64,000 nucleotides of DNA from Pseudomonadota bacterium (lineage in GTDB: Bacteria > Desulfobacterota > Desulfovibrionia > Desulfovibrionales > Desulfovibrionaceae): NCBI GenBank assembly GCA_018817515.1, contig JAHIUD010000073.1, forward strand, positions 1 to 64,000. Direction: 5' to 3'. The translations under genes were made by a program, and so were the position numbers. The notes under the pieces were generated by a model, which had not been told where the DNA came from, did no database searches, and was given only the letters and a program-made list of their open reading frames with translations. Below are positions 1-64,000 of this stretch, in pieces. Positions within the stretch are counted from its first letter, which is position 1. Each line of letters begins with the position of its first letter.

Positions 1-2
1 CC

Positions 3-413
3 TCCGCCATCCCCGGCCCCGACGTCAAGGAGACCCAGCAGGCCAGCAGCCTGAAGCGCCGCGAGGACGAGGTGGCCGCCAAGGAGCGTGCCCTGGTCGC
101 CATGGAGAAGAGCCTCGACGAGAAACTGGCCGAGCTCAGGCGAGCCGAGGCCTCCATCAAGAGCCTTCTGGACCAGGCCGACGTGCTCAAGGACGCGCGC
201 ATCAAGCGCCAGGTGGACACGTACATGGCCATGAAGCCCAAGCAGGCCGCCGAGGTGCTCTCCACCATGGACGAGGAGCTCGCCGTCAAGATTCTGACCG
301 GAATGAAGCCCAAGGTGGCGGGCGAGATCATGACCTACGTCAAGACCCCCAAGGCCGCCAAGCTCACCGAGGCCATGACCAAGGTCAAGGCCCTGCAGGG
401 GCCCGGTCAGTAA
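3..413 (+). CDS. MotE/MgtE_N-like protein, 5' end outside window
   Basis: Frame is open from the window edge; C-terminal KRQVDTYMAMKPKQAAEVLSTMDEELAVKILTGMKPKVAGEIM resembles the MgtE N-terminal helical repeat of MotE-type proteins, after a coiled-coil-like stretch. Confidence 0.7.
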   Translation, partial: SAIPGPDVKETQQASSLKRREDEVAAKERALVAMEKSLDEKLAELRRAEASIKSLLDQADVLKDARIKRQVDTYMAMKPKQAAEVLSTMDEELAVKILTGMKPKVAGEIMTYVKTPKAAKLTEAMTKVKALQGPGQ

Positions 414-489
414 CGCCGGACACAAGTCTTCCAGCCCCGCCCGGAAGTCCCTCGTGGACGCCTGGGCGGGGCTGTGCTACGTCCGGCCC

Positions 490-1347
490 ATGGCACGCAT
501 CAAGCTCATCCTGGCCTACGAGGGCACCGACTTTGCCGGTTGGCAGCTCCAGCCCCGAGACCGCACCGTGCAGGGCGAGGTCGAGGCCGCCATCGCCAAG
601 ATCGTCGGCCACCGCGTGCCCGTGCAGGGCGCTGGCCGCACCGACGCCGGGGTCCATGCGCTGGGCCAGTGCGCCCATTTCGAGGCCCCGGAGCAGTACG
701 CGCGAATCCCCTGGCGCGTGGCCCTGAACGGCCACATGCGCCCCGACGTGCGCGTGGTCGAGGCGACGCTTGCCCACCCGCGCTTCCACTCCACGCACGA
801 CGCCCTGTCCAAGATCTACGCCTACACCCTCTGGATCGACCGCACCCATGTAGACCCGTTCCGTCGCCGCTTTGTCTGGGACGTGCCGCCGCTTGACCTC
901 GCGGCCATGGACGAGGCCGCCCTGCATTTTATCGGCACCCACGACTTCAAGAGCTTCAAGAACGCGGGCACGCCGCTGGGCCCGCGCGGCACGGTGCGCA
1001 CGGTCAGCGCCCTGTGGCGCGATCCCGGCCTGACCCCGGCGGAGGTCGTCTGGCGCATCCGGGGCGACGGCTTCTTAAAGCAGATGGTGCGCAACATCGT
1101 GGGCTGCCTGGTGGCCGTGGGCAAGGGTAAAGTCCTGCCCGGCGATGTCCGATCAATCCTTGAGCGGCGCGACCGCAACCACGCTCTGGCCACGGCCCCG
1201 CCCTGGGGCCTGTGCATGGAGCGCGTCTTCTATCCGGAAACCGAGCCTGACGTCGGCCCGGAAGGCGTTGCCACGCGCGGCCAGGACACGGCCAATGACG
1301 AGCATCAAATGGCCGGATGCGGCAACCGGAGCCCTCGCAGGCTTTAG
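490..1347 (+). CDS. truA: tRNA pseudouridine(38-40) synthase TruA
   Basis: MARIKLILAYEGTDFAGWQLQPRDRTVQGEVEAAI, GAGRTDAGVHALGQ (catalytic Asp motif) and FLKQMVRNIVG are TruA hallmarks; start chosen inside the 454 ORF. Confidence 0.95.
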   Translation: MARIKLILAYEGTDFAGWQLQPRDRTVQGEVEAAIAKIVGHRVPVQGAGRTDAGVHALGQCAHFEAPEQYARIPWRVALNGHMRPDVRVVEATLAHPRFHSTHDALSKIYAYTLWIDRTHVDPFRRRFVWDVPPLDLAAMDEAALHFIGTHDFKSFKNAGTPLGPRGTVRTVSALWRDPGLTPAEVVWRIRGDGFLKQMVRNIVGCLVAVGKGKVLPGDVRSILERRDRNHALATAPPWGLCMERVFYPETEPDVGPEGVATRGQDTANDEHQMAGCGNRSPRRL

Positions 1348-3184
1348 CGGGAGCCTGCGGACTGACCCTCAAGCGACGGGCCAGAACGCAGGGGTCTCGG
1401 CCAGCGCCCGGGCCCTGGCGGAGTACCAGCAGGCCGATGCCGGGGCGCGCCGCCTGCGCGTGGGCGGCTCCCTGGCCGCCGGACTGGACAGCGCCCTGCG
1501 CCGCCTGAGCGACACCGCCTCCTCCTTTGCCTGGCCCACCGAGGGCGTGAGCTTTGCCACCAATTCGCGCCTGGCCACGCAGCCCGCCGCCAGCCTGGCC
1601 AACCTCGCGGTGAGCCTGCCCGAGGCCTCCCGTTACCAGCAGGAGGACAAGTACCTCTCGCGCGGGTTCGCGGCCAGCGCGCCCACCAGCCTCGCCCCCG
1701 GCACCTATGACATGAAGCTCAGCTTCGGCGGCCAGAGCCAGAAGCTCTCGGTCAGCGTGGCCGCAGGCGACAGCAACGCCGATGTGCTCCAGGCCGTGGC
1801 CGACGCGGTCAACGCCTCCACCCTGCAGGTGGACGCCGAGGTGCGCAGCCAGGCCGGCACCAACGCTCTGGGCTATGGCGTCTTCGGGCCGGGCGCCAGC
1901 CAAACCGGGAGCTTCCTGGCTTTGGGCGTGAACCTTACCCGCGCGGGCTCCTCGCCCACCCTCACCGACACCTCCGGGCACCTGGCGGCCTCGCTCAAGC
2001 TCTCGGCCACCTCCACGCCGCTCAGCCCCGCCACGCTGGACACGCACCAGCTCACCAGCCTTTCCGTGGCGCGGCCCACGACCTTGCGCACCAGCGCCTA
2101 CGACCCCGAGGCCACCACCACGCTTAACCCCGGCACCTACACCGTGAACTACGCCATGGGCCCGGCCTCGGGCAGCGTGTCTTCTGGCAGCGTGGACATC
2201 GTCATCGCCGCCGGAGACACCTGGGGCATGGTGCTGGCGAACATGAAGAGCGTGTTCGGCTCGGCCAGCCCGGCCATGGTCTCGCAACTGGTCCCGGCCA
2301 AGCGCGTATGGGACTCCACCACCGACGAGCTGCACGCCGTGGTCGACGCCACGGGCCTGGAAGTGGCCTTGAACGATCCCAAGGTCGGCTGGCGGCTGTC
2401 GCTCTCCGGCGGTGATAATGCCGACGCAACCGGCAACATCCTCACGGCCACCGGGCTGAATGTCACGGCCCAGCCCGGCAGCGACGGCCGCATGGTCATC
2501 GACGGCCGCCAGCGCACGGGCGCGACAGGCGCGTTCAGCGCGGACCAGGGCCGCGTGGCGTTCACCTCGTCCGGCACCTTCGGCGAGGTCGTGCCGGTGT
2601 CTGTGCTCGCGCCGCTGGAACTCATGTCCCAGAGCCTGTCCGATGTGGTCACCGCCTACAACGACCTGCGCGGCCAGCTGACCAAAAACGCCGACCTGCT
2701 GCGCTCCGGGTTGGCGGAAGACTTCCGCGCGCCTGTCAGCGAGCGCGCAGGCGACCTGGCGAGCCTGGGCCTGGGCGAGAGCGGCACGGGCAAGCTGCTT
2801 TGGCTGAACGCCGACACCTTTGTGCAGGCGCTGACGAACGACCCGCAGGGCGTGCGGGCCACGCTGCTGGGCGACGGCTCCAGCACGGGCCTCTTGCCTG
2901 CGCTGGCCGGGCTGGCCCAGGACGCGCTGGGCGCCGGGGCAGAGGGCCTGCTCATGCCGCAGAGCGCGTACCCGGAGCGCGATCCCTTCGCGGCCTCGCC
3001 CACGCCGCGCACCGAGGCGGACATCGAGAAGGCCAGCCAACTGTTGGACCTGTTCGACGGCAGTGGCTTGGCTGTCGTGGAAAAGAAAAAGCCGTTGTTC
3101 GAGTTGGGCGACAGCACGACGCCGGGCGGGCTTGGCGCGTTTCCGTGGGAGAAAGGCTCGGGCCTGCTTCGCCGCAAGGGCTGA
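1295..3184 (+). CDS. FliD-like flagellar hook-associated family protein
   Basis: Long Ala/Ser/Thr-rich ORF; C-terminus (LMSQSLSDVVTAYNDLRGQL...LGLGESGTGKLLWLNADTFVQALTNDPQGVRATLLGDG) resembles the FliD C-terminal domain. Start placed at ATG 1295. Confidence 0.55.
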   Translation: MTSIKWPDAATGALAGFSGSLRTDPQATGQNAGVSASARALAEYQQADAGARRLRVGGSLAAGLDSALRRLSDTASSFAWPTEGVSFATNSRLATQPAASLANLAVSLPEASRYQQEDKYLSRGFAASAPTSLAPGTYDMKLSFGGQSQKLSVSVAAGDSNADVLQAVADAVNASTLQVDAEVRSQAGTNALGYGVFGPGASQTGSFLALGVNLTRAGSSPTLTDTSGHLAASLKLSATSTPLSPATLDTHQLTSLSVARPTTLRTSAYDPEATTTLNPGTYTVNYAMGPASGSVSSGSVDIVIAAGDTWGMVLANMKSVFGSASPAMVSQLVPAKRVWDSTTDELHAVVDATGLEVALNDPKVGWRLSLSGGDNADATGNILTATGLNVTAQPGSDGRMVIDGRQRTGATGAFSADQGRVAFTSSGTFGEVVPVSVLAPLELMSQSLSDVVTAYNDLRGQLTKNADLLRSGLAEDFRAPVSERAGDLASLGLGESGTGKLLWLNADTFVQALTNDPQGVRATLLGDGSSTGLLPALAGLAQDALGAGAEGLLMPQSAYPERDPFAASPTPRTEADIEKASQLLDLFDGSGLAVVEKKKPLFELGDSTTPGGLGAFPWEKGSGLLRRKG

Positions 3185-3416
3185 GGACGTTAAATAGTGC
3201 TGGCGCACGCTGGGTTTGAGAAAAATACAGCAGGCCCAATTTATTTTTCGCCGTGGACATAATTTTTCCGCCCAAACCCTTGCTGTTTTGATTTGCCTTT
3301 GATACTGCGGCAATAGGTCAAGGCATGCTTGGAGCGTTGCGTGCGACTTCTTTGGTGAGCCGCAGGCGGACGGGACAAGGCGGGTTCTCTCTTGTATTCA
3401 TGAGGAGTAGGAAGCG

Positions 3417-3683
3417 ATGAAGTCCATTTACGTCGGCAATTTGCCTTTCAGCGCCAAGGAAGATGAGATTCGTGACCTGTTTGCCGTTCACGGCGAGGTG
3501 CAGGTGGTCAAGTTCGTCATGGACCGCGAGACGGGCCGCTTCCGCGGCTTCGGCTTCGTGGAGATGGAGGACGCAGGCGCCGCCAAGGCCATTGAGGCCC
3601 TGGACGGCAAGGACTTCGGTGGCCGCACCCTGCGCGTCAACGAGGCCAAGGAGCGTGCTCCCCGCCCGCCCCGCCGCTACTAA
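3417..3683 (+). CDS. RRM-domain RNA-binding protein
   Basis: KSIYVGNLPF (RNP2) and RGFGFVEM (RNP1) motifs in an 88 aa protein; upstream GAGGAG ribosome-binding site. Confidence 0.95.
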   Translation: MKSIYVGNLPFSAKEDEIRDLFAVHGEVQVVKFVMDRETGRFRGFGFVEMEDAGAAKAIEALDGKDFGGRTLRVNEAKERAPRPPRRY

Positions 3684-3702
3684 GATAGAGCAGTACCTTG
3701 AG

Positions 3703-3742
3703 AAAGCCCCCGCGCCAGAGATGGTGCGGGGGCTTTTTGGTT
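3703..3742 (+). terminator. Rho-independent terminator after the RRM gene
   Basis: Stem AAAGCCCCCGC...GTGCGGGGGCTTTTT followed by a T-tract. Confidence 0.8.
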
Positions 3743-3781
3743 TTGATGGCGAGGGCAAGCCGCTGAAATCGGTTGCTTGAG

Positions 3782-5020
3782 CTACTTGTTCGTTTCAGTT
3801 CGTCCGCCAAGCGCAACGGCATAAATCCAATTTACTATTGCTTTGCGGAGAATGGCGCTGCCTTTCCACTGGACTTTTGCGATCCATATTTGATCGGGGT
3901 CCATGATTGAATTGAAAATCTTTGAAGGCGCGTATTCGCCCATTGGAAATGATCCACTGTGAAAGTGCGCCGACCTGCATTTTTCGTAGAGATATTTGAT
4001 AACTGTTTCTGTTTCTTGCGTTCCGTCAACGTACTTACGAACGAAATTACTAAACCCATTACATGCGCTTTCAGAGTAACTTAACGATTCAACTGCTGCA
4101 ACGCGATATGCTAGCCCGAGAGATGGATATTGAGCACCTACAACTAATGCAACTTGGTACAGTCTCGCACAGCTATCAAAACACTCCACCATACTTGCTG
4201 GTGCTTTGTTAAAATAGTTCAATATCTTTTTTGTTTCCTTAGGTGGGCTTTGCAGGGTTCCTAACCGGTGAAATCTATCTGACAATAGACCATGATACTC
4301 ACCCAGTGCGCATAATTCACCCTTCTTTGGCATTTGGGAGCGCGGCTGTGTATGTCCGATTAAGCCTGTTTGCAATCTGACGGATTTTATTTCAGACGGG
4401 TCAGTGTTGCTTGGCAGTACCCAAAGAAACTGATGTTTAGGAGCATATAGCCCGACATCCATGAGTAGGGACAACCGTGCCGCATGTCGAGAAGCAGCGG
4501 CCTGGGCTAAGCGGATCGCATCCATCCTATCAATTGCATTGATTGTCATGTCAAACTGGACATAACGCTCAACATTAATCATGTCCGGTCCTTCATCCTG
4601 CGGTATGGATGGTGCGAATCGAAAAGTCGGTAGCCAGTATTCTCCTCCAAGATGAGGCCCGGTGTAACAAAATGAAACGCTTTGATAGAATTGCTTACGT
4701 TTTGCGCGTAGTGTGGCTACGAGGACTTCGGTGACTAGTTTGCTCAACGTGCTGATAATTGTGCCGGAGTCTTCCTCGTCCTCTGTTTCTATCTCGACAT
4801 AATCAAGTGTGCCTGAGGAAGAGTGTACGACGCTTACCTTGGCAGAAGTGAGGTTGCCTTCAATATCAAATATCCCTTTTGTGGTTGCCTCAAAAATGCC
4901 ATCGTCGCGAACGCCAGCAGTACCTTGAGTACTCTGAGCCTTCTCGCGTATTACAGCATTAAGATAGTCTAGGAAAACTTGTTGTTTATCTTTGTCATCG
5001 ATTCCCAGTGGAATTTTCAT
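3782..5020 (-). CDS. Orphan protein with a possible C-terminal HEPN-like Rx4H motif
   Basis: 412 aa from ATG 5020 with strong SD (ggaggggaggaaATG); C-terminal YEKCRSAHFHSGSF contains R-x4-H. Visibly AT-richer than flanking genes. Confidence 0.75.
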   Translation of the reverse strand: MKIPLGIDDKDKQQVFLDYLNAVIREKAQSTQGTAGVRDDGIFEATTKGIFDIEGNLTSAKVSVVHSSSGTLDYVEIETEDEEDSGTIISTLSKLVTEVLVATLRAKRKQFYQSVSFCYTGPHLGGEYWLPTFRFAPSIPQDEGPDMINVERYVQFDMTINAIDRMDAIRLAQAAASRHAARLSLLMDVGLYAPKHQFLWVLPSNTDPSEIKSVRLQTGLIGHTQPRSQMPKKGELCALGEYHGLLSDRFHRLGTLQSPPKETKKILNYFNKAPASMVECFDSCARLYQVALVVGAQYPSLGLAYRVAAVESLSYSESACNGFSNFVRKYVDGTQETETVIKYLYEKCRSAHFHSGSFPMGEYAPSKIFNSIMDPDQIWIAKVQWKGSAILRKAIVNWIYAVALGGRTETNK

Positions 5021-6399
5021 TTCCTCCCCTCCCCCCACAGCCCCCCGCACAATTCCTCCAACATCCCCAACAACTCCCCGCACAGCCCGCCCATGGCCGG
5101 GGCGGTGCCGAAGAGCGCGCGGCGTGTCTCGCGCAGGCTGAAGGTGAAGGCCTGGTCAGCCTCGGTGGTGCGCACGGTCATGTCCAGCCGCTCGGCCAAA
5201 AGCAGCCCGGACAGTCCGGAGCAGAACAGCTCGGCCAGCCGCGCGAACTCCGCGCCATGCCCGGCCCAATAGGCCAGGGCAGGGCTGCCTGCGGCTGGCG
5301 GCGCGGCGGACAGCGCCTCGCAGATCAGCGCGTACACGCTGTTGATGCCCGGCCCCGGCAGCCCGCGCCGCCAGCCCAGAAGCCACGGGCTGCGCCAGAA
5401 CAAGAGCAGGTGGCTCTCGCCCACGGCGATGGCGCGTTCCACAGCCGCTTTGGCCGCCAGCAGCGCCGGGTCTTCCCAGTGCTGCGCAGCGCCGACAGAA
5501 GGCGTGCCCACGTGCCAGGGCGGGATGGTGGCGTTTGGGCAGTCCACACTGCCGAGTTCCCGCAGCAAATGCGCAAGCCAGGCGTTGGCCGCAGGCGAAT
5601 CCGGCGTCTCCAGGTGCGGGTAGGAGAGCACATAGCGGCCCTGGCCGTACGTTCCGGAGATGACCGCCGGGCGGCCCTGGAGGAAGTCCGGGCGGATCTG
5701 CAGGCCGTAGAGGTTCTCCCAGTCGCTCAAGGTCTCCTCGGGCAACAGCGCCAGGTTCAGGTCCGCCACCCAGAAGTCCTGGCCCAGGCCAGCGTAGCGC
5801 GCCAGCACCCGGACGTCGTCGTGCTGCCCTTTGGGCGGCGGCGCGAACTGCGCGGGCCACCAGACCGGGGCCAAGATCTCCGGGGCGCCCGGCAAGGCCA
5901 GCGGCTGCGCCTGGTCGAGGCTCAGGCGCACGTGGCCGGAGAGGAAATGTTGCAGCCGCCCGGCAAAGCCCATGCGCCCCCAGGGGCACAGGCCGAGCGA
6001 GTCGCCCGCGCGCGGCCCTTTGGGGGATGTGAGGGCCAGGCCCGCACCGCCGCAGAAGCCCAGGTACGAGCCGCCAGCGGCCACGAAGTCGCGGATGGCC
6101 TGCATGCCGCGCGCGCCCAGGCGCTCGGCCCGGCCCCGCGCCCAGCCGCCGGGGACTATGAGCAGAGCGGGGGTGTCGAGCTCGGCGGGGGTGTCGGATT
6201 CGCTGGAGTCGGCACCGCCCCCCATGAATCCCCCGAAGGGGGCGAAGGGGGCGGAAGCCGTGGACTTGCCAGCGAGCGCTCCCTCGGCTATGTCATGTGC
6301 GCGTAAAATCACGTGGGGGAGCCCAAGCGCGCGCAAGGCCCGCAGCACCAGCACCCCCCACAGGTGCGATTCATCCCACAAGACGAAAACGCGCGCCAT
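5017..6399 (-). CDS. BPL_N (biotin-protein-ligase N-terminal-like) domain protein
   Basis: MARVFVLWDESHLWGVLVLRALRALGLPHVILRAHDIAEG...LLIVPGGWARGRAERLG...FVAAGGSYLGFCGGAGLAL: class-I amidotransferase-like fold with a GFCGGA elbow. Confidence 0.75.
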   Translation of the reverse strand: MARVFVLWDESHLWGVLVLRALRALGLPHVILRAHDIAEGALAGKSTASAPFAPFGGFMGGGADSSESDTPAELDTPALLIVPGGWARGRAERLGARGMQAIRDFVAAGGSYLGFCGGAGLALTSPKGPRAGDSLGLCPWGRMGFAGRLQHFLSGHVRLSLDQAQPLALPGAPEILAPVWWPAQFAPPPKGQHDDVRVLARYAGLGQDFWVADLNLALLPEETLSDWENLYGLQIRPDFLQGRPAVISGTYGQGRYVLSYPHLETPDSPAANAWLAHLLRELGSVDCPNATIPPWHVGTPSVGAAQHWEDPALLAAKAAVERAIAVGESHLLLFWRSPWLLGWRRGLPGPGINSVYALICEALSAAPPAAGSPALAYWAGHGAEFARLAELFCSGLSGLLLAERLDMTVRTTEADQAFTFSLRETRRALFGTAPAMGGLCGELLGMLEELCGGLWGEGRK

Positions 6400-6529
6400 G
6401 CTCCGTTCCCCCAAGGTTTCCGGGCACCCTAGCCACGCCCGGCCCTCCTTGGCAACCCCCCTTCGGGGTTTCATTGGGGTGGAGGCGTAACAGGCCGCGC
6501 GACCCCTGCATTGCAAGGAGATTGACCAC

Positions 6530-9244
6530 ATGTCCGAGCCGAAATCAGACGCGATCCTGCCCAAGGGCTACGAGCCCGCCGACGTGGAAGCCCGCTGGGG
6601 CAAGCACTGGGAAGACAACAAGACCTTCTCCCCGGACCCCCAGGACGTCCTTTCCGGCGGCAAGCAGCCCTATTCCATCGTCATCCCGCCGCCCAACGTC
6701 ACCGGTGCGCTGCACATGGGCCATGCGCTGAACCTGACCCTGCAGGACATCCTTTGCCGCTTCATGCGCCAGCAGGGCAAGAGCGTGCTCTGGGTGCCGG
6801 GCACCGACCACGCGGGCATCGCCACCCAGAACGTCGTGGAGCGCCAGCTGAAAAAAGAGGGCAAGAAGCGCGACGACCTGGGCCGCGAGAAGTTCATCGA
6901 GCGCGTGTGGGAGTGGAAGAAGGAATACGGCGACCGCATCCTGAACCAGATCCGGCGCATGGGCGCGTCCGTGGATTGGAGCAGCGAGCGCTTCACCCTG
7001 GACGAGGGCCTGTCCAGGGCCGTGCGCGAGGTCTTCGTGCGCCTGTACGGCGAGGGGCTCATCTACAAGGGCAACTACATCGTCAACTGGTGCAACCGCT
7101 GCCACACGGCGCTGGCCGACGACGAGGTGGAGCACGCCCCCAGGAAGGGCAAGCTCTACCAGATCAGGTACCCGCTGGCCGATGGCTCCGGTGATTTGAT
7201 TGTCGCCACCACGAGGCCCGAGACCATGCTGGGCGACGTGGCCGTGGCCGTGCACCCGGACGACGAGCGCTACGCCCAGGCCGTGGGCAAGATGGTCACC
7301 CTGCCGCTGGTGGGCAAACAGATTCCGGTCATCGCCGACGCCTACGTGGATCAAGAGTTCGGCACCGGCGCGCTCAAGATCACCCCGGCGCACGACATGA
7401 ACGACTGGGCGCTGGCGCGCACGCACAACCTGCCGGTCCTTGCCGTCATCGACGACAAGGGCCTGATGAACGAGAACGCGCCCGAGGCCTACCAGGGCAT
7501 GGGCCTGAACGCCTGCCGCGACAAGGTGGTGGAGGACCTGGAGGCCCTGGGCCTGCTGGTCAGCATTGCCGAGCACGACCACAGCGTGGGTGAGTGCTAC
7601 CGCTGCAAGAGCGTCATCGAGCCCCATGTGAGCGAGCAGTGGTTCGTCAAGGTGGCGCCCCTGGCCAAGGCCGCGCGCGAGGCCGTGCCCGGCCAGACCA
7701 AGATCGTGCCGGCCCAGTGGGAGAAGACCTACTACGAGTGGCTGGACAACATCCGCGACTGGTGCATCAGCCGCCAGATCTGGTGGGGCCACCGCATTCC
7801 GGCCTGGACCTGCGAGGCCTGCAATGAACTCATCGTCCAGACAGAAGACCCCGCTGACCTGAAGACGGGTTGCACCAAGTGCGGCGGCGCGCTGACCCAG
7901 GAAGACGACGTGCTGGACACCTGGTTCAGCTCGGCCCTGTGGCCGTTTTCCACCCTGGGCTGGCCCGATGATACGGCCAAATTGAAAGCCTACTACCCCA
8001 CCAGCGTGCTGGTGACGGGCTTCGACATCCTGTTCTTCTGGGTGGCGCGCATGATGATGATGGGCATCCACTTCAAGGAGCAGGTGCCCTTCCACGACGT
8101 GTACATCCACGCCCTGGTGCGCGACGAGCAGGGCAAGAAGATGAGCAAGTCCACGGGCAACGTCATCGACCCGCTGGAGATGATCGGCAAGTACGGCACC
8201 GACTCCCTGCGCTTCACGCTCACGGCCTTTGCCGCCATGGGCCGCGACATCAAGCTCTCTGAGAAACGCATCGAGGGCTACCGCCACTTCGTGAACAAGA
8301 TCTGGAACTCGGCCCGCTTCGCGCTCATGAACATGCCCGAGGACGGCGGCGCGCCCAAGGCCGCTTTGAGCGATGCCAAGGGCCTGGCCAACTTGTGGAT
8401 TCTGCACCGCCTTGAGGAAGTGAAGGACGAGGTGGAGAGCGCCACCCTCGAATACCGCTTCAACGACATCGCCCAGAGCCTGTACCGCTTCATCTGGAAC
8501 GAGTTCTGCGACTGGTACGTGGAGATGGCCAAGGGCGACCTCTACGGCGAGGACGCGGACGCCAAGGCCGCCACGCGCAAGGTGCTTTTGACCGTCCTGT
8601 CGGAGACCATGGTCCTGCTGCATCCGGTGATGCCCTTTGTGACCCAGGAGATTTGGAGTGTGTTGCCCGGCATTGAGAATAAGGAGCTGGCCTTGCAGCC
8701 CTACCCCGAGCGCAGGCCGCGGTTCAAGAGCCCGCAGGCCGCCCGCGACATGGCCTTCTTCCAGGGCGTGGTGGGGGCGACGCGCACCATCCGCACGGAG
8801 CTCACCATCGACCCGGCCAAGAAGCTGCCGCTGATTATCGATACGGCGGACGGCACGGGGACCGACAACGCCCAGGCCGTGCTGACCCAGAACGTGCACT
8901 TGATCCAGTCGCTCGCGCGCATCGAGAGCGTGGACATCGGCCCGGGCAAGACCGGACCCCGCGCCAGCGGCACGGCGATTGTGGAGGGCTCGCGCATCTT
9001 CGTGCCCCTGAAGGGCATCGTGGACTTTGGCCAGGAGCTGACGCGCCTGGACAAGGAGCTGGGCAAGCTGGACAAGCAGCTCACCGCGCTCAAGGGCAAG
9101 CTGGCCGCGCCCGGTTTCGCCAACCATGCCCCGGCGGAGATCGTGGCCGCGGAGAACGAGAAGCTCGCGGGCCTTGTGGATGCGCGGGCAAAGATGGCCG
9201 AGCTGCAGGACCGCCTCAAGAGCGCGCTGAGCGAGGAGAGCTAG
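6530..9244 (+). CDS. valS: Valyl-tRNA synthetase
   Basis: PPNVTGALHMGHAL (HIGH), KMSKSTGNVIDP (KMSKS), class-I editing and anticodon domains, C-terminal coiled coil. Confidence 0.98.
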   Translation: MSEPKSDAILPKGYEPADVEARWGKHWEDNKTFSPDPQDVLSGGKQPYSIVIPPPNVTGALHMGHALNLTLQDILCRFMRQQGKSVLWVPGTDHAGIATQNVVERQLKKEGKKRDDLGREKFIERVWEWKKEYGDRILNQIRRMGASVDWSSERFTLDEGLSRAVREVFVRLYGEGLIYKGNYIVNWCNRCHTALADDEVEHAPRKGKLYQIRYPLADGSGDLIVATTRPETMLGDVAVAVHPDDERYAQAVGKMVTLPLVGKQIPVIADAYVDQEFGTGALKITPAHDMNDWALARTHNLPVLAVIDDKGLMNENAPEAYQGMGLNACRDKVVEDLEALGLLVSIAEHDHSVGECYRCKSVIEPHVSEQWFVKVAPLAKAAREAVPGQTKIVPAQWEKTYYEWLDNIRDWCISRQIWWGHRIPAWTCEACNELIVQTEDPADLKTGCTKCGGALTQEDDVLDTWFSSALWPFSTLGWPDDTAKLKAYYPTSVLVTGFDILFFWVARMMMMGIHFKEQVPFHDVYIHALVRDEQGKKMSKSTGNVIDPLEMIGKYGTDSLRFTLTAFAAMGRDIKLSEKRIEGYRHFVNKIWNSARFALMNMPEDGGAPKAALSDAKGLANLWILHRLEEVKDEVESATLEYRFNDIAQSLYRFIWNEFCDWYVEMAKGDLYGEDADAKAATRKVLLTVLSETMVLLHPVMPFVTQEIWSVLPGIENKELALQPYPERRPRFKSPQAARDMAFFQGVVGATRTIRTELTIDPAKKLPLIIDTADGTGTDNAQAVLTQNVHLIQSLARIESVDIGPGKTGPRASGTAIVEGSRIFVPLKGIVDFGQELTRLDKELGKLDKQLTALKGKLAAPGFANHAPAEIVAAENEKLAGLVDARAKMAELQDRLKSALSEES

Positions 9245-9248
9245 ACCC

Positions 9249-10145
9249 ATGTCCCAGGTTGTCGATGCCTTCACGATCCGGCCCTGCCGCCCGGACGAGG
9301 AGCCGCTCATGTCGGCCATCGTCTGCGACGCGGCCACTGCCTACAAGGGCGTGATCCCGGCGGACAGGTACCACGAGCCGTACATGCCGCTTTCCGAATT
9401 GCGCAGCGAGATCGCGGCTGGCGTTCAGTTCTGGGGCGCTGAGGTTAACGGGGAACTTGTCGGCATCATGGGCCTTCAGGATGTCGACAACGCGGCTCCG
9501 GCCGAGCAGGGCGGCATCGGAGATGTCACGCTCATCCGCCACGCCTACGTGCGCACCAATCAGCGCGGCAAGGGCATTGGCGGCAAGCTCTTGCGGCACC
9601 TCATGGGCCTGGCCAAGCGGCCCCTGCTCATGGGCACCTGGGCGGCGGCCACCTGGGCTGTCGGCTTCTACCAGAAGCACGGCTTCACCTTGACCGCGCA
9701 TGCGGAAAAGGAAAAGCTCCTGCGCGTGTACTGGAACATCCCGGAGCGCCAGGTGGAGACCAGCGTGGTCCTGGCCGACCCGCGCGCCATGGCTCTCGTC
9801 CGCGAGAAAGTGAACGCTGCCGCCGAGTTCGCACAGATTGAAGCCTTCTGGAGCCCGCGCCTGGTGGCGGAGTTGAACGGCCAGCAGGTCAAGTTCTGCC
9901 GCCTCAAGGGCGAGTTCGACTGGCACACGCACGCCCACGAGGACGAGATGTTCTGGGTGCTGGAGGGCGAGCTGACCATCCGTCTGCGCGGGCGCGACGT
10001 TGTCCGTGATATTGTCATCGGGCCCAATGAATTTTATGTCGTGCCGCGCGGGGTGGAACACAAGCCCGTGTGCGCGCAGGAATGCCGCATCATGCTGTTT
10101 GAACCCGCAGCCACCAAACAATACGGCGACCAGCCCGGAGCATAA
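9249..10145 (+). CDS. GNAT acetyltransferase-cupin fusion protein
   Basis: N-terminal GNAT motif VRTNQRGKGIGGKLLRHLM and AVGFYQKHGF; C-terminal cupin GEFDWHTHAHEDEMFWVLEGELTI...GPNEFYVVPRGVEHKP. Confidence 0.85.
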   Translation: MSQVVDAFTIRPCRPDEEPLMSAIVCDAATAYKGVIPADRYHEPYMPLSELRSEIAAGVQFWGAEVNGELVGIMGLQDVDNAAPAEQGGIGDVTLIRHAYVRTNQRGKGIGGKLLRHLMGLAKRPLLMGTWAAATWAVGFYQKHGFTLTAHAEKEKLLRVYWNIPERQVETSVVLADPRAMALVREKVNAAAEFAQIEAFWSPRLVAELNGQQVKFCRLKGEFDWHTHAHEDEMFWVLEGELTIRLRGRDVVRDIVIGPNEFYVVPRGVEHKPVCAQECRIMLFEPAATKQYGDQPGA

Positions 10146-10148
10146 ACC

Positions 10149-11654
10149 ATGTCCACCGTCTACCTCATCGGCGCAGGCCCCGGCGATCCCGGCCTGCTCA
10201 CCATCAAGGCCAAGCACCTCATCGAAACCTGCGACGTGGTGGTCTACGACTATCTGGCCAACAAGGAATTTCTGAAATACGCCCGGAAGGACGCCGAGAT
10301 CGTCTATGTGGGCAAGAAGGGCGGCGACCACACCCTGCCCCAGGATCAGATCAACCAGCTCATCATCGACTACGCCAAGGCCGGAAAGAGCGTGGCCCGC
10401 CTGAAGGGCGGCGACCCATACGTGTTCGGGCGCGGCGGCGAGGAGGCCGAAGAGCTGGTGGCCGAGGGCATCGCCTTTGAGGTCGTGCCCGGCGTCACCG
10501 CTGGCGTGGCCGCCCCGGCCTACGCGGGCATCCCGGTGACCCACCGCGACCACACCACCAGCGTGTGCTTCATCACCGGACACGAGGACCCCACCAAGGA
10601 AGAGAGCGGCCACAACTGGGAGGTCTACGCCAAGAGCAACAGCACGCTGGTGTTCTACATGGGCGTGAAGAACCTGCCCATGATCGCGGGCAACCTCATG
10701 GCCGGGGGCCGCAGCAAGGACACCCCGGTGGCGCTGGTGCGCTGGGGCACGCGCTGCAACCAGGAGTCCATGGTCAGCACCCTTGAGAACGTCGCCGCCG
10801 AGGCCGAGCGCCGGAAGTTCGCCGCGCCCAGCATCATCATCGTGGGCGGCGTGTGCTCGCTCGCCAGCAAGCTCAACTGGTTCGAGCAGAAGCCGCTGTT
10901 GGGCAAGGGCGTGGTGGTCACCCGCGCGCGCGAGCAGGCCAGCGACCTTTCCGACGTGCTCAGGCAGATGGGCGCCTGCGTGTATGAATTTCCCACCATC
11001 ACCGTGGAGCCGCTGGACGACTACGACGAGGTGGAGCAGGCCATCCTGACCCTCGGGACCGTGGACTGGCTCATCTTCACCTCGGTCAACGGCGTGAAGC
11101 ATTTCTGGAACCAACTGGGCGAGATCGGCCTGGATTCGCGCGCGCTGGGTGGCATCAGCGTGGCGGCCATCGGCCCGGCCACAGCCGACGAACTCAAGCT
11201 GCGCGGCGTGACCCCGGACTTTGTACCGCCGAAGTACGTGGCCGAGGAGATCGTCACCGGTTTGCTGGAGCAGGGCATTGCGGGCAAGAACGTGCTCATC
11301 CCGCGCGCCAAGGTCGCTCGCGAGGTGCTGCCCGAGGAGCTGATCAAGGCCGGGGCCAATGTACGCATCCTGCCGGTGTACGAGACCAAGCTGACCCAGG
11401 CCGACAGCTCGGAGATCGTCGAGGCGCTGGCCAAGGGCAAGATCCAGGCGCTGACCTTCACCAGCTCCAGCACCGTGGAGAACTTCTTTACGCTGCTTAG
11501 CCCCGACACGCTGCGCCAGTACCCGGACGTGAGGATCGCCTGCATCGGACCCGTCACGGCCAAGACGCTCTCGCGCTACGGCTTCACCCCGGACATCCAG
11601 CCCGAGGACTACACCATCCCCGGCCTGGCAAAGGCGCTGGGCGAGAAACTTTAG
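10149..11654 (+). CDS. cobA-hemD: Uroporphyrinogen-III C-methyltransferase / uroporphyrinogen-III synthase fusion
   Basis: N-terminal SUMT (VYLIGAGPGDPGLLTIKA, RLKGGDPYVFGRGGEEAEEL); C-terminal HemD-type domain (GVVVTRAREQASDLSDVLRQMGACVYEFPTI). Confidence 0.95.
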   Translation: MSTVYLIGAGPGDPGLLTIKAKHLIETCDVVVYDYLANKEFLKYARKDAEIVYVGKKGGDHTLPQDQINQLIIDYAKAGKSVARLKGGDPYVFGRGGEEAEELVAEGIAFEVVPGVTAGVAAPAYAGIPVTHRDHTTSVCFITGHEDPTKEESGHNWEVYAKSNSTLVFYMGVKNLPMIAGNLMAGGRSKDTPVALVRWGTRCNQESMVSTLENVAAEAERRKFAAPSIIIVGGVCSLASKLNWFEQKPLLGKGVVVTRAREQASDLSDVLRQMGACVYEFPTITVEPLDDYDEVEQAILTLGTVDWLIFTSVNGVKHFWNQLGEIGLDSRALGGISVAAIGPATADELKLRGVTPDFVPPKYVAEEIVTGLLEQGIAGKNVLIPRAKVAREVLPEELIKAGANVRILPVYETKLTQADSSEIVEALAKGKIQALTFTSSSTVENFFTLLSPDTLRQYPDVRIACIGPVTAKTLSRYGFTPDIQPEDYTIPGLAKALGEKL

Positions 11655-11672
11655 AGGGGCTGCCTCCGGCGG

Positions 11673-11820
11673 CCAGGGGCGCCGCCCCTGGATCCCGCTG
11701 GGGGGAATGATTCCCCCCAGACCCCCTCATGGTAAACCCCGCTCGCCGAAAGGGCCGGGGCAGGCGGAGCCTGCCCCGGCCCTTTCGGCATACTGGGGAG
11801 TCCAGAGGGCCTCAGGCCCT
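11673..11820 (+). repeat. Cluster of consecutive GC-rich inverted repeats
   Basis: CCAGGGGC-gcc-GCCCCTGG (11673-11691); CTGGGGGGAAT-g-ATTCCCCCCAG (11698-11720); 21-bp perfect stem with GGA loop (11745-11789); AGGGCCTcAGGCCCT (11806-11820). Confidence 0.9.
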
Positions 11821-11849
11821 TTGGCGGGGAGCACAGAAGAATTATCTTA

Positions 11850-11900
11850 CCCAAAGCGAAACAAACTTCGCCAGCAATTACTGGCTATTGTCGCTTTGGG
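11850..11900. repeat. Nested inverted repeat upstream of the serine recombinase
   Basis: Outer CCCAAAGCGA/TCGCTTTGGG (11850-11859/11891-11900) enclosing inner GCCAG-caatta-CTGGC (11870-11885). Confidence 0.85.
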
Positions 11901-11971
11901 CATCGCCAGGCACGGCCTGACCCCCAAAAAAATCCTGGCATCATGAAAAGACGAAGCCGCAAGGTGTTCTC

Positions 11972-14227
11972 ATGAGAACTACACCCCCATCCACTCCTCC
12001 GGCGTCACAGGCGTATATCTACATCAGACTCTCGTCGCAAGCGCAAGCGTGGGGCGACGGTGAACGCCGGCAGCACGACGCCGCCATGCGGTTCGTCGAA
12101 ACCCATAGCCTGCCTGTCGCCGGAACAATGCAGGACATTGGCGTGTCGGCTTTTCGGGGCGACAACGCGCAGACCGGAGAGCTTGGCCGGTTCCTCCAGC
12201 GCATTGAGAACGGCGAGATTCCGCCAGGTTCGGTGCTTGTCGCGGAGTCGCTCGACAGACTGACAAGAAACAGGGTGAATCAGGCGCTACTGCTGCTCCT
12301 TCAAATCACCCAGAACGGCGTCAGAATCGGCCTCACAGCACAGAACGTGATCCTCGACCTTGCCTCGTACGCTGCGTTTTTCCCGATCCTGGCGGACATG
12401 ATGAGGTCGAACAGCGAGTCGGAGCACAAATCCTTCCGGTCTCTGGCCAACTGGCAAACGAAGCGCAAGCTGGCGAAGGAAGGCGTCCTCGTGACGAGCC
12501 AGGTCCCGCGATGGCTCGAGGTGCGTGACGGCAAGATTCATGTGCTCGAAGAGCGTGCGCAGCTCGTCCGTCGCATCTTCGACATGTACGTGCAGGGCTA
12601 CGGGCGTGGCGTCATCGTTCGGACTTTGCACAAGGAGGGCATCCCGGCTTGGAACACGCGAAAGGCTGTCTGGCATGAGAGCTATGTGAACAAACTCCTG
12701 TGTAATCGGGCTGTTGTCGGCGAATACATTGCCGAATTCAAGACCGAAGAAGGCTGTATTGGCCAGGAAGTCATTACGGGGTACTACCCCGAAATCATTG
12801 ACCCGGCGTTGTTCGCAAGGGTGCAAGACATGGCGTTCCTTCGCAAGAAAGGGCAGCGCGGTCGCAAAGGTAAAAAGTTCGCGAATCTCTTCCAAAAACT
12901 CGCACGCTGTTCGGTTTGCGGCTCCACGATGGGCTATCACAACGCCACCCAAGACAAGACGAGAAAGGGCGGCGTCAGGCCATGGGCGCACTACCTCACT
13001 TGCAATTCCGCGCACGCCGGGCATGGCTGCTCAAATCGCCGGTACTTCAACTACTTGTACATTGAAAACTTCGTGCTCTCCGGCACGATGGACGACCTCG
13101 ACCTCGTCGCCGCCGTCGGCATTCACGATGCCGTCATGAAACAGCACGTGGACCGCATCGTCACACTCGAAGCGCAACTGGACCATGCTGACGCTTCGAT
13201 CCAGATGCATGTGTCGTTGCTCACCAAGGATGACCTCGACCTCACGGGACTTGAGGAGTTGGGGCAGCAGCTTGCCGAATTGAAGCGGAAGCGCCACGGT
13301 CTGCGGGCTGATCTGGCCTTGGCGCGCGCCGAAGCGACTTCGGCACGGCAGGCGGCTGAAGACACCAGGCAATTCCGTGAGCGCTCGGGGGCTGACGCGC
13401 TTTCACCCGACACCGGTCTGCCTGAATACGTCGACATGTCTGACGAAGCGATTTACGCGCGCCGCGCACGCATCGCTCTGCAGATGCGGAGCGTCATTGA
13501 GTCCATCGCGTGCAGCCCGGATCACACGGTCAAGATCGTGATGAAGACTGGCACGGCTTACGAACTCATCGAGAAGGATTGGATATGCACCCGCCAAGGG
13601 CCGCTGACTCCGTCTGGCAAGCCGGCCGTCGCAAAATCTTTCGTCGGGCGCGCCACATGGCAGCTCGGGCAAACGGGCGAGCCCGCTCCGGACGGGCACG
13701 AGGGCGCGACGACTGCCTGGTCCGAGCACTCCTGCGGCGCCGCCAGGAGCAAGCGGCACCCTGACGCCACAAACAAACGGCCCCGGAGCGCTGCCACCCC
13801 GGAGCCTCAGGGCCTTCCCCGAAAACTGCCGAGTCTACTCGGGCGGCGCCGGGTCCATGAACTGCTCGAAGAATGGGCGCAGGAACATGTGGTCGGCGCT
13901 GACGCGCTTGCCAGACCTGCTCACGCCGTTTTTCCAGATGACAGTGTCGAGAACGGGGCCGGGCTTGAGCGACAGAGCCTCGCTCCCGGGGTTTTTGTCG
14001 ATGAATCGCAAGACATGCTGCAGCGTGAGCGCGATGTGCTCGCGTTTCGGGAAGGCGGCTTCCATGCGCATCGCGGACCGCTTTGCTTTTTCGTCAGGAG
14101 CAGCGGGCATCCAGTCGGTCCAGGCGGCGGTGTTCCGGTCCACGAAGCGCGCGGCCAAGGCGTCGGGGTATGCGGCGGCGAGAATCACGCCGACGGAGTT
14201 CACGAACGAAAGGATGGCGCTGGATGA
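11972..14227 (+). CDS. Large serine recombinase (resolvase + Recombinase + zinc-ribbon domains)
   Basis: AYIYIRLSSQAQAWGDGERRQ, LVAESLDRLTRNRVNQA, ARCSVCGSTMGYHN zinc ribbon, coiled-coil region. The 3' end of the ORF is uncertain because it overlaps the convergent gene. Confidence 0.85.
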   Translation: MRTTPPSTPPASQAYIYIRLSSQAQAWGDGERRQHDAAMRFVETHSLPVAGTMQDIGVSAFRGDNAQTGELGRFLQRIENGEIPPGSVLVAESLDRLTRNRVNQALLLLLQITQNGVRIGLTAQNVILDLASYAAFFPILADMMRSNSESEHKSFRSLANWQTKRKLAKEGVLVTSQVPRWLEVRDGKIHVLEERAQLVRRIFDMYVQGYGRGVIVRTLHKEGIPAWNTRKAVWHESYVNKLLCNRAVVGEYIAEFKTEEGCIGQEVITGYYPEIIDPALFARVQDMAFLRKKGQRGRKGKKFANLFQKLARCSVCGSTMGYHNATQDKTRKGGVRPWAHYLTCNSAHAGHGCSNRRYFNYLYIENFVLSGTMDDLDLVAAVGIHDAVMKQHVDRIVTLEAQLDHADASIQMHVSLLTKDDLDLTGLEELGQQLAELKRKRHGLRADLALARAEATSARQAAEDTRQFRERSGADALSPDTGLPEYVDMSDEAIYARRARIALQMRSVIESIACSPDHTVKIVMKTGTAYELIEKDWICTRQGPLTPSGKPAVAKSFVGRATWQLGQTGEPAPDGHEGATTAWSEHSCGAARSKRHPDATNKRPRSAATPEPQGLPRKLPSLLGRRRVHELLEEWAQEHVVGADALARPAHAVFPDDSVENGAGLERQSLAPGVFVDESQDMLQRERDVLAFREGGFHAHRGPLCFFVRSSGHPVGPGGGVPVHEARGQGVGVCGGENHADGVHERKDGAG

Positions 14228-14734
14228 GTTCCGCGCGAAGTCGCCGTTCTCCCAGAGCAAGCCGATGGGGCGAAACGGCGGCTTGAGCGGGTCCACGGAC
14301 GGGACGAGCATGCCGTGCGTGCTCGACAATCGGGCCACCACTTCGCCAGTGGTCAGCGGCCACGCACTGTAGTTGTCCATGCCGTCCGCGAGCCGGAGCG
14401 TCCGGAAGTCGAATAGCGTCCCGGTGGCCTCCATGTCGAAGTTCGCGGTGGCGGCCTCATCGAGCGCTCGTACGAGTGCGTCGCCGGCGTGCACCTCGCG
14501 GGCGTTGGCGATGCTGCGCGCCTGCAACCGCAGGTTGTCGCGCACAGCGGTCCTGAACACCCGCCCCTTGCGGTCGCGGCAGCCGACGAGCCGCACCTGG
14601 GCGTCGATCTCGACCACTAGCCATCGGGTTTGCACCGTGCGGCAAGGCGCCCCGTTGCGGCGGGACAATGCGGGAACGACCACGCCGTGGGAGAGGGTAA
14701 GCAAAAATCTTGGGGCCGACGACTGGTGGATCAT
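13835..14734 (-). CDS. Hypothetical protein of the recombinase-associated segment
   Basis: 299 aa from ATG 14734 with AGGAGA SD; lies downstream of the minus-strand recombinase cassette. Confidence 0.6.
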   Translation of the reverse strand: MIHQSSAPRFLLTLSHGVVVPALSRRNGAPCRTVQTRWLVVEIDAQVRLVGCRDRKGRVFRTAVRDNLRLQARSIANAREVHAGDALVRALDEAATANFDMEATGTLFDFRTLRLADGMDNYSAWPLTTGEVVARLSSTHGMLVPSVDPLKPPFRPIGLLWENGDFARNSSSAILSFVNSVGVILAAAYPDALAARFVDRNTAAWTDWMPAAPDEKAKRSAMRMEAAFPKREHIALTLQHVLRFIDKNPGSEALSLKPGPVLDTVIWKNGVSRSGKRVSADHMFLRPFFEQFMDPAPPE

Positions 14735-14786
14735 GGTGCTTCTCCTATTATGGTGAAAAGGGATCCATGATCTCTCGAAATATGTT

Positions 14787-15266
14787 TCAAAAATCAAGCC
14801 GGTTGCAGTCTATATTCGAAGACTTCGAGTCCCTTGAATTCCTGGCGATTTCCGAACCCTCGAAAATAATTTTGCTGGTAGTTTCCAGGGCAGGCGAAGG
14901 GCAAACCACTACATCACTCCAAACTACGGCAAACGAGCAGGAGCTTGCGTTCCCCATGCACACGGCGCAGCCAGCGGCTCGCCATGCATTGGAACATGCG
15001 GAATGGCCTGCTCGGCCTGCCAGAGTGGTTGGCGGCGGCAAGCCAGACTGCATGCCAGGCGTCCGACGCCAGCGTTTGCGCGAATAATGCGGAATGCGCA
15101 GGCATGCCGCCGTGTGATGGGTCGCATGGCCGACGGTGGCACTTTCAAGAGAGTGAGCCGCCGAGAGTTCAGTCGTCAGAGCGCGCTGCAGGGTGAAGCT
15201 CCTGACGAAGAGCGCCAGCAGGCCGAACAGCACGAGCAGAAGAATATGAATGGCGAGCGTCGGCAT
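14787..15266 (-). CDS. Hypothetical protein with N-terminal transmembrane helix
   Basis: MPTLAIHILLLVLFGLLALFVRSF; downstream of 15285-15770 on the same strand. C-terminal part looks poorly ordered. Confidence 0.4.
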   Translation of the reverse strand: MPTLAIHILLLVLFGLLALFVRSFTLQRALTTELSAAHSLESATVGHATHHTAACLRIPHYSRKRWRRTPGMQSGLPPPTTLAGRAGHSACSNAWRAAGCAVCMGNASSCSFAVVWSDVVVCPSPALETTSKIIFEGSEIARNSRDSKSSNIDCNRLDF

Positions 15267-15284
15267 CAGAACAGACCGAGCGCG

Positions 15285-15770
15285 TTACGGCTGCGGCTGG
15301 CCGTTATCGTCACGAGGCTCCAATTCGGCCCACAGCTTGCGCAGGTATGACGGCGAGACCTGGACGCGCAGCTGCTTCGAGAAGTAGCGCGCGATAAGCC
15401 GGAATCCCAGGCCTTTGCCGTGGAGCTCACGCACAAGCGCCCACCTCTGCAGCACCTTGTCCCGTTTGGGCGACGGCCGCTCCTCCCGCAAGTTCCTGGC
15501 ACGGGACTCGCGCACGCGCTGAAAATCCTCGAATTGCTCCGGCCCGGCGGCACGAAAACCGCGTCGGCGGACCGTGTCGAAACCGGAACGGCGGATGACA
15601 CCGAGCAAGGCGACATAGGGAGTTGGCGTGATGGCCGAGGCGCACACGGCAAAAGCCTCGGCCAGGATGCGCTCACGGTCGGACTCGGCGAGACCAGCGA
15701 GCCAGCGGAGCGCGCGGGTACGCTCTTTGGCCGTGTGCAGGCCCGATGGATGCGTCGTGAGCTTTGGCAC
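15285..15770 (-). CDS. Hypothetical protein, possible HTH-like C-terminus
   Basis: 161 aa; ELHGKGLGFRLIARYFSKQLRVQVSPSYLRKLWAELE suggests a DNA-binding helix-turn-helix; starts 3 bp after the recombinase stop. Confidence 0.6.
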   Translation of the reverse strand: MPKLTTHPSGLHTAKERTRALRWLAGLAESDRERILAEAFAVCASAITPTPYVALLGVIRRSGFDTVRRRGFRAAGPEQFEDFQRVRESRARNLREERPSPKRDKVLQRWALVRELHGKGLGFRLIARYFSKQLRVQVSPSYLRKLWAELEPRDDNGQPQP

Positions 15771-15773
15771 CTG

Positions 15774-16733
15774 CTACCTCAAATACACATCAACGCTGTC
15801 CATGCGGTTGTGCGCGATCTCGTTCGCCACAGTCTGCTTCGCTTCTTCGTATGAGAGTCCCGCGTCGATGGCCTCGTGCATGCGCGTCTGCGCGAAGCTG
15901 TGCTTCAAGCCATGCGTGCCACGGCCAGGCGCGTACTGCCCAGTCGCCCGCGCCGCTGCTTCGACGGCACGCAGAAAGGTGCGGTACGACGAGGCGAGCT
16001 GACCATGCTTCGTGATGTGCTCCTCCAACTCGTGGTAGATCTTCGGTTGGACGAAGTGTGTGGTCTGTTTGCCTCCTTTCTCGGTGACAACGATGCGCCC
16101 GGCGGCCTCACCGGAGACCGGAACCGTTCCCATGCCGAGCAGGTTGGTGGCTGTGAACGGGTTGCTGCTGCGTGCCGGAGCGCCGACGCCTTCCGCCCTG
16201 CAGCCGGTTTCCCCCATGAGCTTTGCCTGGAGCCGAAGGCCAGCGTCCTGAATGGCTGCGTAGAGCCCCTCCGGGTCGGGATACGCGCGAGTCGTGTAGC
16301 CGCAGGAACGCGGGGAAAGCTCGGTGCGCCAATGCCCCTTCTCTTCAGACAGAACAGTCCGGATATCCGCCGCCGACTCGCCGCCGTGGCGTTCGGCGTA
16401 GACGTCGAGCGCGTGGGAGAGCTTCGTGAGCGCCGAGATTTCACGCTCGATGGTCTGAAAAGAGCCGCCAGCCTCGCGAAGCGCTTGGCCTCTGCCGACG
16501 ATGTACGTCCGGACAAAGCCGGAGACCCGGCGCGCTTGGCGCAAGTCACGCAACCCAGCGCGCTGCAGGAACTCCACGAAACGATGAATGTCACTCCGAT
16601 AGACGCCCCAGGTGCCAATGCCTCGGATGAAGCGCCGGTCAACCGTGCCTTTCTTGCGGCCAATGGCGCGGATGCCGCCAAGAAGCGCCTCGGCTTGCCC
16701 ATGCAAATTTTTGGGCCACCTGTTCGTCCCCAT
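15774..16733 (-). CDS. Divergent tyrosine recombinase / integrase
   Basis: Candidate catalytic residues: MGETGCRAEGV (Arg), HGLKHSFAQ (H-x-x-K/R-H box), AHNRMDSVDVYLR (C-terminal His and Tyr); GGAGGA SD before ATG 16733. Confidence 0.75.
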   Translation of the reverse strand: MGTNRWPKNLHGQAEALLGGIRAIGRKKGTVDRRFIRGIGTWGVYRSDIHRFVEFLQRAGLRDLRQARRVSGFVRTYIVGRGQALREAGGSFQTIEREISALTKLSHALDVYAERHGGESAADIRTVLSEEKGHWRTELSPRSCGYTTRAYPDPEGLYAAIQDAGLRLQAKLMGETGCRAEGVGAPARSSNPFTATNLLGMGTVPVSGEAAGRIVVTEKGGKQTTHFVQPKIYHELEEHITKHGQLASSYRTFLRAVEAAARATGQYAPGRGTHGLKHSFAQTRMHEAIDAGLSYEEAKQTVANEIAHNRMDSVDVYLR

Positions 16734-17163
16734 GTCCTCCGTCCTCCCGCTCGCTTTGTCCTTGCTTCTTCAGTTAAGTAGTGTGCTCTTTCTGCGAGCC
16801 AGGCTCGCGCGCCGGTCTTGCCGGCATGTGCGTCGAGGAAGGTCCTCGGCGCCGACGGTAGCAACTCCGCCGATCCAATTTCTCTGCAGCTCCTTCAGCA
16901 GGTGGTTCCGGATTGGACCGTCCGTGGTTTTGCTCGCGCTATGCGAGCGTTTCTGGGCCTGTGCGGTGACTCAATGGTCGCCACAAACACCTTGGTGGGC
17001 ACTTCAGCCATCCCGTCGAGCAGGCGACCGTTCACGAAGCGCAATGCTTCGAAGCCCAAAACAAAACAGAGGCACAGAGTAGCCTGCGCCCTGGGCTGAA
17101 AAAAATGCAAGTGCCGGGGAAAGGGTTTTTGAAGGATGCGGTGAAATTGGCGGGAACGAAATC

Positions 17164-17210
17164 CTGTCCGGTTTTGTTGACAGGACAAGCCCGTCAACAA
17201 AACCGGACAG
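17164..17210. repeat. 18-bp perfect inverted repeat
   Basis: CTGTCCGGTTTTGTTGAC (17164-17181) and GTCAACAAAACCGGACAG (17193-17210), 11-nt spacer. Confidence 0.95.
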
Positions 17211-17514
17211 CGGCGGTGGCTCCGCCCGTCAACTCGGGTGGGAAGAGTGCGCGCCGCAGTGCGCGGTCATTGTGCGCAGCCCGGTGCGCACGCCAAAGCG
17301 GTGTGGAGCGCTTCCCCTCGCCGTCAGCGGCACGGTACGACGCGCGACACTGGCGTCAAGCACGCGCGGACGCGCTTACGCCTGACGCCAGCGCCTGGCG
17401 CGCCGTGGAACCAGTATGTGCGACGGCGAGGGGGAGCGGCGACTTTCGCTCGGGCTCCGAGGAGTTGGTGAAAGAGTAGCCGTCTGCGGGTCATACGGAT
17501 CGTTTACAGTTCGT

Positions 17515-17940
17515 CTACTGTGCCGGGTTTTGTTCCTCGCCGCTCTCCGCCACCACGCCCAGCTTCTCGATGCCCACGCTCTTTATCTCGCCCATGACCT
17601 TGACCACCACGCCGTAGGCCACGTCCTTGTCCGCACGCAGGTAGAGCTGCTTCTTCTGCGTCACCACGAGGTTCGTGAGGTGCTGTCGCAGGTCGTCGAA
17701 GGTGACGCCGTACTCGTCGAGAAAGATGCTGCCGTCCTTCTTGATGGACAGCACTAGGTGATCCGAACCCGCAGGCAGGGTGCGCACGCTGCGCGTCTTG
17801 GGCAGGTCCACGTCCACGCCCTGGGTGAGCATGGGCGCGGTGACCATGAAGATGATGAGCAAGACCAGCATCACGTCCACGAAGGGCGTGACGTTGATTT
17901 CGGCCATGTAGCGGCCCCTGCCCCCTACGCTCGCACCCAT
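17515..17940 (-). CDS. exbD: ExbD/TolR family biopolymer transporter
   Basis: YMAEINVTPFVDVMLVLLIIFMVTAPMLTQGVDVDLPKT is the ExbD/TolR N-terminus. Confidence 0.93.
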   Translation of the reverse strand: MGASVGGRGRYMAEINVTPFVDVMLVLLIIFMVTAPMLTQGVDVDLPKTRSVRTLPAGSDHLVLSIKKDGSIFLDEYGVTFDDLRQHLTNLVVTQKKQLYLRADKDVAYGVVVKVMGEIKSVGIEKLGVVAESGEEQNPAQ

Positions 17941-17951
17941 GGCGCCAGCCC

Positions 17952-18653
17952 CTAGCGGCTGCGTTCCGAGCCGGAGGCCCAGGAAACCTCGCGCTCCACG
18001 CGGTTCAGGAAGGCCCCGGCAAAATTCACCAGCTCGGTCTCCACCTCGCCCAACTCGGAGAGCAGGAAGTTGTACGCGATGGTGGCCGGGATGGCGACAA
18101 CCAGGCCGATGGCCGTTGTCACCAACGCCTCGGAGATGCCCGGGGCTACAGTGGCCAGTGCGGCGGACTGCGACAGGCCGATGGAGTGGAAGGCGTGCAT
18201 GATGCCCCACACCGTGCCGAAGAGGCCTATGAACGGCGCGGCGTTGGCGCAGGTGGCCAGGAAGGACAAGGAACTCGAAAGGTGCTTCATCTCCGCGCTG
18301 ACACCTCTGCGCAGCACACGGCGGAGCGTGTCCGAGGCGAGCATGCGCTTGCGGTCCGGCGCAACGTCAGCAAGTTCCAGCTTGCGGAAAGACTGCATGG
18401 CGAGCAGGCCCACCCGCGCCAGCGGCGAATCCTCCTCACGGCCGACGCTCTGCAGGCCGCAGGCGAGGTCTTCAGCGTCGCTGAACGCCTCGTAGCCGCG
18501 CTCCACCTGCCCCTTGACCCGACGGTAAACGATGAGTTTGTGGACGATGATGGCCCAGCTCCACATGCTCATGAGCGCCAGGAACACCAGAACGATCTGG
18601 ACGCCTAGCGTCGCCCCTAAAATCATGCCCAGAAAACCGGACTCGGGAATCAT
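17952..18653 (-). CDS. exbB: ExbB/TolQ (MotA/TolQ/ExbB proton channel) family
   Basis: LATCANAAPFIGLFGTVWGIMHAFHSIGLSQSAALATVAPGISEALVTTAIGLVVAIPATIAYN. Confidence 0.95.
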   Translation of the reverse strand: MIPESGFLGMILGATLGVQIVLVFLALMSMWSWAIIVHKLIVYRRVKGQVERGYEAFSDAEDLACGLQSVGREEDSPLARVGLLAMQSFRKLELADVAPDRKRMLASDTLRRVLRRGVSAEMKHLSSSLSFLATCANAAPFIGLFGTVWGIMHAFHSIGLSQSAALATVAPGISEALVTTAIGLVVAIPATIAYNFLLSELGEVETELVNFAGAFLNRVEREVSWASGSERSR

Positions 18654-18683
18654 TGTCAGCGCCCCTCCTGGCCCACGCCTTTG

Positions 18684-19484
18684 TTACCGCCCATCGAGCG
18701 CAAAACGTACCGGCAAGGTCATCCAGACCCCCACAGGTGTCCCCTTGAACACGGCAGGTTCAAATTTCCACTTGCGGGCGGCCTCCACGGCCTTCTCCTC
18801 GAAAACCCCCACAGGCTCCGCCGCCTGCACCTGCACCTCGCGCACACCGCCCTCGGCGTCCACGTACAGCCGCAGCGTCACCTGGCCGGAAATGCCGCGC
18901 CGCCGCGCATCCATGGGATAGACAGGCTTCACACGCTTCACCGCCACGGGCATGCGGTCCACGGCCACGCCGCCCTGGCCCGTGCCGCTGCCTACGGACT
19001 GGCCGGAGCCTGTGCCAACCCCGCCGCCTGTTCCGCCTCCTGAACCTCCCCCTGAAGCGCCACCCGCGCTCATCCCCGCCGCCGTGACGGGAGCTGCCTG
19101 CGGCACGGAAGGGGCTGGGGGAGCCTCAACACGCCGCGCCGCAGGGTCGGCTATGGCCACGGCCTGCGGTGTTTTCGGTGCGGCGGCGGAAGCCGCCGCC
19201 GGGGCAGCGGGACTTGGCGAGCCTCCGCCTCCCTTGGGTCCGGCGACCTCCACGAATTCCACCTCCACCAAAGGCTGCGGGACCGGGAGTGGCGCGGCCA
19301 GTTGGGCGCACAGTAGTGCTCCCAGGAAACACACGTGCATGGTGACAGAGACGCCCAGGGCCAGACTGCGCACCCGGATGCTCCGGCCCGTGAAGGGAAG
19401 ACGCAGCCGCGCGCGCGGGTGCTGAGCGGGACGGGAATCGGGGAAGGATTCCGCAGCAGGAGAAAGCGTCAGCGATTCGCTCAT
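18684..19484 (-). CDS. tonB: TonB family energy transducer
   Basis: N-terminal membrane segment, Pro/Gly-rich spacer, C-terminal VKPVYPMDARRRGISGQVTLRLYVDAEGGVREVQVQAAEP. Confidence 0.93.
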   Translation of the reverse strand: MSESLTLSPAAESFPDSRPAQHPRARLRLPFTGRSIRVRSLALGVSVTMHVCFLGALLCAQLAAPLPVPQPLVEVEFVEVAGPKGGGGSPSPAAPAAASAAAPKTPQAVAIADPAARRVEAPPAPSVPQAAPVTAAGMSAGGASGGGSGGGTGGGVGTGSGQSVGSGTGQGGVAVDRMPVAVKRVKPVYPMDARRRGISGQVTLRLYVDAEGGVREVQVQAAEPVGVFEEKAVEAARKWKFEPAVFKGTPVGVWMTLPVRFALDGR

Positions 19485-19498
19485 GGCCGTGTCCCCGG

Positions 19499-20245
19499 TC
19501 AATCCTTGGCCCTGGCCACGCGGCGCACGGCGAACAGGAAGGCCGCAAACCCTGCGGCAAGCAGCAGCCCAAGGGACGTGAGGGGAAGCTCCGCGCCCGT
19601 GGCGGCAGCCCTGGCCGCGCGGGAAGCGTGGGTCAGCGGCAGGCAGAGGAGCAGCCCCTGCGCCCAGTCCGGCAGGCGTTCCACGGGAAAGAACGTGCCA
19701 CCCAGGAAGGCCATGGGCGTGATGACAAAGCTGGTGAGCATGGCCTGGTCGGCGTGGGACTTGATGAGCATGGCCAGGCCCACCGCCAGGGACGCGAAGA
19801 AGAAGCTGTTGAGCATGAGCGCCAGCCAGAACACCGGGCCACACCAGGGATGTACGCCGAACAGCGCCCCCAGGAGCACAGTAAGCACGGAGGCCAGGAG
19901 CCCCCGCGTCATGCCCGCCAGCACCTCGCCCAGCACGTAGCCGCCGGGGGCCACGGGCGCGCTCTGGATCTCGTCGAAGATGCGCCAGTAGAAGCGCGCC
20001 ACGTTGATTTCCCCGGCCACGGACCAGGCCTGGGTCATGCTCGACATGGCCGCCAGCCCCGGCACCAGGAACTGGAGATAGGAAAGCCCGGCGTGGCCCC
20101 CCATGCCTTCCACCTGGCCCAGACCCCAGCCGAAGGCCAGCAGGTACAACAGGGGTGAAACGCACATGGTGGCCAGCATCTTGAGGCCACGGCGGCGCAT
20201 GAGCAGCGCCTCGCGGTAATAGACCGCGCTCCAGCCCTGAATCAT
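19499..20245 (-). CDS. ABC-2 type transporter permease
   Basis: Six hydrophobic segments, YLQFLVPGLAAMSSMTQAWSVAGEINVARFYWRIFDEIQSAPV, overlapping the ATPase gene. Confidence 0.9.
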   Translation of the reverse strand: MIQGWSAVYYREALLMRRRGLKMLATMCVSPLLYLLAFGWGLGQVEGMGGHAGLSYLQFLVPGLAAMSSMTQAWSVAGEINVARFYWRIFDEIQSAPVAPGGYVLGEVLAGMTRGLLASVLTVLLGALFGVHPWCGPVFWLALMLNSFFFASLAVGLAMLIKSHADQAMLTSFVITPMAFLGGTFFPVERLPDWAQGLLLCLPLTHASRAARAAATGAELPLTSLGLLLAAGFAAFLFAVRRVARAKD

Positions 20246-21078
20246 GCGAGCTTCCTCCCCGTAACCCGGTGGAACACGTCCTCCAGGTTCACGCGCCGCA
20301 GGGTGAACGGCCCCGGCAGGCCGGAGCCGAAGGCCTGGGCCTCGTCTCGATGTTGGAAATAGTCGGTCTGCATGCCCTCGCCATTGAGCGCGTCCACGGC
20401 CCAGGCCCCAAGGCCAGCCATGAGCTCCTGCGGTGTGCCCAGCGCCGCCACCGCGCCGCCATGCAGAAAGGCCACGCGGTCGGCCAGAAACTCCGCTTCC
20501 TCAATGTAGTGCGTGGTCAGAAAGATGGTGGTGCCGCCCTCCCTGATGCGCTTCATTACGGTCCAAAGCTTGCGGCGGATTGTCGGGTCCAGGCCCACAG
20601 TGGGCTCGTCGAGGAACAGCACGCGCGGCTCGTGCATCAGCGCACGGGCGATCATCACCCGCCGCCGCTGCCCGCCGGAAAGCTCGCGCACCAGCGAGGC
20701 GCTGCGGTCAGACATCTCCAGGCGCTCCAGGCTCTCGGCCGTGCGGCTGCGGCGCAGCTGCTTCGGCATGCAGAACAGCCGCCCGTGCACTTCCATGTTC
20801 TCCGCAACCGTCAGGTCCTGGTCCAGGTTCACGGCCTGGGCCACCACGCCGCACAGGGCCTTGGCCTGGGTCGGCTCGGCTGCCACGTCCACGCCGCCCA
20901 CCAGCGCCCGCCCGCCATCCGGCAGGGTAAGGCCAGTGAGGATGCGGATGGTGGTGGTCTTGCCCGCGCCGTTTGGCCCCAGGTAGGCGAACAGTTCCCC
21001 GGCGCGCACGTGCAGGTCCACACCCGCAAGCGCTTTCCTTGGGCCGTAGCTCTTGGCGATGCCATCAAGGACTATCAC
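20242..21078 (-). CDS. ABC transporter ATP-binding protein (ABC-2 exporter type)
   Basis: LGPNGAGKTT Walker A, LSGGQRRR signature, LFLDEPTVGLD Walker B. Confidence 0.95.
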   Translation of the reverse strand: MIVLDGIAKSYGPRKALAGVDLHVRAGELFAYLGPNGAGKTTTIRILTGLTLPDGGRALVGGVDVAAEPTQAKALCGVVAQAVNLDQDLTVAENMEVHGRLFCMPKQLRRSRTAESLERLEMSDRSASLVRELSGGQRRRVMIARALMHEPRVLFLDEPTVGLDPTIRRKLWTVMKRIREGGTTIFLTTHYIEEAEFLADRVAFLHGGAVAALGTPQELMAGLGAWAVDALNGEGMQTDYFQHRDEAQAFGSGLPGPFTLRRVNLEDVFHRVTGRKLA

Positions 21079-21095
21079 ACGAACCTCTCTAGTTT

Positions 21096-21132
21096 ATTAA
21101 ATTCGAATACGTGACTAGCATACGAATTTAAT
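21096..21132. promoter_or_regulatory. AT-rich inverted repeat in divergent intergenic region (candidate operator)
   Basis: ATTAAATTCG (21096-21105) ... CGAATTTAAT (21123-21132), perfect 10-bp arms, 17-bp spacer. Confidence 0.6.
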
Positions 21133-21206
21133 CTTGAAAAGTGTCTTGTGCTACGAATTGTGTTTTGGTATGCATGTCTCCGCACGGTGCGCCCCAGGAG
21201 GCAAGC

Positions 21207-22277
21207 ATGCTCAAGACTGAGAAACATTTGACCATAATGGGCTGGGACAGCAGAATATTTGCCGCCTCTTTCCTTGTGCTGCTGGTGCTCTGCGGCTGCA
21301 GCAAGGGGGATGGAGGCGTGGACAAAGGCCAGGGGGTGCGTGTCACCGACGCCACGGGGCGCGAGGTGCTGGTCAAGCGCAACCCCATGCGCGTGGTGAC
21401 GCTGAACAAGAACGCCGCCGAGCTGTTGCGGCTCATGGGCGTCACGGACCGCATCGTGGGCGTTTCCGACTGGATTCCAAAGAATCCGGACTACTGGCCA
21501 GAGCTTGTGAACGCCCGCAACGTGGGCAAGTTCAACGCGCCCGACGAGGAGGCCATCGCCGCGCTCAAGCCCGACCTGGTGCTGTGCTACCAGAACTCGC
21601 CCGGCCCGGGTTTTGACGAGAAGATGGCTGCGGCAGGCATCCAGGTGCTGCGGCTGGAGCTGTACCGAATCAGCGCCTTGCCGCGCGACGTGGAGGGCCT
21701 GGGGCGCATCTTCGGGCGCGAGGACAAGGCCCGCGAGTACCTGGACTGGCTGAAGGCGCGCATGGATGAGGTGGCGCGGCGCGTGGCCGCCAGCAAAAGC
21801 CGCCCGGACGTGTACATCGAGGGCTATTCCGACTTCGCCGCCTGCGGCAACAGCTCCGGCATGCACGAGCGCCTGGAGTTCGCGGGCGGGCGAAACATTT
21901 CCGAGGCCCTGCAGCCCGCCAACACCCCGGTATCGCCGGAGTGGGTGCTGGAGCGCCAGCCCTTAGCCGTGGTCAAGATGAGTTCCCAGAACGGTTGTTA
22001 CACCCACGAAGGCCCCGAGGGCATGGTGGCTCAGCGCGCGGCCCTGCTCGCCCGCACGGGCTGGAACAAGACCCCGGCGGGCAAGGCCGGGCGCGTATTC
22101 CTCATGACCACGGACGTCACCAGCGGTGCGGCCAGCGTGGTGGGCATCGCCTGGCTGGCCAAGTGGCTGCACCCGGACACCTGCGCGGACCTGGACCCCA
22201 ACCTCTGGCATCGCGAATTCATCGAGCGCTTTCAGGGCAGGCCCTGGCGCGGCGTGTATGTCCATCCGGAGCGGTAG
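21207..22277 (+). CDS. FecB/BtuF-type periplasmic substrate-binding lipoprotein
   Basis: Lipobox LLVLCGCSKG, then VRVTDATGREVLVKRNPMRVVTLNKNAAELLRLMGVTDRIVGVSDW; AGGAGG SD. Confidence 0.92.
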   Translation: MLKTEKHLTIMGWDSRIFAASFLVLLVLCGCSKGDGGVDKGQGVRVTDATGREVLVKRNPMRVVTLNKNAAELLRLMGVTDRIVGVSDWIPKNPDYWPELVNARNVGKFNAPDEEAIAALKPDLVLCYQNSPGPGFDEKMAAAGIQVLRLELYRISALPRDVEGLGRIFGREDKAREYLDWLKARMDEVARRVAASKSRPDVYIEGYSDFAACGNSSGMHERLEFAGGRNISEALQPANTPVSPEWVLERQPLAVVKMSSQNGCYTHEGPEGMVAQRAALLARTGWNKTPAGKAGRVFLMTTDVTSGAASVVGIAWLAKWLHPDTCADLDPNLWHREFIERFQGRPWRGVYVHPER

Positions 22278-23298
22278 GGTGGAGGCATCGGAGGCCAAGG
22301 CGGGCATCGAGGCCTATGGCGCGCTCACGGGCAGGCGCTCGGCGCGCATCGCGGCGCTGGGGGCGCTTTTGAGTCTTGCGGCGCTGTTCTCGCTGGTGGT
22401 GGGCAGCAGCTCGACCGGCATCATGGACGTGCTTCGCGTGGGCCTGGACGGGGTCATCTTCTGGGAGCTTCGGGTGCCGCGCGTCATCATGGGGCTTTTG
22501 GTGGGCTCCGGCTTGGCCGTGGGCGGGGCCGTGACTCAGGCCGTGCTGCGCAACCCGCTGGCTTCGCCCTTCACCCTGGGCGTGGCTTCGGGCGCGGGCT
22601 TCGGCGCAGCGCTGGGCATTGTGCTGGCCGGCGCCGTTTCCAAATGGGCCGTGGCGGGCGGGGCCTTCAGCTTCGCACTCATCACGGCGCTGTTCATCCT
22701 GGGCGTGGCGCGCATGAAGAGCGCCACCCCGGAGACCTTGGTGCTCGCGGGCGTGGCCATCATGTTCCTGTTCTCCGCCGGAACCTCGCTTTTGCAGTTC
22801 CTGGGCACGGAGCAGCAGATCCAGTCCATCGTGTTCTGGAGCTTCGGCAACCTCTCGCGGGCCTCCTGGACCGACATTCTCATCGCCGCAGGCATGATTT
22901 TGCCTGCCCTTCCCGCGCTCTTCCTGCGCGCCTGGGACTTGAACCTGCTGCTCGCCGGCGACGAGATGGCCGCCAGCCTGGGCGTGCGCGTGGAACGTCT
23001 GCGCCTCACCGCCCTGCTGTTGGCGGCGCTCATGACCGCCGGGGCCATCTGCTTCACCGGGGTCATCGGCTTCATCGGCCTGGTGGGGCCGCACGTGGCG
23101 CGACTCATGGTCGGCGGCGACCACCGCTTCCTGCTCCCGGCCTCGGCGCTGTCCGGCGCGCTCCTGGTGCTGGTGTCCGATTGCCTGGGCCGCACGCTCT
23201 TCGCCCCGCACATGGTGCCCATCGGCATCGTCACGGCCTTCCTGGGCGTGCCCTTCTTCTTCGGGCTCCTCATGCGCCGCAAACGGGAGTTCTGGTGA
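22258..23298 (+). CDS. FecCD-type ABC transporter permease
   Basis: LRVPRVIMGLLVGSGLAVGGAVTQAVLRNPLASPFTLGVASGAGFGAA; IGFIGLVGPHVARLMVGGDHR. Confidence 0.93.
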   Translation: MSIRSGRVEASEAKAGIEAYGALTGRRSARIAALGALLSLAALFSLVVGSSSTGIMDVLRVGLDGVIFWELRVPRVIMGLLVGSGLAVGGAVTQAVLRNPLASPFTLGVASGAGFGAALGIVLAGAVSKWAVAGGAFSFALITALFILGVARMKSATPETLVLAGVAIMFLFSAGTSLLQFLGTEQQIQSIVFWSFGNLSRASWTDILIAAGMILPALPALFLRAWDLNLLLAGDEMAASLGVRVERLRLTALLLAALMTAGAICFTGVIGFIGLVGPHVARLMVGGDHRFLLPASALSGALLVLVSDCLGRTLFAPHMVPIGIVTAFLGVPFFFGLLMRRKREFW

Positions 23299-24071
23299 TG
23301 CTCACTGCCCGAAACATCTTCTACGACTACCCGGAGCGGCAAGTGCTGCGCGGGGTGTCCCTTTCCCTTGCCCCGGGCGAGGTGCTGGCCGTGCTCGGCC
23401 CCAACGGCGCGGGCAAGTCCACGCTTTTGCGCTGCCTGGCCGGTGCGCTTTCGCCAAAGGGTCAGGTGGAGTTGGATGGCCGCGCCTTGGAATCCGTGCC
23501 GCCTGCGGAGCGCGCCCGGCTCTTGGCCTTTGTGCCGCAGCACGTGCCGCCGCGCCTGCCCATGACCGTGTTCGAGGCCGTGCTCTTGGGCCGCAGGCCT
23601 TACCTGTCCTGGCGGCCCAGGCCGCAAGACCTGGAGGCGGCCTGGGAGGCCCTGTCGCTCATGGGCCTGGGGGAGCTGGCGCAGCGGGAGTTCTCGGAAA
23701 TTTCCGGCGGCCAGCGTCAGAAGGCCGCCCTGGCCCGCGCCCTGGCCCAGGAGAGCCGTCTGCTGGTCATGGACGAGCCCACGAGCAGTCTGGACCTCAA
23801 GCACCAGTTGCAAGTCATGACCGTGCTGTGCGGCCTGGCCGAGGAGCGCGACACCGGGGTGATTCTGGCCGTGCACGACCTGAACCTGGCCGCGCGCTTC
23901 GCCCACCGGGTCATCCTGCTGCATGACGGACGTGTGGAGGCCGACGGCCCCCCGTCCGAGGCGCTCACCGAGGAGAGCATCCGCCGGGTTTACGGCGTGG
24001 AGGTGCTGCGCCTCGAGGCCGGTGCCGGAACCATGTTTTTCCCCATGTCCGCAGCAAGCGGGACAGCCTGA
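23298..24071 (+). CDS. FecE/BtuD-type ABC transporter ATP-binding protein
   Basis: LGPNGAGKSTLLRCLAG, ISGGQRQKAALARAL, LLVMDEPTSSLD; start overlaps the permease stop. Confidence 0.93.
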   Translation: MLTARNIFYDYPERQVLRGVSLSLAPGEVLAVLGPNGAGKSTLLRCLAGALSPKGQVELDGRALESVPPAERARLLAFVPQHVPPRLPMTVFEAVLLGRRPYLSWRPRPQDLEAAWEALSLMGLGELAQREFSEISGGQRQKAALARALAQESRLLVMDEPTSSLDLKHQLQVMTVLCGLAEERDTGVILAVHDLNLAARFAHRVILLHDGRVEADGPPSEALTEESIRRVYGVEVLRLEAGAGTMFFPMSAASGTA

Positions 24072-24101
24072 ACACGAATATCCCTTTGGAGGAGATGAGA
24101 T

Positions 24102-26174
24102 ATGAGATGGAGTGCCCCCTTTACCGCCTTTGGCCTGGGCCTGGGACTGATGCTTGGCCTTACCGTTTGCCTGGCCTTCCCCGCCCTTGCGGAAGAACCC
24201 GCGCAGAAGCAGGCCCCGAAGTCCGGCCGTCTGGATGAGGTGCTGGTCACCGCCACCAGCCATGAGTCACGCGTGGACGCCGTGCCCAACGCGGTGACGG
24301 TCATCACCCGCGAGCAGATCGACCAGATGGTGGCCCCCACCACCATCGACATCCTGAAGAACGCCGCTGGCGTCGAGGTCTACAACGCCCGTGGGCCGCT
24401 CTCGTCGAGCACTTACAACCGCGTCATCATGCGCGGCCAGGGCAGCAACCCCGCACGCATCCTGGTGATGCTCAACGGCATCCCCCAGGCGGGCGGCCAG
24501 AACGGCGACTTCGAGTGGGGTTTCATCAATCCACGCGACGTGGAGCGCATCGAGATCGTGCGCGGCCCCGGCTCAGCGCTTTATGGTTCACAGGCCATGG
24601 GTGGCGTCATCAACATCCTTACCCGCAAGCCAACCGAGGCCGACGGCAAGACCGTGTTGGAAACCAAGTACGGCTCGCTGAACACCATGAGCGCCTCGGC
24701 TTCCCATTCCCGCAAGGAGGGTGACTGGGGATTTTACGGCTCGGCAACAATGGGCGGCACCGACGGCTACCAAGTGGTCCCAGGCGACCAGGTCGTCTAC
24801 AAGGCGCAGGGGGCCACGAACTCCGACAAGCTGCGCAGCACCAACGACTGGGGCCGCGGAGTGGTGAGCTACGACATCGACAAGACTTCCGGCCTGACCC
24901 TGAACATGATGCATGGGCACTTCCTGAACCAGGGCATGTACAATTTCATGCATGAGTTCACGGCGTTCGAAATGGCCAAAAAACAGGCGGACCTGAGCTA
25001 CGCCAAGAAATTCACAGGAGGCGAGGTCCTGGCCTACGCTTCCGCCGCTTACCAGTATTCCACCTACGACGGCACCAGCAGCAGCGCCCCGTACAACAAC
25101 ATGGCCAAGACGGGCGAATCACCGGCCTACCAGCGCGACTACCAGAGCGGCCTCAAGGCCACCATGGACGTGGGCCTGGGCAACACCCTGAGCACCGGCA
25201 TGGACCTCAAGCGCACCAGCTACGACCGCCGCTACGACAACTATGGCATGGCGGGCAGCAACTATGGCTCCGCCGGCGGCGACGCCCAGGTCTGGGGCGC
25301 TTTTTTGCAGGACGAGCTGAACCTTTTTGACGGCCGCCTCCTTATCACCCCGGGCGTGCGCTACGAGAACACCAGCCTGTTCGATGGCTATGCCGAGCAA
25401 CTGCCCACGGTGACACGGCGCGAGATGTCCCGCACCCTGCTGCGCTCCTTCACCGGACGCGTGGGGGCACGGCTGAACGTCGTGGATTGGCTGTCCTTCC
25501 GCTCGGCCTTTGGCGAGGCCTTCCGCGCGCCCACATTGAGCGAGCTCTACGGCGCCAGCCGCATCGGCACCAGCACCTACTACGGCAACACCGACCTCAA
25601 GCCTGAGCGTATGCGCTCCCTTGAGGGCGGTGTGGACATCACCCCGCTGGACGACCTGCGCATATCGCTCACGGTCTACAAGAACCATGCGGTGGACTAC
25701 ATCGACAACGTGCTGGTGGCCGCAAACACTTACAACAAGAAGAACATCGGCACCGTGGACACCGGCGGCTTCGAGGGCGAGATATCCTACACCTTCCTGG
25801 AGCACTGGCGCAGCTTCCTGAACCACCAGCAGTGCGACCCCAAGCTCATGACCGGAACTTACGTGGGCCAGCGCATCATCGGCACGCCCACCATGACCAC
25901 TTCCATCGGCCTCGCCTTCAGCGATCCGAATCTGTTCAACCTGTCCGTGGTGAACCGCCGCGTGGGACGCATCTACAACAACTCGGCCAACAGCCAAGTC
26001 TACGGCAACTATGACGTGGTGGACGCCAAGCTGTCCAAAGCCTTTGCGCTTGAAGCCTCAAAGCTGGAACTCTCGCTTGAGGTGTCCAACCTGTTCGACG
26101 TGCGCGTACGCGAGACCTCCGGCACACAGGCCCCCGGCAGCCTCTACACCGCCGGCGTTGCCTGGATATTCTAA
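24102..26174 (+). CDS. TonB-dependent outer-membrane receptor
   Basis: Signal peptide; RLDEVLVTATSHESRVDAVPNAVTVITREQID TonB box and plug; RIEIVRGPGSALYGSQAMGGVINILTRKP; C-terminal GVAWIF. Confidence 0.95.
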   Translation: MRWSAPFTAFGLGLGLMLGLTVCLAFPALAEEPAQKQAPKSGRLDEVLVTATSHESRVDAVPNAVTVITREQIDQMVAPTTIDILKNAAGVEVYNARGPLSSSTYNRVIMRGQGSNPARILVMLNGIPQAGGQNGDFEWGFINPRDVERIEIVRGPGSALYGSQAMGGVINILTRKPTEADGKTVLETKYGSLNTMSASASHSRKEGDWGFYGSATMGGTDGYQVVPGDQVVYKAQGATNSDKLRSTNDWGRGVVSYDIDKTSGLTLNMMHGHFLNQGMYNFMHEFTAFEMAKKQADLSYAKKFTGGEVLAYASAAYQYSTYDGTSSSAPYNNMAKTGESPAYQRDYQSGLKATMDVGLGNTLSTGMDLKRTSYDRRYDNYGMAGSNYGSAGGDAQVWGAFLQDELNLFDGRLLITPGVRYENTSLFDGYAEQLPTVTRREMSRTLLRSFTGRVGARLNVVDWLSFRSAFGEAFRAPTLSELYGASRIGTSTYYGNTDLKPERMRSLEGGVDITPLDDLRISLTVYKNHAVDYIDNVLVAANTYNKKNIGTVDTGGFEGEISYTFLEHWRSFLNHQQCDPKLMTGTYVGQRIIGTPTMTTSIGLAFSDPNLFNLSVVNRRVGRIYNNSANSQVYGNYDVVDAKLSKAFALEASKLELSLEVSNLFDVRVRETSGTQAPGSLYTAGVAWIF

Positions 26175-26200
26175 CAGCCCAAGAGGGGGAGGCCCGGACC

Positions 26201-29200
26201 ATGAAAATCACCGCCATCGTCTGGAACAGCCACGCAGAGGGCCTGGCCAGGGCCGCCGAGAGCCTGCCCTGGCTCACCCTGCGCCTGTACCCGGCCAAGA
26301 GCCTGGAGGACAGCCCGGAGCGCCGGGCCCAGGCCATGGCCGACCTGCGCGGCTCGGACGCCGCCTTCCTGTACCGGGCCACGGAGCCGTTCTGGGACGA
26401 GATGGAGGCGGGACTGAAGGAAGCGGGCAAGAGCGTGCCCACAGTCTGCCTGAGTTACGACCCCTCGCTCTGGGGTCTTTCCACCGCCCGTCCAGAGCTG
26501 GTGCAAGACGCCCATCGCTACATGACCTTCGGCGGCCTTCATAATGTGGCGAACTTGCTCAAGGCCTTGGCACGGGAGTTCGGCGGACCGGAGTTCACGG
26601 AGCTGGACGCGCCGCCCCCGGCCCCGGTGCCTTGGGAAGGTCTGTGGCACTCCTGCATGCCAACATCCGGCGGGGCGAGACGGCACTTTGCCAGCCTGGG
26701 CGAATATCTGGGCTGGTACAAGGGGCATTGCGCCGGGCGGCTCATGGAAAGCGGCCCCTGGGTGGGCCTGGTGGTGGGCCGCCACTACTGGGTGGGCGAA
26801 GCTCTGGAGGTGGAGGAACTGCTCATCAGCGACCTTGAGGAGCAGGGCCTGCGCGTCATCCCCATCTTCACTAACACAATCAAGGACGACGCTCTGGGCA
26901 ACAAGGGCGCGCTGGGTTGGCTGCGCGAGGTATTTCTAGCCGAGGGCGCGCCGAAGGTGTCCGCTGTGGTCAAGCTGGTGAGCTTCTTCTTAGGCCACAC
27001 ACGAAGCGGCGCAGGCAATCAGGAAGACGCCGCCGCTTCTGGCGTGGCGGCCCTGAAGGAGTTGGGCGTGCCGGTGTTCCAGCCCGTGTTCTCGTCGAGC
27101 AAATCCGTGGAGCAGTGGCAGGACGACCCGCAGGGCCTGGGCAGCGAGGTGGCCTGGAGCGTGGCCATGCCGGAGTTCGAGGGCGTCATTGAACCCATCT
27201 ACCTGGGCGGCGGCAGCAGGTACGAGAGCGCGGCCACCGGGGCCAGCCTGGAGCGCCGCGTGCCCGTGGCGGAGCGCAGCCAGCGCCTGGCCCGCCGCGT
27301 GGCGGCCTATGTCCGGCTTGCGGATAAGCCCGTGAGCGAGCGCAAAGTCGCCTTCATCCTGCACAACGACCCCTGCGCCTCGGTGGAGGCCACCGTGGGC
27401 GGCGCGGCCAAGCTGGACAGCCTGGAGAGCGTGGCGCGGATTCTTGCCGCCATGAAAGCTCAAGGCTATAGCGTGAACCCGCCGGAAAGCGGCGCGGAGC
27501 TTATCGAGACCATCATGGCCCGCAAGGCCATCAGCGAATTTCGCTGGACAACGGTGGACGAGATCGTCGCCAAGGGCGGGGCGCTGGCCCGGCTCTCGCT
27601 GGGCACGTACCTGGGCTGGTGGCGGCACTACCCGGAGAAGGTGCGCGCGCGCATAGCCGAGGCCTGGGGCGAGCCTCCGGGCCAGGAAGTGAACGGCGTG
27701 CCCCCGGCCATGCTGCACGAGGGCAAAATCGTCATCACCGGCGTGACCTACGGCAATGCGGCCATCTGCGTGCAGCCCAAGCGCGGCTGCGCTGGGCCGC
27801 GCTGCGACGGCCGGGTGTGCAAGATTCTCCACGACCCGGACATTCCGCCACCGCATCAGTATCTCGCCACCTATCGCTGGCTACAGGACGGCGCAGACGG
27901 TTTCGGCGCGGACGTGCTCATCCACGTGGGCACCCACGGCAATATGGAGTTCCTGCCGGGTAAGAGCGTGGGCCTGTCCGCCTCCTGCCTGCCGGACCTG
28001 GCCCTGCACGAGGTGCCGCACCTGTACATCTACAACGCCGACAACCCGCCCGAGGGCACCATCGCCAAGCGCCGCAGCTACGCCGCGCTGGTGGACCACA
28101 TGACCACGGCGCTGACCCACACAGAGCTCTACGAAGAGCTGGACGAGCTGGGCAGGCACTTGGCCGAATGGGAACAGGCCAAGGACTCCGACAAGACCCG
28201 CGCCCACATGCTGGAGCACCTGGTGCGCGACGTGGCCGAGAAGGCCAACCTGCTGTCCGGCATCAGGGGCGTCGCAGACATGGACTTCCCCCGGCTGGCC
28301 ACGGCCCTGCACGAGTCCCTGGACCTCATCCGCGGGACGCAGCACGACGATGGCATGCACGTGTTCGGCAGCGCGCCGGAGGGCGAGCGCCTGAACGCCT
28401 TTATCTGGTCCATCCTGCGCTACGACGCGGACGACCCGCGCTCCCTGCGGCGCAGCCTCTGCCGCATGTTGGGGTTGAATCTGGACACCCTGCTGGCCGA
28501 GCCGGGGGCCGTGGACCAGCGCCTGAAGGTCAGCAACTCTGAGCTGCTGGCGGACGTGGAGCGCCTGGGCCGGGAGTGCTGCGGCGCGGCGCTCACCTGC
28601 GCGGACGAGGCGGGCTTCGTCCAGGCTGTGCTGGCTCTTGCGGGCGAGCGCCTCGTGGGCGGAGCTTCTGCCGACGACCTGCCCGCCATCTTCCTGCGCA
28701 TCCAGGACATGAAACGCCGCGTGGACGAATCCAAGGAAATCGACGCGCTGCTCACCGGCTGCGCGGGGCGCTATATCGAGCCGGGGCCGTCGGGCATTAT
28801 CACTAGAGGGCGCGAGGACATCCTGCCCACGGGCCGCAACTTCTACTCGCTGGACCCCAGGCGGCTTCCCACACGGGCCGCGCACATGGTGGGCATGCGC
28901 CTGGCCGACGCCATCATCGACAAGCATGTGCGCGAGGAAGGCCGCGTGCCCGAGAACGTGGCCATGTTCTGGATGTGCAACGACATGATGTGGGCCGACG
29001 GCGAGGGCATGGGGCAAATCTTCCACCTCATCGGCGTGCGGCCCCTTTGGAAGAGCAACGGCCACGTGAAGGGCTTCGAGGTCATCCCCATCGCAGAACT
29101 GGGCCGTCCCCGCGTTGACGTGACCATCCGGGTGTCCGGTCTGCTGCGCGACAGCTTCCCGGAACAGATGGGTCTCGTGGACGAGGCCATCCACCACGTG

Positions 29201-30130
29201 GCCGGACTGGACGAGGCCGACGAGGACAACTTCGTGCGTAAGCACGCGCGCGCCACCCTGGAGAAGTCCGGGGAGACCGGCGTTGACGCATGGCGCAAGT
29301 CCACACTGCGCCTGTTCTCCTCCAAGCCCGGCACCTACCAGGCCGGGGTGAACCTGGCCGTGTACGCCTCGGCCTGGCAGACGGAAGCCGACCTGGCGGA
29401 CATCTTCGTGTACTGGAATTCCTACGCCTACGGCAAAGACGTGTTCGGCGAACAGCGGCCCAGACAGCTTGAGGCGGCGCTTTCCACCGTGGACGTGAGC
29501 TACAACAAGGTGGTGAGCGACGAGCACGACCTGTTCAACTGCTGCGGCTACTACGGCACCCACGGCGGCATGACGGCGGCGGCCCGCCAGTTCGGCGGCG
29601 GCGAGGTGAAGGGCTACTACGGCGACACCCGCGAGCCGGGCCGCGTGCAGGTGCGCGACCTGGCCGACGAGATACGCCGCGTGGTGCGCACGCGCCTTTT
29701 GAACCCGGCCTGGATCGAGGGCATGAAGCGCCACGGCTACAAGGGCGCGGGCGACATGGCCAAGCGCGTGGGCCGCGTGTACGGCTGGGAGGCCACTACC
29801 CGCGAGGTGGACGACTGGATCTTCGACGACATCGCCAAGACCTTTGTCATGGACGAGGAGAACCGTGAGTTCTTCCGCCAGCACAACCCCTGGGCGTTGG
29901 AGGAAATCGGCCGCAGGCTCCTGGAGGCCCAGTCGCGTGGCCTGTGGCAGGCCGACCCCGAGGTGCTGGAAGCCCTCAAGGAGTCGTACCTGGAGATGGA
30001 GGGCTGGCTCGAAGAGGACATGGGCGAGGTCACGGGCGACTTTCAGGGCGGCAGCGTGGACATCATGCGGCCCGAAGATGTGGAGCAGTGGCAGGAAATG
30101 ATGCGGGCCATGAAGGCCAAGCCCGCCTAA
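26201..30130 (+). CDS. CobN/ChlH/HmuS-family metal chelatase large subunit
   Basis: 1309 aa; VHGNMEFLPGKSVGLS-type motif (HVGTHGNMEFLPGKSVGLSASCLPDL), YIYNADNPPEGTIAKRRSYA, GVRPLWKSNGHVKGFEVIPIAELGRPRVDVTIRVSGLLRD. Confidence 0.93.
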   Translation: MKITAIVWNSHAEGLARAAESLPWLTLRLYPAKSLEDSPERRAQAMADLRGSDAAFLYRATEPFWDEMEAGLKEAGKSVPTVCLSYDPSLWGLSTARPELVQDAHRYMTFGGLHNVANLLKALAREFGGPEFTELDAPPPAPVPWEGLWHSCMPTSGGARRHFASLGEYLGWYKGHCAGRLMESGPWVGLVVGRHYWVGEALEVEELLISDLEEQGLRVIPIFTNTIKDDALGNKGALGWLREVFLAEGAPKVSAVVKLVSFFLGHTRSGAGNQEDAAASGVAALKELGVPVFQPVFSSSKSVEQWQDDPQGLGSEVAWSVAMPEFEGVIEPIYLGGGSRYESAATGASLERRVPVAERSQRLARRVAAYVRLADKPVSERKVAFILHNDPCASVEATVGGAAKLDSLESVARILAAMKAQGYSVNPPESGAELIETIMARKAISEFRWTTVDEIVAKGGALARLSLGTYLGWWRHYPEKVRARIAEAWGEPPGQEVNGVPPAMLHEGKIVITGVTYGNAAICVQPKRGCAGPRCDGRVCKILHDPDIPPPHQYLATYRWLQDGADGFGADVLIHVGTHGNMEFLPGKSVGLSASCLPDLALHEVPHLYIYNADNPPEGTIAKRRSYAALVDHMTTALTHTELYEELDELGRHLAEWEQAKDSDKTRAHMLEHLVRDVAEKANLLSGIRGVADMDFPRLATALHESLDLIRGTQHDDGMHVFGSAPEGERLNAFIWSILRYDADDPRSLRRSLCRMLGLNLDTLLAEPGAVDQRLKVSNSELLADVERLGRECCGAALTCADEAGFVQAVLALAGERLVGGASADDLPAIFLRIQDMKRRVDESKEIDALLTGCAGRYIEPGPSGIITRGREDILPTGRNFYSLDPRRLPTRAAHMVGMRLADAIIDKHVREEGRVPENVAMFWMCNDMMWADGEGMGQIFHLIGVRPLWKSNGHVKGFEVIPIAELGRPRVDVTIRVSGLLRDSFPEQMGLVDEAIHHVAGLDEADEDNFVRKHARATLEKSGETGVDAWRKSTLRLFSSKPGTYQAGVNLAVYASAWQTEADLADIFVYWNSYAYGKDVFGEQRPRQLEAALSTVDVSYNKVVSDEHDLFNCCGYYGTHGGMTAAARQFGGGEVKGYYGDTREPGRVQVRDLADEIRRVVRTRLLNPAWIEGMKRHGYKGAGDMAKRVGRVYGWEATTREVDDWIFDDIAKTFVMDEENREFFRQHNPWALEEIGRRLLEAQSRGLWQADPEVLEALKESYLEMEGWLEEDMGEVTGDFQGGSVDIMRPEDVEQWQEMMRAMKAKPA

Positions 30131-30148
30131 CATACCGGAGCGAGAACC

Positions 30149-31183
30149 TTGAAGAACCATACCTTCGCCTACCCCTTCTCGGCCATCGTGGGCCAGGACC
30201 TCATGAAGGAGGCCCTGCTGCTCAACGTGGTGAACCCGAAGCTCGGCGGCGTGCTCATCCGCGGCGAAAAGGGCACGGCCAAGTCCACGGCGGTGCGCGC
30301 CCTGGCCAGCCTGCTGCCGGAAATCGACGTGGCCGAGGGTTGCCCCTTTGCCTGCAAGCCGGATGGAACCGATTTGTGTGCAGCCTGTACGGCCAAGGCC
30401 CAGGCCGGGACGCTCGTTCCCACTCGCCGCCGCACCCGTGTGGTGGACCTGCCCGTGGGCGCAACCGAGGACCGCGTTCTCGGCACCCTGGACCTTGAGG
30501 CCGCCATCAAGAAGGGCGAGAAGCACTTCGAGCCGGGCATCCTGGCCGAGGCGCACCGGGGCATCCTCTACGTGGACGAGGTGAACCTGCTGGACGACCA
30601 CATCGTGGACGTACTGCTGGACGCTGCGGCCATGGGGGTCAACACCGTGGAGCGCGAGGGGGTGAGCTTCAGCCACCCGGCGCGGTTCGTGCTCGTGGGC
30701 ACCATGAACCCGGAGGAAGGCGAGCTGCGGCCCCAATTGCTCGACCGCTTCGGCCTGTGCGTGCAGGTGGAGGGCATCCTGGACATCGACAACCGCGTGG
30801 AGGTGGTCAAGCGCCGCGCAGCCTATGAGGAAAACCCGGCGGGCTTCGCCGAGACCTGGGCGGACAAGGAACACGCCGTGGCCCAGCGTGTGGAGCGTGC
30901 CCGTGCCCTTCTGCCCCGCGTGGGCTTTCCGGACGAGCTCTTGCGCCTGGTGGCCCAGATAGCCGTGGACATGGGCGTGGACGGCCACAGGGCGGACCTG
31001 GTGATGATGAAGACCGCCAAGACCCTGGCCGCGCTGGACGGGCGCGACATCGCCACGCGCGAGGACGTGGGTCGCGCCGCCGAGCTGGCCCTGCCCCACC
31101 GCATGCGCAAGAAGCCCTTCCAAGACATCGGCCTGGACAAGACTGCCCTGGCCGGCAGCATGGAGAAGGGCCTTGCAAAATAA
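30149..31183 (+). CDS. Mg-chelatase ChlI-like AAA+ ATPase
   Basis: YPFSAIVGQDLMKEALLL, GEKGTAKSTAVRAL Walker A, YVDEVNLLDDHIVDVLLDAAA, MNPEEGELRPQLLDRFGL; likely TTG start. Confidence 0.92.
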   Translation: MKNHTFAYPFSAIVGQDLMKEALLLNVVNPKLGGVLIRGEKGTAKSTAVRALASLLPEIDVAEGCPFACKPDGTDLCAACTAKAQAGTLVPTRRRTRVVDLPVGATEDRVLGTLDLEAAIKKGEKHFEPGILAEAHRGILYVDEVNLLDDHIVDVLLDAAAMGVNTVEREGVSFSHPARFVLVGTMNPEEGELRPQLLDRFGLCVQVEGILDIDNRVEVVKRRAAYEENPAGFAETWADKEHAVAQRVERARALLPRVGFPDELLRLVAQIAVDMGVDGHRADLVMMKTAKTLAALDGRDIATREDVGRAAELALPHRMRKKPFQDIGLDKTALAGSMEKGLAK

Positions 31184-33269
31184 ACGGGCCGTCAGGCCGC
31201 AGGTCTACCCGTTCAGCGCCATCGTGGGCCAGGAGCGGCTCAAGCGCGCTTTGACCGCCTGCGCCGTGTGCCCCTCAATTGGCGGCGTGCTGGCGCGAGG
31301 ACAAAAAGGCACGGCAAAGTCCACGGCTGTGCGTGCCCTAGCCGCACTCCTACCGCACATCGAGGTGGTGCGCGGCTGCCCGTTTTCTTGCGCGCCTGAA
31401 GGCCCGCACTGCCCGGCCTGTGCGACGCGCATCGCAGAGGGCGAGACGCCCGCCACGAACTGGCGGCCCGCCCGGCTGGTGGATCTGCCCCTTGGAGCCA
31501 CCGAGGACCGCGTGTCCGGTTCCCTGGATCTGGAAGCGGCCATCCGCCAAGGCCGCAAGCAGCTTGAGCCGGGCCTCTTGGCCCGCGCCCACCGGGGCGT
31601 GCTCTACGTGGACGAGGTGAACCTGCTTTCGGACCACTTGGTGGACATTTTGCTCGACGCCGCCAGCATGGGAGAGAACGTGGTGGAGCGCGAGGGCATC
31701 AGCTTCCGGCACCCGGCCCAGCTCATCCTCATCGGCACCATGAATCCTGAGGAAGGGGAACTGCGGCCCCAACTGCTCGACCGCTTCGGCCTGTGCGTGG
31801 AGGTGGCAGCCCCGCTGGACCTGAACGAGCGCATGGAGGTGCTGCGCCGCCGCGAGGCTTTCGACGCCGATCCAGCCAGCTTCGCTGCGCAATGGGCTGA
31901 AGAGGAACGCCGAATGGCGCGCGCCATCGTGGAGGCCCGTCGCGCACTGCCGCAGGTGCGCATCCCGGCTCCGCTTCTGCGGCAAGCCACGGAACTCTGC
32001 CTGGAGGCCTGCGTGGCCGGACACCGGGCGGACATCGCCCTGCGCCTGACAGCCCGCACCCTTGCCGCCCTTGCCGGACGCGAGGACGTGCGCGCGGTCG
32101 ATCTGGACGAGGCAGCCGAACTGGTGCTGCTGCACCGCCGCCGCATGCCGCCGCCCCCCGCTCCGCCAGAGCAGGAGAAGGAAAAAGAACAGAAGCAGGA
32201 GGACCCCGAACACCAGCACGAGCATGAGCTAGAGCAGCAACAAGAGCAGCAGCCCGAGCCGCAACAAGCGGAACAGCAGCCAGAGGACGCGCGCACCGGC
32301 GAGGACGAAGGCGAGATGGAGGAGTCGCCGCCGAAAGACGAGCCGGAAGACGAGCCGGGAGACGGCGAATCCGAGGCCACGGGCAGCCCCGCAGCCCTGG
32401 AGACCATCTTCCCCGTGGGTGCGGCCTTCCGCGTGAAACCCATCGTGTACAAGAAGGACCGCGTGGTGCGCACCGGCTCTGGTCGGCGCACACGCTCGCG
32501 CACCAGCCAGAAGTCCGGGCGCTACGTCAAGGCGCGCCACAACCCGGCGCCCACGGACCTGGCCCTGGACGCCACCCTGCGCGCTGCCGCCCCGCACCAG
32601 TTCCGGCGTAGGCAAGAACTCTCCTCGCCGCAGGACATCGCCGTGCTCGTACGCGCTTCGGACCTGCGCCAGCGCGTACGCGAGAAGCGCATGGGGCACT
32701 TCATCGTCTTCGTGGTGGACGCCAGCGGCAGCATGGGCGCGGGCAAACGCATGGTGGAGACCAAGGGCGCGGTGCTCTCGCTTCTGCTCGACGCCTACCA
32801 AAAACGCGACAAGGTCGGACTGGTGGCCTTCCGGGGCCAGGGCGCGTCCGTGCTGTTGCCGCCCACCTCAAGCGTGGACCTTGCCTACAAGCTGCTGGAG
32901 GAACTGCCCACGGGCGGCAAGACCCCGCTGGTGCACGGCTTGTCCCTGGGCCACGAGCTGCTCCAGCGTCAACTGCGGCGCGACCCGGCGAGCTTCCCAG
33001 TGTTGGTGCTTATTTCCGACGGCAAGGCCAACGTGAGCCTGGCGGGAGGAAAGCCGCTGGCCGAGGCGAAGCTGGCGGCCCGAACCATCGCCGAAGACCC
33101 GCGCATTCGAACGCTCGTGGTGGACGTGGAAAAGGCCGGGCTCATCCGCTTCGGTTTGGCCGAGGGCCTGGCGGCAGAAATGGGGGCGCAGTATTTCCGC
33201 ATTGAGGACTTGCACGCTCGCGACCTAGTGGATGTGCTGCGGCGCGAGGTGCTGGAATCTGCGCCGTGA
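31173..33269 (+). CDS. ChlI-ChlD fusion (AAA+ domain, Q/E/P-rich linker, VWA domain)
   Basis: GQKGTAKSTAVRAL Walker A; Glu/Gln/Pro-rich hinge; VWA MIDAS VVDASGSMGAGKRM. Matches the putative cobaltochelatase ChlID architecture. Confidence 0.92.
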   Translation: MQNKRAVRPQVYPFSAIVGQERLKRALTACAVCPSIGGVLARGQKGTAKSTAVRALAALLPHIEVVRGCPFSCAPEGPHCPACATRIAEGETPATNWRPARLVDLPLGATEDRVSGSLDLEAAIRQGRKQLEPGLLARAHRGVLYVDEVNLLSDHLVDILLDAASMGENVVEREGISFRHPAQLILIGTMNPEEGELRPQLLDRFGLCVEVAAPLDLNERMEVLRRREAFDADPASFAAQWAEEERRMARAIVEARRALPQVRIPAPLLRQATELCLEACVAGHRADIALRLTARTLAALAGREDVRAVDLDEAAELVLLHRRRMPPPPAPPEQEKEKEQKQEDPEHQHEHELEQQQEQQPEPQQAEQQPEDARTGEDEGEMEESPPKDEPEDEPGDGESEATGSPAALETIFPVGAAFRVKPIVYKKDRVVRTGSGRRTRSRTSQKSGRYVKARHNPAPTDLALDATLRAAAPHQFRRRQELSSPQDIAVLVRASDLRQRVREKRMGHFIVFVVDASGSMGAGKRMVETKGAVLSLLLDAYQKRDKVGLVAFRGQGASVLLPPTSSVDLAYKLLEELPTGGKTPLVHGLSLGHELLQRQLRRDPASFPVLVLISDGKANVSLAGGKPLAEAKLAARTIAEDPRIRTLVVDVEKAGLIRFGLAEGLAAEMGAQYFRIEDLHARDLVDVLRREVLESAP

Positions 33270-33327
33270 GGCTTGCGCAGGATGTGCAAACCCGTTAGAG
33301 AATAGCCAAATTCCTTTGGAGGTTCCC

Positions 33328-33741
33328 ATGCGCAAGACCATCCAGTTTCTGACCCTGCTGGCGCTGCTGCTGCTCTCGTCCACCGCCTTCGCCGGAGCCA
33401 AAGACCCTCTGTTCATCAATCTCACCAGCGACGACTCGCACCGGGCGCTCATGGCCATCAGCTTTGGCCAGGGGCAAATGGAGCGGGGCCACCCCCTCAC
33501 TGTGTACCTGAACGACAAGGCCGTGCTGGTGGCGAGCAAGAAAAACGCCGCGCAGTTCGCAGAGCAGCAGAGGATGCTCTCCGGCATCGTCGCCAAGGGT
33601 GGCACCGTGCTGGTCTGCCCCATGTGCAGCAAGAAGTTCGGCGTGGCCGAGGCGGACTTCATCACTGGGGCCAAGCTCACCAGCCCGGACATCACCGGGC
33701 CTGCCCTCTTCAAGGACAACACAAAGACCCTGTCCTGGTAA
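33328..33741 (+). CDS. DsrE-like protein with signal peptide
   Basis: TIQFLTLLALLLLSSTAFAGAKD signal; DSHRALMAISFGQGQMERGHPLTVYLNDKAV...VCPMCSKKFGV resembles DsrE/DsrF fold; GGAGG SD. Confidence 0.75.
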   Translation: MRKTIQFLTLLALLLLSSTAFAGAKDPLFINLTSDDSHRALMAISFGQGQMERGHPLTVYLNDKAVLVASKKNAAQFAEQQRMLSGIVAKGGTVLVCPMCSKKFGVAEADFITGAKLTSPDITGPALFKDNTKTLSW

Positions 33742-33808
33742 CAGCAACGCCATGACCGCTCGGGCCTCCCCGTCACAGGGGGACGCCCTTTCCTTTGACG
33801 CGTTGGGG

Positions 33809-34075
33809 CTAGTGCTTGTGCTCGTGCTTTTCCTTCTCATGCTCCGTGTGTTCGTGGTCATGCGGGCCGTGCTCATGGGCATGGTCATGCCCGTGGCCCG
33901 CGCCGTCCGCGTGCTCGTGCTCGTGCGGGTGCTTGTGCTCATGCTTGTGCCCGTGGGCATGGGCGTGCTCGTGCGGGTGGGAATGCTCGCCCTGGCCGGG
34001 GTGCGTGTGCGGATGCTCGTGGCTGTGGGTGTGCTCGTGCGCGTGGTCGTGGGAATGCTCGTGGTCGCCCTTCAT
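33809..34075 (-). CDS. Extremely histidine-rich small protein
   Basis: ATG 34075 preceded by AAGGAGG at 5-nt spacing; 36 His in 88 aa, no Cys. Confidence 0.7.
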   Translation of the reverse strand: MKGDHEHSHDHAHEHTHSHEHPHTHPGQGEHSHPHEHAHAHGHKHEHKHPHEHEHADGAGHGHDHAHEHGPHDHEHTEHEKEKHEHKH

Positions 34076-34441
34076 GATGGCCTCCTTGGTGGTCATGGTT
34101 CATCACTTCTGGTTCAAATGTAATGCCGCGAGCAGCGCTGGGATAGCCCGCACGCAATTCTTTGTCGTGTGCAGGGTGTGGGCGCATTTGTGAAACCGTG
34201 CCACGGCGGACCATACGGCCCGGCACAAGCTTTCGCAGCCAGCGTCGGGCCTTGTGATAATGGACTCTTGCGGTCGATTCGGGCTAGCCTCATGTGGGGT
34301 TCTGGCTGGGAAAAAGGGGGATTGAGTCCGCAGCCTGCCCCCGAAACCTGAACTCGAGCGACTACTTTCGCTCGGGCTCAGGGGAGTTATGGCAAGATAT
34401 GAGAATCGTATTTTTTGCCCAGATCCAAATCATTAGAGCTC

Positions 34442-35620
34442 TCACCATGCAAGAAGCGAAACAAAAGCAGCCGCTAGCACCACCCAGTGAACGCCCATCC
34501 CCCTCGCCAGCGCGACAAGCACAGCCACGCCAAGCAGCCCCTTGCCCACGGTCCAGGAAATCGTCATGGCCAGCATGACCACCATGGCGCAGAGCAGGCC
34601 GCCCAGAGTCGCCAGAGCGCCTGCGAGCGCCCCCCGGAAGCGGTCGGAGGCGAGCAGGCGGTGGGCGAAAGGCACGGCGGTGACCAGCATGAGGAACGAG
34701 GGGGTGAACACCGCAATGGTGGCCGCCGCCGCACCCCACAATCCCGCCAGGGAGTAGCCGATGAAGGCGGCGGTCATGAGGATGGGGCCGGGCGTCACCT
34801 GCCCCAGGGCGATGCCGTCCAGGAAGGTCGCCTCGGGCATCCAGGCGCGTACCTGGACCACTTCGTGCTGCATCACCGGGAATGCGCCTACGCCGCCGAA
34901 GGCCACCAGGTCGATCTTGAACATGGACAGCACAAGGTCAAAGACCGGGCGGTCGAACAGGAACAGGGCAGGCAGGATGACGGCTGCGAGGGCGGCGCAC
35001 TGGGCCAGAAACCTCCAGGGAAGCATGTGGTGGTTGCCGCCGGATGGGTGCGGGGCCGTGTCCTTGAACACCAGTGCCCCGACCCCGGCCATGCCCGCCA
35101 CGATGAGCGCCGGTCCCAGGCCCCAGAGAAAGAGGCCCGCCGCGCCCGCGAGGAGCAGGAGGCTTTTGGCGGAGTTGGCGTAGCGTCTGCCGAAGTCCCA
35201 GGCCGCACGGGACAGCAGGGCCAGCACCACCACCTGCAACCCCGCGAACACCGCGCCCACAAAGGGCGCGCTGCGCAGTTGGAAATAGGCCGCCGACAGC
35301 CCGGTGACGAGGCAGAAGGCCGGAAGGGCGAAGCCGAGGTAGGCCACGAACGCGCCGGAAACGCCGCGCAGCTGCAGGCCCGTGTAGGCGGCCAGTTGCA
35401 TGACCGTGGCGCCGGGAATGGCCTGACACAGCGAGAGTCCGAGCCGGAACTCCTCCTTGCGCAACCAGCGCAGGCGCTCCACCACGGCCGCGCGGATAAC
35501 CGGAATCATGGCCGGGCCGCCGAAGGCCGTCAGCCCGATGCGGAAGAACAACGCGAAAATCGACCGCAGGCGTGGCGGCTCTGGCTGGTGCGGCTGCTCT
35601 CCCTGTGCTTGGTCAGTCAT
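34442..35620 (-). CDS. chrA: Chromate transporter, ChrA family
   Basis: IFALFFRIGLTAFGGPAMIPVIRAAVVERLRWL...LSLCQAIPGATVMQLAAYTG...FGGVGAFPVMQHEVV...LGQVTPGPILMTAAFIGY. Confidence 0.93.
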   Translation of the reverse strand: MTDQAQGEQPHQPEPPRLRSIFALFFRIGLTAFGGPAMIPVIRAAVVERLRWLRKEEFRLGLSLCQAIPGATVMQLAAYTGLQLRGVSGAFVAYLGFALPAFCLVTGLSAAYFQLRSAPFVGAVFAGLQVVVLALLSRAAWDFGRRYANSAKSLLLLAGAAGLFLWGLGPALIVAGMAGVGALVFKDTAPHPSGGNHHMLPWRFLAQCAALAAVILPALFLFDRPVFDLVLSMFKIDLVAFGGVGAFPVMQHEVVQVRAWMPEATFLDGIALGQVTPGPILMTAAFIGYSLAGLWGAAAATIAVFTPSFLMLVTAVPFAHRLLASDRFRGALAGALATLGGLLCAMVVMLAMTISWTVGKGLLGVAVLVALARGMGVHWVVLAAAFVSLLAW

Positions 35621-35993
35621 TTCCGTCTCCTCCATCGCGGTCAGCATGGCAGCCTTCGCGGCAGCACGTTGATTGGCAACAGCAGCCCTGCGAGTTCCTC
35701 TGCGGAGGCAGCACCTCGAAGAAATGATCCGCCAAACCGCGCAGGCGCTCAAAGGCCTCCGGGTTCAGCTCATAGTGGACGTAGTAGCCGCGCCGCGCCG
35801 AGGTCACGAATCCCGCCGCCCGCATGAGCTTCAGGTGCTGTGACACGGCTGCCGGGGTGACGCCGAGTTTTCTGGCAAGCCCGCCGACGCATAGCGGCCC
35901 GGACTTGAGCAACGCGACCATGCGCGCCCGCGTCTCCACGGACAGGATGCGAAAGGCGCTCGCCACGAGTTCCGCTGCTGTCAGGGCTTGCAT
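35613..35993 (-). CDS. ArsR-family regulator with Cys-rich C-terminus
   Basis: winged HTH LARKLGVTPAAVSQHLKLMRAAGFVTSARRGYYVHYEL; C-terminal GCCCQSTCCREGCH; overlaps the chrA start. Confidence 0.92.
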   Translation of the reverse strand: MQALTAAELVASAFRILSVETRARMVALLKSGPLCVGGLARKLGVTPAAVSQHLKLMRAAGFVTSARRGYYVHYELNPEAFERLRGLADHFFEVLPPQRNSQGCCCQSTCCREGCHADRDGGDGND

Positions 35994-36005
35994 GCGACCT
36001 CACTG

Positions 36006-36023
36006 ATTAAGCTACTGCTTAAT
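36006..36023. promoter_or_regulatory. Candidate ArsR operator
   Basis: Perfect inverted repeat ATTAAGC-tact-GCTTAAT immediately upstream of the arsR-chrA operon. Confidence 0.55.
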
Positions 36024-36175
36024 TAGATTGAGCCGAGCAGTCAACCTGAAAAGGGTTCCCAGGCCGCCGGGAAAGGCCTATTGGCAGGGAGGAGGCGCAT
36101 ATCGACAATGACGCGAGGCCCTGATGCTCCGCGTCGCGCAGGGCGACAAGCGCAGGGCGTGGCGCCTCGTTCCGC

Positions 36176-36901
36176 CTAGTTCCGCACGGTCAGCTCCGCC
36201 CCCGGCCCAAGCTCCGCTCGCAGGCTTTCCTCCAGCTTTCCGGGTACATGCGCTCTCCCGCTCGCCAACAAAGCGGAGTCCTCGCAGCCCTCGGGCTGGA
36301 AGCCTTGCAGCACCCACTCAACGCCCCCAAGGACGGAGAGCTCGCCAGCCAACTCCAGCAGCTCCGCCTCGGACAAGAGCGCCAGGTGCCAGGTGGTGCG
36401 CAGCTCGAAGGCCACGCCGCTTTTGCGCACAAGGTCCAGGCTCTCCCAGGCCGCGTCCGCCGAGGCCGCAACGCCGGTGATGCGCCCGTACGCCGTGCGC
36501 GGGGCCTTGACGTCCAGGCCGATCCAATCCGTGAGCGGCAGCACGCGCGCCAGGGCCTCCGGGGCCATGCCGCTGGTGTGCAGGCCCACCTTGAAGCCCA
36601 GGTCGCGCACCTCATGCATGGCCTCGGCCAGACCCGGCTGGAGCAGGGGCTCGCCGCCGGAGAATACCACGGCCTCCAGCAGGCCCCGCCGGGTTTCGAG
36701 CAAGGCCAGCACCTCCGCCCAGAACCTCTCCCCGGCCCCGAATGCCCGCAGCCCCGCGTTGTGGCAGTAGGGGCAGTCCCAGGCGCAGCCCTGGCAAAAC
36801 ACCGTGGCCGCCAGCCTCCCCGGCCAGTCCGTGGTGCTCAAGGGGGTGAGGCCGCCCACCACGATGGCGGCGGCCCCTGCCGTCTGCCCGAAGGGCCTCA
36901 C
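36176..36901 (-). CDS. nrdG: Anaerobic ribonucleotide reductase activating protein (radical SAM)
   Basis: CQGCAWDCPYCHN contains CxxxCxxC; FSGGEPLLQPGLAEA; GTG start overlaps nrdD stop. Confidence 0.9.
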   Translation of the reverse strand: MRPFGQTAGAAAIVVGGLTPLSTTDWPGRLAATVFCQGCAWDCPYCHNAGLRAFGAGERFWAEVLALLETRRGLLEAVVFSGGEPLLQPGLAEAMHEVRDLGFKVGLHTSGMAPEALARVLPLTDWIGLDVKAPRTAYGRITGVAASADAAWESLDLVRKSGVAFELRTTWHLALLSEAELLELAGELSVLGGVEWVLQGFQPEGCEDSALLASGRAHVPGKLEESLRAELGPGAELTVRN

Positions 36902-39120
36902 GCGGTGAGCTCGTTGCCGCCCTGCGAGGGCTCGCGGAAGCAAAGGCGCTCGTCGTACTCGCCCTTCTTGCCGATGTTGAAGGCCGAGCGCGGGCGGTAG
37001 TAGCCCATGACGCGAGTCCAGATCTCGCAGTCCTGCTCGCGGCCTTCGCCTGCGCAGGTTGGGCAGCTCTTGTGTTCGCCCTCCAGGTAGCCGTGGGACG
37101 GGCACACGGAGAAGGTGGGCGTGATGGTGATGTAGGGCAGGGCGAAGCGGGTCAGCGCCCGGCGCACCAGCTCGCGGCAGGCCCGGGCGTCGGACACGCG
37201 CTCGCCCATGTACAGGTGCAGCACCGTGCCGCCAGTGTACTTGCGCTGGAGCTCCTCCTGCCGGGAGAGGGCTTCGAAGGGGTCGTCGGTGAAGCCCACG
37301 GGCAACTGGCTGGAATTGGTGTAATAGGGCTGCTCGTCGGTGCCGGCCTGGAGGATGTCCGGGAAGCGCTTGCGGTCCTCCTTGGCGAAGCGGTAGGTGG
37401 TGCCCTCTGCCGGGGTGGCCTCCAGGTTGTACAGGTGCCCGGTCTCCTCCTGGTAGGCGGTCATGCGCGCGCGCACATGGTCCAGAAAGCGCACGGCCAG
37501 GGCATACCCGGCCTCGGTGGTCACGTCCTCGGCCCCGCCTGTGAAGTTGCGGAGCATCTCATTGATGCCGTTGACGCCGATGGTGCTGAAATGGTTGCGC
37601 AACGAGCCCAGGTAGCGCTTGGTGTAGGGGAACAGCCCGCCGTCCATGCGCGCCTGGATTTCCTTGCGCTTGATCTCCAGGCTGGTGCGCGAGATTTCCA
37701 GCAGGGCGTCCAGCCGGGCCAAGAGGTCGCGCTCGTCGCCCTTGGCCAGGTAGCCCAGGCGGGCGCAGTTGATGGTGACCACGCCCAGCGACCCGGTCTG
37801 CTCCGCGCTGCCGAACAGCCCGTTGCCGCGCTTGAGCAGCTCGCGCAGGTCCAGCTGCAAGCGGCAGCACATGGAGCGCACCATGTTCGGGGTCAAGTCC
37901 GAGTTCAGGAAGTTCTGGAAGTACGGCAGGCCGTACTTGGCTGTCATCTCGAAGAGCAGGTCCACGTTGGGGCCGTCCCAGGGAAAGTCCTTGGTGATGT
38001 TGTAGGTGGGGATGGGGAAGGTGAACACCCGGCCCTTGGCGTCGCCTGTGGTCATGACCTCGATGTAGGCCCGGTTGATCATGTCCATCTCGGCCTGCAA
38101 CTCGCCGTAGGTGAAGGCCATCTCCTCGCCCCCGATGACCGGGTGCTGGCCGCGCAGGTCCTCCGGGCAGGTCCAGTCGAAGGTCAGGTTGGTGAAGGGA
38201 GTCTGGGTGCCCCAGCGCGAGGGCACGTTCAGGTTGTAGATGAGCTCCTGGATGCACTGGCGCACCTCGCCGTAGCCGAGCTTGTCCTTGCGCAGGAAGG
38301 GGGCCATGTAGGTGTCAAACGAGCTGAAGGCCTGGGCGCCAGCCCATTCGTTCTGCAGCGTGCCCAGGAAGTTCACGATCTGGCCCACGGCGCTGGACAG
38401 GTGCTTTGGCGGCTTGGCCTCCACCTTGCCGGGCACGCCGTTCAGGCCCTCGGTGAGCAGCATGCGCAGGGACCAGCCCGCGCAGTAACCGGAAAGCATA
38501 TCCAGGTCGTGGACGTGCAGATCGCCCTCGCGGTGCGCCCGGCCCACCTCGGGCGGGTAGACGTGGTTCAGCCAGTAGTTGGCCGTCACCTTGCCGGAGA
38601 CGTTCAGGATGAGCCCACCGAGGGAATAGCCCTGGTTGGCGTTGGCGTTCACGCGCCAGTCTTGCCTGTCCAGGTACTCGTTGACGCTGGCGGCCACGTC
38701 CACCACGGTTTTCCTATCTTGGCGCAGCTTGGCGCGCTGCTCGCGGTACACGCTGTAGGCGCGCATGGTCTTGAAGTGGTTGGCCGAGATGAGGGCCTGC
38801 TCCACCGCGTCCTGAATGTTCTCGATGTCCGGCAGGCGCCCGCCGAAGCGGTGGGACAACACCTTGACCACCTGCGCCGTGATGAGCCGCGCCTCGTCGC
38901 CGTCGAACTCGCCTGTGGCGGCGCCAGCGCGCTGGATGGCCGAGCGGATCTTGCCCGCGTCAAAGACGATGGTTTCGCCGCTGCGCTTGCGCACCTGGGC
39001 AGGCGGCGCAATGGGCCGCAGGGGGGTCAAAATGGCGACTGGGGCGCTGGGGATGGATTCTGCGGGAACAGGTTCGGCAAGGTGCTGGGCTGCCTGGGGC
39101 ATGGCGGTCTCCGGCTGCAT
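36898..39120 (-). CDS. nrdD: Anaerobic ribonucleoside-triphosphate reductase (class III)
   Basis: ATP-cone VRKRSGETIVFDAGKIRSAIQRAG; CPSHGYLEGEHKSCPTCAG zinc site; C-terminal TRVMGYYRPRSAFNIGKKGEYDER glycyl-radical region. Confidence 0.96.
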   Translation of the reverse strand: MQPETAMPQAAQHLAEPVPAESIPSAPVAILTPLRPIAPPAQVRKRSGETIVFDAGKIRSAIQRAGAATGEFDGDEARLITAQVVKVLSHRFGGRLPDIENIQDAVEQALISANHFKTMRAYSVYREQRAKLRQDRKTVVDVAASVNEYLDRQDWRVNANANQGYSLGGLILNVSGKVTANYWLNHVYPPEVGRAHREGDLHVHDLDMLSGYCAGWSLRMLLTEGLNGVPGKVEAKPPKHLSSAVGQIVNFLGTLQNEWAGAQAFSSFDTYMAPFLRKDKLGYGEVRQCIQELIYNLNVPSRWGTQTPFTNLTFDWTCPEDLRGQHPVIGGEEMAFTYGELQAEMDMINRAYIEVMTTGDAKGRVFTFPIPTYNITKDFPWDGPNVDLLFEMTAKYGLPYFQNFLNSDLTPNMVRSMCCRLQLDLRELLKRGNGLFGSAEQTGSLGVVTINCARLGYLAKGDERDLLARLDALLEISRTSLEIKRKEIQARMDGGLFPYTKRYLGSLRNHFSTIGVNGINEMLRNFTGGAEDVTTEAGYALAVRFLDHVRARMTAYQEETGHLYNLEATPAEGTTYRFAKEDRKRFPDILQAGTDEQPYYTNSSQLPVGFTDDPFEALSRQEELQRKYTGGTVLHLYMGERVSDARACRELVRRALTRFALPYITITPTFSVCPSHGYLEGEHKSCPTCAGEGREQDCEIWTRVMGYYRPRSAFNIGKKGEYDERLCFREPSQGGNELTA

Positions 39121-39224
39121 TGGGTTTCGATGACGCGGGGGCCGAAACCAGCAGTTGAAGGGAGCACGCCCGTCAGAACTGCCGCATCGCCCTCCCACGA
39201 GGCGCACGCGTCACACCGCCGGGA

Positions 39225-39425
39225 CACATGGCCCTGGCGGGAGCAGGCAGGTCTTCGGACTTGCGGGCATTTGCGGCATTCGCCGCCTTCCTCGCCCCCG
39301 GACTTCCCGGCTCACGCCAGTGTCTCGTTGTGGGGGCTCGTTCCCGTTCACCGCTGCGGGGCAGTTCTGGGCTTGCACCAGATTCCCTTTTCACCCGGTC
39401 GAAACCGGGCACCAGCTCACGTAGA
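39225..39425 (-). ncRNA. Cobalamin riboswitch upstream of nrdDG (approximate bounds)
   Basis: Minus strand reads ...GGTGAAAAGGGAATCTGGTGCAAGCCCAGAACTGCCCCGCAGCGGTGAAC...GCCGGGAAGTCCGGGGGCGAGGAAG...AGTCCGAAGACCTGCCTGC, conserved B12-riboswitch segments. Confidence 0.93.
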
Positions 39426-39568
39426 GCTATGAGGCTGACGGCTCACAAAGTCAAATCCTTGCGCCAAGGGTAGCCCATTGATATTATTGGGCCATATATG
39501 CCGCGAGCTAGAGCCGTCCCCCGTCAACCTGCCGTAATTGCAGAAGAACACACTGCTGCTCGCAGCAG

Positions 39569-39589
39569 GAAAATTTCCTAGAAATTTTC
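39569..39589. repeat. AT-rich palindrome between two divergent B12 riboswitches
   Basis: GAAAATTTC-cta-GAAATTTTC, perfect 9-bp arms. Confidence 0.9.
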
Positions 39590-39674
39590 TTGAGTCCACC
39601 GCGTATGGCACCGTCCTTGACAGCAACCGCCCAACCGGGCAAGCAAATTTGACTGTGCCCAAAAGAGGTTCAGT

Positions 39675-39895
39675 GTTGTTGCTTTCAGGTCGTCCATCGC
39701 TGGACGTGAAAAGGGAAGTTCGGTGCAAGACCGACGCTGACCCGCAACCGTGAGAGGGGACGAACGCCGCAAATGCCACTGGCTCTGTGAAGGGCTGGGA
39801 AGGTGCGGCAAGTAGGACGATCCTCAAGCCGGGAGACCTGCCTGATAGCTTGTGCTACGGCTTCGAGGTATAAGCCGGGGTAGGTATGCTTTCGC
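39675..39895 (+). ncRNA. Cobalamin riboswitch upstream of btuB (approximate bounds)
   Basis: GTGAAAAGGGAAGTTCGGTGCAAGACCGACGCTGACCCGCAACCGTGAG...CAAGCCGGGAGACCTGCCTG. Confidence 0.95.
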
Positions 39896-39932
39896 CTGTC
39901 GCGTTTGCTTGCGCCCATTTCCCTCCTCGAAG

Positions 39933-39967
39933 CCTCCACTTCAATTCTTGAAGCAGGAGGTTTTTTT
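39933..39967 (+). terminator. Terminator-like hairpin overlapping the btuB SD (riboswitch expression platform)
   Basis: CCTCC-a-CTTCAA-ttc-TTGAAG-ca-GGAGG followed by TTTTTTT, then the GTG start. Confidence 0.8.
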
Positions 39968-41899
39968 GTGCGTATTTTCCTTTGTGCTCTGCTCCTATTG
40001 ACCATCTCCCCCCTTGCGGCCCTGGCCAAAGATGACTCCGGCGGTCAAGCCAACTCCACTTCGCCCGGCTACGTCATGGACGAGGTGGTGGTCTCGGCCA
40101 GCCGCGCCCAGGAGCCAATCCGGCAGGTGCCGCGCAACGTCACGGTCATCACCCGTGAGGAAATCGAGCGCTCCGGCGGCAACAGCATCACGGATCTGCT
40201 CGCCCGCCAGGTGGGCGTAAGCCAGCAGAACTACTTCGGCACGGACCGCAACTCGCTGGTGGACCTGCGCGGCCAGGGCAACCTCGCCGCCCAGAACGTG
40301 CTGGTCATGGTGGACGGCCAGCGCATCACCCCGGTGGACATGGCCGCCGCCCCGCTGAACACGGTGCCCTTGAGTGAGGTGGAGCGCATCGAGATCGTGC
40401 GCGGTCCGGGCGGCGTCATCTACGGCGACCGGGCCGTGGGTGGCGTCATCAACATCATCACCCGCAAGGGCGACGCCGTGAACGGGTTCTCTGGCAGCGT
40501 GGGCGCGGGCTACGGCTCCTTTGATTCCACCAAGTACAATGCAGCTGTGCGCGGGCGGGATGGCTCAGTGTTCGGCAGCGTGGCGGCGTCCACCAGCGAC
40601 ACCACAGGCTACCGCGCCAACGGCGCGCTCTGGCAGCAGGATGCCCTGGGCAGCGTGGGCTGGGAGGCGAACAAGGCGCTCACGCTCTCACTTTCCAGCG
40701 CCTACCACGAGGACCGCTACGGCCAGCCCGGAGGCGTCTCACGCGCGGCCGCGCTCTCGCGCGACGCCAGGCGCATGACCAGCAGCCCCAACGACTGGGG
40801 CCAGACCACCGACGGTCGCATCCAAGCCGGGGCCAAGCTCGACCTCGACGCGCTGGGCAGCCTGGACTACCACCTGGGCTACCGCACGCGTGAGAACCCC
40901 TACGCCTATGGCACGACCAAATACAAAATCAACGACGAAACCGCCAACTCTGACCTCACCTACACCGCAGGCTTCGACCTCTTCGGCATGAAGAACACGC
41001 TACGCCTGGGCGGCGACGGCTGGACCTCGCACTACACCTCGGGTTCCATTGCGGCGAACCGCAACACAAGCGACGTCTGGAGCGCTGGCGGCTTCGCCCA
41101 CGACGCCATCACCCTGGTGCAGGACCTCACCTTGCAGCTGGGCTACCGCTACAACCGCTATAACGCCCACGGCCAGGACATCCCGGACAACACCTGGAAC
41201 AACAATGCCTACGAGTTGGGTCTGGTCTACGACCTGACCAAGAGGGCCAGCTTGTACGCCAGCTACGCCAGCACCTTCCGCACACCCACCGTGGACGAGT
41301 TGAACTTCCAGACAGGAACCCTCAAGCCGCAGACGAGCCGCAGTCTGGAAACCGGGGTGCGCGCTGGCCTGTTGGACAATCTGGAGGGCAACCTCTCCGT
41401 CTTCCGCTCCGTCACCAGCGACGAGATCTGGTACGACGGCAGCAAGGGGGCCTGGGGCCTGAACTCGAACTACGAAAACGATGTCATCCGCAAGGGCGTC
41501 GAGGCCGAACTGCGCTACCGCCCCTTCAAGGTGCTGGGGCTCAAGGCCAACTACGCTTACGTGGAGGCCAAGTTCGACCAGACCGGGACCACTGTGCCGC
41601 TGGTGCCCAAGCACACGGCCAAGCTCGGCGCGGACTGGGACATCCTGCCCTCGCTCTTGCTCAACGTCAGCGGCACCTACGTCAGTTCCAAGCAGGTCAA
41701 TGCGGCGAACACCCTGCCGCCCATCTGGTCCTACACCGTGGTGGACACCAAGCTGACCTGGAGCATCGACACGTTCAAGGTCTACGCCGGGGTGAACAAC
41801 CTCTTCGACACCTGCTACACCACCATGGCCTTCGGCAACACGTCCTACTACGTCATGCCCACGCGCAACTTCTACAGCGGCGTGGAGTGGAGCTTCTAG
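39968..41899 (+). CDS. btuB: TonB-dependent receptor, BtuB-like
   Basis: Signal peptide MRIFLCALLLLTISPLAALA; DEVVVSASRAQEPIRQVPRNVTVITREEI; RIEIVRGPGGVIYGDRAVGGVINIITRKG; downstream of a B12 riboswitch. Confidence 0.92.
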   Translation: MRIFLCALLLLTISPLAALAKDDSGGQANSTSPGYVMDEVVVSASRAQEPIRQVPRNVTVITREEIERSGGNSITDLLARQVGVSQQNYFGTDRNSLVDLRGQGNLAAQNVLVMVDGQRITPVDMAAAPLNTVPLSEVERIEIVRGPGGVIYGDRAVGGVINIITRKGDAVNGFSGSVGAGYGSFDSTKYNAAVRGRDGSVFGSVAASTSDTTGYRANGALWQQDALGSVGWEANKALTLSLSSAYHEDRYGQPGGVSRAAALSRDARRMTSSPNDWGQTTDGRIQAGAKLDLDALGSLDYHLGYRTRENPYAYGTTKYKINDETANSDLTYTAGFDLFGMKNTLRLGGDGWTSHYTSGSIAANRNTSDVWSAGGFAHDAITLVQDLTLQLGYRYNRYNAHGQDIPDNTWNNNAYELGLVYDLTKRASLYASYASTFRTPTVDELNFQTGTLKPQTSRSLETGVRAGLLDNLEGNLSVFRSVTSDEIWYDGSKGAWGLNSNYENDVIRKGVEAELRYRPFKVLGLKANYAYVEAKFDQTGTTVPLVPKHTAKLGADWDILPSLLLNVSGTYVSSKQVNAANTLPPIWSYTVVDTKLTWSIDTFKVYAGVNNLFDTCYTTMAFGNTSYYVMPTRNFYSGVEWSF

Positions 41900-41949
41900 C
41901 CAAACCAACACACGGGGGCCGGACTTTCGGCCCCCGCCGGAGCATTTCC

Positions 41950-42639
41950 ATGGATCGAATCCGACTGGACGCCACGGACGAGCACCTGCACCTGGACCTG
42001 GGACGCCCCTGCTCGGTGCTGGGCTCCTGCGTGCTCGGCGGCGGCTTCGGCCTGGCGCGACACGTGCTCAACCTGCGCGTGGACGCCAACCTCGCGGGCG
42101 AAAGCCTGCGTTTCCCGGTGCCCGAGTCGACCCTGCTGGAGTATTGCGCGGCCCAGGGCTGGGCTGGGCCAGTGGCGGGCATGATGACTGCGGCGTCCAT
42201 GAAGTCCCTGCGCACGGCGAGGCTTGAGGAGAACGGTTTGGCCGTGCTGGCCGCCGTCACCGCCGGGCTTTCCAACACCCGCCGCGCCGGAGACCCTGCC
42301 GATTGCCGCGACTTCCCGGAGGCCGCGCCGGCGCCGGGCACCATCAACATCATCGTGGCCCTGGGCGCGAGCCTGCCTCCGGCTGCGCTGGTGGAGGCGG
42401 TGATCACCATCACCGAGGCCAAGGCGGCTGTGATGCAGGACTTGGGCATAACCAGCCGGACCACGGGCTTGCCGGCCACGGGCACCGGTACTGACGCCGT
42501 GGCCGTGGTGGCCCTGGGCGGACGCGAGGCGGCGTACTGCGGCAAGCACGTGCTCGCGGGTGAGCTGACCGCCCGGGCGGTCATGCAGGCCCTGGCCGCA
42601 TCGCTGGAATGGTACGCCAAGCAGGGGCCGTGGGCGTGA
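41950..42639 (+). CDS. cbiZ: Adenosylcobinamide amidohydrolase, CbiZ family
   Basis: GMMTAASMKSLRTARLEENGLAVLAAVTAGLSNTRRAGDP...TINIIVALGASLPPAALVEAVITITEAKAAVMQDLGI...ATGTGTDAVAV. Confidence 0.9.
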   Translation: MDRIRLDATDEHLHLDLGRPCSVLGSCVLGGGFGLARHVLNLRVDANLAGESLRFPVPESTLLEYCAAQGWAGPVAGMMTAASMKSLRTARLEENGLAVLAAVTAGLSNTRRAGDPADCRDFPEAAPAPGTINIIVALGASLPPAALVEAVITITEAKAAVMQDLGITSRTTGLPATGTGTDAVAVVALGGREAAYCGKHVLAGELTARAVMQALAASLEWYAKQGPWA

Positions 42640-43499
42640 AAAACATCCTCGTGCTCCTCATGGCCCTGCTGCTGGCCGCCTGCTCGTCCGATGCGGGCCA
42701 GGGTCGTCCGGCCTCCGGCACACCTCCCAGACGCGTGGTCTGCCTCGCACCCAGCGCCGCGGAGCTGCTCTTTGCCTTGGACGCGGGCGGGCTTGTGGTG
42801 GGCACGGCGGAGCACAGCGATGAACCGGCCGAGGCGCGCAGCCTGCCACGAGTCGGGTCGTACGCCCGGCCGGACCTGGAACGCGTCCTGACCCTGCGCC
42901 CGGACCTCTGCATCGCGGTGCAGGACGGAACGCCGCCCCAGACCCTGGCCCGGCTTGGCGAACTCGGCATTCCCGTGGTGCTCATGGCCACCGGAAACCT
43001 TGAGGAGCTGCTGGGCTCCATGCTCATGGTCGGCCGCACCGTGGGGCGGCAGGCCAAGGCCGAGGCATTGGTTGGAGAGCTACGGGAACGCATGGAGGCC
43101 GTGCGCAGGCGCGCCGCCCAGGCCCAGCGCCGCCCCCGCGTGCTGTTCCAGGTGAGCGGTCCGCACATCATGGCCGCCGGTCCGCAAAGTCTGCTTGGCC
43201 AACTCGTCGCCCTGGCCGGGGGCGACAACGCCGGCCCGGCGGAGCCAGCCTATCCGCAACTCTCCGCCGAGCAGGTGCTGGCCATGGCCCCGGACGTGGT
43301 GGTGGCCTTCGACATGCTGGGCCAAGACCAAGGCATGGCAGGCTGGCCAGCCGACCAGCGCATCCCAGCCGTGCGCCAGCGCCGCCTGTACACAGTAGAC
43401 CCGGCGCTCTTCGCCCGGCCCGGCCCGCGCCTGGCGGAGGCCTTGGAAGCCCTGGCGCGCATCATCCACCCTGAGATTTTCGGAACGTACCGGCCATGA
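42636..43499 (+). CDS. btuF: Cobalamin ABC transporter substrate-binding lipoprotein
   Basis: Lipobox LLLAACSSD; RVVCLAPSAAELLFALDAGGLVVGTAEHSD; GTGA overlap with cbiZ. Confidence 0.9.
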   Translation: MKNILVLLMALLLAACSSDAGQGRPASGTPPRRVVCLAPSAAELLFALDAGGLVVGTAEHSDEPAEARSLPRVGSYARPDLERVLTLRPDLCIAVQDGTPPQTLARLGELGIPVVLMATGNLEELLGSMLMVGRTVGRQAKAEALVGELRERMEAVRRRAAQAQRRPRVLFQVSGPHIMAAGPQSLLGQLVALAGGDNAGPAEPAYPQLSAEQVLAMAPDVVVAFDMLGQDQGMAGWPADQRIPAVRQRRLYTVDPALFARPGPRLAEALEALARIIHPEIFGTYRP

Positions 43500-44503
43500 G
43501 CCTTCTCCTGTCCCGCAGCCTTTCATGTCGCCTTGCCGCAATTCTTGCGGTTCTCGTCCCGGCGCTGGCGCTCTGCTGCCTGGCGGCCCTATGTCTGGGC
43601 TCCACGACGCTTCACCCGACGGATGTCCTGCATGCGCTCTGGGGCGGCGCCGATCCCATGACCCAGGCGCTGGTGCGCTCCCTGCGCCTGCCGCGCCTGC
43701 TGCTGGCGCTCGCCGCCGGGGCCAGCCTTTCCGCTGGCGGGCTCGTGTTCCAGGCCCTGCTGCGCAATCCCCTGGCCGAGCCGTACATCATGGGGGTGTC
43801 TGGCGGGGCGGCCATCGGCACCATCGCCGCGCTGGTGCTCGGCCTGGGGAGCCTGGCCCTGCGGCTGCCTGCGGCTTTCGCCGGGGGGCTGGCCACGCTG
43901 ACCATAGTCCTGGCCTTGGGGCGCTCTCTGCGCACCTCGGGGCGGGACACGCTGCTGCTCGCCGGAGTGATGGTCAACGCCTTCTGCGGCGCGGTGATTC
44001 TCTTTCTCGTGTCCCTGTCGCCCCACCATCTTATCGCCTCGGTGGTGTTCTGGCTCATGGGCGACCTGGGCTCCCACGCGCCCGCAGACGCGCTGCTCCT
44101 GGCCTGCGCCGTGCTGCCCTGCCTGGCCGTGGTCCTGGTCTTGGCGCATGGCATGAACGTGCTCCAACTGGGCGAGGAGACCGCATCCACCATGGGCCTG
44201 CCGGTGGGGGCCGTGCGCAATGCCCTGCTCTGGTCCACCACCGTCATGGTCAGCGCCACGGTGGCCGTTTGCGGCCCGCTTGGCTTCATCGGGCTGGTGA
44301 CGCCGCACGCCCTGCGCCGCCTCATCGGTGCGGACCACCGCCTGCTGGTCCCGGCCTGCGTGCTCGGCGGCGGGGCGTACCTGGCCCTGTGCGACGCGCT
44401 GGCCCGCGCGCTGCCCGCCTCGGGCGAACTGCCGGTGGGCGTGGTGACGGCCCTGCTCGGCGCGCCTGCCTTCGTGGCCCTGCTGGCCGGGAGGCGGTCA
44501 TGA
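43496..44503 (+). CDS. btuC: Cobalamin ABC transporter permease
   Basis: FecCD family: LRLPRLLLALAAGASLSAGGLVFQALLRNPLAEPYIMGVSGGAAIGT; FIGLVTPHALRRLIGADHR. Confidence 0.93.
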   Translation: MSLLLSRSLSCRLAAILAVLVPALALCCLAALCLGSTTLHPTDVLHALWGGADPMTQALVRSLRLPRLLLALAAGASLSAGGLVFQALLRNPLAEPYIMGVSGGAAIGTIAALVLGLGSLALRLPAAFAGGLATLTIVLALGRSLRTSGRDTLLLAGVMVNAFCGAVILFLVSLSPHHLIASVVFWLMGDLGSHAPADALLLACAVLPCLAVVLVLAHGMNVLQLGEETASTMGLPVGAVRNALLWSTTVMVSATVAVCGPLGFIGLVTPHALRRLIGADHRLLVPACVLGGGAYLALCDALARALPASGELPVGVVTALLGAPAFVALLAGRRS

Positions 44504-45306
44504 ACGCCGCCTACGCCGTGGAGGCGCGCGGCCTGGATTTCACTCGCGGCAGCACGGCCGTCTTGAAGGGCGTCGGCCTTACTGCGCGGCAGGGCGTCAT
44601 CCATGCCATCGTCGGCCCCAACGGTTCCGGCAAGACCACGCTCCTGCGCCTGCTGGCCGGCATCCTGCGGCCGAGCGCGGGAACCGTGAAAATCCTCGGG
44701 CGCCCTCTCTTCGCGTATTCCCACCTCCAGCGGGCACGAACCATGGCCTATCTGCCGCAGAGCCTGCCAGGGCCATTGCCGCTCACGGTACGCGAACTCG
44801 TGCTCCTCGGACGCACCGCGCACCAGGGCCTGCTGGGTCTGGAAACCCGCGCCGACCGGGAGGCCGTGGACCGCGCCCTGGACCTCGCGCGTGTCGCCCA
44901 CCTGGGGGACGCCCGGCTGGAGCATCTGAGCGGAGGGGAGATGCAGCGCGCGTTCATCGCCAAGGCACTGTGCCAGGAGCCAACCATCCTGCTCCTGGAC
45001 GAGCCCACCGCCAGCCTGGACCCGGCGCACGGCCTCCAGGTCATGGAGCTGCTGGCCGGGCTGCGCAGCGCGCAAGCGGTCTGCACGGTCATGGTCTCGC
45101 ACGACTTGAACCTCGCCGCCCGCTACGCTGACGAGGCCACGCTGCTGCATGGAGGGCGGGTCGCCTGCCAGGGCAAACCCTCGATGGTGTTCGCGCCGGA
45201 GCGACTTGAACCCGTGTACGGCTGCGGCTTCGAGCGCTGTCCATCCAGCGCCGGCCCGGGCGCGCTCCTGCCATTTCCGCGTGACGTCAACCCCTTGCAA
45301 GAATGA
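44500..45306 (+). CDS. btuD: Cobalamin ABC transporter ATP-binding protein
   Basis: VGPNGSGKTTLLRLLAG, LSGGEMQRAFIAKAL, LLLDEPTASLD; ATGA overlap with btuC. Confidence 0.93.
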   Translation: MNAAYAVEARGLDFTRGSTAVLKGVGLTARQGVIHAIVGPNGSGKTTLLRLLAGILRPSAGTVKILGRPLFAYSHLQRARTMAYLPQSLPGPLPLTVRELVLLGRTAHQGLLGLETRADREAVDRALDLARVAHLGDARLEHLSGGEMQRAFIAKALCQEPTILLLDEPTASLDPAHGLQVMELLAGLRSAQAVCTVMVSHDLNLAARYADEATLLHGGRVACQGKPSMVFAPERLEPVYGCGFERCPSSAGPGALLPFPRDVNPLQE

Positions 45307-45309
45307 GCC

Positions 45310-46041
45310 ATGCCCGGCCGGTCTACGGAAGTGCCGCCTGTCAGCAATCGCTGGTTTTCAAGTGGTCGCGGCATGGGCTTGTTCATTTCCGCAGGGTTGC
45401 ATCTGCTGCTGTGCTGCGCCCTTGCGGCGACACTTCCCGCTATACCTTCGCCATTGCCTTCGCCGCTCATGGAGGTGGACCTCGGAGAAAGACCCGGAGC
45501 GCGTGGCGGAAGCAACTCCTCTGTCACACAACACTCTCGACAGGGAGCCAAGGTGGTCACATCAACGTCTTCGCTACAGCCGACGGCCCGGCCTGACCTC
45601 GCCCCGCGCGCTCTTGAAGCCGACCAAACGGATCCGCGCGCGACGCTCGCCGCCGTTACGCCAGAAAGCAATGCAGGAGGCGCGGTTGGTGAACCGGGAA
45701 CTGGAGGTGGAACAAGTGCAGGTGATGGACGGTCTTCGGGCACAGGTGCGGGCCAGGGCGGCGTGGCGGTGGACCGCATGCCCGAGGCCGTGAAGCGCGT
45801 AAAGCCGACCTATCCTGCGGAGGCCCGCAGGCGAGGCATCACAGGACGAGTGCTCCTGCGGGTCCATGTCGATGCGGTTGGGAGCGTGCGCGACGTGCTC
45901 GTCCAGTCCGCCGAGCCGGTCGGTGTCTTCGAGGCGCAGGCCGTCGAAGCCGTGCGAAAGTGGCGCTTTAAGCCGGGGGTACGCCTGGGGGAACCCGTGC
46001 CGGCTTGGCTCTTGGTACCGATACGGTTCGCTTTGGAGTGA
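45310..46041 (+). CDS. tonB: TonB family protein
   Basis: N-terminal membrane segment; C-terminal VKPTYPAEARRRGITGRVLLRVHVDAVGSVRDVLVQSAEPVGVFEAQAVEAVRKWRFKP. Confidence 0.9.
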   Translation: MPGRSTEVPPVSNRWFSSGRGMGLFISAGLHLLLCCALAATLPAIPSPLPSPLMEVDLGERPGARGGSNSSVTQHSRQGAKVVTSTSSLQPTARPDLAPRALEADQTDPRATLAAVTPESNAGGAVGEPGTGGGTSAGDGRSSGTGAGQGGVAVDRMPEAVKRVKPTYPAEARRRGITGRVLLRVHVDAVGSVRDVLVQSAEPVGVFEAQAVEAVRKWRFKPGVRLGEPVPAWLLVPIRFALE

Positions 46042-46337
46042 GAGGCCCCTTCGCCCAACAAATCAGCACTACAATTGTCTCGAAAAAGTAATCGTCTTGC
46101 TGTGCCGGCTTAAATAATTAACTATTACATGGAATACATTGCAATTTACTTGAAGACACTCAACGGGGCAGGGGCTCTGACGCTGGGTGTTACATTTCTC
46201 CTCTTGACCGGGGTCAAGGGGCGGAGCCCCTTCGCTCTTGCCTCTCTCACCCCCGTAGCCGACCTGCCAGTTCTTTCTGCGTCACTTCGCCCTTGCTCAG
46301 GTGTTTGAGCACCAGCACGCGATCCCTCGCCCGTCGC

Positions 46338-46628
46338 CTAGTCGTACTCTTCCCAGTTGGCCACGAGCCAGTCCTCCACCAGCCGCTGGGTCTTGAGCGC
46401 GATGGGCATATGCTTGGCTATGAGCCGCTCGACCTTCTGGCCGGAGGTCTTTTGCCGGAACTTGTACTTGGCCATGAACCGGTTGATGAGCGCCAGGACT
46501 TCAAAGCCCTCCTTGCGGTTGAACAGCGTGCTGTCGGGCTCCCCGGTGAGCTTCGGGTCGTCGTCCGGCAGCGCGGTCCAGCGGTACTGGTCGGCGAGCT
46601 TGAGGTCGGCGCGTTCCATGAGCGGCAT
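46338..46628 (-). CDS. Hypothetical protein
   Basis: 96 aa from ATG 46628 with GGAGGA SD; charged, no clear domain. Confidence 0.7.
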   Translation of the reverse strand: MPLMERADLKLADQYRWTALPDDDPKLTGEPDSTLFNRKEGFEVLALINRFMAKYKFRQKTSGQKVERLIAKHMPIALKTQRLVEDWLVANWEEYD

Positions 46629-46690
46629 ATGTCCTCCTTCCGGCCTCAGGCCGGGCGCTGTTGTCGTGCCGGGCCTGGGGCCTGGCTGTC

Positions 46691-48055
46691 TTAGAGGTCC
46701 TTCAACCTGCACGAGCCCAGGATGCTGGAGCCGATGGGGGTGTCGAAGATGGCGCTGGTGGCCTCGCGCACAAGGTTGTGGATGCCCTGGCGCTGGACCT
46801 CGCTGCGCAGTTCTATCAGTTCGCGTTCGCCAAGGGCCAGGAAGGCTTCCGCCACCTTGGGATCGAAGTGCGAACCGCTGCCCTGGCGGATGATGTCGCG
46901 GGACTCCTTGAAGCTGAAGGCCTCCTTGTACGGGCGCTTGCTCATGAGGGCATCGAACACGTCCACCAGGGCGAAGATGCGCGCCGTCACGGGGATGGCC
47001 TCGCCCGCAAGGCCCTGGGCGTAGCCTGTGCCGTCCCAGCGCTCGTGGTGGTACTGCACCACGTCCACGCCCAGGCACAAGAACTCGACCTCCTGCACGA
47101 TCTCCCGGCCCTTGGTCACGTGGGTCTCCATGATGCGCCGCTCCTCTGTGGTCAGCGGGCCGTGCTTGAGCAGGATGCTGTCGGGCACGCCGATTTTGCC
47201 CACATCGTGCAGGTACGCGCCGATGACCAGCCGGGCCATGTCCTCTGGCGAGAGCCGGAGCTGCCGCCCCAGGAGCACCGCCAGGGCCACCACCTGCTCG
47301 GAATGCTCCTGGGTGACCGAGTCCCTGGTCTCCAGCGCCTTGACCATGCTGCGGATGGAGTCAAGCGAGGTCTTGGCCAGGGAGGTGTAGGCCTGCTGCA
47401 GCTGGACCCCGGAGTGCACGAGCTTGAGCGAGGCCAGCTTGAACTGGCCGTAGAAGAAGACATGCAGGAGCAGCGGCAGCAGGAGCGCGGCCAGGGCGTA
47501 TACGAGATTCTGGGTGCTGGCGATGTTCAGGGGCGGCACCTTGCGGTAGAGTTCCACCGCGCCCACGATGCGGCCGCTTGAAAACACCGGCACATACATC
47601 TCCAGCAGCGTCCCGTGCCCGCGCAGGACCTGGTTCTCAAGTTTGTCGGCCGCGCCGATCTCCGTGCTGGGTTGGCCGGTGCCCATTGTCTCCATGAGCT
47701 CGTGGTCATCTTGAAATGTTTGGCCGATGAGCTGCGGGGTGGTGAAGGAATAGACCAGGGTTGCGCTGCGGTTCCAGATGCGGAACTCCACCAGGTTGCT
47801 GTATTCCATGAAGACGTTGATGCGCTGGATGAGCGGTTCGTTCTTCCGGGTCAGCATCTCGCTTACGTCGAAGTTGAGCTCCCGCGCGAGGAACTTGTTC
47901 GCGATCTCCAGGGAGTCGTGCTTGTATTCGGCGATGGCCTGGGCGTGGCGGAGCAGCGGCAAGGATACGGCCAAAAGCGCAGCAATGCAGAGGGTGAGCA
48001 TGAAGCTGCGCCGGAAATAGGTACGCAGCAGTTCCGGGGCATTGAAATGCCGCAT
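46691..48055 (-). CDS. HD-GYP-type phosphodiesterase with N-terminal membrane/sensor region
   Basis: AYLHDVGKIGVPDSILLKHGPLTTEER, MKTHV-like METHVTKG, HHERWDGTGYAQGL, DVFDALMSKRPYK. Confidence 0.92.
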   Translation of the reverse strand: MRHFNAPELLRTYFRRSFMLTLCIAALLAVSLPLLRHAQAIAEYKHDSLEIANKFLARELNFDVSEMLTRKNEPLIQRINVFMEYSNLVEFRIWNRSATLVYSFTTPQLIGQTFQDDHELMETMGTGQPSTEIGAADKLENQVLRGHGTLLEMYVPVFSSGRIVGAVELYRKVPPLNIASTQNLVYALAALLLPLLLHVFFYGQFKLASLKLVHSGVQLQQAYTSLAKTSLDSIRSMVKALETRDSVTQEHSEQVVALAVLLGRQLRLSPEDMARLVIGAYLHDVGKIGVPDSILLKHGPLTTEERRIMETHVTKGREIVQEVEFLCLGVDVVQYHHERWDGTGYAQGLAGEAIPVTARIFALVDVFDALMSKRPYKEAFSFKESRDIIRQGSGSHFDPKVAEAFLALGERELIELRSEVQRQGIHNLVREATSAIFDTPIGSSILGSCRLKDL

Positions 48056-48073
48056 CAGCTGTCCTGGCAGGGC

Positions 48074-48469
48074 CTAGAGGTAGTCTTCCAGGAAACGGCC
48101 CATTTTCATGTCCACGTCCAGAATGTGGTTGGTCAGCCAGCTTTTGAGGAATTCCAAAAGCTCCGCCGGGTGGGTGCTGCCGTCCGCGCAGCCTTTCTCA
48201 CAGCTCTTTACCGCGGCGTAGAAGCCCTCGTGCTCGTGCAGGTGCGCCGCATACTCCGGGTAGGCGAAGGCCTGCATGTAGCCCTCCTCAACGTGGAAGT
48301 GCTCCTCCGCGTAGGTCTTGAGCCGGCCGACCAGTTCCGGGGTCGGGCACTGGCCGGACTGCTCCATGGTATCATGCAGGTTGTTGACCATTTCCACCAG
48401 CTGCCTGTGTTGTTCGTCGATGGTCTTGATGCCTGTCAGCAATGAATCGTTCCATTGGAAGTATGGCAT
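48074..48469 (-). CDS. Bacteriohemerythrin
   Basis: FQWNDSLLTGIKTIDEQHRQLVEMVNNLHD...EEHFHVEEGYM...HLHEHEGFY...WLTNHILDVDMKMG iron ligands. Confidence 0.95.
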   Translation of the reverse strand: MPYFQWNDSLLTGIKTIDEQHRQLVEMVNNLHDTMEQSGQCPTPELVGRLKTYAEEHFHVEEGYMQAFAYPEYAAHLHEHEGFYAAVKSCEKGCADGSTHPAELLEFLKSWLTNHILDVDMKMGRFLEDYL

Positions 48470-48659
48470 GTGGCTGCTCCTTGGCGAGGATGTCTTGTAC
48501 GACCCATATCTAGCACATTTGGGGCTGGCGGCAAGGGCGGAAAAAGAAAAGGGCCCCGGTCCCCTCCCTAGACGACCGGAGCCCATTGCCGCCACATGGG
48601 CAGCTCTGTTGCCGGATGTATCGGAGCTTTGACCGAAGACTTTAGCCCGGCGCAAGCAT

Positions 48660-48695
48660 GAAAAAAGGCCGGACATTGCTGCCCGGCCTTGGTGC
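48660..48695 (-). terminator. Rho-independent terminator of groESL
   Basis: Minus strand AAGGCCGGGCAGCAATGTCCGGCCTTTTTTC. Confidence 0.8.
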
Positions 48696-48716
48696 TCTTG
48701 CGGTAGCTCGCGGGAG

Positions 48717-50315
<1,599 letters not shown>

Positions 50316-50369
50316 TTAAGCACTCCTCTTTTGAAAGATTCGGCGATGAGCGCCGGTTGTTTCCAGGAA

Positions 50370-50645
50370 TTATTTTTCGATGACCGCCAGGATCTCGTCC
50401 TGGCGCATGATGGAGCATTCCTCGCCGTCCATCTTGAACTCGGTGCCGGCGTATTTGGCGAACAGGACAACGTCGCCCTTCTTCACCTGCATCTTGACCT
50501 TCTCGGTGCCGGGACCGGCTGCGATGACGGTGCCGCGCATGGGGCGTTCCTTGGCGCTGTCGGGGATGTAGAGGCCGCCGGCGGTTTTTTCTTCCTCGGG
50601 CAGGCGCTTGATGATGACGCGGTCGTGCAAGGGCTTGAGCTTCAT
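50370..50645 (-). CDS. groES: Co-chaperonin GroES
   Basis: [46 protein letters not shown]. Confidence 0.98.
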
Positions 50646-50894
50646 TATGAATCCTCCTGAACAGATTGTGTGCGGTATTTTCGCCGCCTGGCCCCGGAGA
50701 CGCGTGAGGCGTTATCCTCGCGTTGAGGCGTTTGGTTGCGGCGTTGGAAAGATAAGCAGGGGCGAGGGGATGTCAACGCCTGGGCGGGAAGTTTTTTGGT
50801 CTCAGACGGCGGCTGCTGCGCTGCAATGCGGGCAGAAAGAGACCGGGGCAGGGCCATCGGCTCCGCCCCGGTCGCAATGGCATGCTTGCGTGTG

Positions 50895-51572
50895 CTACTC
50901 TTCGCCGCCCAGGGGCAGGTCGTGGACCTTCACGAACTCGCGCACCTGATGCAGGTTGTGCAGGCCGAGCTTCTTCATGAAGTTGGCCCTGTGCTTCTCC
51001 ACGGTGCGGGTGGAGAGGAACAGTTTCTCGGCGATCTGCTTGTTCTTCATGCCGCCGAGCACCATTTCCAGGATGTGCTTTTCGCGGGAGGTCAGCGTCT
51101 CAAGCGGCGTCGACTTGGACATGCGGCTGCCGCGCAGGTAGCCGTTGATGAGCGTGGCCGAAACCTCGGGGCTGACGTAGGCCTCGCCCCGGCACACGGC
51201 GCGTATGGCGGTGAGCAGGTCCTCGGCGCTGGCGGCCTTGACGACGTAGCCGTCCACGCCGGAATCCAGCGCCGCGTGCAGGTATTCCTCGGCCCGGTGG
51301 GCGGTCAGCGCGATGATGCGCGCGTCGGGGAAATCGCGCCGGATGGAGCGCACTGCGACCATGCCGTCCACGCCGGGCATGGACAGGTCCATGAGCACAA
51401 CGTCGGGCTTGAGTTCGCTGTACAGACGCATGGCCTCACGTCCGTCCTGGGCCTCGCCCACGACTTCACAGTGGCCTTGGGTTTCAAGATACGCCTTGAG
51501 GCTCTGCCTGAGCAGCGCGTGGTCTTCCGCAAGGAGAACCCGCAACTTCGTGGCAATCCCATCTTCATTCAT
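50895..51572 (-). CDS. NarL/FixJ-family response regulator
   Basis: Receiver LRVLLAEDHALLRQSLKAYLE...DVVLMDLSMPGVDG; LuxR HTH LTSREKHILEMVLGGMKNKQIAEKLFLSTRTVEKHRANFMKKL. Confidence 0.95.
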   Translation of the reverse strand: MNEDGIATKLRVLLAEDHALLRQSLKAYLETQGHCEVVGEAQDGREAMRLYSELKPDVVLMDLSMPGVDGMVAVRSIRRDFPDARIIALTAHRAEEYLHAALDSGVDGYVVKAASAEDLLTAIRAVCRGEAYVSPEVSATLINGYLRGSRMSKSTPLETLTSREKHILEMVLGGMKNKQIAEKLFLSTRTVEKHRANFMKKLGLHNLHQVREFVKVHDLPLGGEE

Positions 51573-51786
51573 CTCTCACGTCCCATGCTTTCGCGCCGTG
51601 GTCGAGGGAGTGCCGGGGCGCGGTTTGGATACCTACTATTCTACGCATCAAGCGGTACGCAGTCAATAGGCCAAAGCGTAATATCTTGCGTAGTAAAATC
51701 GGCATGCTAGCGCGTCGTTGGTTGCTGGCTGGGATAAAGCGGTGCGTAGACTTGACCGGAAACACTATTTCCGGCAGGCAGTCCAC

Positions 51787-52341
51787 ATGCGTACCCCCCT
51801 GCTTGTGCCTGTGCTGATTCTGGCCTTGGCCGCGCCCTCCCTGGCCTGGGAGTCGCGGACAAAGGGCGTGCGCGACGGCGATTCCATCAATGTCACCAAC
51901 GACGACGGGGTCATGGTGAACATCCGGCTCTACGGGGTCGACGCCCCGGAGGCCAAACAGGCCTTTGGCTATCAGGCCAAGAAGCGGCTGACACAGCTGG
52001 TCTCGCGCAAGAACATACAGATCGAGAACGTGGACACTGACCGCTACGGCCGCACCGTGGCCCTGGTGCGCCTGGCCGACGGCACCCTGGTCAACGCCGA
52101 GATGGTGCGCTCCGGCCTGGGCTGGGTGTATGAGCAGTACTGCCAGCGCGAGGATCTCTGCGCGTCCTTGCGCCAGAGCATGGCCGAGGCCAAAAGCGCC
52201 CGGCGCGGCCTGTGGGCCGAGAGCGACCCCACGCCGCCCTGGGAGTGGCGCAGGCAGCACAAGACCGAGGAATGGTATGCCAGGCCGCTTCGGGCCATGC
52301 AGACCATCGCCCGAAAGATCAAGGTGGTCATCCAGCGCTGA
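51787..52341 (+). CDS. Secreted thermonuclease (SNase)-like protein
   Basis: Signal peptide MRTPLLVPVLILALAAPSLAW; VRDGDSINV, IRLYGVDAPEAKQAFG, DRYGRTVALV, GLGWVYEQYC, ARRGLWAE. Confidence 0.9.
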   Translation: MRTPLLVPVLILALAAPSLAWESRTKGVRDGDSINVTNDDGVMVNIRLYGVDAPEAKQAFGYQAKKRLTQLVSRKNIQIENVDTDRYGRTVALVRLADGTLVNAEMVRSGLGWVYEQYCQREDLCASLRQSMAEAKSARRGLWAESDPTPPWEWRRQHKTEEWYARPLRAMQTIARKIKVVIQR

Positions 52342-52482
52342 CCGCAACGCACTGCCAGTGCTTCTACTGCTCATCTTTGCGTAGATGGCAGGGGGATACG
52401 TAGTAATGGCTGCGTGTTTTGTCGGCTGCTGCACTCCGTGACATTTTGAGCGCAGGCTCTGTAGACTCCCCTGCGTGCCAAT

Positions 52483-52522
52483 GAAAAAGCCCCCGGCCGC
52501 TTTCGCTGCCGGGGGCTTTGCT
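52483..52522 (-). terminator. Rho-independent terminator downstream of qmoD
   Basis: Minus strand GCAAAGCCCCCGGCAGCGAAAGCGGCCGGGGGCTTTTTC. Confidence 0.8.
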
Positions 52523-52539
52523 ATGTGCTTGGGGCCGGT

Positions 52540-53208
52540 CTACCAGGTGGCGTCTGCAAAGGGGTTGCTGCCCAGGCCGAAGTCGGCCTCGGGCTCGCCA
52601 CCCACGGACGGGGCTCCGGAGGCGTCGCCGCCAGCGGCAGCTCCACCCTCGGCAGCGGCTCCGCCACCGGCAACGCCGGCAACGACAACGCCCTGGGCCT
52701 TGACCTTGGCCACTTCTTCCATGAGCTGCTCAAGCTTCTTGATGTGGTCGTCCATCTTGGAAGCGGTGACGGACAGCTTCACGTCGCCCTTGGCGGCTTG
52801 TTCCTCGAAGTCCTTGAGCTTGCCCTTGGCGCCTGCGTAGTCGGCGGCAATGGCGGCCTTCTCGGCGGTGAGCTTGGCCACCTGCTCGACCAGGGCGGCG
52901 TTCTGCGCGCGCAGGTCGGCCATTTTGGCCAGGATGCCCTGGGCCTGGGCCTGGGCGGCCTCGGGCAGGGCCTTCACGGCCACCTTTTCGCCAAGACCGG
53001 CAACGTCGCCGGCAGTGGCCGTGGTCAGCTGGGGCTCCTGCTCGTAGATCCAGGCCTTGGACAGGGCCGCGGCGATGGGCGCGAACTCGGCGTCCACCTG
53101 GCTCTGGGTCAGGAAGGAGAGCATTTCAAGAAGTCCACTGTCAGCCGCGTCGCCGCCCTTGAGGCAGGTGACGAAGGTATGCATGGGGAACACTTTCGCT
53201 TCAGCCAT
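52540..53208 (-). CDS. qmoD: QmoD-like protein (conserved downstream of qmoC)
   Basis: Position directly after qmoC; MAEAKVFPMHTFVTCLKGGDAADSGLLEMLSFLTQSQVDAEFAPIAAALSKAWIYEQEP. Confidence 0.65.
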   Translation of the reverse strand: MAEAKVFPMHTFVTCLKGGDAADSGLLEMLSFLTQSQVDAEFAPIAAALSKAWIYEQEPQLTTATAGDVAGLGEKVAVKALPEAAQAQAQGILAKMADLRAQNAALVEQVAKLTAEKAAIAADYAGAKGKLKDFEEQAAKGDVKLSVTASKMDDHIKKLEQLMEEVAKVKAQGVVVAGVAGGGAAAEGGAAAGGDASGAPSVGGEPEADFGLGSNPFADATW

Positions 53209-53275
53209 GGGATTCCTCCTTATGGTCGGGAAAACCTTTCAGTGTTTTTAAACCATGTCCGCGGGGCGGACTCTA

Positions 53276-54538
53276 CTAAAGCTCGCCCATGGGCAGGCGA
53301 CCGATCTTGCGCGCATAAGCCAGGGCCACCGTGCGGTAGACCACGTGCCCAAGCTTGGACCAGGGCAGGTAGGCCAGCATCATGAACACGAAGATCAGGT
53401 GCAGGTAGTAGGTGGGGTAGGCCAGAACCTTCTGCCCGATGAGGCGGAAGATCTCCGAGCCGATGCCCGTCAGCGCGATGCCCCAGATCACGGTCAAGAG
53501 GTACCAGTCGTACCAGTTGCTCGTGCTCTTGGCGGAGTCCAGCGCGGTGCGGCGGCTGGTGAGCTTCATCAGACCGTAGACCAGGGCCACGGCCCCGGCA
53601 TTGGCCAGAAGTTTCACCGGGCTCCACAGCGGCATGGGGGTGTGTCCTGCCCAGGCGATGAGACCGGCCAGGCCGCCCTCAAGCCCCATGATGTGCTGCA
53701 GGAAGAAGGCGCCGAACCAGTGGCCCACCGCCACCACGCTGGTGACGATCATCAGCGCGATGAAGGCGTAGAAGACGAAGAGGTGCCCGGTGAAGCGCTG
53801 CACGTCTTTTTCTTCCTTGCCGCAGTTCTGGAAGCGGCTGTGCTGGGCCACCTCGACCTTCAGGGTATCGATCAGGCAGCACAGGAAGCTTGGCTCCTTG
53901 CCGCGGCCCACGATGAAGGTCTTGGGGATGCCCTCGAAGCCCTTGAGCATGGTGGCGATGCCGCCCGCAAAGGCCAGGACCATGAACACGAAGACCGCAC
54001 CGAAGATGGGGTCGATGGTGTAGTCGCCGGGGAACAGGCCGCCGTAGATGATGGCGCCCTCGGCCGCGACCTTGAGCCCATGGCCGTCGGTGACGAACAG
54101 CGGGAAGGCGGTGCCGAGCTTGCCGGCCATGATGGACCAGATCAAGCCATAGATGATGGCCGGAATGAGCATCAAGAGCGGGAAGCCCTTGCTGGAGCTC
54201 ATCCAAGTGCCGATGATGGCGGGTTTGGCAAGGCTGCGGTAGGCCATGTTGCGCAGGGCCGCGAGCAGGTCGCCGGGTTTGGCGCCACGGGGGCACAGAT
54301 CAGAGCAGGTGCCGCAGTTGTGGCACAGCCAGATGTCGATGTCGTTGACCAGCTTGTCCTTCAGACCCCACTGCGCCCAGACCATCTCCTTGCGGGGATA
54401 GGGGCCGTCGGGCGGGGAAAGGGGGCAGACGACACTGCAGGTGGCGCACTGATAGCACTTTTTGAGCGACTCTCCGCCCACCTGCTGCAGTTCCTGAACG
54501 AATTTCAGGTCCGGTTGAACCCTGACGGTGTTCGACAT
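53276..54538 (-). CDS. qmoC: Quinone-interacting membrane-bound oxidoreductase subunit QmoC
   Basis: HdrC-like CYQCATCSVVCPLSPP and CHNCGTCSDLCPRGAKPGDLL, then a membrane cytochrome-b-like domain. Confidence 0.95.
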   Translation of the reverse strand: MSNTVRVQPDLKFVQELQQVGGESLKKCYQCATCSVVCPLSPPDGPYPRKEMVWAQWGLKDKLVNDIDIWLCHNCGTCSDLCPRGAKPGDLLAALRNMAYRSLAKPAIIGTWMSSSKGFPLLMLIPAIIYGLIWSIMAGKLGTAFPLFVTDGHGLKVAAEGAIIYGGLFPGDYTIDPIFGAVFVFMVLAFAGGIATMLKGFEGIPKTFIVGRGKEPSFLCCLIDTLKVEVAQHSRFQNCGKEEKDVQRFTGHLFVFYAFIALMIVTSVVAVGHWFGAFFLQHIMGLEGGLAGLIAWAGHTPMPLWSPVKLLANAGAVALVYGLMKLTSRRTALDSAKSTSNWYDWYLLTVIWGIALTGIGSEIFRLIGQKVLAYPTYYLHLIFVFMMLAYLPWSKLGHVVYRTVALAYARKIGRLPMGEL

Positions 54539-54551
54539 GGTTCCAAACCTC

Positions 54552-56828
54552 CTAGTAGCCCTTGAACGGGTTGGGCCCGAACTTGGTGATGACTTCAGTC
54601 ATGAAGCGTTCGATAAGCGCCGGGACCTTGTCGTACTCGTCAATGGAGACTTCGTACTGTTCCACGCGCTCGGCCTCGACACCCAGGCGTCCCAGGGACT
54701 CCGCGATGTTGGTCTTGCGGCGGCTGCAAAGCTCCGAACCCTTGACGAAGTGGCACTGGTAATCCGGGCCGTACTTGCAGCCCAGCATGATCACGCCGTC
54801 CACGCCCTTGCTGATGGCGTCGGCCACCCAGATGGCATTGACCGAGCCCAGGCAGCGCACGGGCACGAAGCGCACGAACGGGCTCCAGCTCTTGCCCCGG
54901 AAGGCGGCCATGTCCAGCGCCGGGTAGGCGTCGTTTTCGCAGACCAGCACGATGACGCGCGGGCCACCGGCGACCATGTCGTCAGGAACGTAGACTTCCT
55001 TGATCATGGAGCCGATCTGGTCGATGTTGTAGTTGTCGAAGCTGATGACGCGCTCCGGGCAGGCGCCCATGCAGGTGCCGCAGCGGCGGCAGCGGGTCGG
55101 GTTCGGCTTCGGCGTTCCCTTCTCGTCGTCGTCCAGCGCTCCGAACGGGCATTCCTCGGTACAGCGCTTGCACTGGGTGCAACGCTGGAAGTTGAACACC
55201 GGGAAGCTCACGTCGCCGCTTCTCGGGTGCACGGCCACGCCGCGGTTGGCGCTGCCGATGCACTGCACGGCCTTTAAGACCGCGCCGGCCGCATCTTCCT
55301 TGGCCGTGGCCATGGTCATGGGCTGACGCACGCAGCCAGCGGCGTAGACGCCGGTGCGGCGGGTCTCGTAGGGGAAGCAGACGTAGTTGGAGTCAACGAA
55401 CCCGTCGAACAGCTCCAGGTCCGGGAAGCCGGGGCCCTGGCGGTACTGCAGGTTCATGGTGGGCTCGTGCGCAGTGACGGGCACGATGGCCGTGGGCAGG
55501 ACCACCAGGTCGGCTTTGAGCTCGATGTCGGCGCCGAGCAGGGTGTCCTTGGCTGCGACGATGACGCCGCCGTCGGCGTCCTCGGTCACGGCCGTGATGG
55601 TGGCCTTGGAGAGCATGATGCCCGCGTCGTCCTGGGCGGACTTGTAGTACCGCTCATTGATGCCCGGGACCATCATGTGGTCGTACAGGACAAAGGCCAC
55701 GGCCTCGCCCAGCTTCTCGCGCACGTAGCCGGCCTGCTTGAGGGCCACCAGGCTGGTGAGCTCGGAGCTGTAGGCCAGGTGCTTGGCGTTCTCCTTGTCG
55801 GCGTAGGGGTTCACCTCGGCCTCGCCCTCGGCGGGCGTCTCCGGCAGCGGATCAACCGGGGCGCAAACCTCGGCGGTGCCGCCAACCGTGCCCTGGGTGC
55901 ACAGGCTCACGTCGGTCAAGAAGGCAACGGAAGCCGGGGCCTTGCCGTCAGACGGGCGGACGATGCTGCCGGCCTTGGTCATGGCCTCGAACTCGGCGGC
56001 GGTGACCACGTTCTTGATGCGGCCGTAGCCCATGGGGGCCAGGAAGCTCTTGTCGCCGGGGACCCAGCCGGTGGCCAGGACCACCGCGCCGATGTCGAGC
56101 TTCTGCTCGCCTCCGGCATTGACGGTGGCGCTGTAGAGGCCGGGCGCGCCCTCAAGGGACACGAGCTCGGCGCTGGTCAGCACCTTGATCTTGGCGTTGG
56201 CGGTGACTTCCGCGATGAGCTGGTCCACGCCCGTGTCCTCAGCCTTGAGGTAGGGGTGGCTCATGGGGAAGGTCTTGTACATGGTGGCGGCCTTGCCGCC
56301 CAGGGTGGCTGCTCGCTCGACCAGGACGACGTCCTTGCCGAGCTTGGCGGCCTCAAGCGCTGCGGTGAGGCCGGTCATGCCGCCGCCGAGCACCAGGATG
56401 GTCTTGAAGGTCTCGGGGACCTCCGGGGCGGGGATGCGGCTCTTGGAGAGCTTCATCACGCCCATCTTGATGTAGTCCTTGGCCATGAGCGGCAAGAGGC
56501 CCGGGACCTTGTCGTCCTCGCGGAAGCTCCACACGCACTGCTCGCGCAGGTTCACGCGCTCGACCTGGACGCCCTGGCCGAACTGGAAGATGTCCCACTT
56601 GACGCGCGGCGAGCAGGCGCAGACGACAACGCCGTCCAGGCCATTGGCCGCGATGTCGGCCTCGATCTCGGCCACGGCGTCGGGGCTGCAGAGCACGGGG
56701 TTCTGCTTCACCACCGGGCAGATGCCCGCGTTTTTACCTTTGGTGACGGCCTCCAGCAGGGGCGCCATTTCCAGGGCCTTGCCGATGTCGCATCCAGAAC
56801 AGATGTATACTCCAAGCTTTTCAGCCAT
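54552..56828 (-). CDS. qmoB: Quinone-interacting membrane-bound oxidoreductase subunit QmoB
   Basis: HdrA-like FAD domain (ILVLGGGMTGLTAALEAAKLG), ferredoxin motifs CTQCKRCTEECPFGAL and CRRCGTCMGACPERV, C-terminal MvhD-like domain. Confidence 0.95.
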   Translation of the reverse strand: MAEKLGVYICSGCDIGKALEMAPLLEAVTKGKNAGICPVVKQNPVLCSPDAVAEIEADIAANGLDGVVVCACSPRVKWDIFQFGQGVQVERVNLREQCVWSFREDDKVPGLLPLMAKDYIKMGVMKLSKSRIPAPEVPETFKTILVLGGGMTGLTAALEAAKLGKDVVLVERAATLGGKAATMYKTFPMSHPYLKAEDTGVDQLIAEVTANAKIKVLTSAELVSLEGAPGLYSATVNAGGEQKLDIGAVVLATGWVPGDKSFLAPMGYGRIKNVVTAAEFEAMTKAGSIVRPSDGKAPASVAFLTDVSLCTQGTVGGTAEVCAPVDPLPETPAEGEAEVNPYADKENAKHLAYSSELTSLVALKQAGYVREKLGEAVAFVLYDHMMVPGINERYYKSAQDDAGIMLSKATITAVTEDADGGVIVAAKDTLLGADIELKADLVVLPTAIVPVTAHEPTMNLQYRQGPGFPDLELFDGFVDSNYVCFPYETRRTGVYAAGCVRQPMTMATAKEDAAGAVLKAVQCIGSANRGVAVHPRSGDVSFPVFNFQRCTQCKRCTEECPFGALDDDEKGTPKPNPTRCRRCGTCMGACPERVISFDNYNIDQIGSMIKEVYVPDDMVAGGPRVIVLVCENDAYPALDMAAFRGKSWSPFVRFVPVRCLGSVNAIWVADAISKGVDGVIMLGCKYGPDYQCHFVKGSELCSRRKTNIAESLGRLGVEAERVEQYEVSIDEYDKVPALIERFMTEVITKFGPNPFKGY

Positions 56829-56830
56829 TG

Positions 56831-58078
56831 CTACCTCCCCACCACGTTTTGAATGGCTTTCAGGGCAGCGCCGGTGCCGGTCTGGGCGGTCTTCATCACG
56901 TCCAGGGGCAGCTTGGCGCATCCTGCGGCGAACACGCCCTTGTCGGCGCCGCCGATGATGAAGCCGTCATCATCAACAGGAAGCTCCACGGGCAGCTTGG
57001 AGCCCGCGCAGCTCGGCTGCATGCCGGTGGCCAGAACCACCATGTCGAAGCGCTCCTCGCCCTTGATGCCGGTGACGGCGTCCTCGACAGTGAGGATCGG
57101 GCTCTTGCATTCGCACTCGACGATCTTGGCGACCTTGCCCTTGACCAGGGTGAGCTTGTCGTCGCCCGCCACCTTCTGCATGAAGTTGTCGTAGCGGCCA
57201 GGGGTGCGCAGGTCGATGTAGTAGATGACGACCTGGGCCTCGGGCAGCTTCTCGCGGATGTAGGTGACGTGCTTGAGCGACGCCATGCAGCAGATGTACG
57301 AACAGTAGTTCAGGTGGTTCTCATCGCGGCTGCCTGCGCACTGCACGAAGGCGATGCGCTTGGGCGCCTTGCCGTCGCTCGGGCGTTCGATCTTGCCGCC
57401 GGTGGGACCGTTGGGCGCGGCCAGGCGCTCGAACTGCATGTTGGACACCACGTTGGCCAGCTTGCCGCCGCCGAGGTTGTCCAGCTTGGCCATGTCGTAG
57501 GGCTTCCAGCCGGTGGCCCAGATGATGGAGCCGACCTGCAGATCGAAGGTCTTTTCCGCGTCAGCGGTGTCGATGGCGCCGTACGGGCAGGCGTCCTTCA
57601 GCTTGTCGAGCTCGCCAGGGGCGCAGGCGGCGGCGTCGACGACGTAGCGCTGCGGGAAGGCGAACAGGTGCGTGGAGTAGGCCACCTTGCGGTCCACAAG
57701 CCCGAACTCGAACTCGCTGGCGACCGTGCTGGTGGCGGCCTTTTCGCACTCGCCGCACATGGTGCAGTTGGCGTTGACAAAACGAGGGCGCTCTTTGATT
57801 TTGACATCAAAAGCGCCCGGAGTGCCAGTCACGCTGACAACTTCACTCATGGTGAAGAACTTCACCTTGGGGTTGTTTTTGATGCGCTGGAACTGAATTT
57901 CCAGGCCGCAAGATGGTGGGCAGAGCTTCGGGAAATATTGATTGAGCTGCGCCACCCGTCCGCCGAGATACGGATTGGTCTCGACGATGTAGACCTCGTG
58001 GCCGATTTCGGCGGCCTCGAGGGCGGCGGTGATCCCGGCGAATCCCCCGCCTACGACGAGAATACTGTTGTTCGACAT
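56831..58078 (-). CDS. qmoA: Quinone-interacting membrane-bound oxidoreductase subunit QmoA
   Basis: SILVVGGGFAGITAALEAAEIGHEVYIVETNPYLGGRVAQLNQYFPKLCPPSCGLEIQ. Confidence 0.95.
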   Translation of the reverse strand: MSNNSILVVGGGFAGITAALEAAEIGHEVYIVETNPYLGGRVAQLNQYFPKLCPPSCGLEIQFQRIKNNPKVKFFTMSEVVSVTGTPGAFDVKIKERPRFVNANCTMCGECEKAATSTVASEFEFGLVDRKVAYSTHLFAFPQRYVVDAAACAPGELDKLKDACPYGAIDTADAEKTFDLQVGSIIWATGWKPYDMAKLDNLGGGKLANVVSNMQFERLAAPNGPTGGKIERPSDGKAPKRIAFVQCAGSRDENHLNYCSYICCMASLKHVTYIREKLPEAQVVIYYIDLRTPGRYDNFMQKVAGDDKLTLVKGKVAKIVECECKSPILTVEDAVTGIKGEERFDMVVLATGMQPSCAGSKLPVELPVDDDGFIIGGADKGVFAAGCAKLPLDVMKTAQTGTGAALKAIQNVVGR

Positions 58079-58327
58079 TCGCTGTCCTCCCTCTGTAAGT
58101 GTGCCAGGCTAGCCTTCTTGGGTTGCCTGGGCCGAATGGCATGCGCCACGGCGTGGGATTTTCCCCGGCCCGTTAGGGCATGACTTCGGGGATGGCCCCG
58201 GCTTGGCCCTCCCCGTAAATTGCCCCCGAACGGGCGGAAAGTGCCCCAGCAGTTGAAATGGCCCGAACCCGGACTGCAACTTTGGCTGTTCCAGTCCGGG
58301 CTCAGACCACTTCCCCGTCTGGGAAGG

Positions 58328-58362
58328 AGGGCGGCCGCAAGCTTGTGGCTCACGGCCGCCCT
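58328..58362 (-). repeat. Strong hairpin downstream of aprA
   Basis: AGGGCGGCCG (58328-58337) / CGGCCGCCCT (58353-58362); no obvious U-tract. Confidence 0.8.
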
Positions 58363-58384
58363 GTGTCAACGAGCTTCCCTTAGC

Positions 58385-60388
58385 TTATGCTTCGGTGGGA
58401 ATGATCTGGATGTAAGGCTTCTTGAAGAGGGTGATTTCCTTCTTCTTGGGGTCGTACTTGGAGTTCACGAAGCACTTCCACTTCGCATCGTCCAGGCCCA
58501 TGGCGTCGCCACGGTAGTAGAAGCCGGGGTAACGGGTCTCTTCACGGAAGTCGATGTGCTGCAGGTGCAGGCGCACGGTCCACAGACGGTGGAACTGCTC
58601 CCAGGCGCGCATCAGTTCGTGCAGGTCGCGAGCGGCCAGCTTCTTGGAGTCTTCCTCAAGCATGCCCATGAGCCAGAAGGCGGTCTTGAGCAGGGCGCCG
58701 GAGGTCATGTACAGGGTGGCAACACCTCCGCCGTACTCGTCCGAGCACTTGATCAAGCGCATCATGAAGTTCTTGGGGGTGATGTAGTTCGGGTTGATCT
58801 CCGGAGCGGTGGAAGCACCCTTGAACTGCTCGTAGGTGTACCAGGGCTGGTAGATCTCCTTGGCAAGGTCAGCAGCCTTCACCTGGAGGGTGGGCTTGAA
58901 GTCCTTGTGGTCGATGACCCAGCGCACCATCTGCTTGCCGCAGATGCGGCCTTCAGCGTGGGAACCGGAGGAGAACTTGTGGCCGGAGGCGCCAACGCCG
59001 TCAGCGCAGGTCCAGAGACCTTCGACGGTGGTCATGCGGTTGTAGACCTTGCCGTTGGCGGCGCGGACTTTGTACTCTTCGGGAACCCAGGCCTCGTCCG
59101 GACCGGAAACCCAGATGCCGCAGCAGCCGGAGTGGGAGCCGAGCAGGTAAGGCTCGGTGGGCATGATCTCGGAGCCCTTCTCTTCAGGAGCGCAGTTGGT
59201 GCAGGCCCACAGGTTGGCCATGCCCACGCACATGTCGAGGAAGTCTTCCCAAGCCTCAGACTCCAGGTGCTTCCACTCGGCACCCTTCAGGTCGCCATTG
59301 ACGGTGGCCAGAAGGGCCGTCTTGGTGTCCATGAAGATGGGGCCGCGGCCTTCGCGCATTTCGCGAAGCATCATGTGGTTGCGCAGGCAGGTCGGGATGA
59401 CGTGACCCTTGGCGTAGCCGCGATCTTCGTAGGGCTTCAGCATGGCGCGGTTGGTGGCGCAGTAGTCTTCGCCCTTGTAGTTCGTGGCCTTGGCCTTGAA
59501 CAGCAGGAACCAAGCGCCGACCGGGCCGTAACCGTCCTTGAAGCGGGCGGGCACGAAGCGGTTTTCCATCATGGTCATTTCGGCGCCAACCTGAGCGCAC
59601 ATGGTGTAGGTGGAACCAGCGTTCCAAACCGGGTACCAGGCGCGGCCCATGCCTTCACCCATGGAGCGGGGACGGAACACGTTGACCGCGCCGCCGCAAG
59701 CCACGAGGCAAGCATTGCAGGTGAAGACGTACACTTTGTTCTCACGGGTGCTGAAGCCCACGGCGCCGGCGATGCGGTTCGGGGTGTTGGCATCCAGGAG
59801 CAGCTTCACGATGAAGATGCGCTCGAGGTAACGGTCGTCACCCAGGGCTTTCTTCGCGGCTTCAGCGACGATGACCTTGTAGGACTCACCGTTGATCATG
59901 ATCTGCCAACGGCCGGAACGCACGGGGGCGTCGCCGTTGCGCAGGGACAGGCCAGCGGCCTTGGCCTGGGCGCCGTCGAGGTTCTTGCCGTCTTTCTTGA
60001 TCCAGACGGGCAGGCCCCACTCTTCGAACAGGTGGACGGAGTCGTCAACGTGGCGGCCCAGGTCGTAGATCAGGTCTTCGCGGACCAGACCCATGAGGTC
60101 GGTGCGGACCATGCGGACGTAGTCGTCAGCTTTCTGCTCTTTGCCGATGTAGGTGTTGATGGCGGAAAGGCCCTGCGCCACGGCGCCGGAACGCTCCAGG
60201 GAGGCCTTGTCCAGCAGCATGATCGAGATGTCCTTGCCGAACTTGTCAGCCCAGCGGACGGCCTCGTAGGCGGCGCCGCAATTGCCCATGCCGCCGCCAA
60301 CCATCAGGATGTCAGCATGCATCTCGACGATCGTCGGCTCGGCCAGGGGGACACCTTTGACGATTTCTTTAGACGGAATCTGAGGCAT
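58385..60388 (-). CDS. aprA: Adenylylsulfate (APS) reductase alpha subunit
   Basis: ADILMVGGGMGNCGAAYEAVRWADKFGKDISIMLLDKASLERSGAVAQGLSAINTYIG; full-length AprA. Confidence 0.98.
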   Translation of the reverse strand: MPQIPSKEIVKGVPLAEPTIVEMHADILMVGGGMGNCGAAYEAVRWADKFGKDISIMLLDKASLERSGAVAQGLSAINTYIGKEQKADDYVRMVRTDLMGLVREDLIYDLGRHVDDSVHLFEEWGLPVWIKKDGKNLDGAQAKAAGLSLRNGDAPVRSGRWQIMINGESYKVIVAEAAKKALGDDRYLERIFIVKLLLDANTPNRIAGAVGFSTRENKVYVFTCNACLVACGGAVNVFRPRSMGEGMGRAWYPVWNAGSTYTMCAQVGAEMTMMENRFVPARFKDGYGPVGAWFLLFKAKATNYKGEDYCATNRAMLKPYEDRGYAKGHVIPTCLRNHMMLREMREGRGPIFMDTKTALLATVNGDLKGAEWKHLESEAWEDFLDMCVGMANLWACTNCAPEEKGSEIMPTEPYLLGSHSGCCGIWVSGPDEAWVPEEYKVRAANGKVYNRMTTVEGLWTCADGVGASGHKFSSGSHAEGRICGKQMVRWVIDHKDFKPTLQVKAADLAKEIYQPWYTYEQFKGASTAPEINPNYITPKNFMMRLIKCSDEYGGGVATLYMTSGALLKTAFWLMGMLEEDSKKLAARDLHELMRAWEQFHRLWTVRLHLQHIDFREETRYPGFYYRGDAMGLDDAKWKCFVNSKYDPKKKEITLFKKPYIQIIPTEA

Positions 60389-60470
60389 AGCTACCTCCGT
60401 ATGCTCTCATAATGTTGATTTGGTAAAAAACCTTTGCAACACAAAACTCGTCAGTCGACGAAGGCCGGTG

Positions 60471-60968
60471 CTAGTCGCAAACGGCGTCGAGCCAGCACTG
60501 GGACTTGTCGCCCTCGGCCAGTTCGAACTTCTTCTGCATGGCGTTCTCAGGGGTGGTCAGGCACGCAGCGGACTCGGTGAACAGCAGTTCGTCGTCCAGG
60601 TTCGCCGGCTCGGGCTTGCCGCCGAAGCAGTTGATGGAACCTTCAGGGGTGGTGCGGATGGGGAACTTGAAACGCTTCACGGAGCCGTTGCGGAACTTAA
60701 CAGTCCACATGATGTCTTCGGCCGAGCGCATGGGGATGGAGGTTCCACCCATGGGGGCGAAGTCGGCGTAGGGGCGGGCTTCAATGGCGCCCTGGGGGCA
60801 GATTTTCACGCAAGAATAACATTCCCAGCAGGCATCAGGCTCCTGGTTGTACGCCTTCATGGCGTCCGGATCCAGAATCATGAGGTCGTTCGGGCAAATG
60901 TACATGCAAGCGGTCTTCTCGCCACCCTTGCAGCCGTCGCATTTTTCCGGATTAACAAAGGTCGGCAT
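60471..60968 (-). CDS. aprB: Adenylylsulfate (APS) reductase beta subunit
   Basis: MPTFVNPEKCDGCKGGEKTACMYICPNDLMILD...CWECYSCVKICPQGAIEARPYADFAPMGG. Confidence 0.98.
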   Translation of the reverse strand: MPTFVNPEKCDGCKGGEKTACMYICPNDLMILDPDAMKAYNQEPDACWECYSCVKICPQGAIEARPYADFAPMGGTSIPMRSAEDIMWTVKFRNGSVKRFKFPIRTTPEGSINCFGGKPEPANLDDELLFTESAACLTTPENAMQKKFELAEGDKSQCWLDAVCD

Positions 60969-61237
60969 AACACTCCTCCTAACAGGTTTAAATTAAAGCA
61001 GTAACCGACACGATCCACAGCCAACTACGTGCTTGGAACAGGCACGGACTTGTGAGAAACGACGATTAGCAAGCCCTTCCGGGGGTGTCAAGGCGAAAGT
61101 GAATTTTTGAACAAGGGTCCGCACCCTGCCACTCACTTTGCCGGGAACCCCCGGTAGAATAAGGACTTTTGACCCAACGCCCACCTGGCCTGCCGGAGTG
61201 GCCGGGCGGAGGAGGGGTTTATGGTCCTTGGCTTCTT

Positions 61238-61253
61238 CGTGATTTTGATCACA
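61238..61253. promoter_or_regulatory. CRP/FNR-family-like operator in the sat-aprB intergenic region
   Basis: CGTGA-TTTTGA-TCACA; perfect dyad GTGAT-TTTG-ATCAC. Confidence 0.55.
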
Positions 61254-61631
61254 AGCCGCAATTTTTTGCCGTAGCGTGTCCCCCTATACCTCAGGTCGGC
61301 AAATTCTTGCAAGCCTTTTTCTGGGACATGGTCTGAGAGACCGAAAAGCCACGCCCTGCGCGGGAATTCACGGCATTTGGAGTGCCCGGACAGCCTGCGC
61401 GGAAATATGGCTTGACACAACTTTCACAATCTGTTCATAGTCGCGACGCTGATACAGTCCACGGGTGGCGATCATTCGCACACGGCCCGACAGCTGGCCC
61501 TGGCGCCAGCCAGGACGACGACCACCAGAGCCCCAGGGCGTCGCCGAATACAGGCGCGAGCCCTTGGGGCCACGGCTTTGGCAGAGGTAGTGGCACAAAT
61601 CAACCCGCTTTTTTTTCAAGGAGAAACGTAG

Positions 61632-62900
61632 ATGGCATCGAAACTCGTTCCCCCGCATGGTGGCAAAGGCCTCGTCTGCTGCTTGCTCGAAGGCGCCGCT
61701 CTGGCCGCCGAGATCAAGAAGGCCGCCGGCCTGAAGAAGATCGAAATCTCCTCCCAGGAAAAGGGCGACCTGATCATGATGGGCATCGGCGGCTTCAGCC
61801 CGCTGACCGGCTTCATGGGCAAGGCCGACTGGAAGAGCGTCTGCGAGAAGTTCACCATGACCGACGGCACCTTCTGGCCCATCCCCGTGATGCTGGCCAC
61901 CGACGATGCCTCCGTCAAGGCCGGTGAAGAGATCACTCTGGAGCGCAACGGCACCGTCATGGCCACCATGAAGGTCACCGAAGTGTTCGAGCTCTCCGAC
62001 GCCGAGAAAACCTTTGAGTGCGAGAAGAACTACAAGGGCGAAGGCGCCGACTCCCAGACCGACTTCATGGGCACCGCCATCAAGGATCACCCCGGTGTCC
62101 AGATGGTTCTCGCCCGCAAGAAGTTCTGCCTGGCCGGCCCCGTGAAAGTCCTGTCCGAGGGCGGCTTCCCCGAGAAGTTCCCCGGCGTGTACAAGACCCC
62201 CGCACAGCTGCGCGCCGAGATGGACGAGCGCGGCTGGGCCAAGGTTGCCGCTCTGCAGCTGCGCAACCCCATGCACCGCTCGCATGAATACCTCTGCAAG
62301 ATCGGCGTTGAAGTGTGCGACGGCGTCGTCATCCACTCCCTGGTTGGCGCCCTGAAGCCCGGCGACATCCCGGCCGAAGTCCGCGTTGACGCCATCAACA
62401 CCCTGGTCGAGCACTACTTCGTGAAGAAGAACGTGATCCAGGCCGGCTACCCCCTGGACATGCGCTACGCCGGTCCCCGCGAGGCCCTGCTGCACGCCCT
62501 GTTCCGTCAGAACTACGGCATGAACTTCCTCTTGGTCGGCCGTGACCACGCTGGCGTTGGCGACTTCTACGGCATGTTCGAGGCCCAGGAGATCTTCGAC
62601 AAGATCCCGGTCACCGGCAATGCCTCCAAGGACCTGCTGACCCAGCCCCTGAAGATCGACTGGACCTTCTACTGCGTGAAGTGCGACGGCATGGCCTCCC
62701 TGCGCACCTGCCCCCACTCCAAGGAAGACCGCGTCATCCTGTCCGGCACCAAGCTGCGCAAGATGCTCAGCGAAGGTGGCGACGTGCCCGATCACTTCGG
62801 TCGCGAGGAGTGCCTGGTCATCCTGCGCAAGTACTACGCTGGCCTGACCGAGAAGGTCGAAGTCAAGATGCAGAAGGCCGCTTCCGGCTCTGCCATGTAA
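61632..62900 (+). CDS. sat: Sulfate adenylyltransferase (ATP sulfurylase)
   Basis: [66 protein letters not shown]. Confidence 0.98.
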
Positions 62901-62932
62901 TTGAAGCCGCTTCGGCGACTGCCTTAGGTTCC

Positions 62933-62972
62933 TTAAAGGGGCGTCCTTCACCGGGCGCCCCTTTTTTTGCCA
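62933..62972 (+). terminator. Rho-independent terminator of sat
   Basis: GGGGCGTCCTTCACCGGGCGCCCCTTTTTTT. Confidence 0.85.
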
Positions 62973-63034
62973 CAATTTGACGGCCGCGACCGCAGCACCT
63001 TGCCAGGAAGCGCATCGCCCGGTATATTCCGAGC

Positions 63035-64000
63035 ATGGGACAAATACTCGTCACCGGCGGAGCCGGATACATCGGGGCGCACACGGTCAAGCGCCTGGCC
63101 AAGGCCGGGTACGAGACCGTGGTCTTGGACAACCTTTCCACCGGGCACCGCGACTTCGCCCGCTGGGGCAACTTCATCCAGGGCGACGTGTGCGACGCTG
63201 CAGTCCTGGACATGGTTTTCGGCTCCCGGGAGATCGAGGCCGTGGTGCACTTCGCCGCCGCCAGCCAGGTGGGCGAGAGCGTGCTCAGTCCGCTCTTCTA
63301 CTACCAGAACAACGTGCAAGGCGCGGTGACGCTGCTTGCCGCCATGCGCCGCCACAAGGTGGACACCCTGGTCTTCTCCTCCACCTGCGCGGTGTACGGC
63401 CCGCCCTTTGACGGCCTGTTGACCGAGGACCACCCCATCCGCCCGCTGTCGCCCTATGCGCACACCAAGCGCATGATCGAGCAGATTCTTGAGGACTGCT
63501 CCCGGGCCAACGGCTTGCGCGCCCTGTGCCTGCGCTACTTCAACGCCGCCGGGGCCGACCCCGAGGGCGAGGTGGGCGAGCGCCACCTGCCCGAGACCCA
63601 CCTGATCCCCCTGGTGCTCCAGACGGCGCTGGGCCAGCGCGAGTGCATCCAGATCCTGGGCGATGACTACGACACCCCCGACGGCACGGCCATCCGCGAC
63701 TACATCCACGTGCAGGACCTGGCCGACGCGCATGTGCTGGCCCTGGCGCACCTGCGCTCGGGCGGGGCCTCCGGGGCCTACAACCTGGGCAACGGCCTGG
63801 GCCACAGCGTGCGTCAGGTGGTGGAGGCCGCCCGCGCCGTGACCGGGCTGAATGTCCCGGTGCGCCAGGCGCCGCGCCGCGCCGGGGACTCGCCCCGCCT
63901 GGTGGGCGACGCCGCCCGCGCGCGCGCCGAACTCGGCTGGCGGCCGCAGTTCACGGACATCGGCGAGATCATCCAGACGGCCTGGGACTGGCACCGCCTG
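63035..64000 (+). CDS. galE: UDP-glucose 4-epimerase, 3' end outside window
   Basis: MGQILVTGGAGYIGAHTVKRLAKAGYETVVLDNLSTGHRD; SSTCAVYG, YAHTKRMIEQ, IRDYIHVQDLADAH. Confidence 0.95.
   Translation, partial: MGQILVTGGAGYIGAHTVKRLAKAGYETVVLDNLSTGHRDFARWGNFIQGDVCDAAVLDMVFGSREIEAVVHFAAASQVGESVLSPLFYYQNNVQGAVTLLAAMRRHKVDTLVFSSTCAVYGPPFDGLLTEDHPIRPLSPYAHTKRMIEQILEDCSRANGLRALCLRYFNAAGADPEGEVGERHLPETHLIPLVLQTALGQRECIQILGDDYDTPDGTAIRDYIHVQDLADAHVLALAHLRSGGASGAYNLGNGLGHSVRQVVEAARAVTGLNVPVRQAPRRAGDSPRLVGDAARARAELGWRPQFTDIGEIIQTAWDWHRL

Follow-up and report, generated by a model that had tools for sequence, protein, structure and literature searches.

A CobN-type chelatase with six clade-specific cysteines, encoded in a TonB-FecBCD import locus of anaerobes and possibly involved in nickel acquisition

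Metal insertion is the known activity of class I chelatases that act together with ChlI/ChlD or CobS/CobT. The CobN-like protein HmuS is characterized by a methionine-rich insertion, Met-79, and His-254, and its partners are MotA/ExbB and DUF2149 proteins. In Bacteroides, CobN-like proteins release iron from heme (PMC6460266; PMC12583661), and HmuS works in an NADH-dependent manner without ChlI or ChlD (PMC12583661). The CobN-like proteins of Methanosarcina barkeri respond to the source of iron and sulfur (PMC10846266). In Pseudomonas aeruginosa, the Zur-controlled operon PA1922-PA1925 encodes a receptor, a CobN-like protein, and ExbD (PMC4542158). In Methanothermobacter marburgensis, a protein annotated as CobN1 is abundant, together with NikR1, only under nickel limitation (Nature 2025 proteome, PMC12350162).

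The locus described here lies in the window, i.e. the whole stretch of 64,000 nucleotides of DNA that was analyzed, from a sulfate reducer of the Desulfovibrionaceae. Gene families were assigned by Pfam and NCBIfam profile matches, given in brackets.

17515-17940, minus strand: exbD, with a start at 17907 or 17940 (PF02472, 3.7e-30)
17952-18653, minus strand: exbB (PF01618, MotA_ExbB, 1.2e-35)
18684-19484, minus strand: tonB (PF03544, TonB_C, 5.7e-20)
19499-20245, minus strand: permease of an ABC-2 exporter, NodJ/DrrB-like (PF01061, ABC2_membrane, 6.8e-25)
20242-21078, minus strand: ATPase of the ABC-2 exporter, nearest to DrrA/NodI (PF00005, 5.5e-32; TIGR01188, 266 bits, below cut-off)
21079-21206, no strand: divergent promoter region between both arms
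21207-22277, plus strand: periplasmic binding lipoprotein (PBP), FecB/BtuF-like (PF01497, Peripla_BP_2, 2.9e-24)
22258-23298, plus strand: FecCD/BtuC-type permease (PF01032, 2.9e-88)
23298-24071, plus strand: FecE/BtuD-type ATPase, start ATG at 23298 (PF00005, 5.9e-31)
24102-26174, plus strand: TonB-dependent receptor (PF00593, 6.8e-45; PF07715, Plug, 6.3e-25)
26201-30130, plus strand: CobN-type large chelatase subunit of the six-cysteine clade (PF02514, CobN-Mg_chel, E=0, 1230 bits)
30149-31183, plus strand: ChlI, AAA+ subunit (TIGR02442, 519 bits; TIGR02030, 433 bits)
31173-33269, plus strand: ChlID, a ChlI-ChlD fusion with AAA+ and VWA domains and a MIDAS (TIGR02442, 807 bits, over cut-off)

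The minus arm (exbD-exbB-tonB-ABC-2 permease-ABC-2 ATPase) diverges from the plus arm (PBP-FecCD-ATPase-receptor-CobN-ChlI-ChlID), from which it is separated by 128 bp. Within each arm, the genes overlap or are spaced by at most about 45 bp, and all frames are intact, without internal stops. The gene set and the divergent arrangement reported in an earlier note, which had been made from the letters alone, were thus recovered entirely. Both ChlI and ChlID retain the Walker-A-like motif GxKGTAKS and the motif YVDE, and ChlID retains the MIDAS motif DASGS at residue 516, so that the pair comprises the AAA+ ChlI and the ChlD with VWA and MIDAS of class I ATP-dependent chelatases. The families and the intact motifs bear out the proposal that the locus combines import of a metal complex and a class I chelatase that is ATP-driven and complete. 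The window's genome harbors a single copy of the six-cysteine CobN, and ARAGORN detected no tRNA gene in the window.

In a tree of 39 sequences, the CobN of the window belongs to a clade of 22 (support 100) that is sister to aerobic CobN and sits on a long stem, whereas HmuS-type proteins, BchH, and the Methanosarcina paralogues are placed elsewhere. The members of this clade come from anaerobic bacteria and methanogens. Six cysteines (C392, C530, C535, C540, C1114, and C1115) are invariant in 76/76 clade members, whereas these columns are free of cysteine in all 17 comparison proteins. A five-residue insertion, CAGxRCDGxVC, is also characteristic of the clade. Every full-length member in the further loci sampled kept all six cysteines, and a second CobN, 35% identical, lacks five of them. 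A simple signature, the six cysteines including CAGxRCDGxVC, therefore defines this CobN clade of anaerobes. The cysteines are predicted to be located in or near conserved cleft motifs. Residues 380-1290 were modeled with AlphaFold2 (pLDDT 85, pTM 0.89; the 530-540 loop has low confidence), and the best matches among solved structures were CobN 7c6o, ChlH, and HmuS. The large subunit thus displays the CobN/ChlH fold and the cleft histidines of class I chelatases.

Aerobic CobN shares this fold (M. tuberculosis CobN 7c6o, TM 0.83 over the modeled body) and the core histidines H544, H552, H575, and H579, all conserved in the window's protein. It differs from the clade of the window by the absence of the six invariant cysteines and of the insertion, and the clade occurs in anaerobes, where it is linked to importers, not to cob genes; for B12, CbiK is encoded by the Desulfovibrionales tested. 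HmuS likewise has the same fold (9p4s, TM 0.81), shares the cleft histidine H579, and is linked to a TonB receptor. Yet it belongs to another branch of the tree, is NADH-dependent and independent of ChlI/ChlD (PMC12583661), and the HmuS-type proteins examined are devoid of the six cysteines. Profile searches found no DUF2149 gene among the genes of the operon. On the basis of sequence, we consider the clade to be of the CobN type, sister to but separate from aerobic CobN. The earlier note had asked whether the protein falls with the canonical cobaltochelatases, and it does not; it also lies outside the HmuS branch with support, and, with ChlI/ChlID and six clade-specific cysteines present, the link to HmuS is not supported. 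From that reading, we keep the import function, the complete chelatase, and the separateness from the btu locus. In the literature searched, the coverage of which was limited, neither the clade nor its cysteines were found to be described, nor was an importer of nickel tetrapyrroles.

Among 247 genomes of the order, 16 contain any CobN match and 11 of these contain full-length members of the six-cysteine kind. The genes for PBP, FecCD, ATPase, receptor, CobN, ChlI, and ChlID are linked in all 11, down to a CobN identity of about 53%, although the PBP gene is sometimes found at the opposite end of the operon. Genera g1, g10, and g28 possess the ABC-2 pair. At the phylum level, 64/395 genomes match at E<=1e-200, a count that takes in the kind of CobN protein with 36-39% identity. 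When 84,980 species genomes were scanned, 345 encoding loci were found, and the best 80 of the 345 belong to sulfate reducers, methanogens, Firmicutes (e.g. Desulfofundulus and Clostridium ragsdalei), Nitrospirota, and one genome of the Deferribacterales. In a set of 50 longer loci, drawn from archaea and several phyla, the distance of 12 kb from cobN was sufficient to include an importer ATPase or permease in 43, ChlI/ChlID in 41, a receptor in 23, and an ABC-2 permease in 21. Since linkage holds in all 11 related genomes and largely also in other phyla and archaea, the association of these genes is more than chance, and the clade has a conserved gene neighborhood common to bacteria and archaea. 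The ABC-2 pump, which according to the earlier note might export a product, is a real and recurring part of the module, as its permease cluster is present in 40/91 related loci. A CbiQ-type ECF transporter is encoded in a set of loci from archaea and some bacteria.

The metal was approached through regulatory sites. The NikR operator is GTGTTAC-N13/14-GTAACAC, in either orientation. An exact NikR pattern had no match in the whole genome, and a weight matrix was therefore built from the delta-proteobacterial NikR sites published by Rodionov et al. 2004 (PMC545781), with a threshold of 11 bits at module promoters. This threshold was reached in 16/62 loci, whereas column-scrambled matrices gave 3.0 loci on average and never more than 7 (40 trials), a control that treats partly related loci as independent and is not phylogeny-aware. 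Perfect 14/14 sites were located directly upstream from cobN, behind TTGACA, in two loci (L057 and L058). In 13 further loci, three reached 11 bits, a result equaled by 11% of the scrambles, and two reached 15 bits, equaled by 0.5% of 200 scrambles. In addition, nikR itself was found inside four loci (L064, L101, L118, and L228), the sources of which include metagenome-assembled genomes, and the encoded proteins preserve H, H-x-H, and C as ligands of nickel. The gene order is nikR-operator-receptor-fecBCD-cobN-chlID-exbBD in L101, fecBCD-cobN-chlID-nikR in L118, and cobN-chlI-chlID-nikR in L228. The window's genome (G000) also encodes NikR with its ligands, away from the locus. These ties of related loci to NikR suggest that the module probably serves to acquire nickel, and they provide a metal hypothesis for the clade with independent regulatory support. 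CobN1 of M. marburgensis may be added as circumstantial support.

Several observations weaken the nickel reading. In the promoter of the window, the best NikR-type site was not significant (p=0.39) in a per-promoter test that allowed a spacing of 12, added after inspection of locus L030 by eye (later tests used 13/14 only). Two NikR-like half-site words are present there, TAGCATA, conserved in 6/6 genomes of the genus, and the largely conserved CTTGTGCTACG, but they are 26 bp apart, a spacing unusual for NikR. Most related loci are devoid of a clear NikR site, and the loci are partly related. The profile matches of the receptor and of the binding protein do not single out a ligand, and the window's genome contains a separate CbiM/NikM-type transporter.

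On balance, we give an even chance to the proposal that the locus is a module of the NikR type for nickel acquisition, where a chelate of nickel is imported and then processed by CobN-ChlI-ChlID. The chelate would most likely be a nickel tetrapyrrole; the receptor, driven by TonB-ExbBD, would bring it in, and the ABC importer of the FecBCD type would move it into the cytoplasm. CobN-ChlI-ChlID would then move the nickel, most likely removing it, with ATP hydrolysis by ChlI/ChlID, and the spent ligand may exit through the ABC-2 pump. The import, ATP-driven, and export steps are proposed because of the families involved and the linkage of their genes. We infer nickel as the metal in the window's genome, a tetrapyrrole as the ligand, removal rather than insertion as the reaction, and the ligand as the cargo of the pump. 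The operator type found in a subset of the module loci is that of NikR-regulated uptake by NikMQO and nickel TonB receptors, and the logic of nickel limitation would be the same. The module differs in that it also comprises an exporter and a chelatase of class I, which suggests processing of a nickel chelate and not uptake of the free ion. If true, this proposal would account for a chelatase in B12-independent contexts and suggest a route of nickel supply in sulfidic sediments, which offer little free nickel. A more specific version, which we hold to be possible but doubtful, is that anaerobes scavenge nickel from F430 or sedimentary nickel porphyrins, the six-cysteine CobN-ChlI-ChlID stripping the metal with ATP and the ring being discarded. 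De-chelation of nickel tetrapyrroles would provide a route for recycling their nickel.

Removal is not the default assumption, since class I chelatases with these partners are known for insertion. The same NikR evidence would equally fit a pathway in which CobN-ChlI-ChlID mainly inserts nickel into a tetrapyrrole metallophore of the cell's own, or in which the apo-form is exported by the ABC-2 pump and re-imported as the nickel complex. The known activity of ChlI/ChlID-coupled enzymes and the occurrence of the exporter in nearly half of the longer loci are in favor of this pathway. We nevertheless consider it unlikely because no gene for tetrapyrrole or ligand biosynthesis recurs in the gene clusters of related loci, and because the exporter is less regularly present than the importer (21 versus 43 of 50). 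A slightly smaller likelihood is assigned to corrinoid salvage or cobalt handling, i.e. import of a corrinoid or cobalt chelate and insertion or removal of cobalt by CobN-ChlI-ChlID. The protein scores over the cut-off of the cobaltochelatase CobN model NF004646 (1741 versus 1468 bits), after which NCBIfam would name it, its clade is sister to canonical aerobic CobN, and the FecCD permease resembles BtuC in the NCBIfam comparison. However, the only Rfam matches in the window, two cobalamin riboswitches at 39229-39431 (minus strand) and 39670-39859 (plus strand), are carried by the separate btu locus; none was found at the module, in agreement with the earlier note, or directly upstream from the module in the 13 related loci scanned, where two riboswitches lie in other places, in L033 and L129. 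No linkage of the six-cysteine CobN to cob genes was found in the window or related loci. CbiK is encoded by 17/17 genomes tested, with or without the locus, indicating that cobalt insertion for B12 is independent of the six-cysteine CobN and that the module is not the B12 cobaltochelatase. The restriction of full-length six-cysteine CobN to 11 genomes of the order and the NikR links also argue against cobalt.

De-chelation of heme or of an iron porphyrin, as performed by HmuS in Bacteroidota, appears improbable. It is favored by the release of iron from heme in Bacteroides and by the response of the M. barkeri proteins to the source of iron and sulfur, and the importer ATPase is nearest to a heme ABC transporter model. 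Compared to heme and cobalamin receptors, as the earlier note had proposed, the receptor matched the heme family best (TIGR01785, 201 bits for a cut-off of 317; B12 receptor TIGR01779, 166 bits for a cut-off of 600). Both receptor scores and that of the ATPase are nonetheless below cut-off, the clade is separate from HmuS, and ChlI/ChlID and six extra cysteines are present. Fur-like sites were no better than in shuffles at ten Desulfovibrionales promoters, as judged with the E. coli consensus, from which delta-proteobacterial boxes differ. The least probable alternative, for which we see very little chance, is zinc or another metal. The PA1922-PA1925 operon shows that a TonB receptor, a CobN-like protein, and ExbD can belong together to a zinc regulon responding to metal limitation (PMC4542158), but no FecBCD, ABC-2, or ChlI/ChlID is reported there. 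Zur boxes of the Desulfovibrio type were no better than in shuffled promoters at the ten Desulfovibrionales promoters, and nikR is located inside four loci. In order of likelihood, the alternatives to removal of imported nickel thus begin with nickel insertion into a metallophore, followed by handling of cobalt or a corrinoid, de-chelation of heme, and finally zinc.

The divergent promoter region of the window also contains an inverted repeat at 21096-21132. A block conserved in the genus, TTGTGCTACG...TATGC, was considered as a NikR operator and dropped; it was kept out of the NikR evidence since a spacing of 17 bp, as seen in this block, is compatible with a sigma-70 promoter. The corresponding sequence, TTGTGC-17-TATGCA, is a possible sigma-70 promoter, of which one of the NikR-like half-site words may be part.

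The two cobalamin riboswitches of the window are divergent (39229-39859) and, together with the ORFs flanking them, constitute a B12 locus separate from the CobN-ChlI-ChlID module.

Features around the module and in the B12 locus
11972-14227, large serine recombinase, to the left of the module
15774-16733, ORF with no family match, after the recombinase
33328-33741, DsrE-like gene
33809-34096, histidine-rich protein of 95 residues, including 36 histidines
34442-35993, chromate-efflux-type transporter and ArsR-type regulator, adjoining the module locus
36898-39207, minus strand, large anaerobic ribonucleotide reductase-like ORF, one cobalamin riboswitch upstream
from 39905, receptor-like ORF, the other cobalamin riboswitch upstream

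The recombinase region is possibly a mobile element. On the other side of the module, the histidine-rich protein may be a metal store; its gene adjoins the DsrE-like gene, and this adjacency is kept across the closest genomes.

In one relative (locus L183 of genome G192), a riboswitch-like sequence, a binding-protein-like ORF and a CbiK gene, the product of which has a start resembling a signal peptide, are located immediately beside the module (7600-9972). The single-contig genome G113 harbors the module twice (L030 and L031), in near-identical copies 1.76 Mb apart.

CobN is encoded by two ORFs in several relatives (L224, L226, and several genomes of the phylum-level search), with a break near residue 800-830. 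The two pieces together retain every one of the six cysteines characteristic of the window clade in L224 and L226. Locus L222 contains, about 9 kb from its six-cysteine CobN, a second CobN (approximately 35% identity).

A Runella slithyformis plasmid (L137, 104-10821) encodes an HmuS-type CobN accompanied by ExbB and DUF2149. The neighbors of this set are a TonB receptor gene, the gene for a urease accessory protein, and hypF, hypC, hypD, and hypE. These surroundings are a nickel context for the HmuS-type CobN, which is a type other than that of the window.
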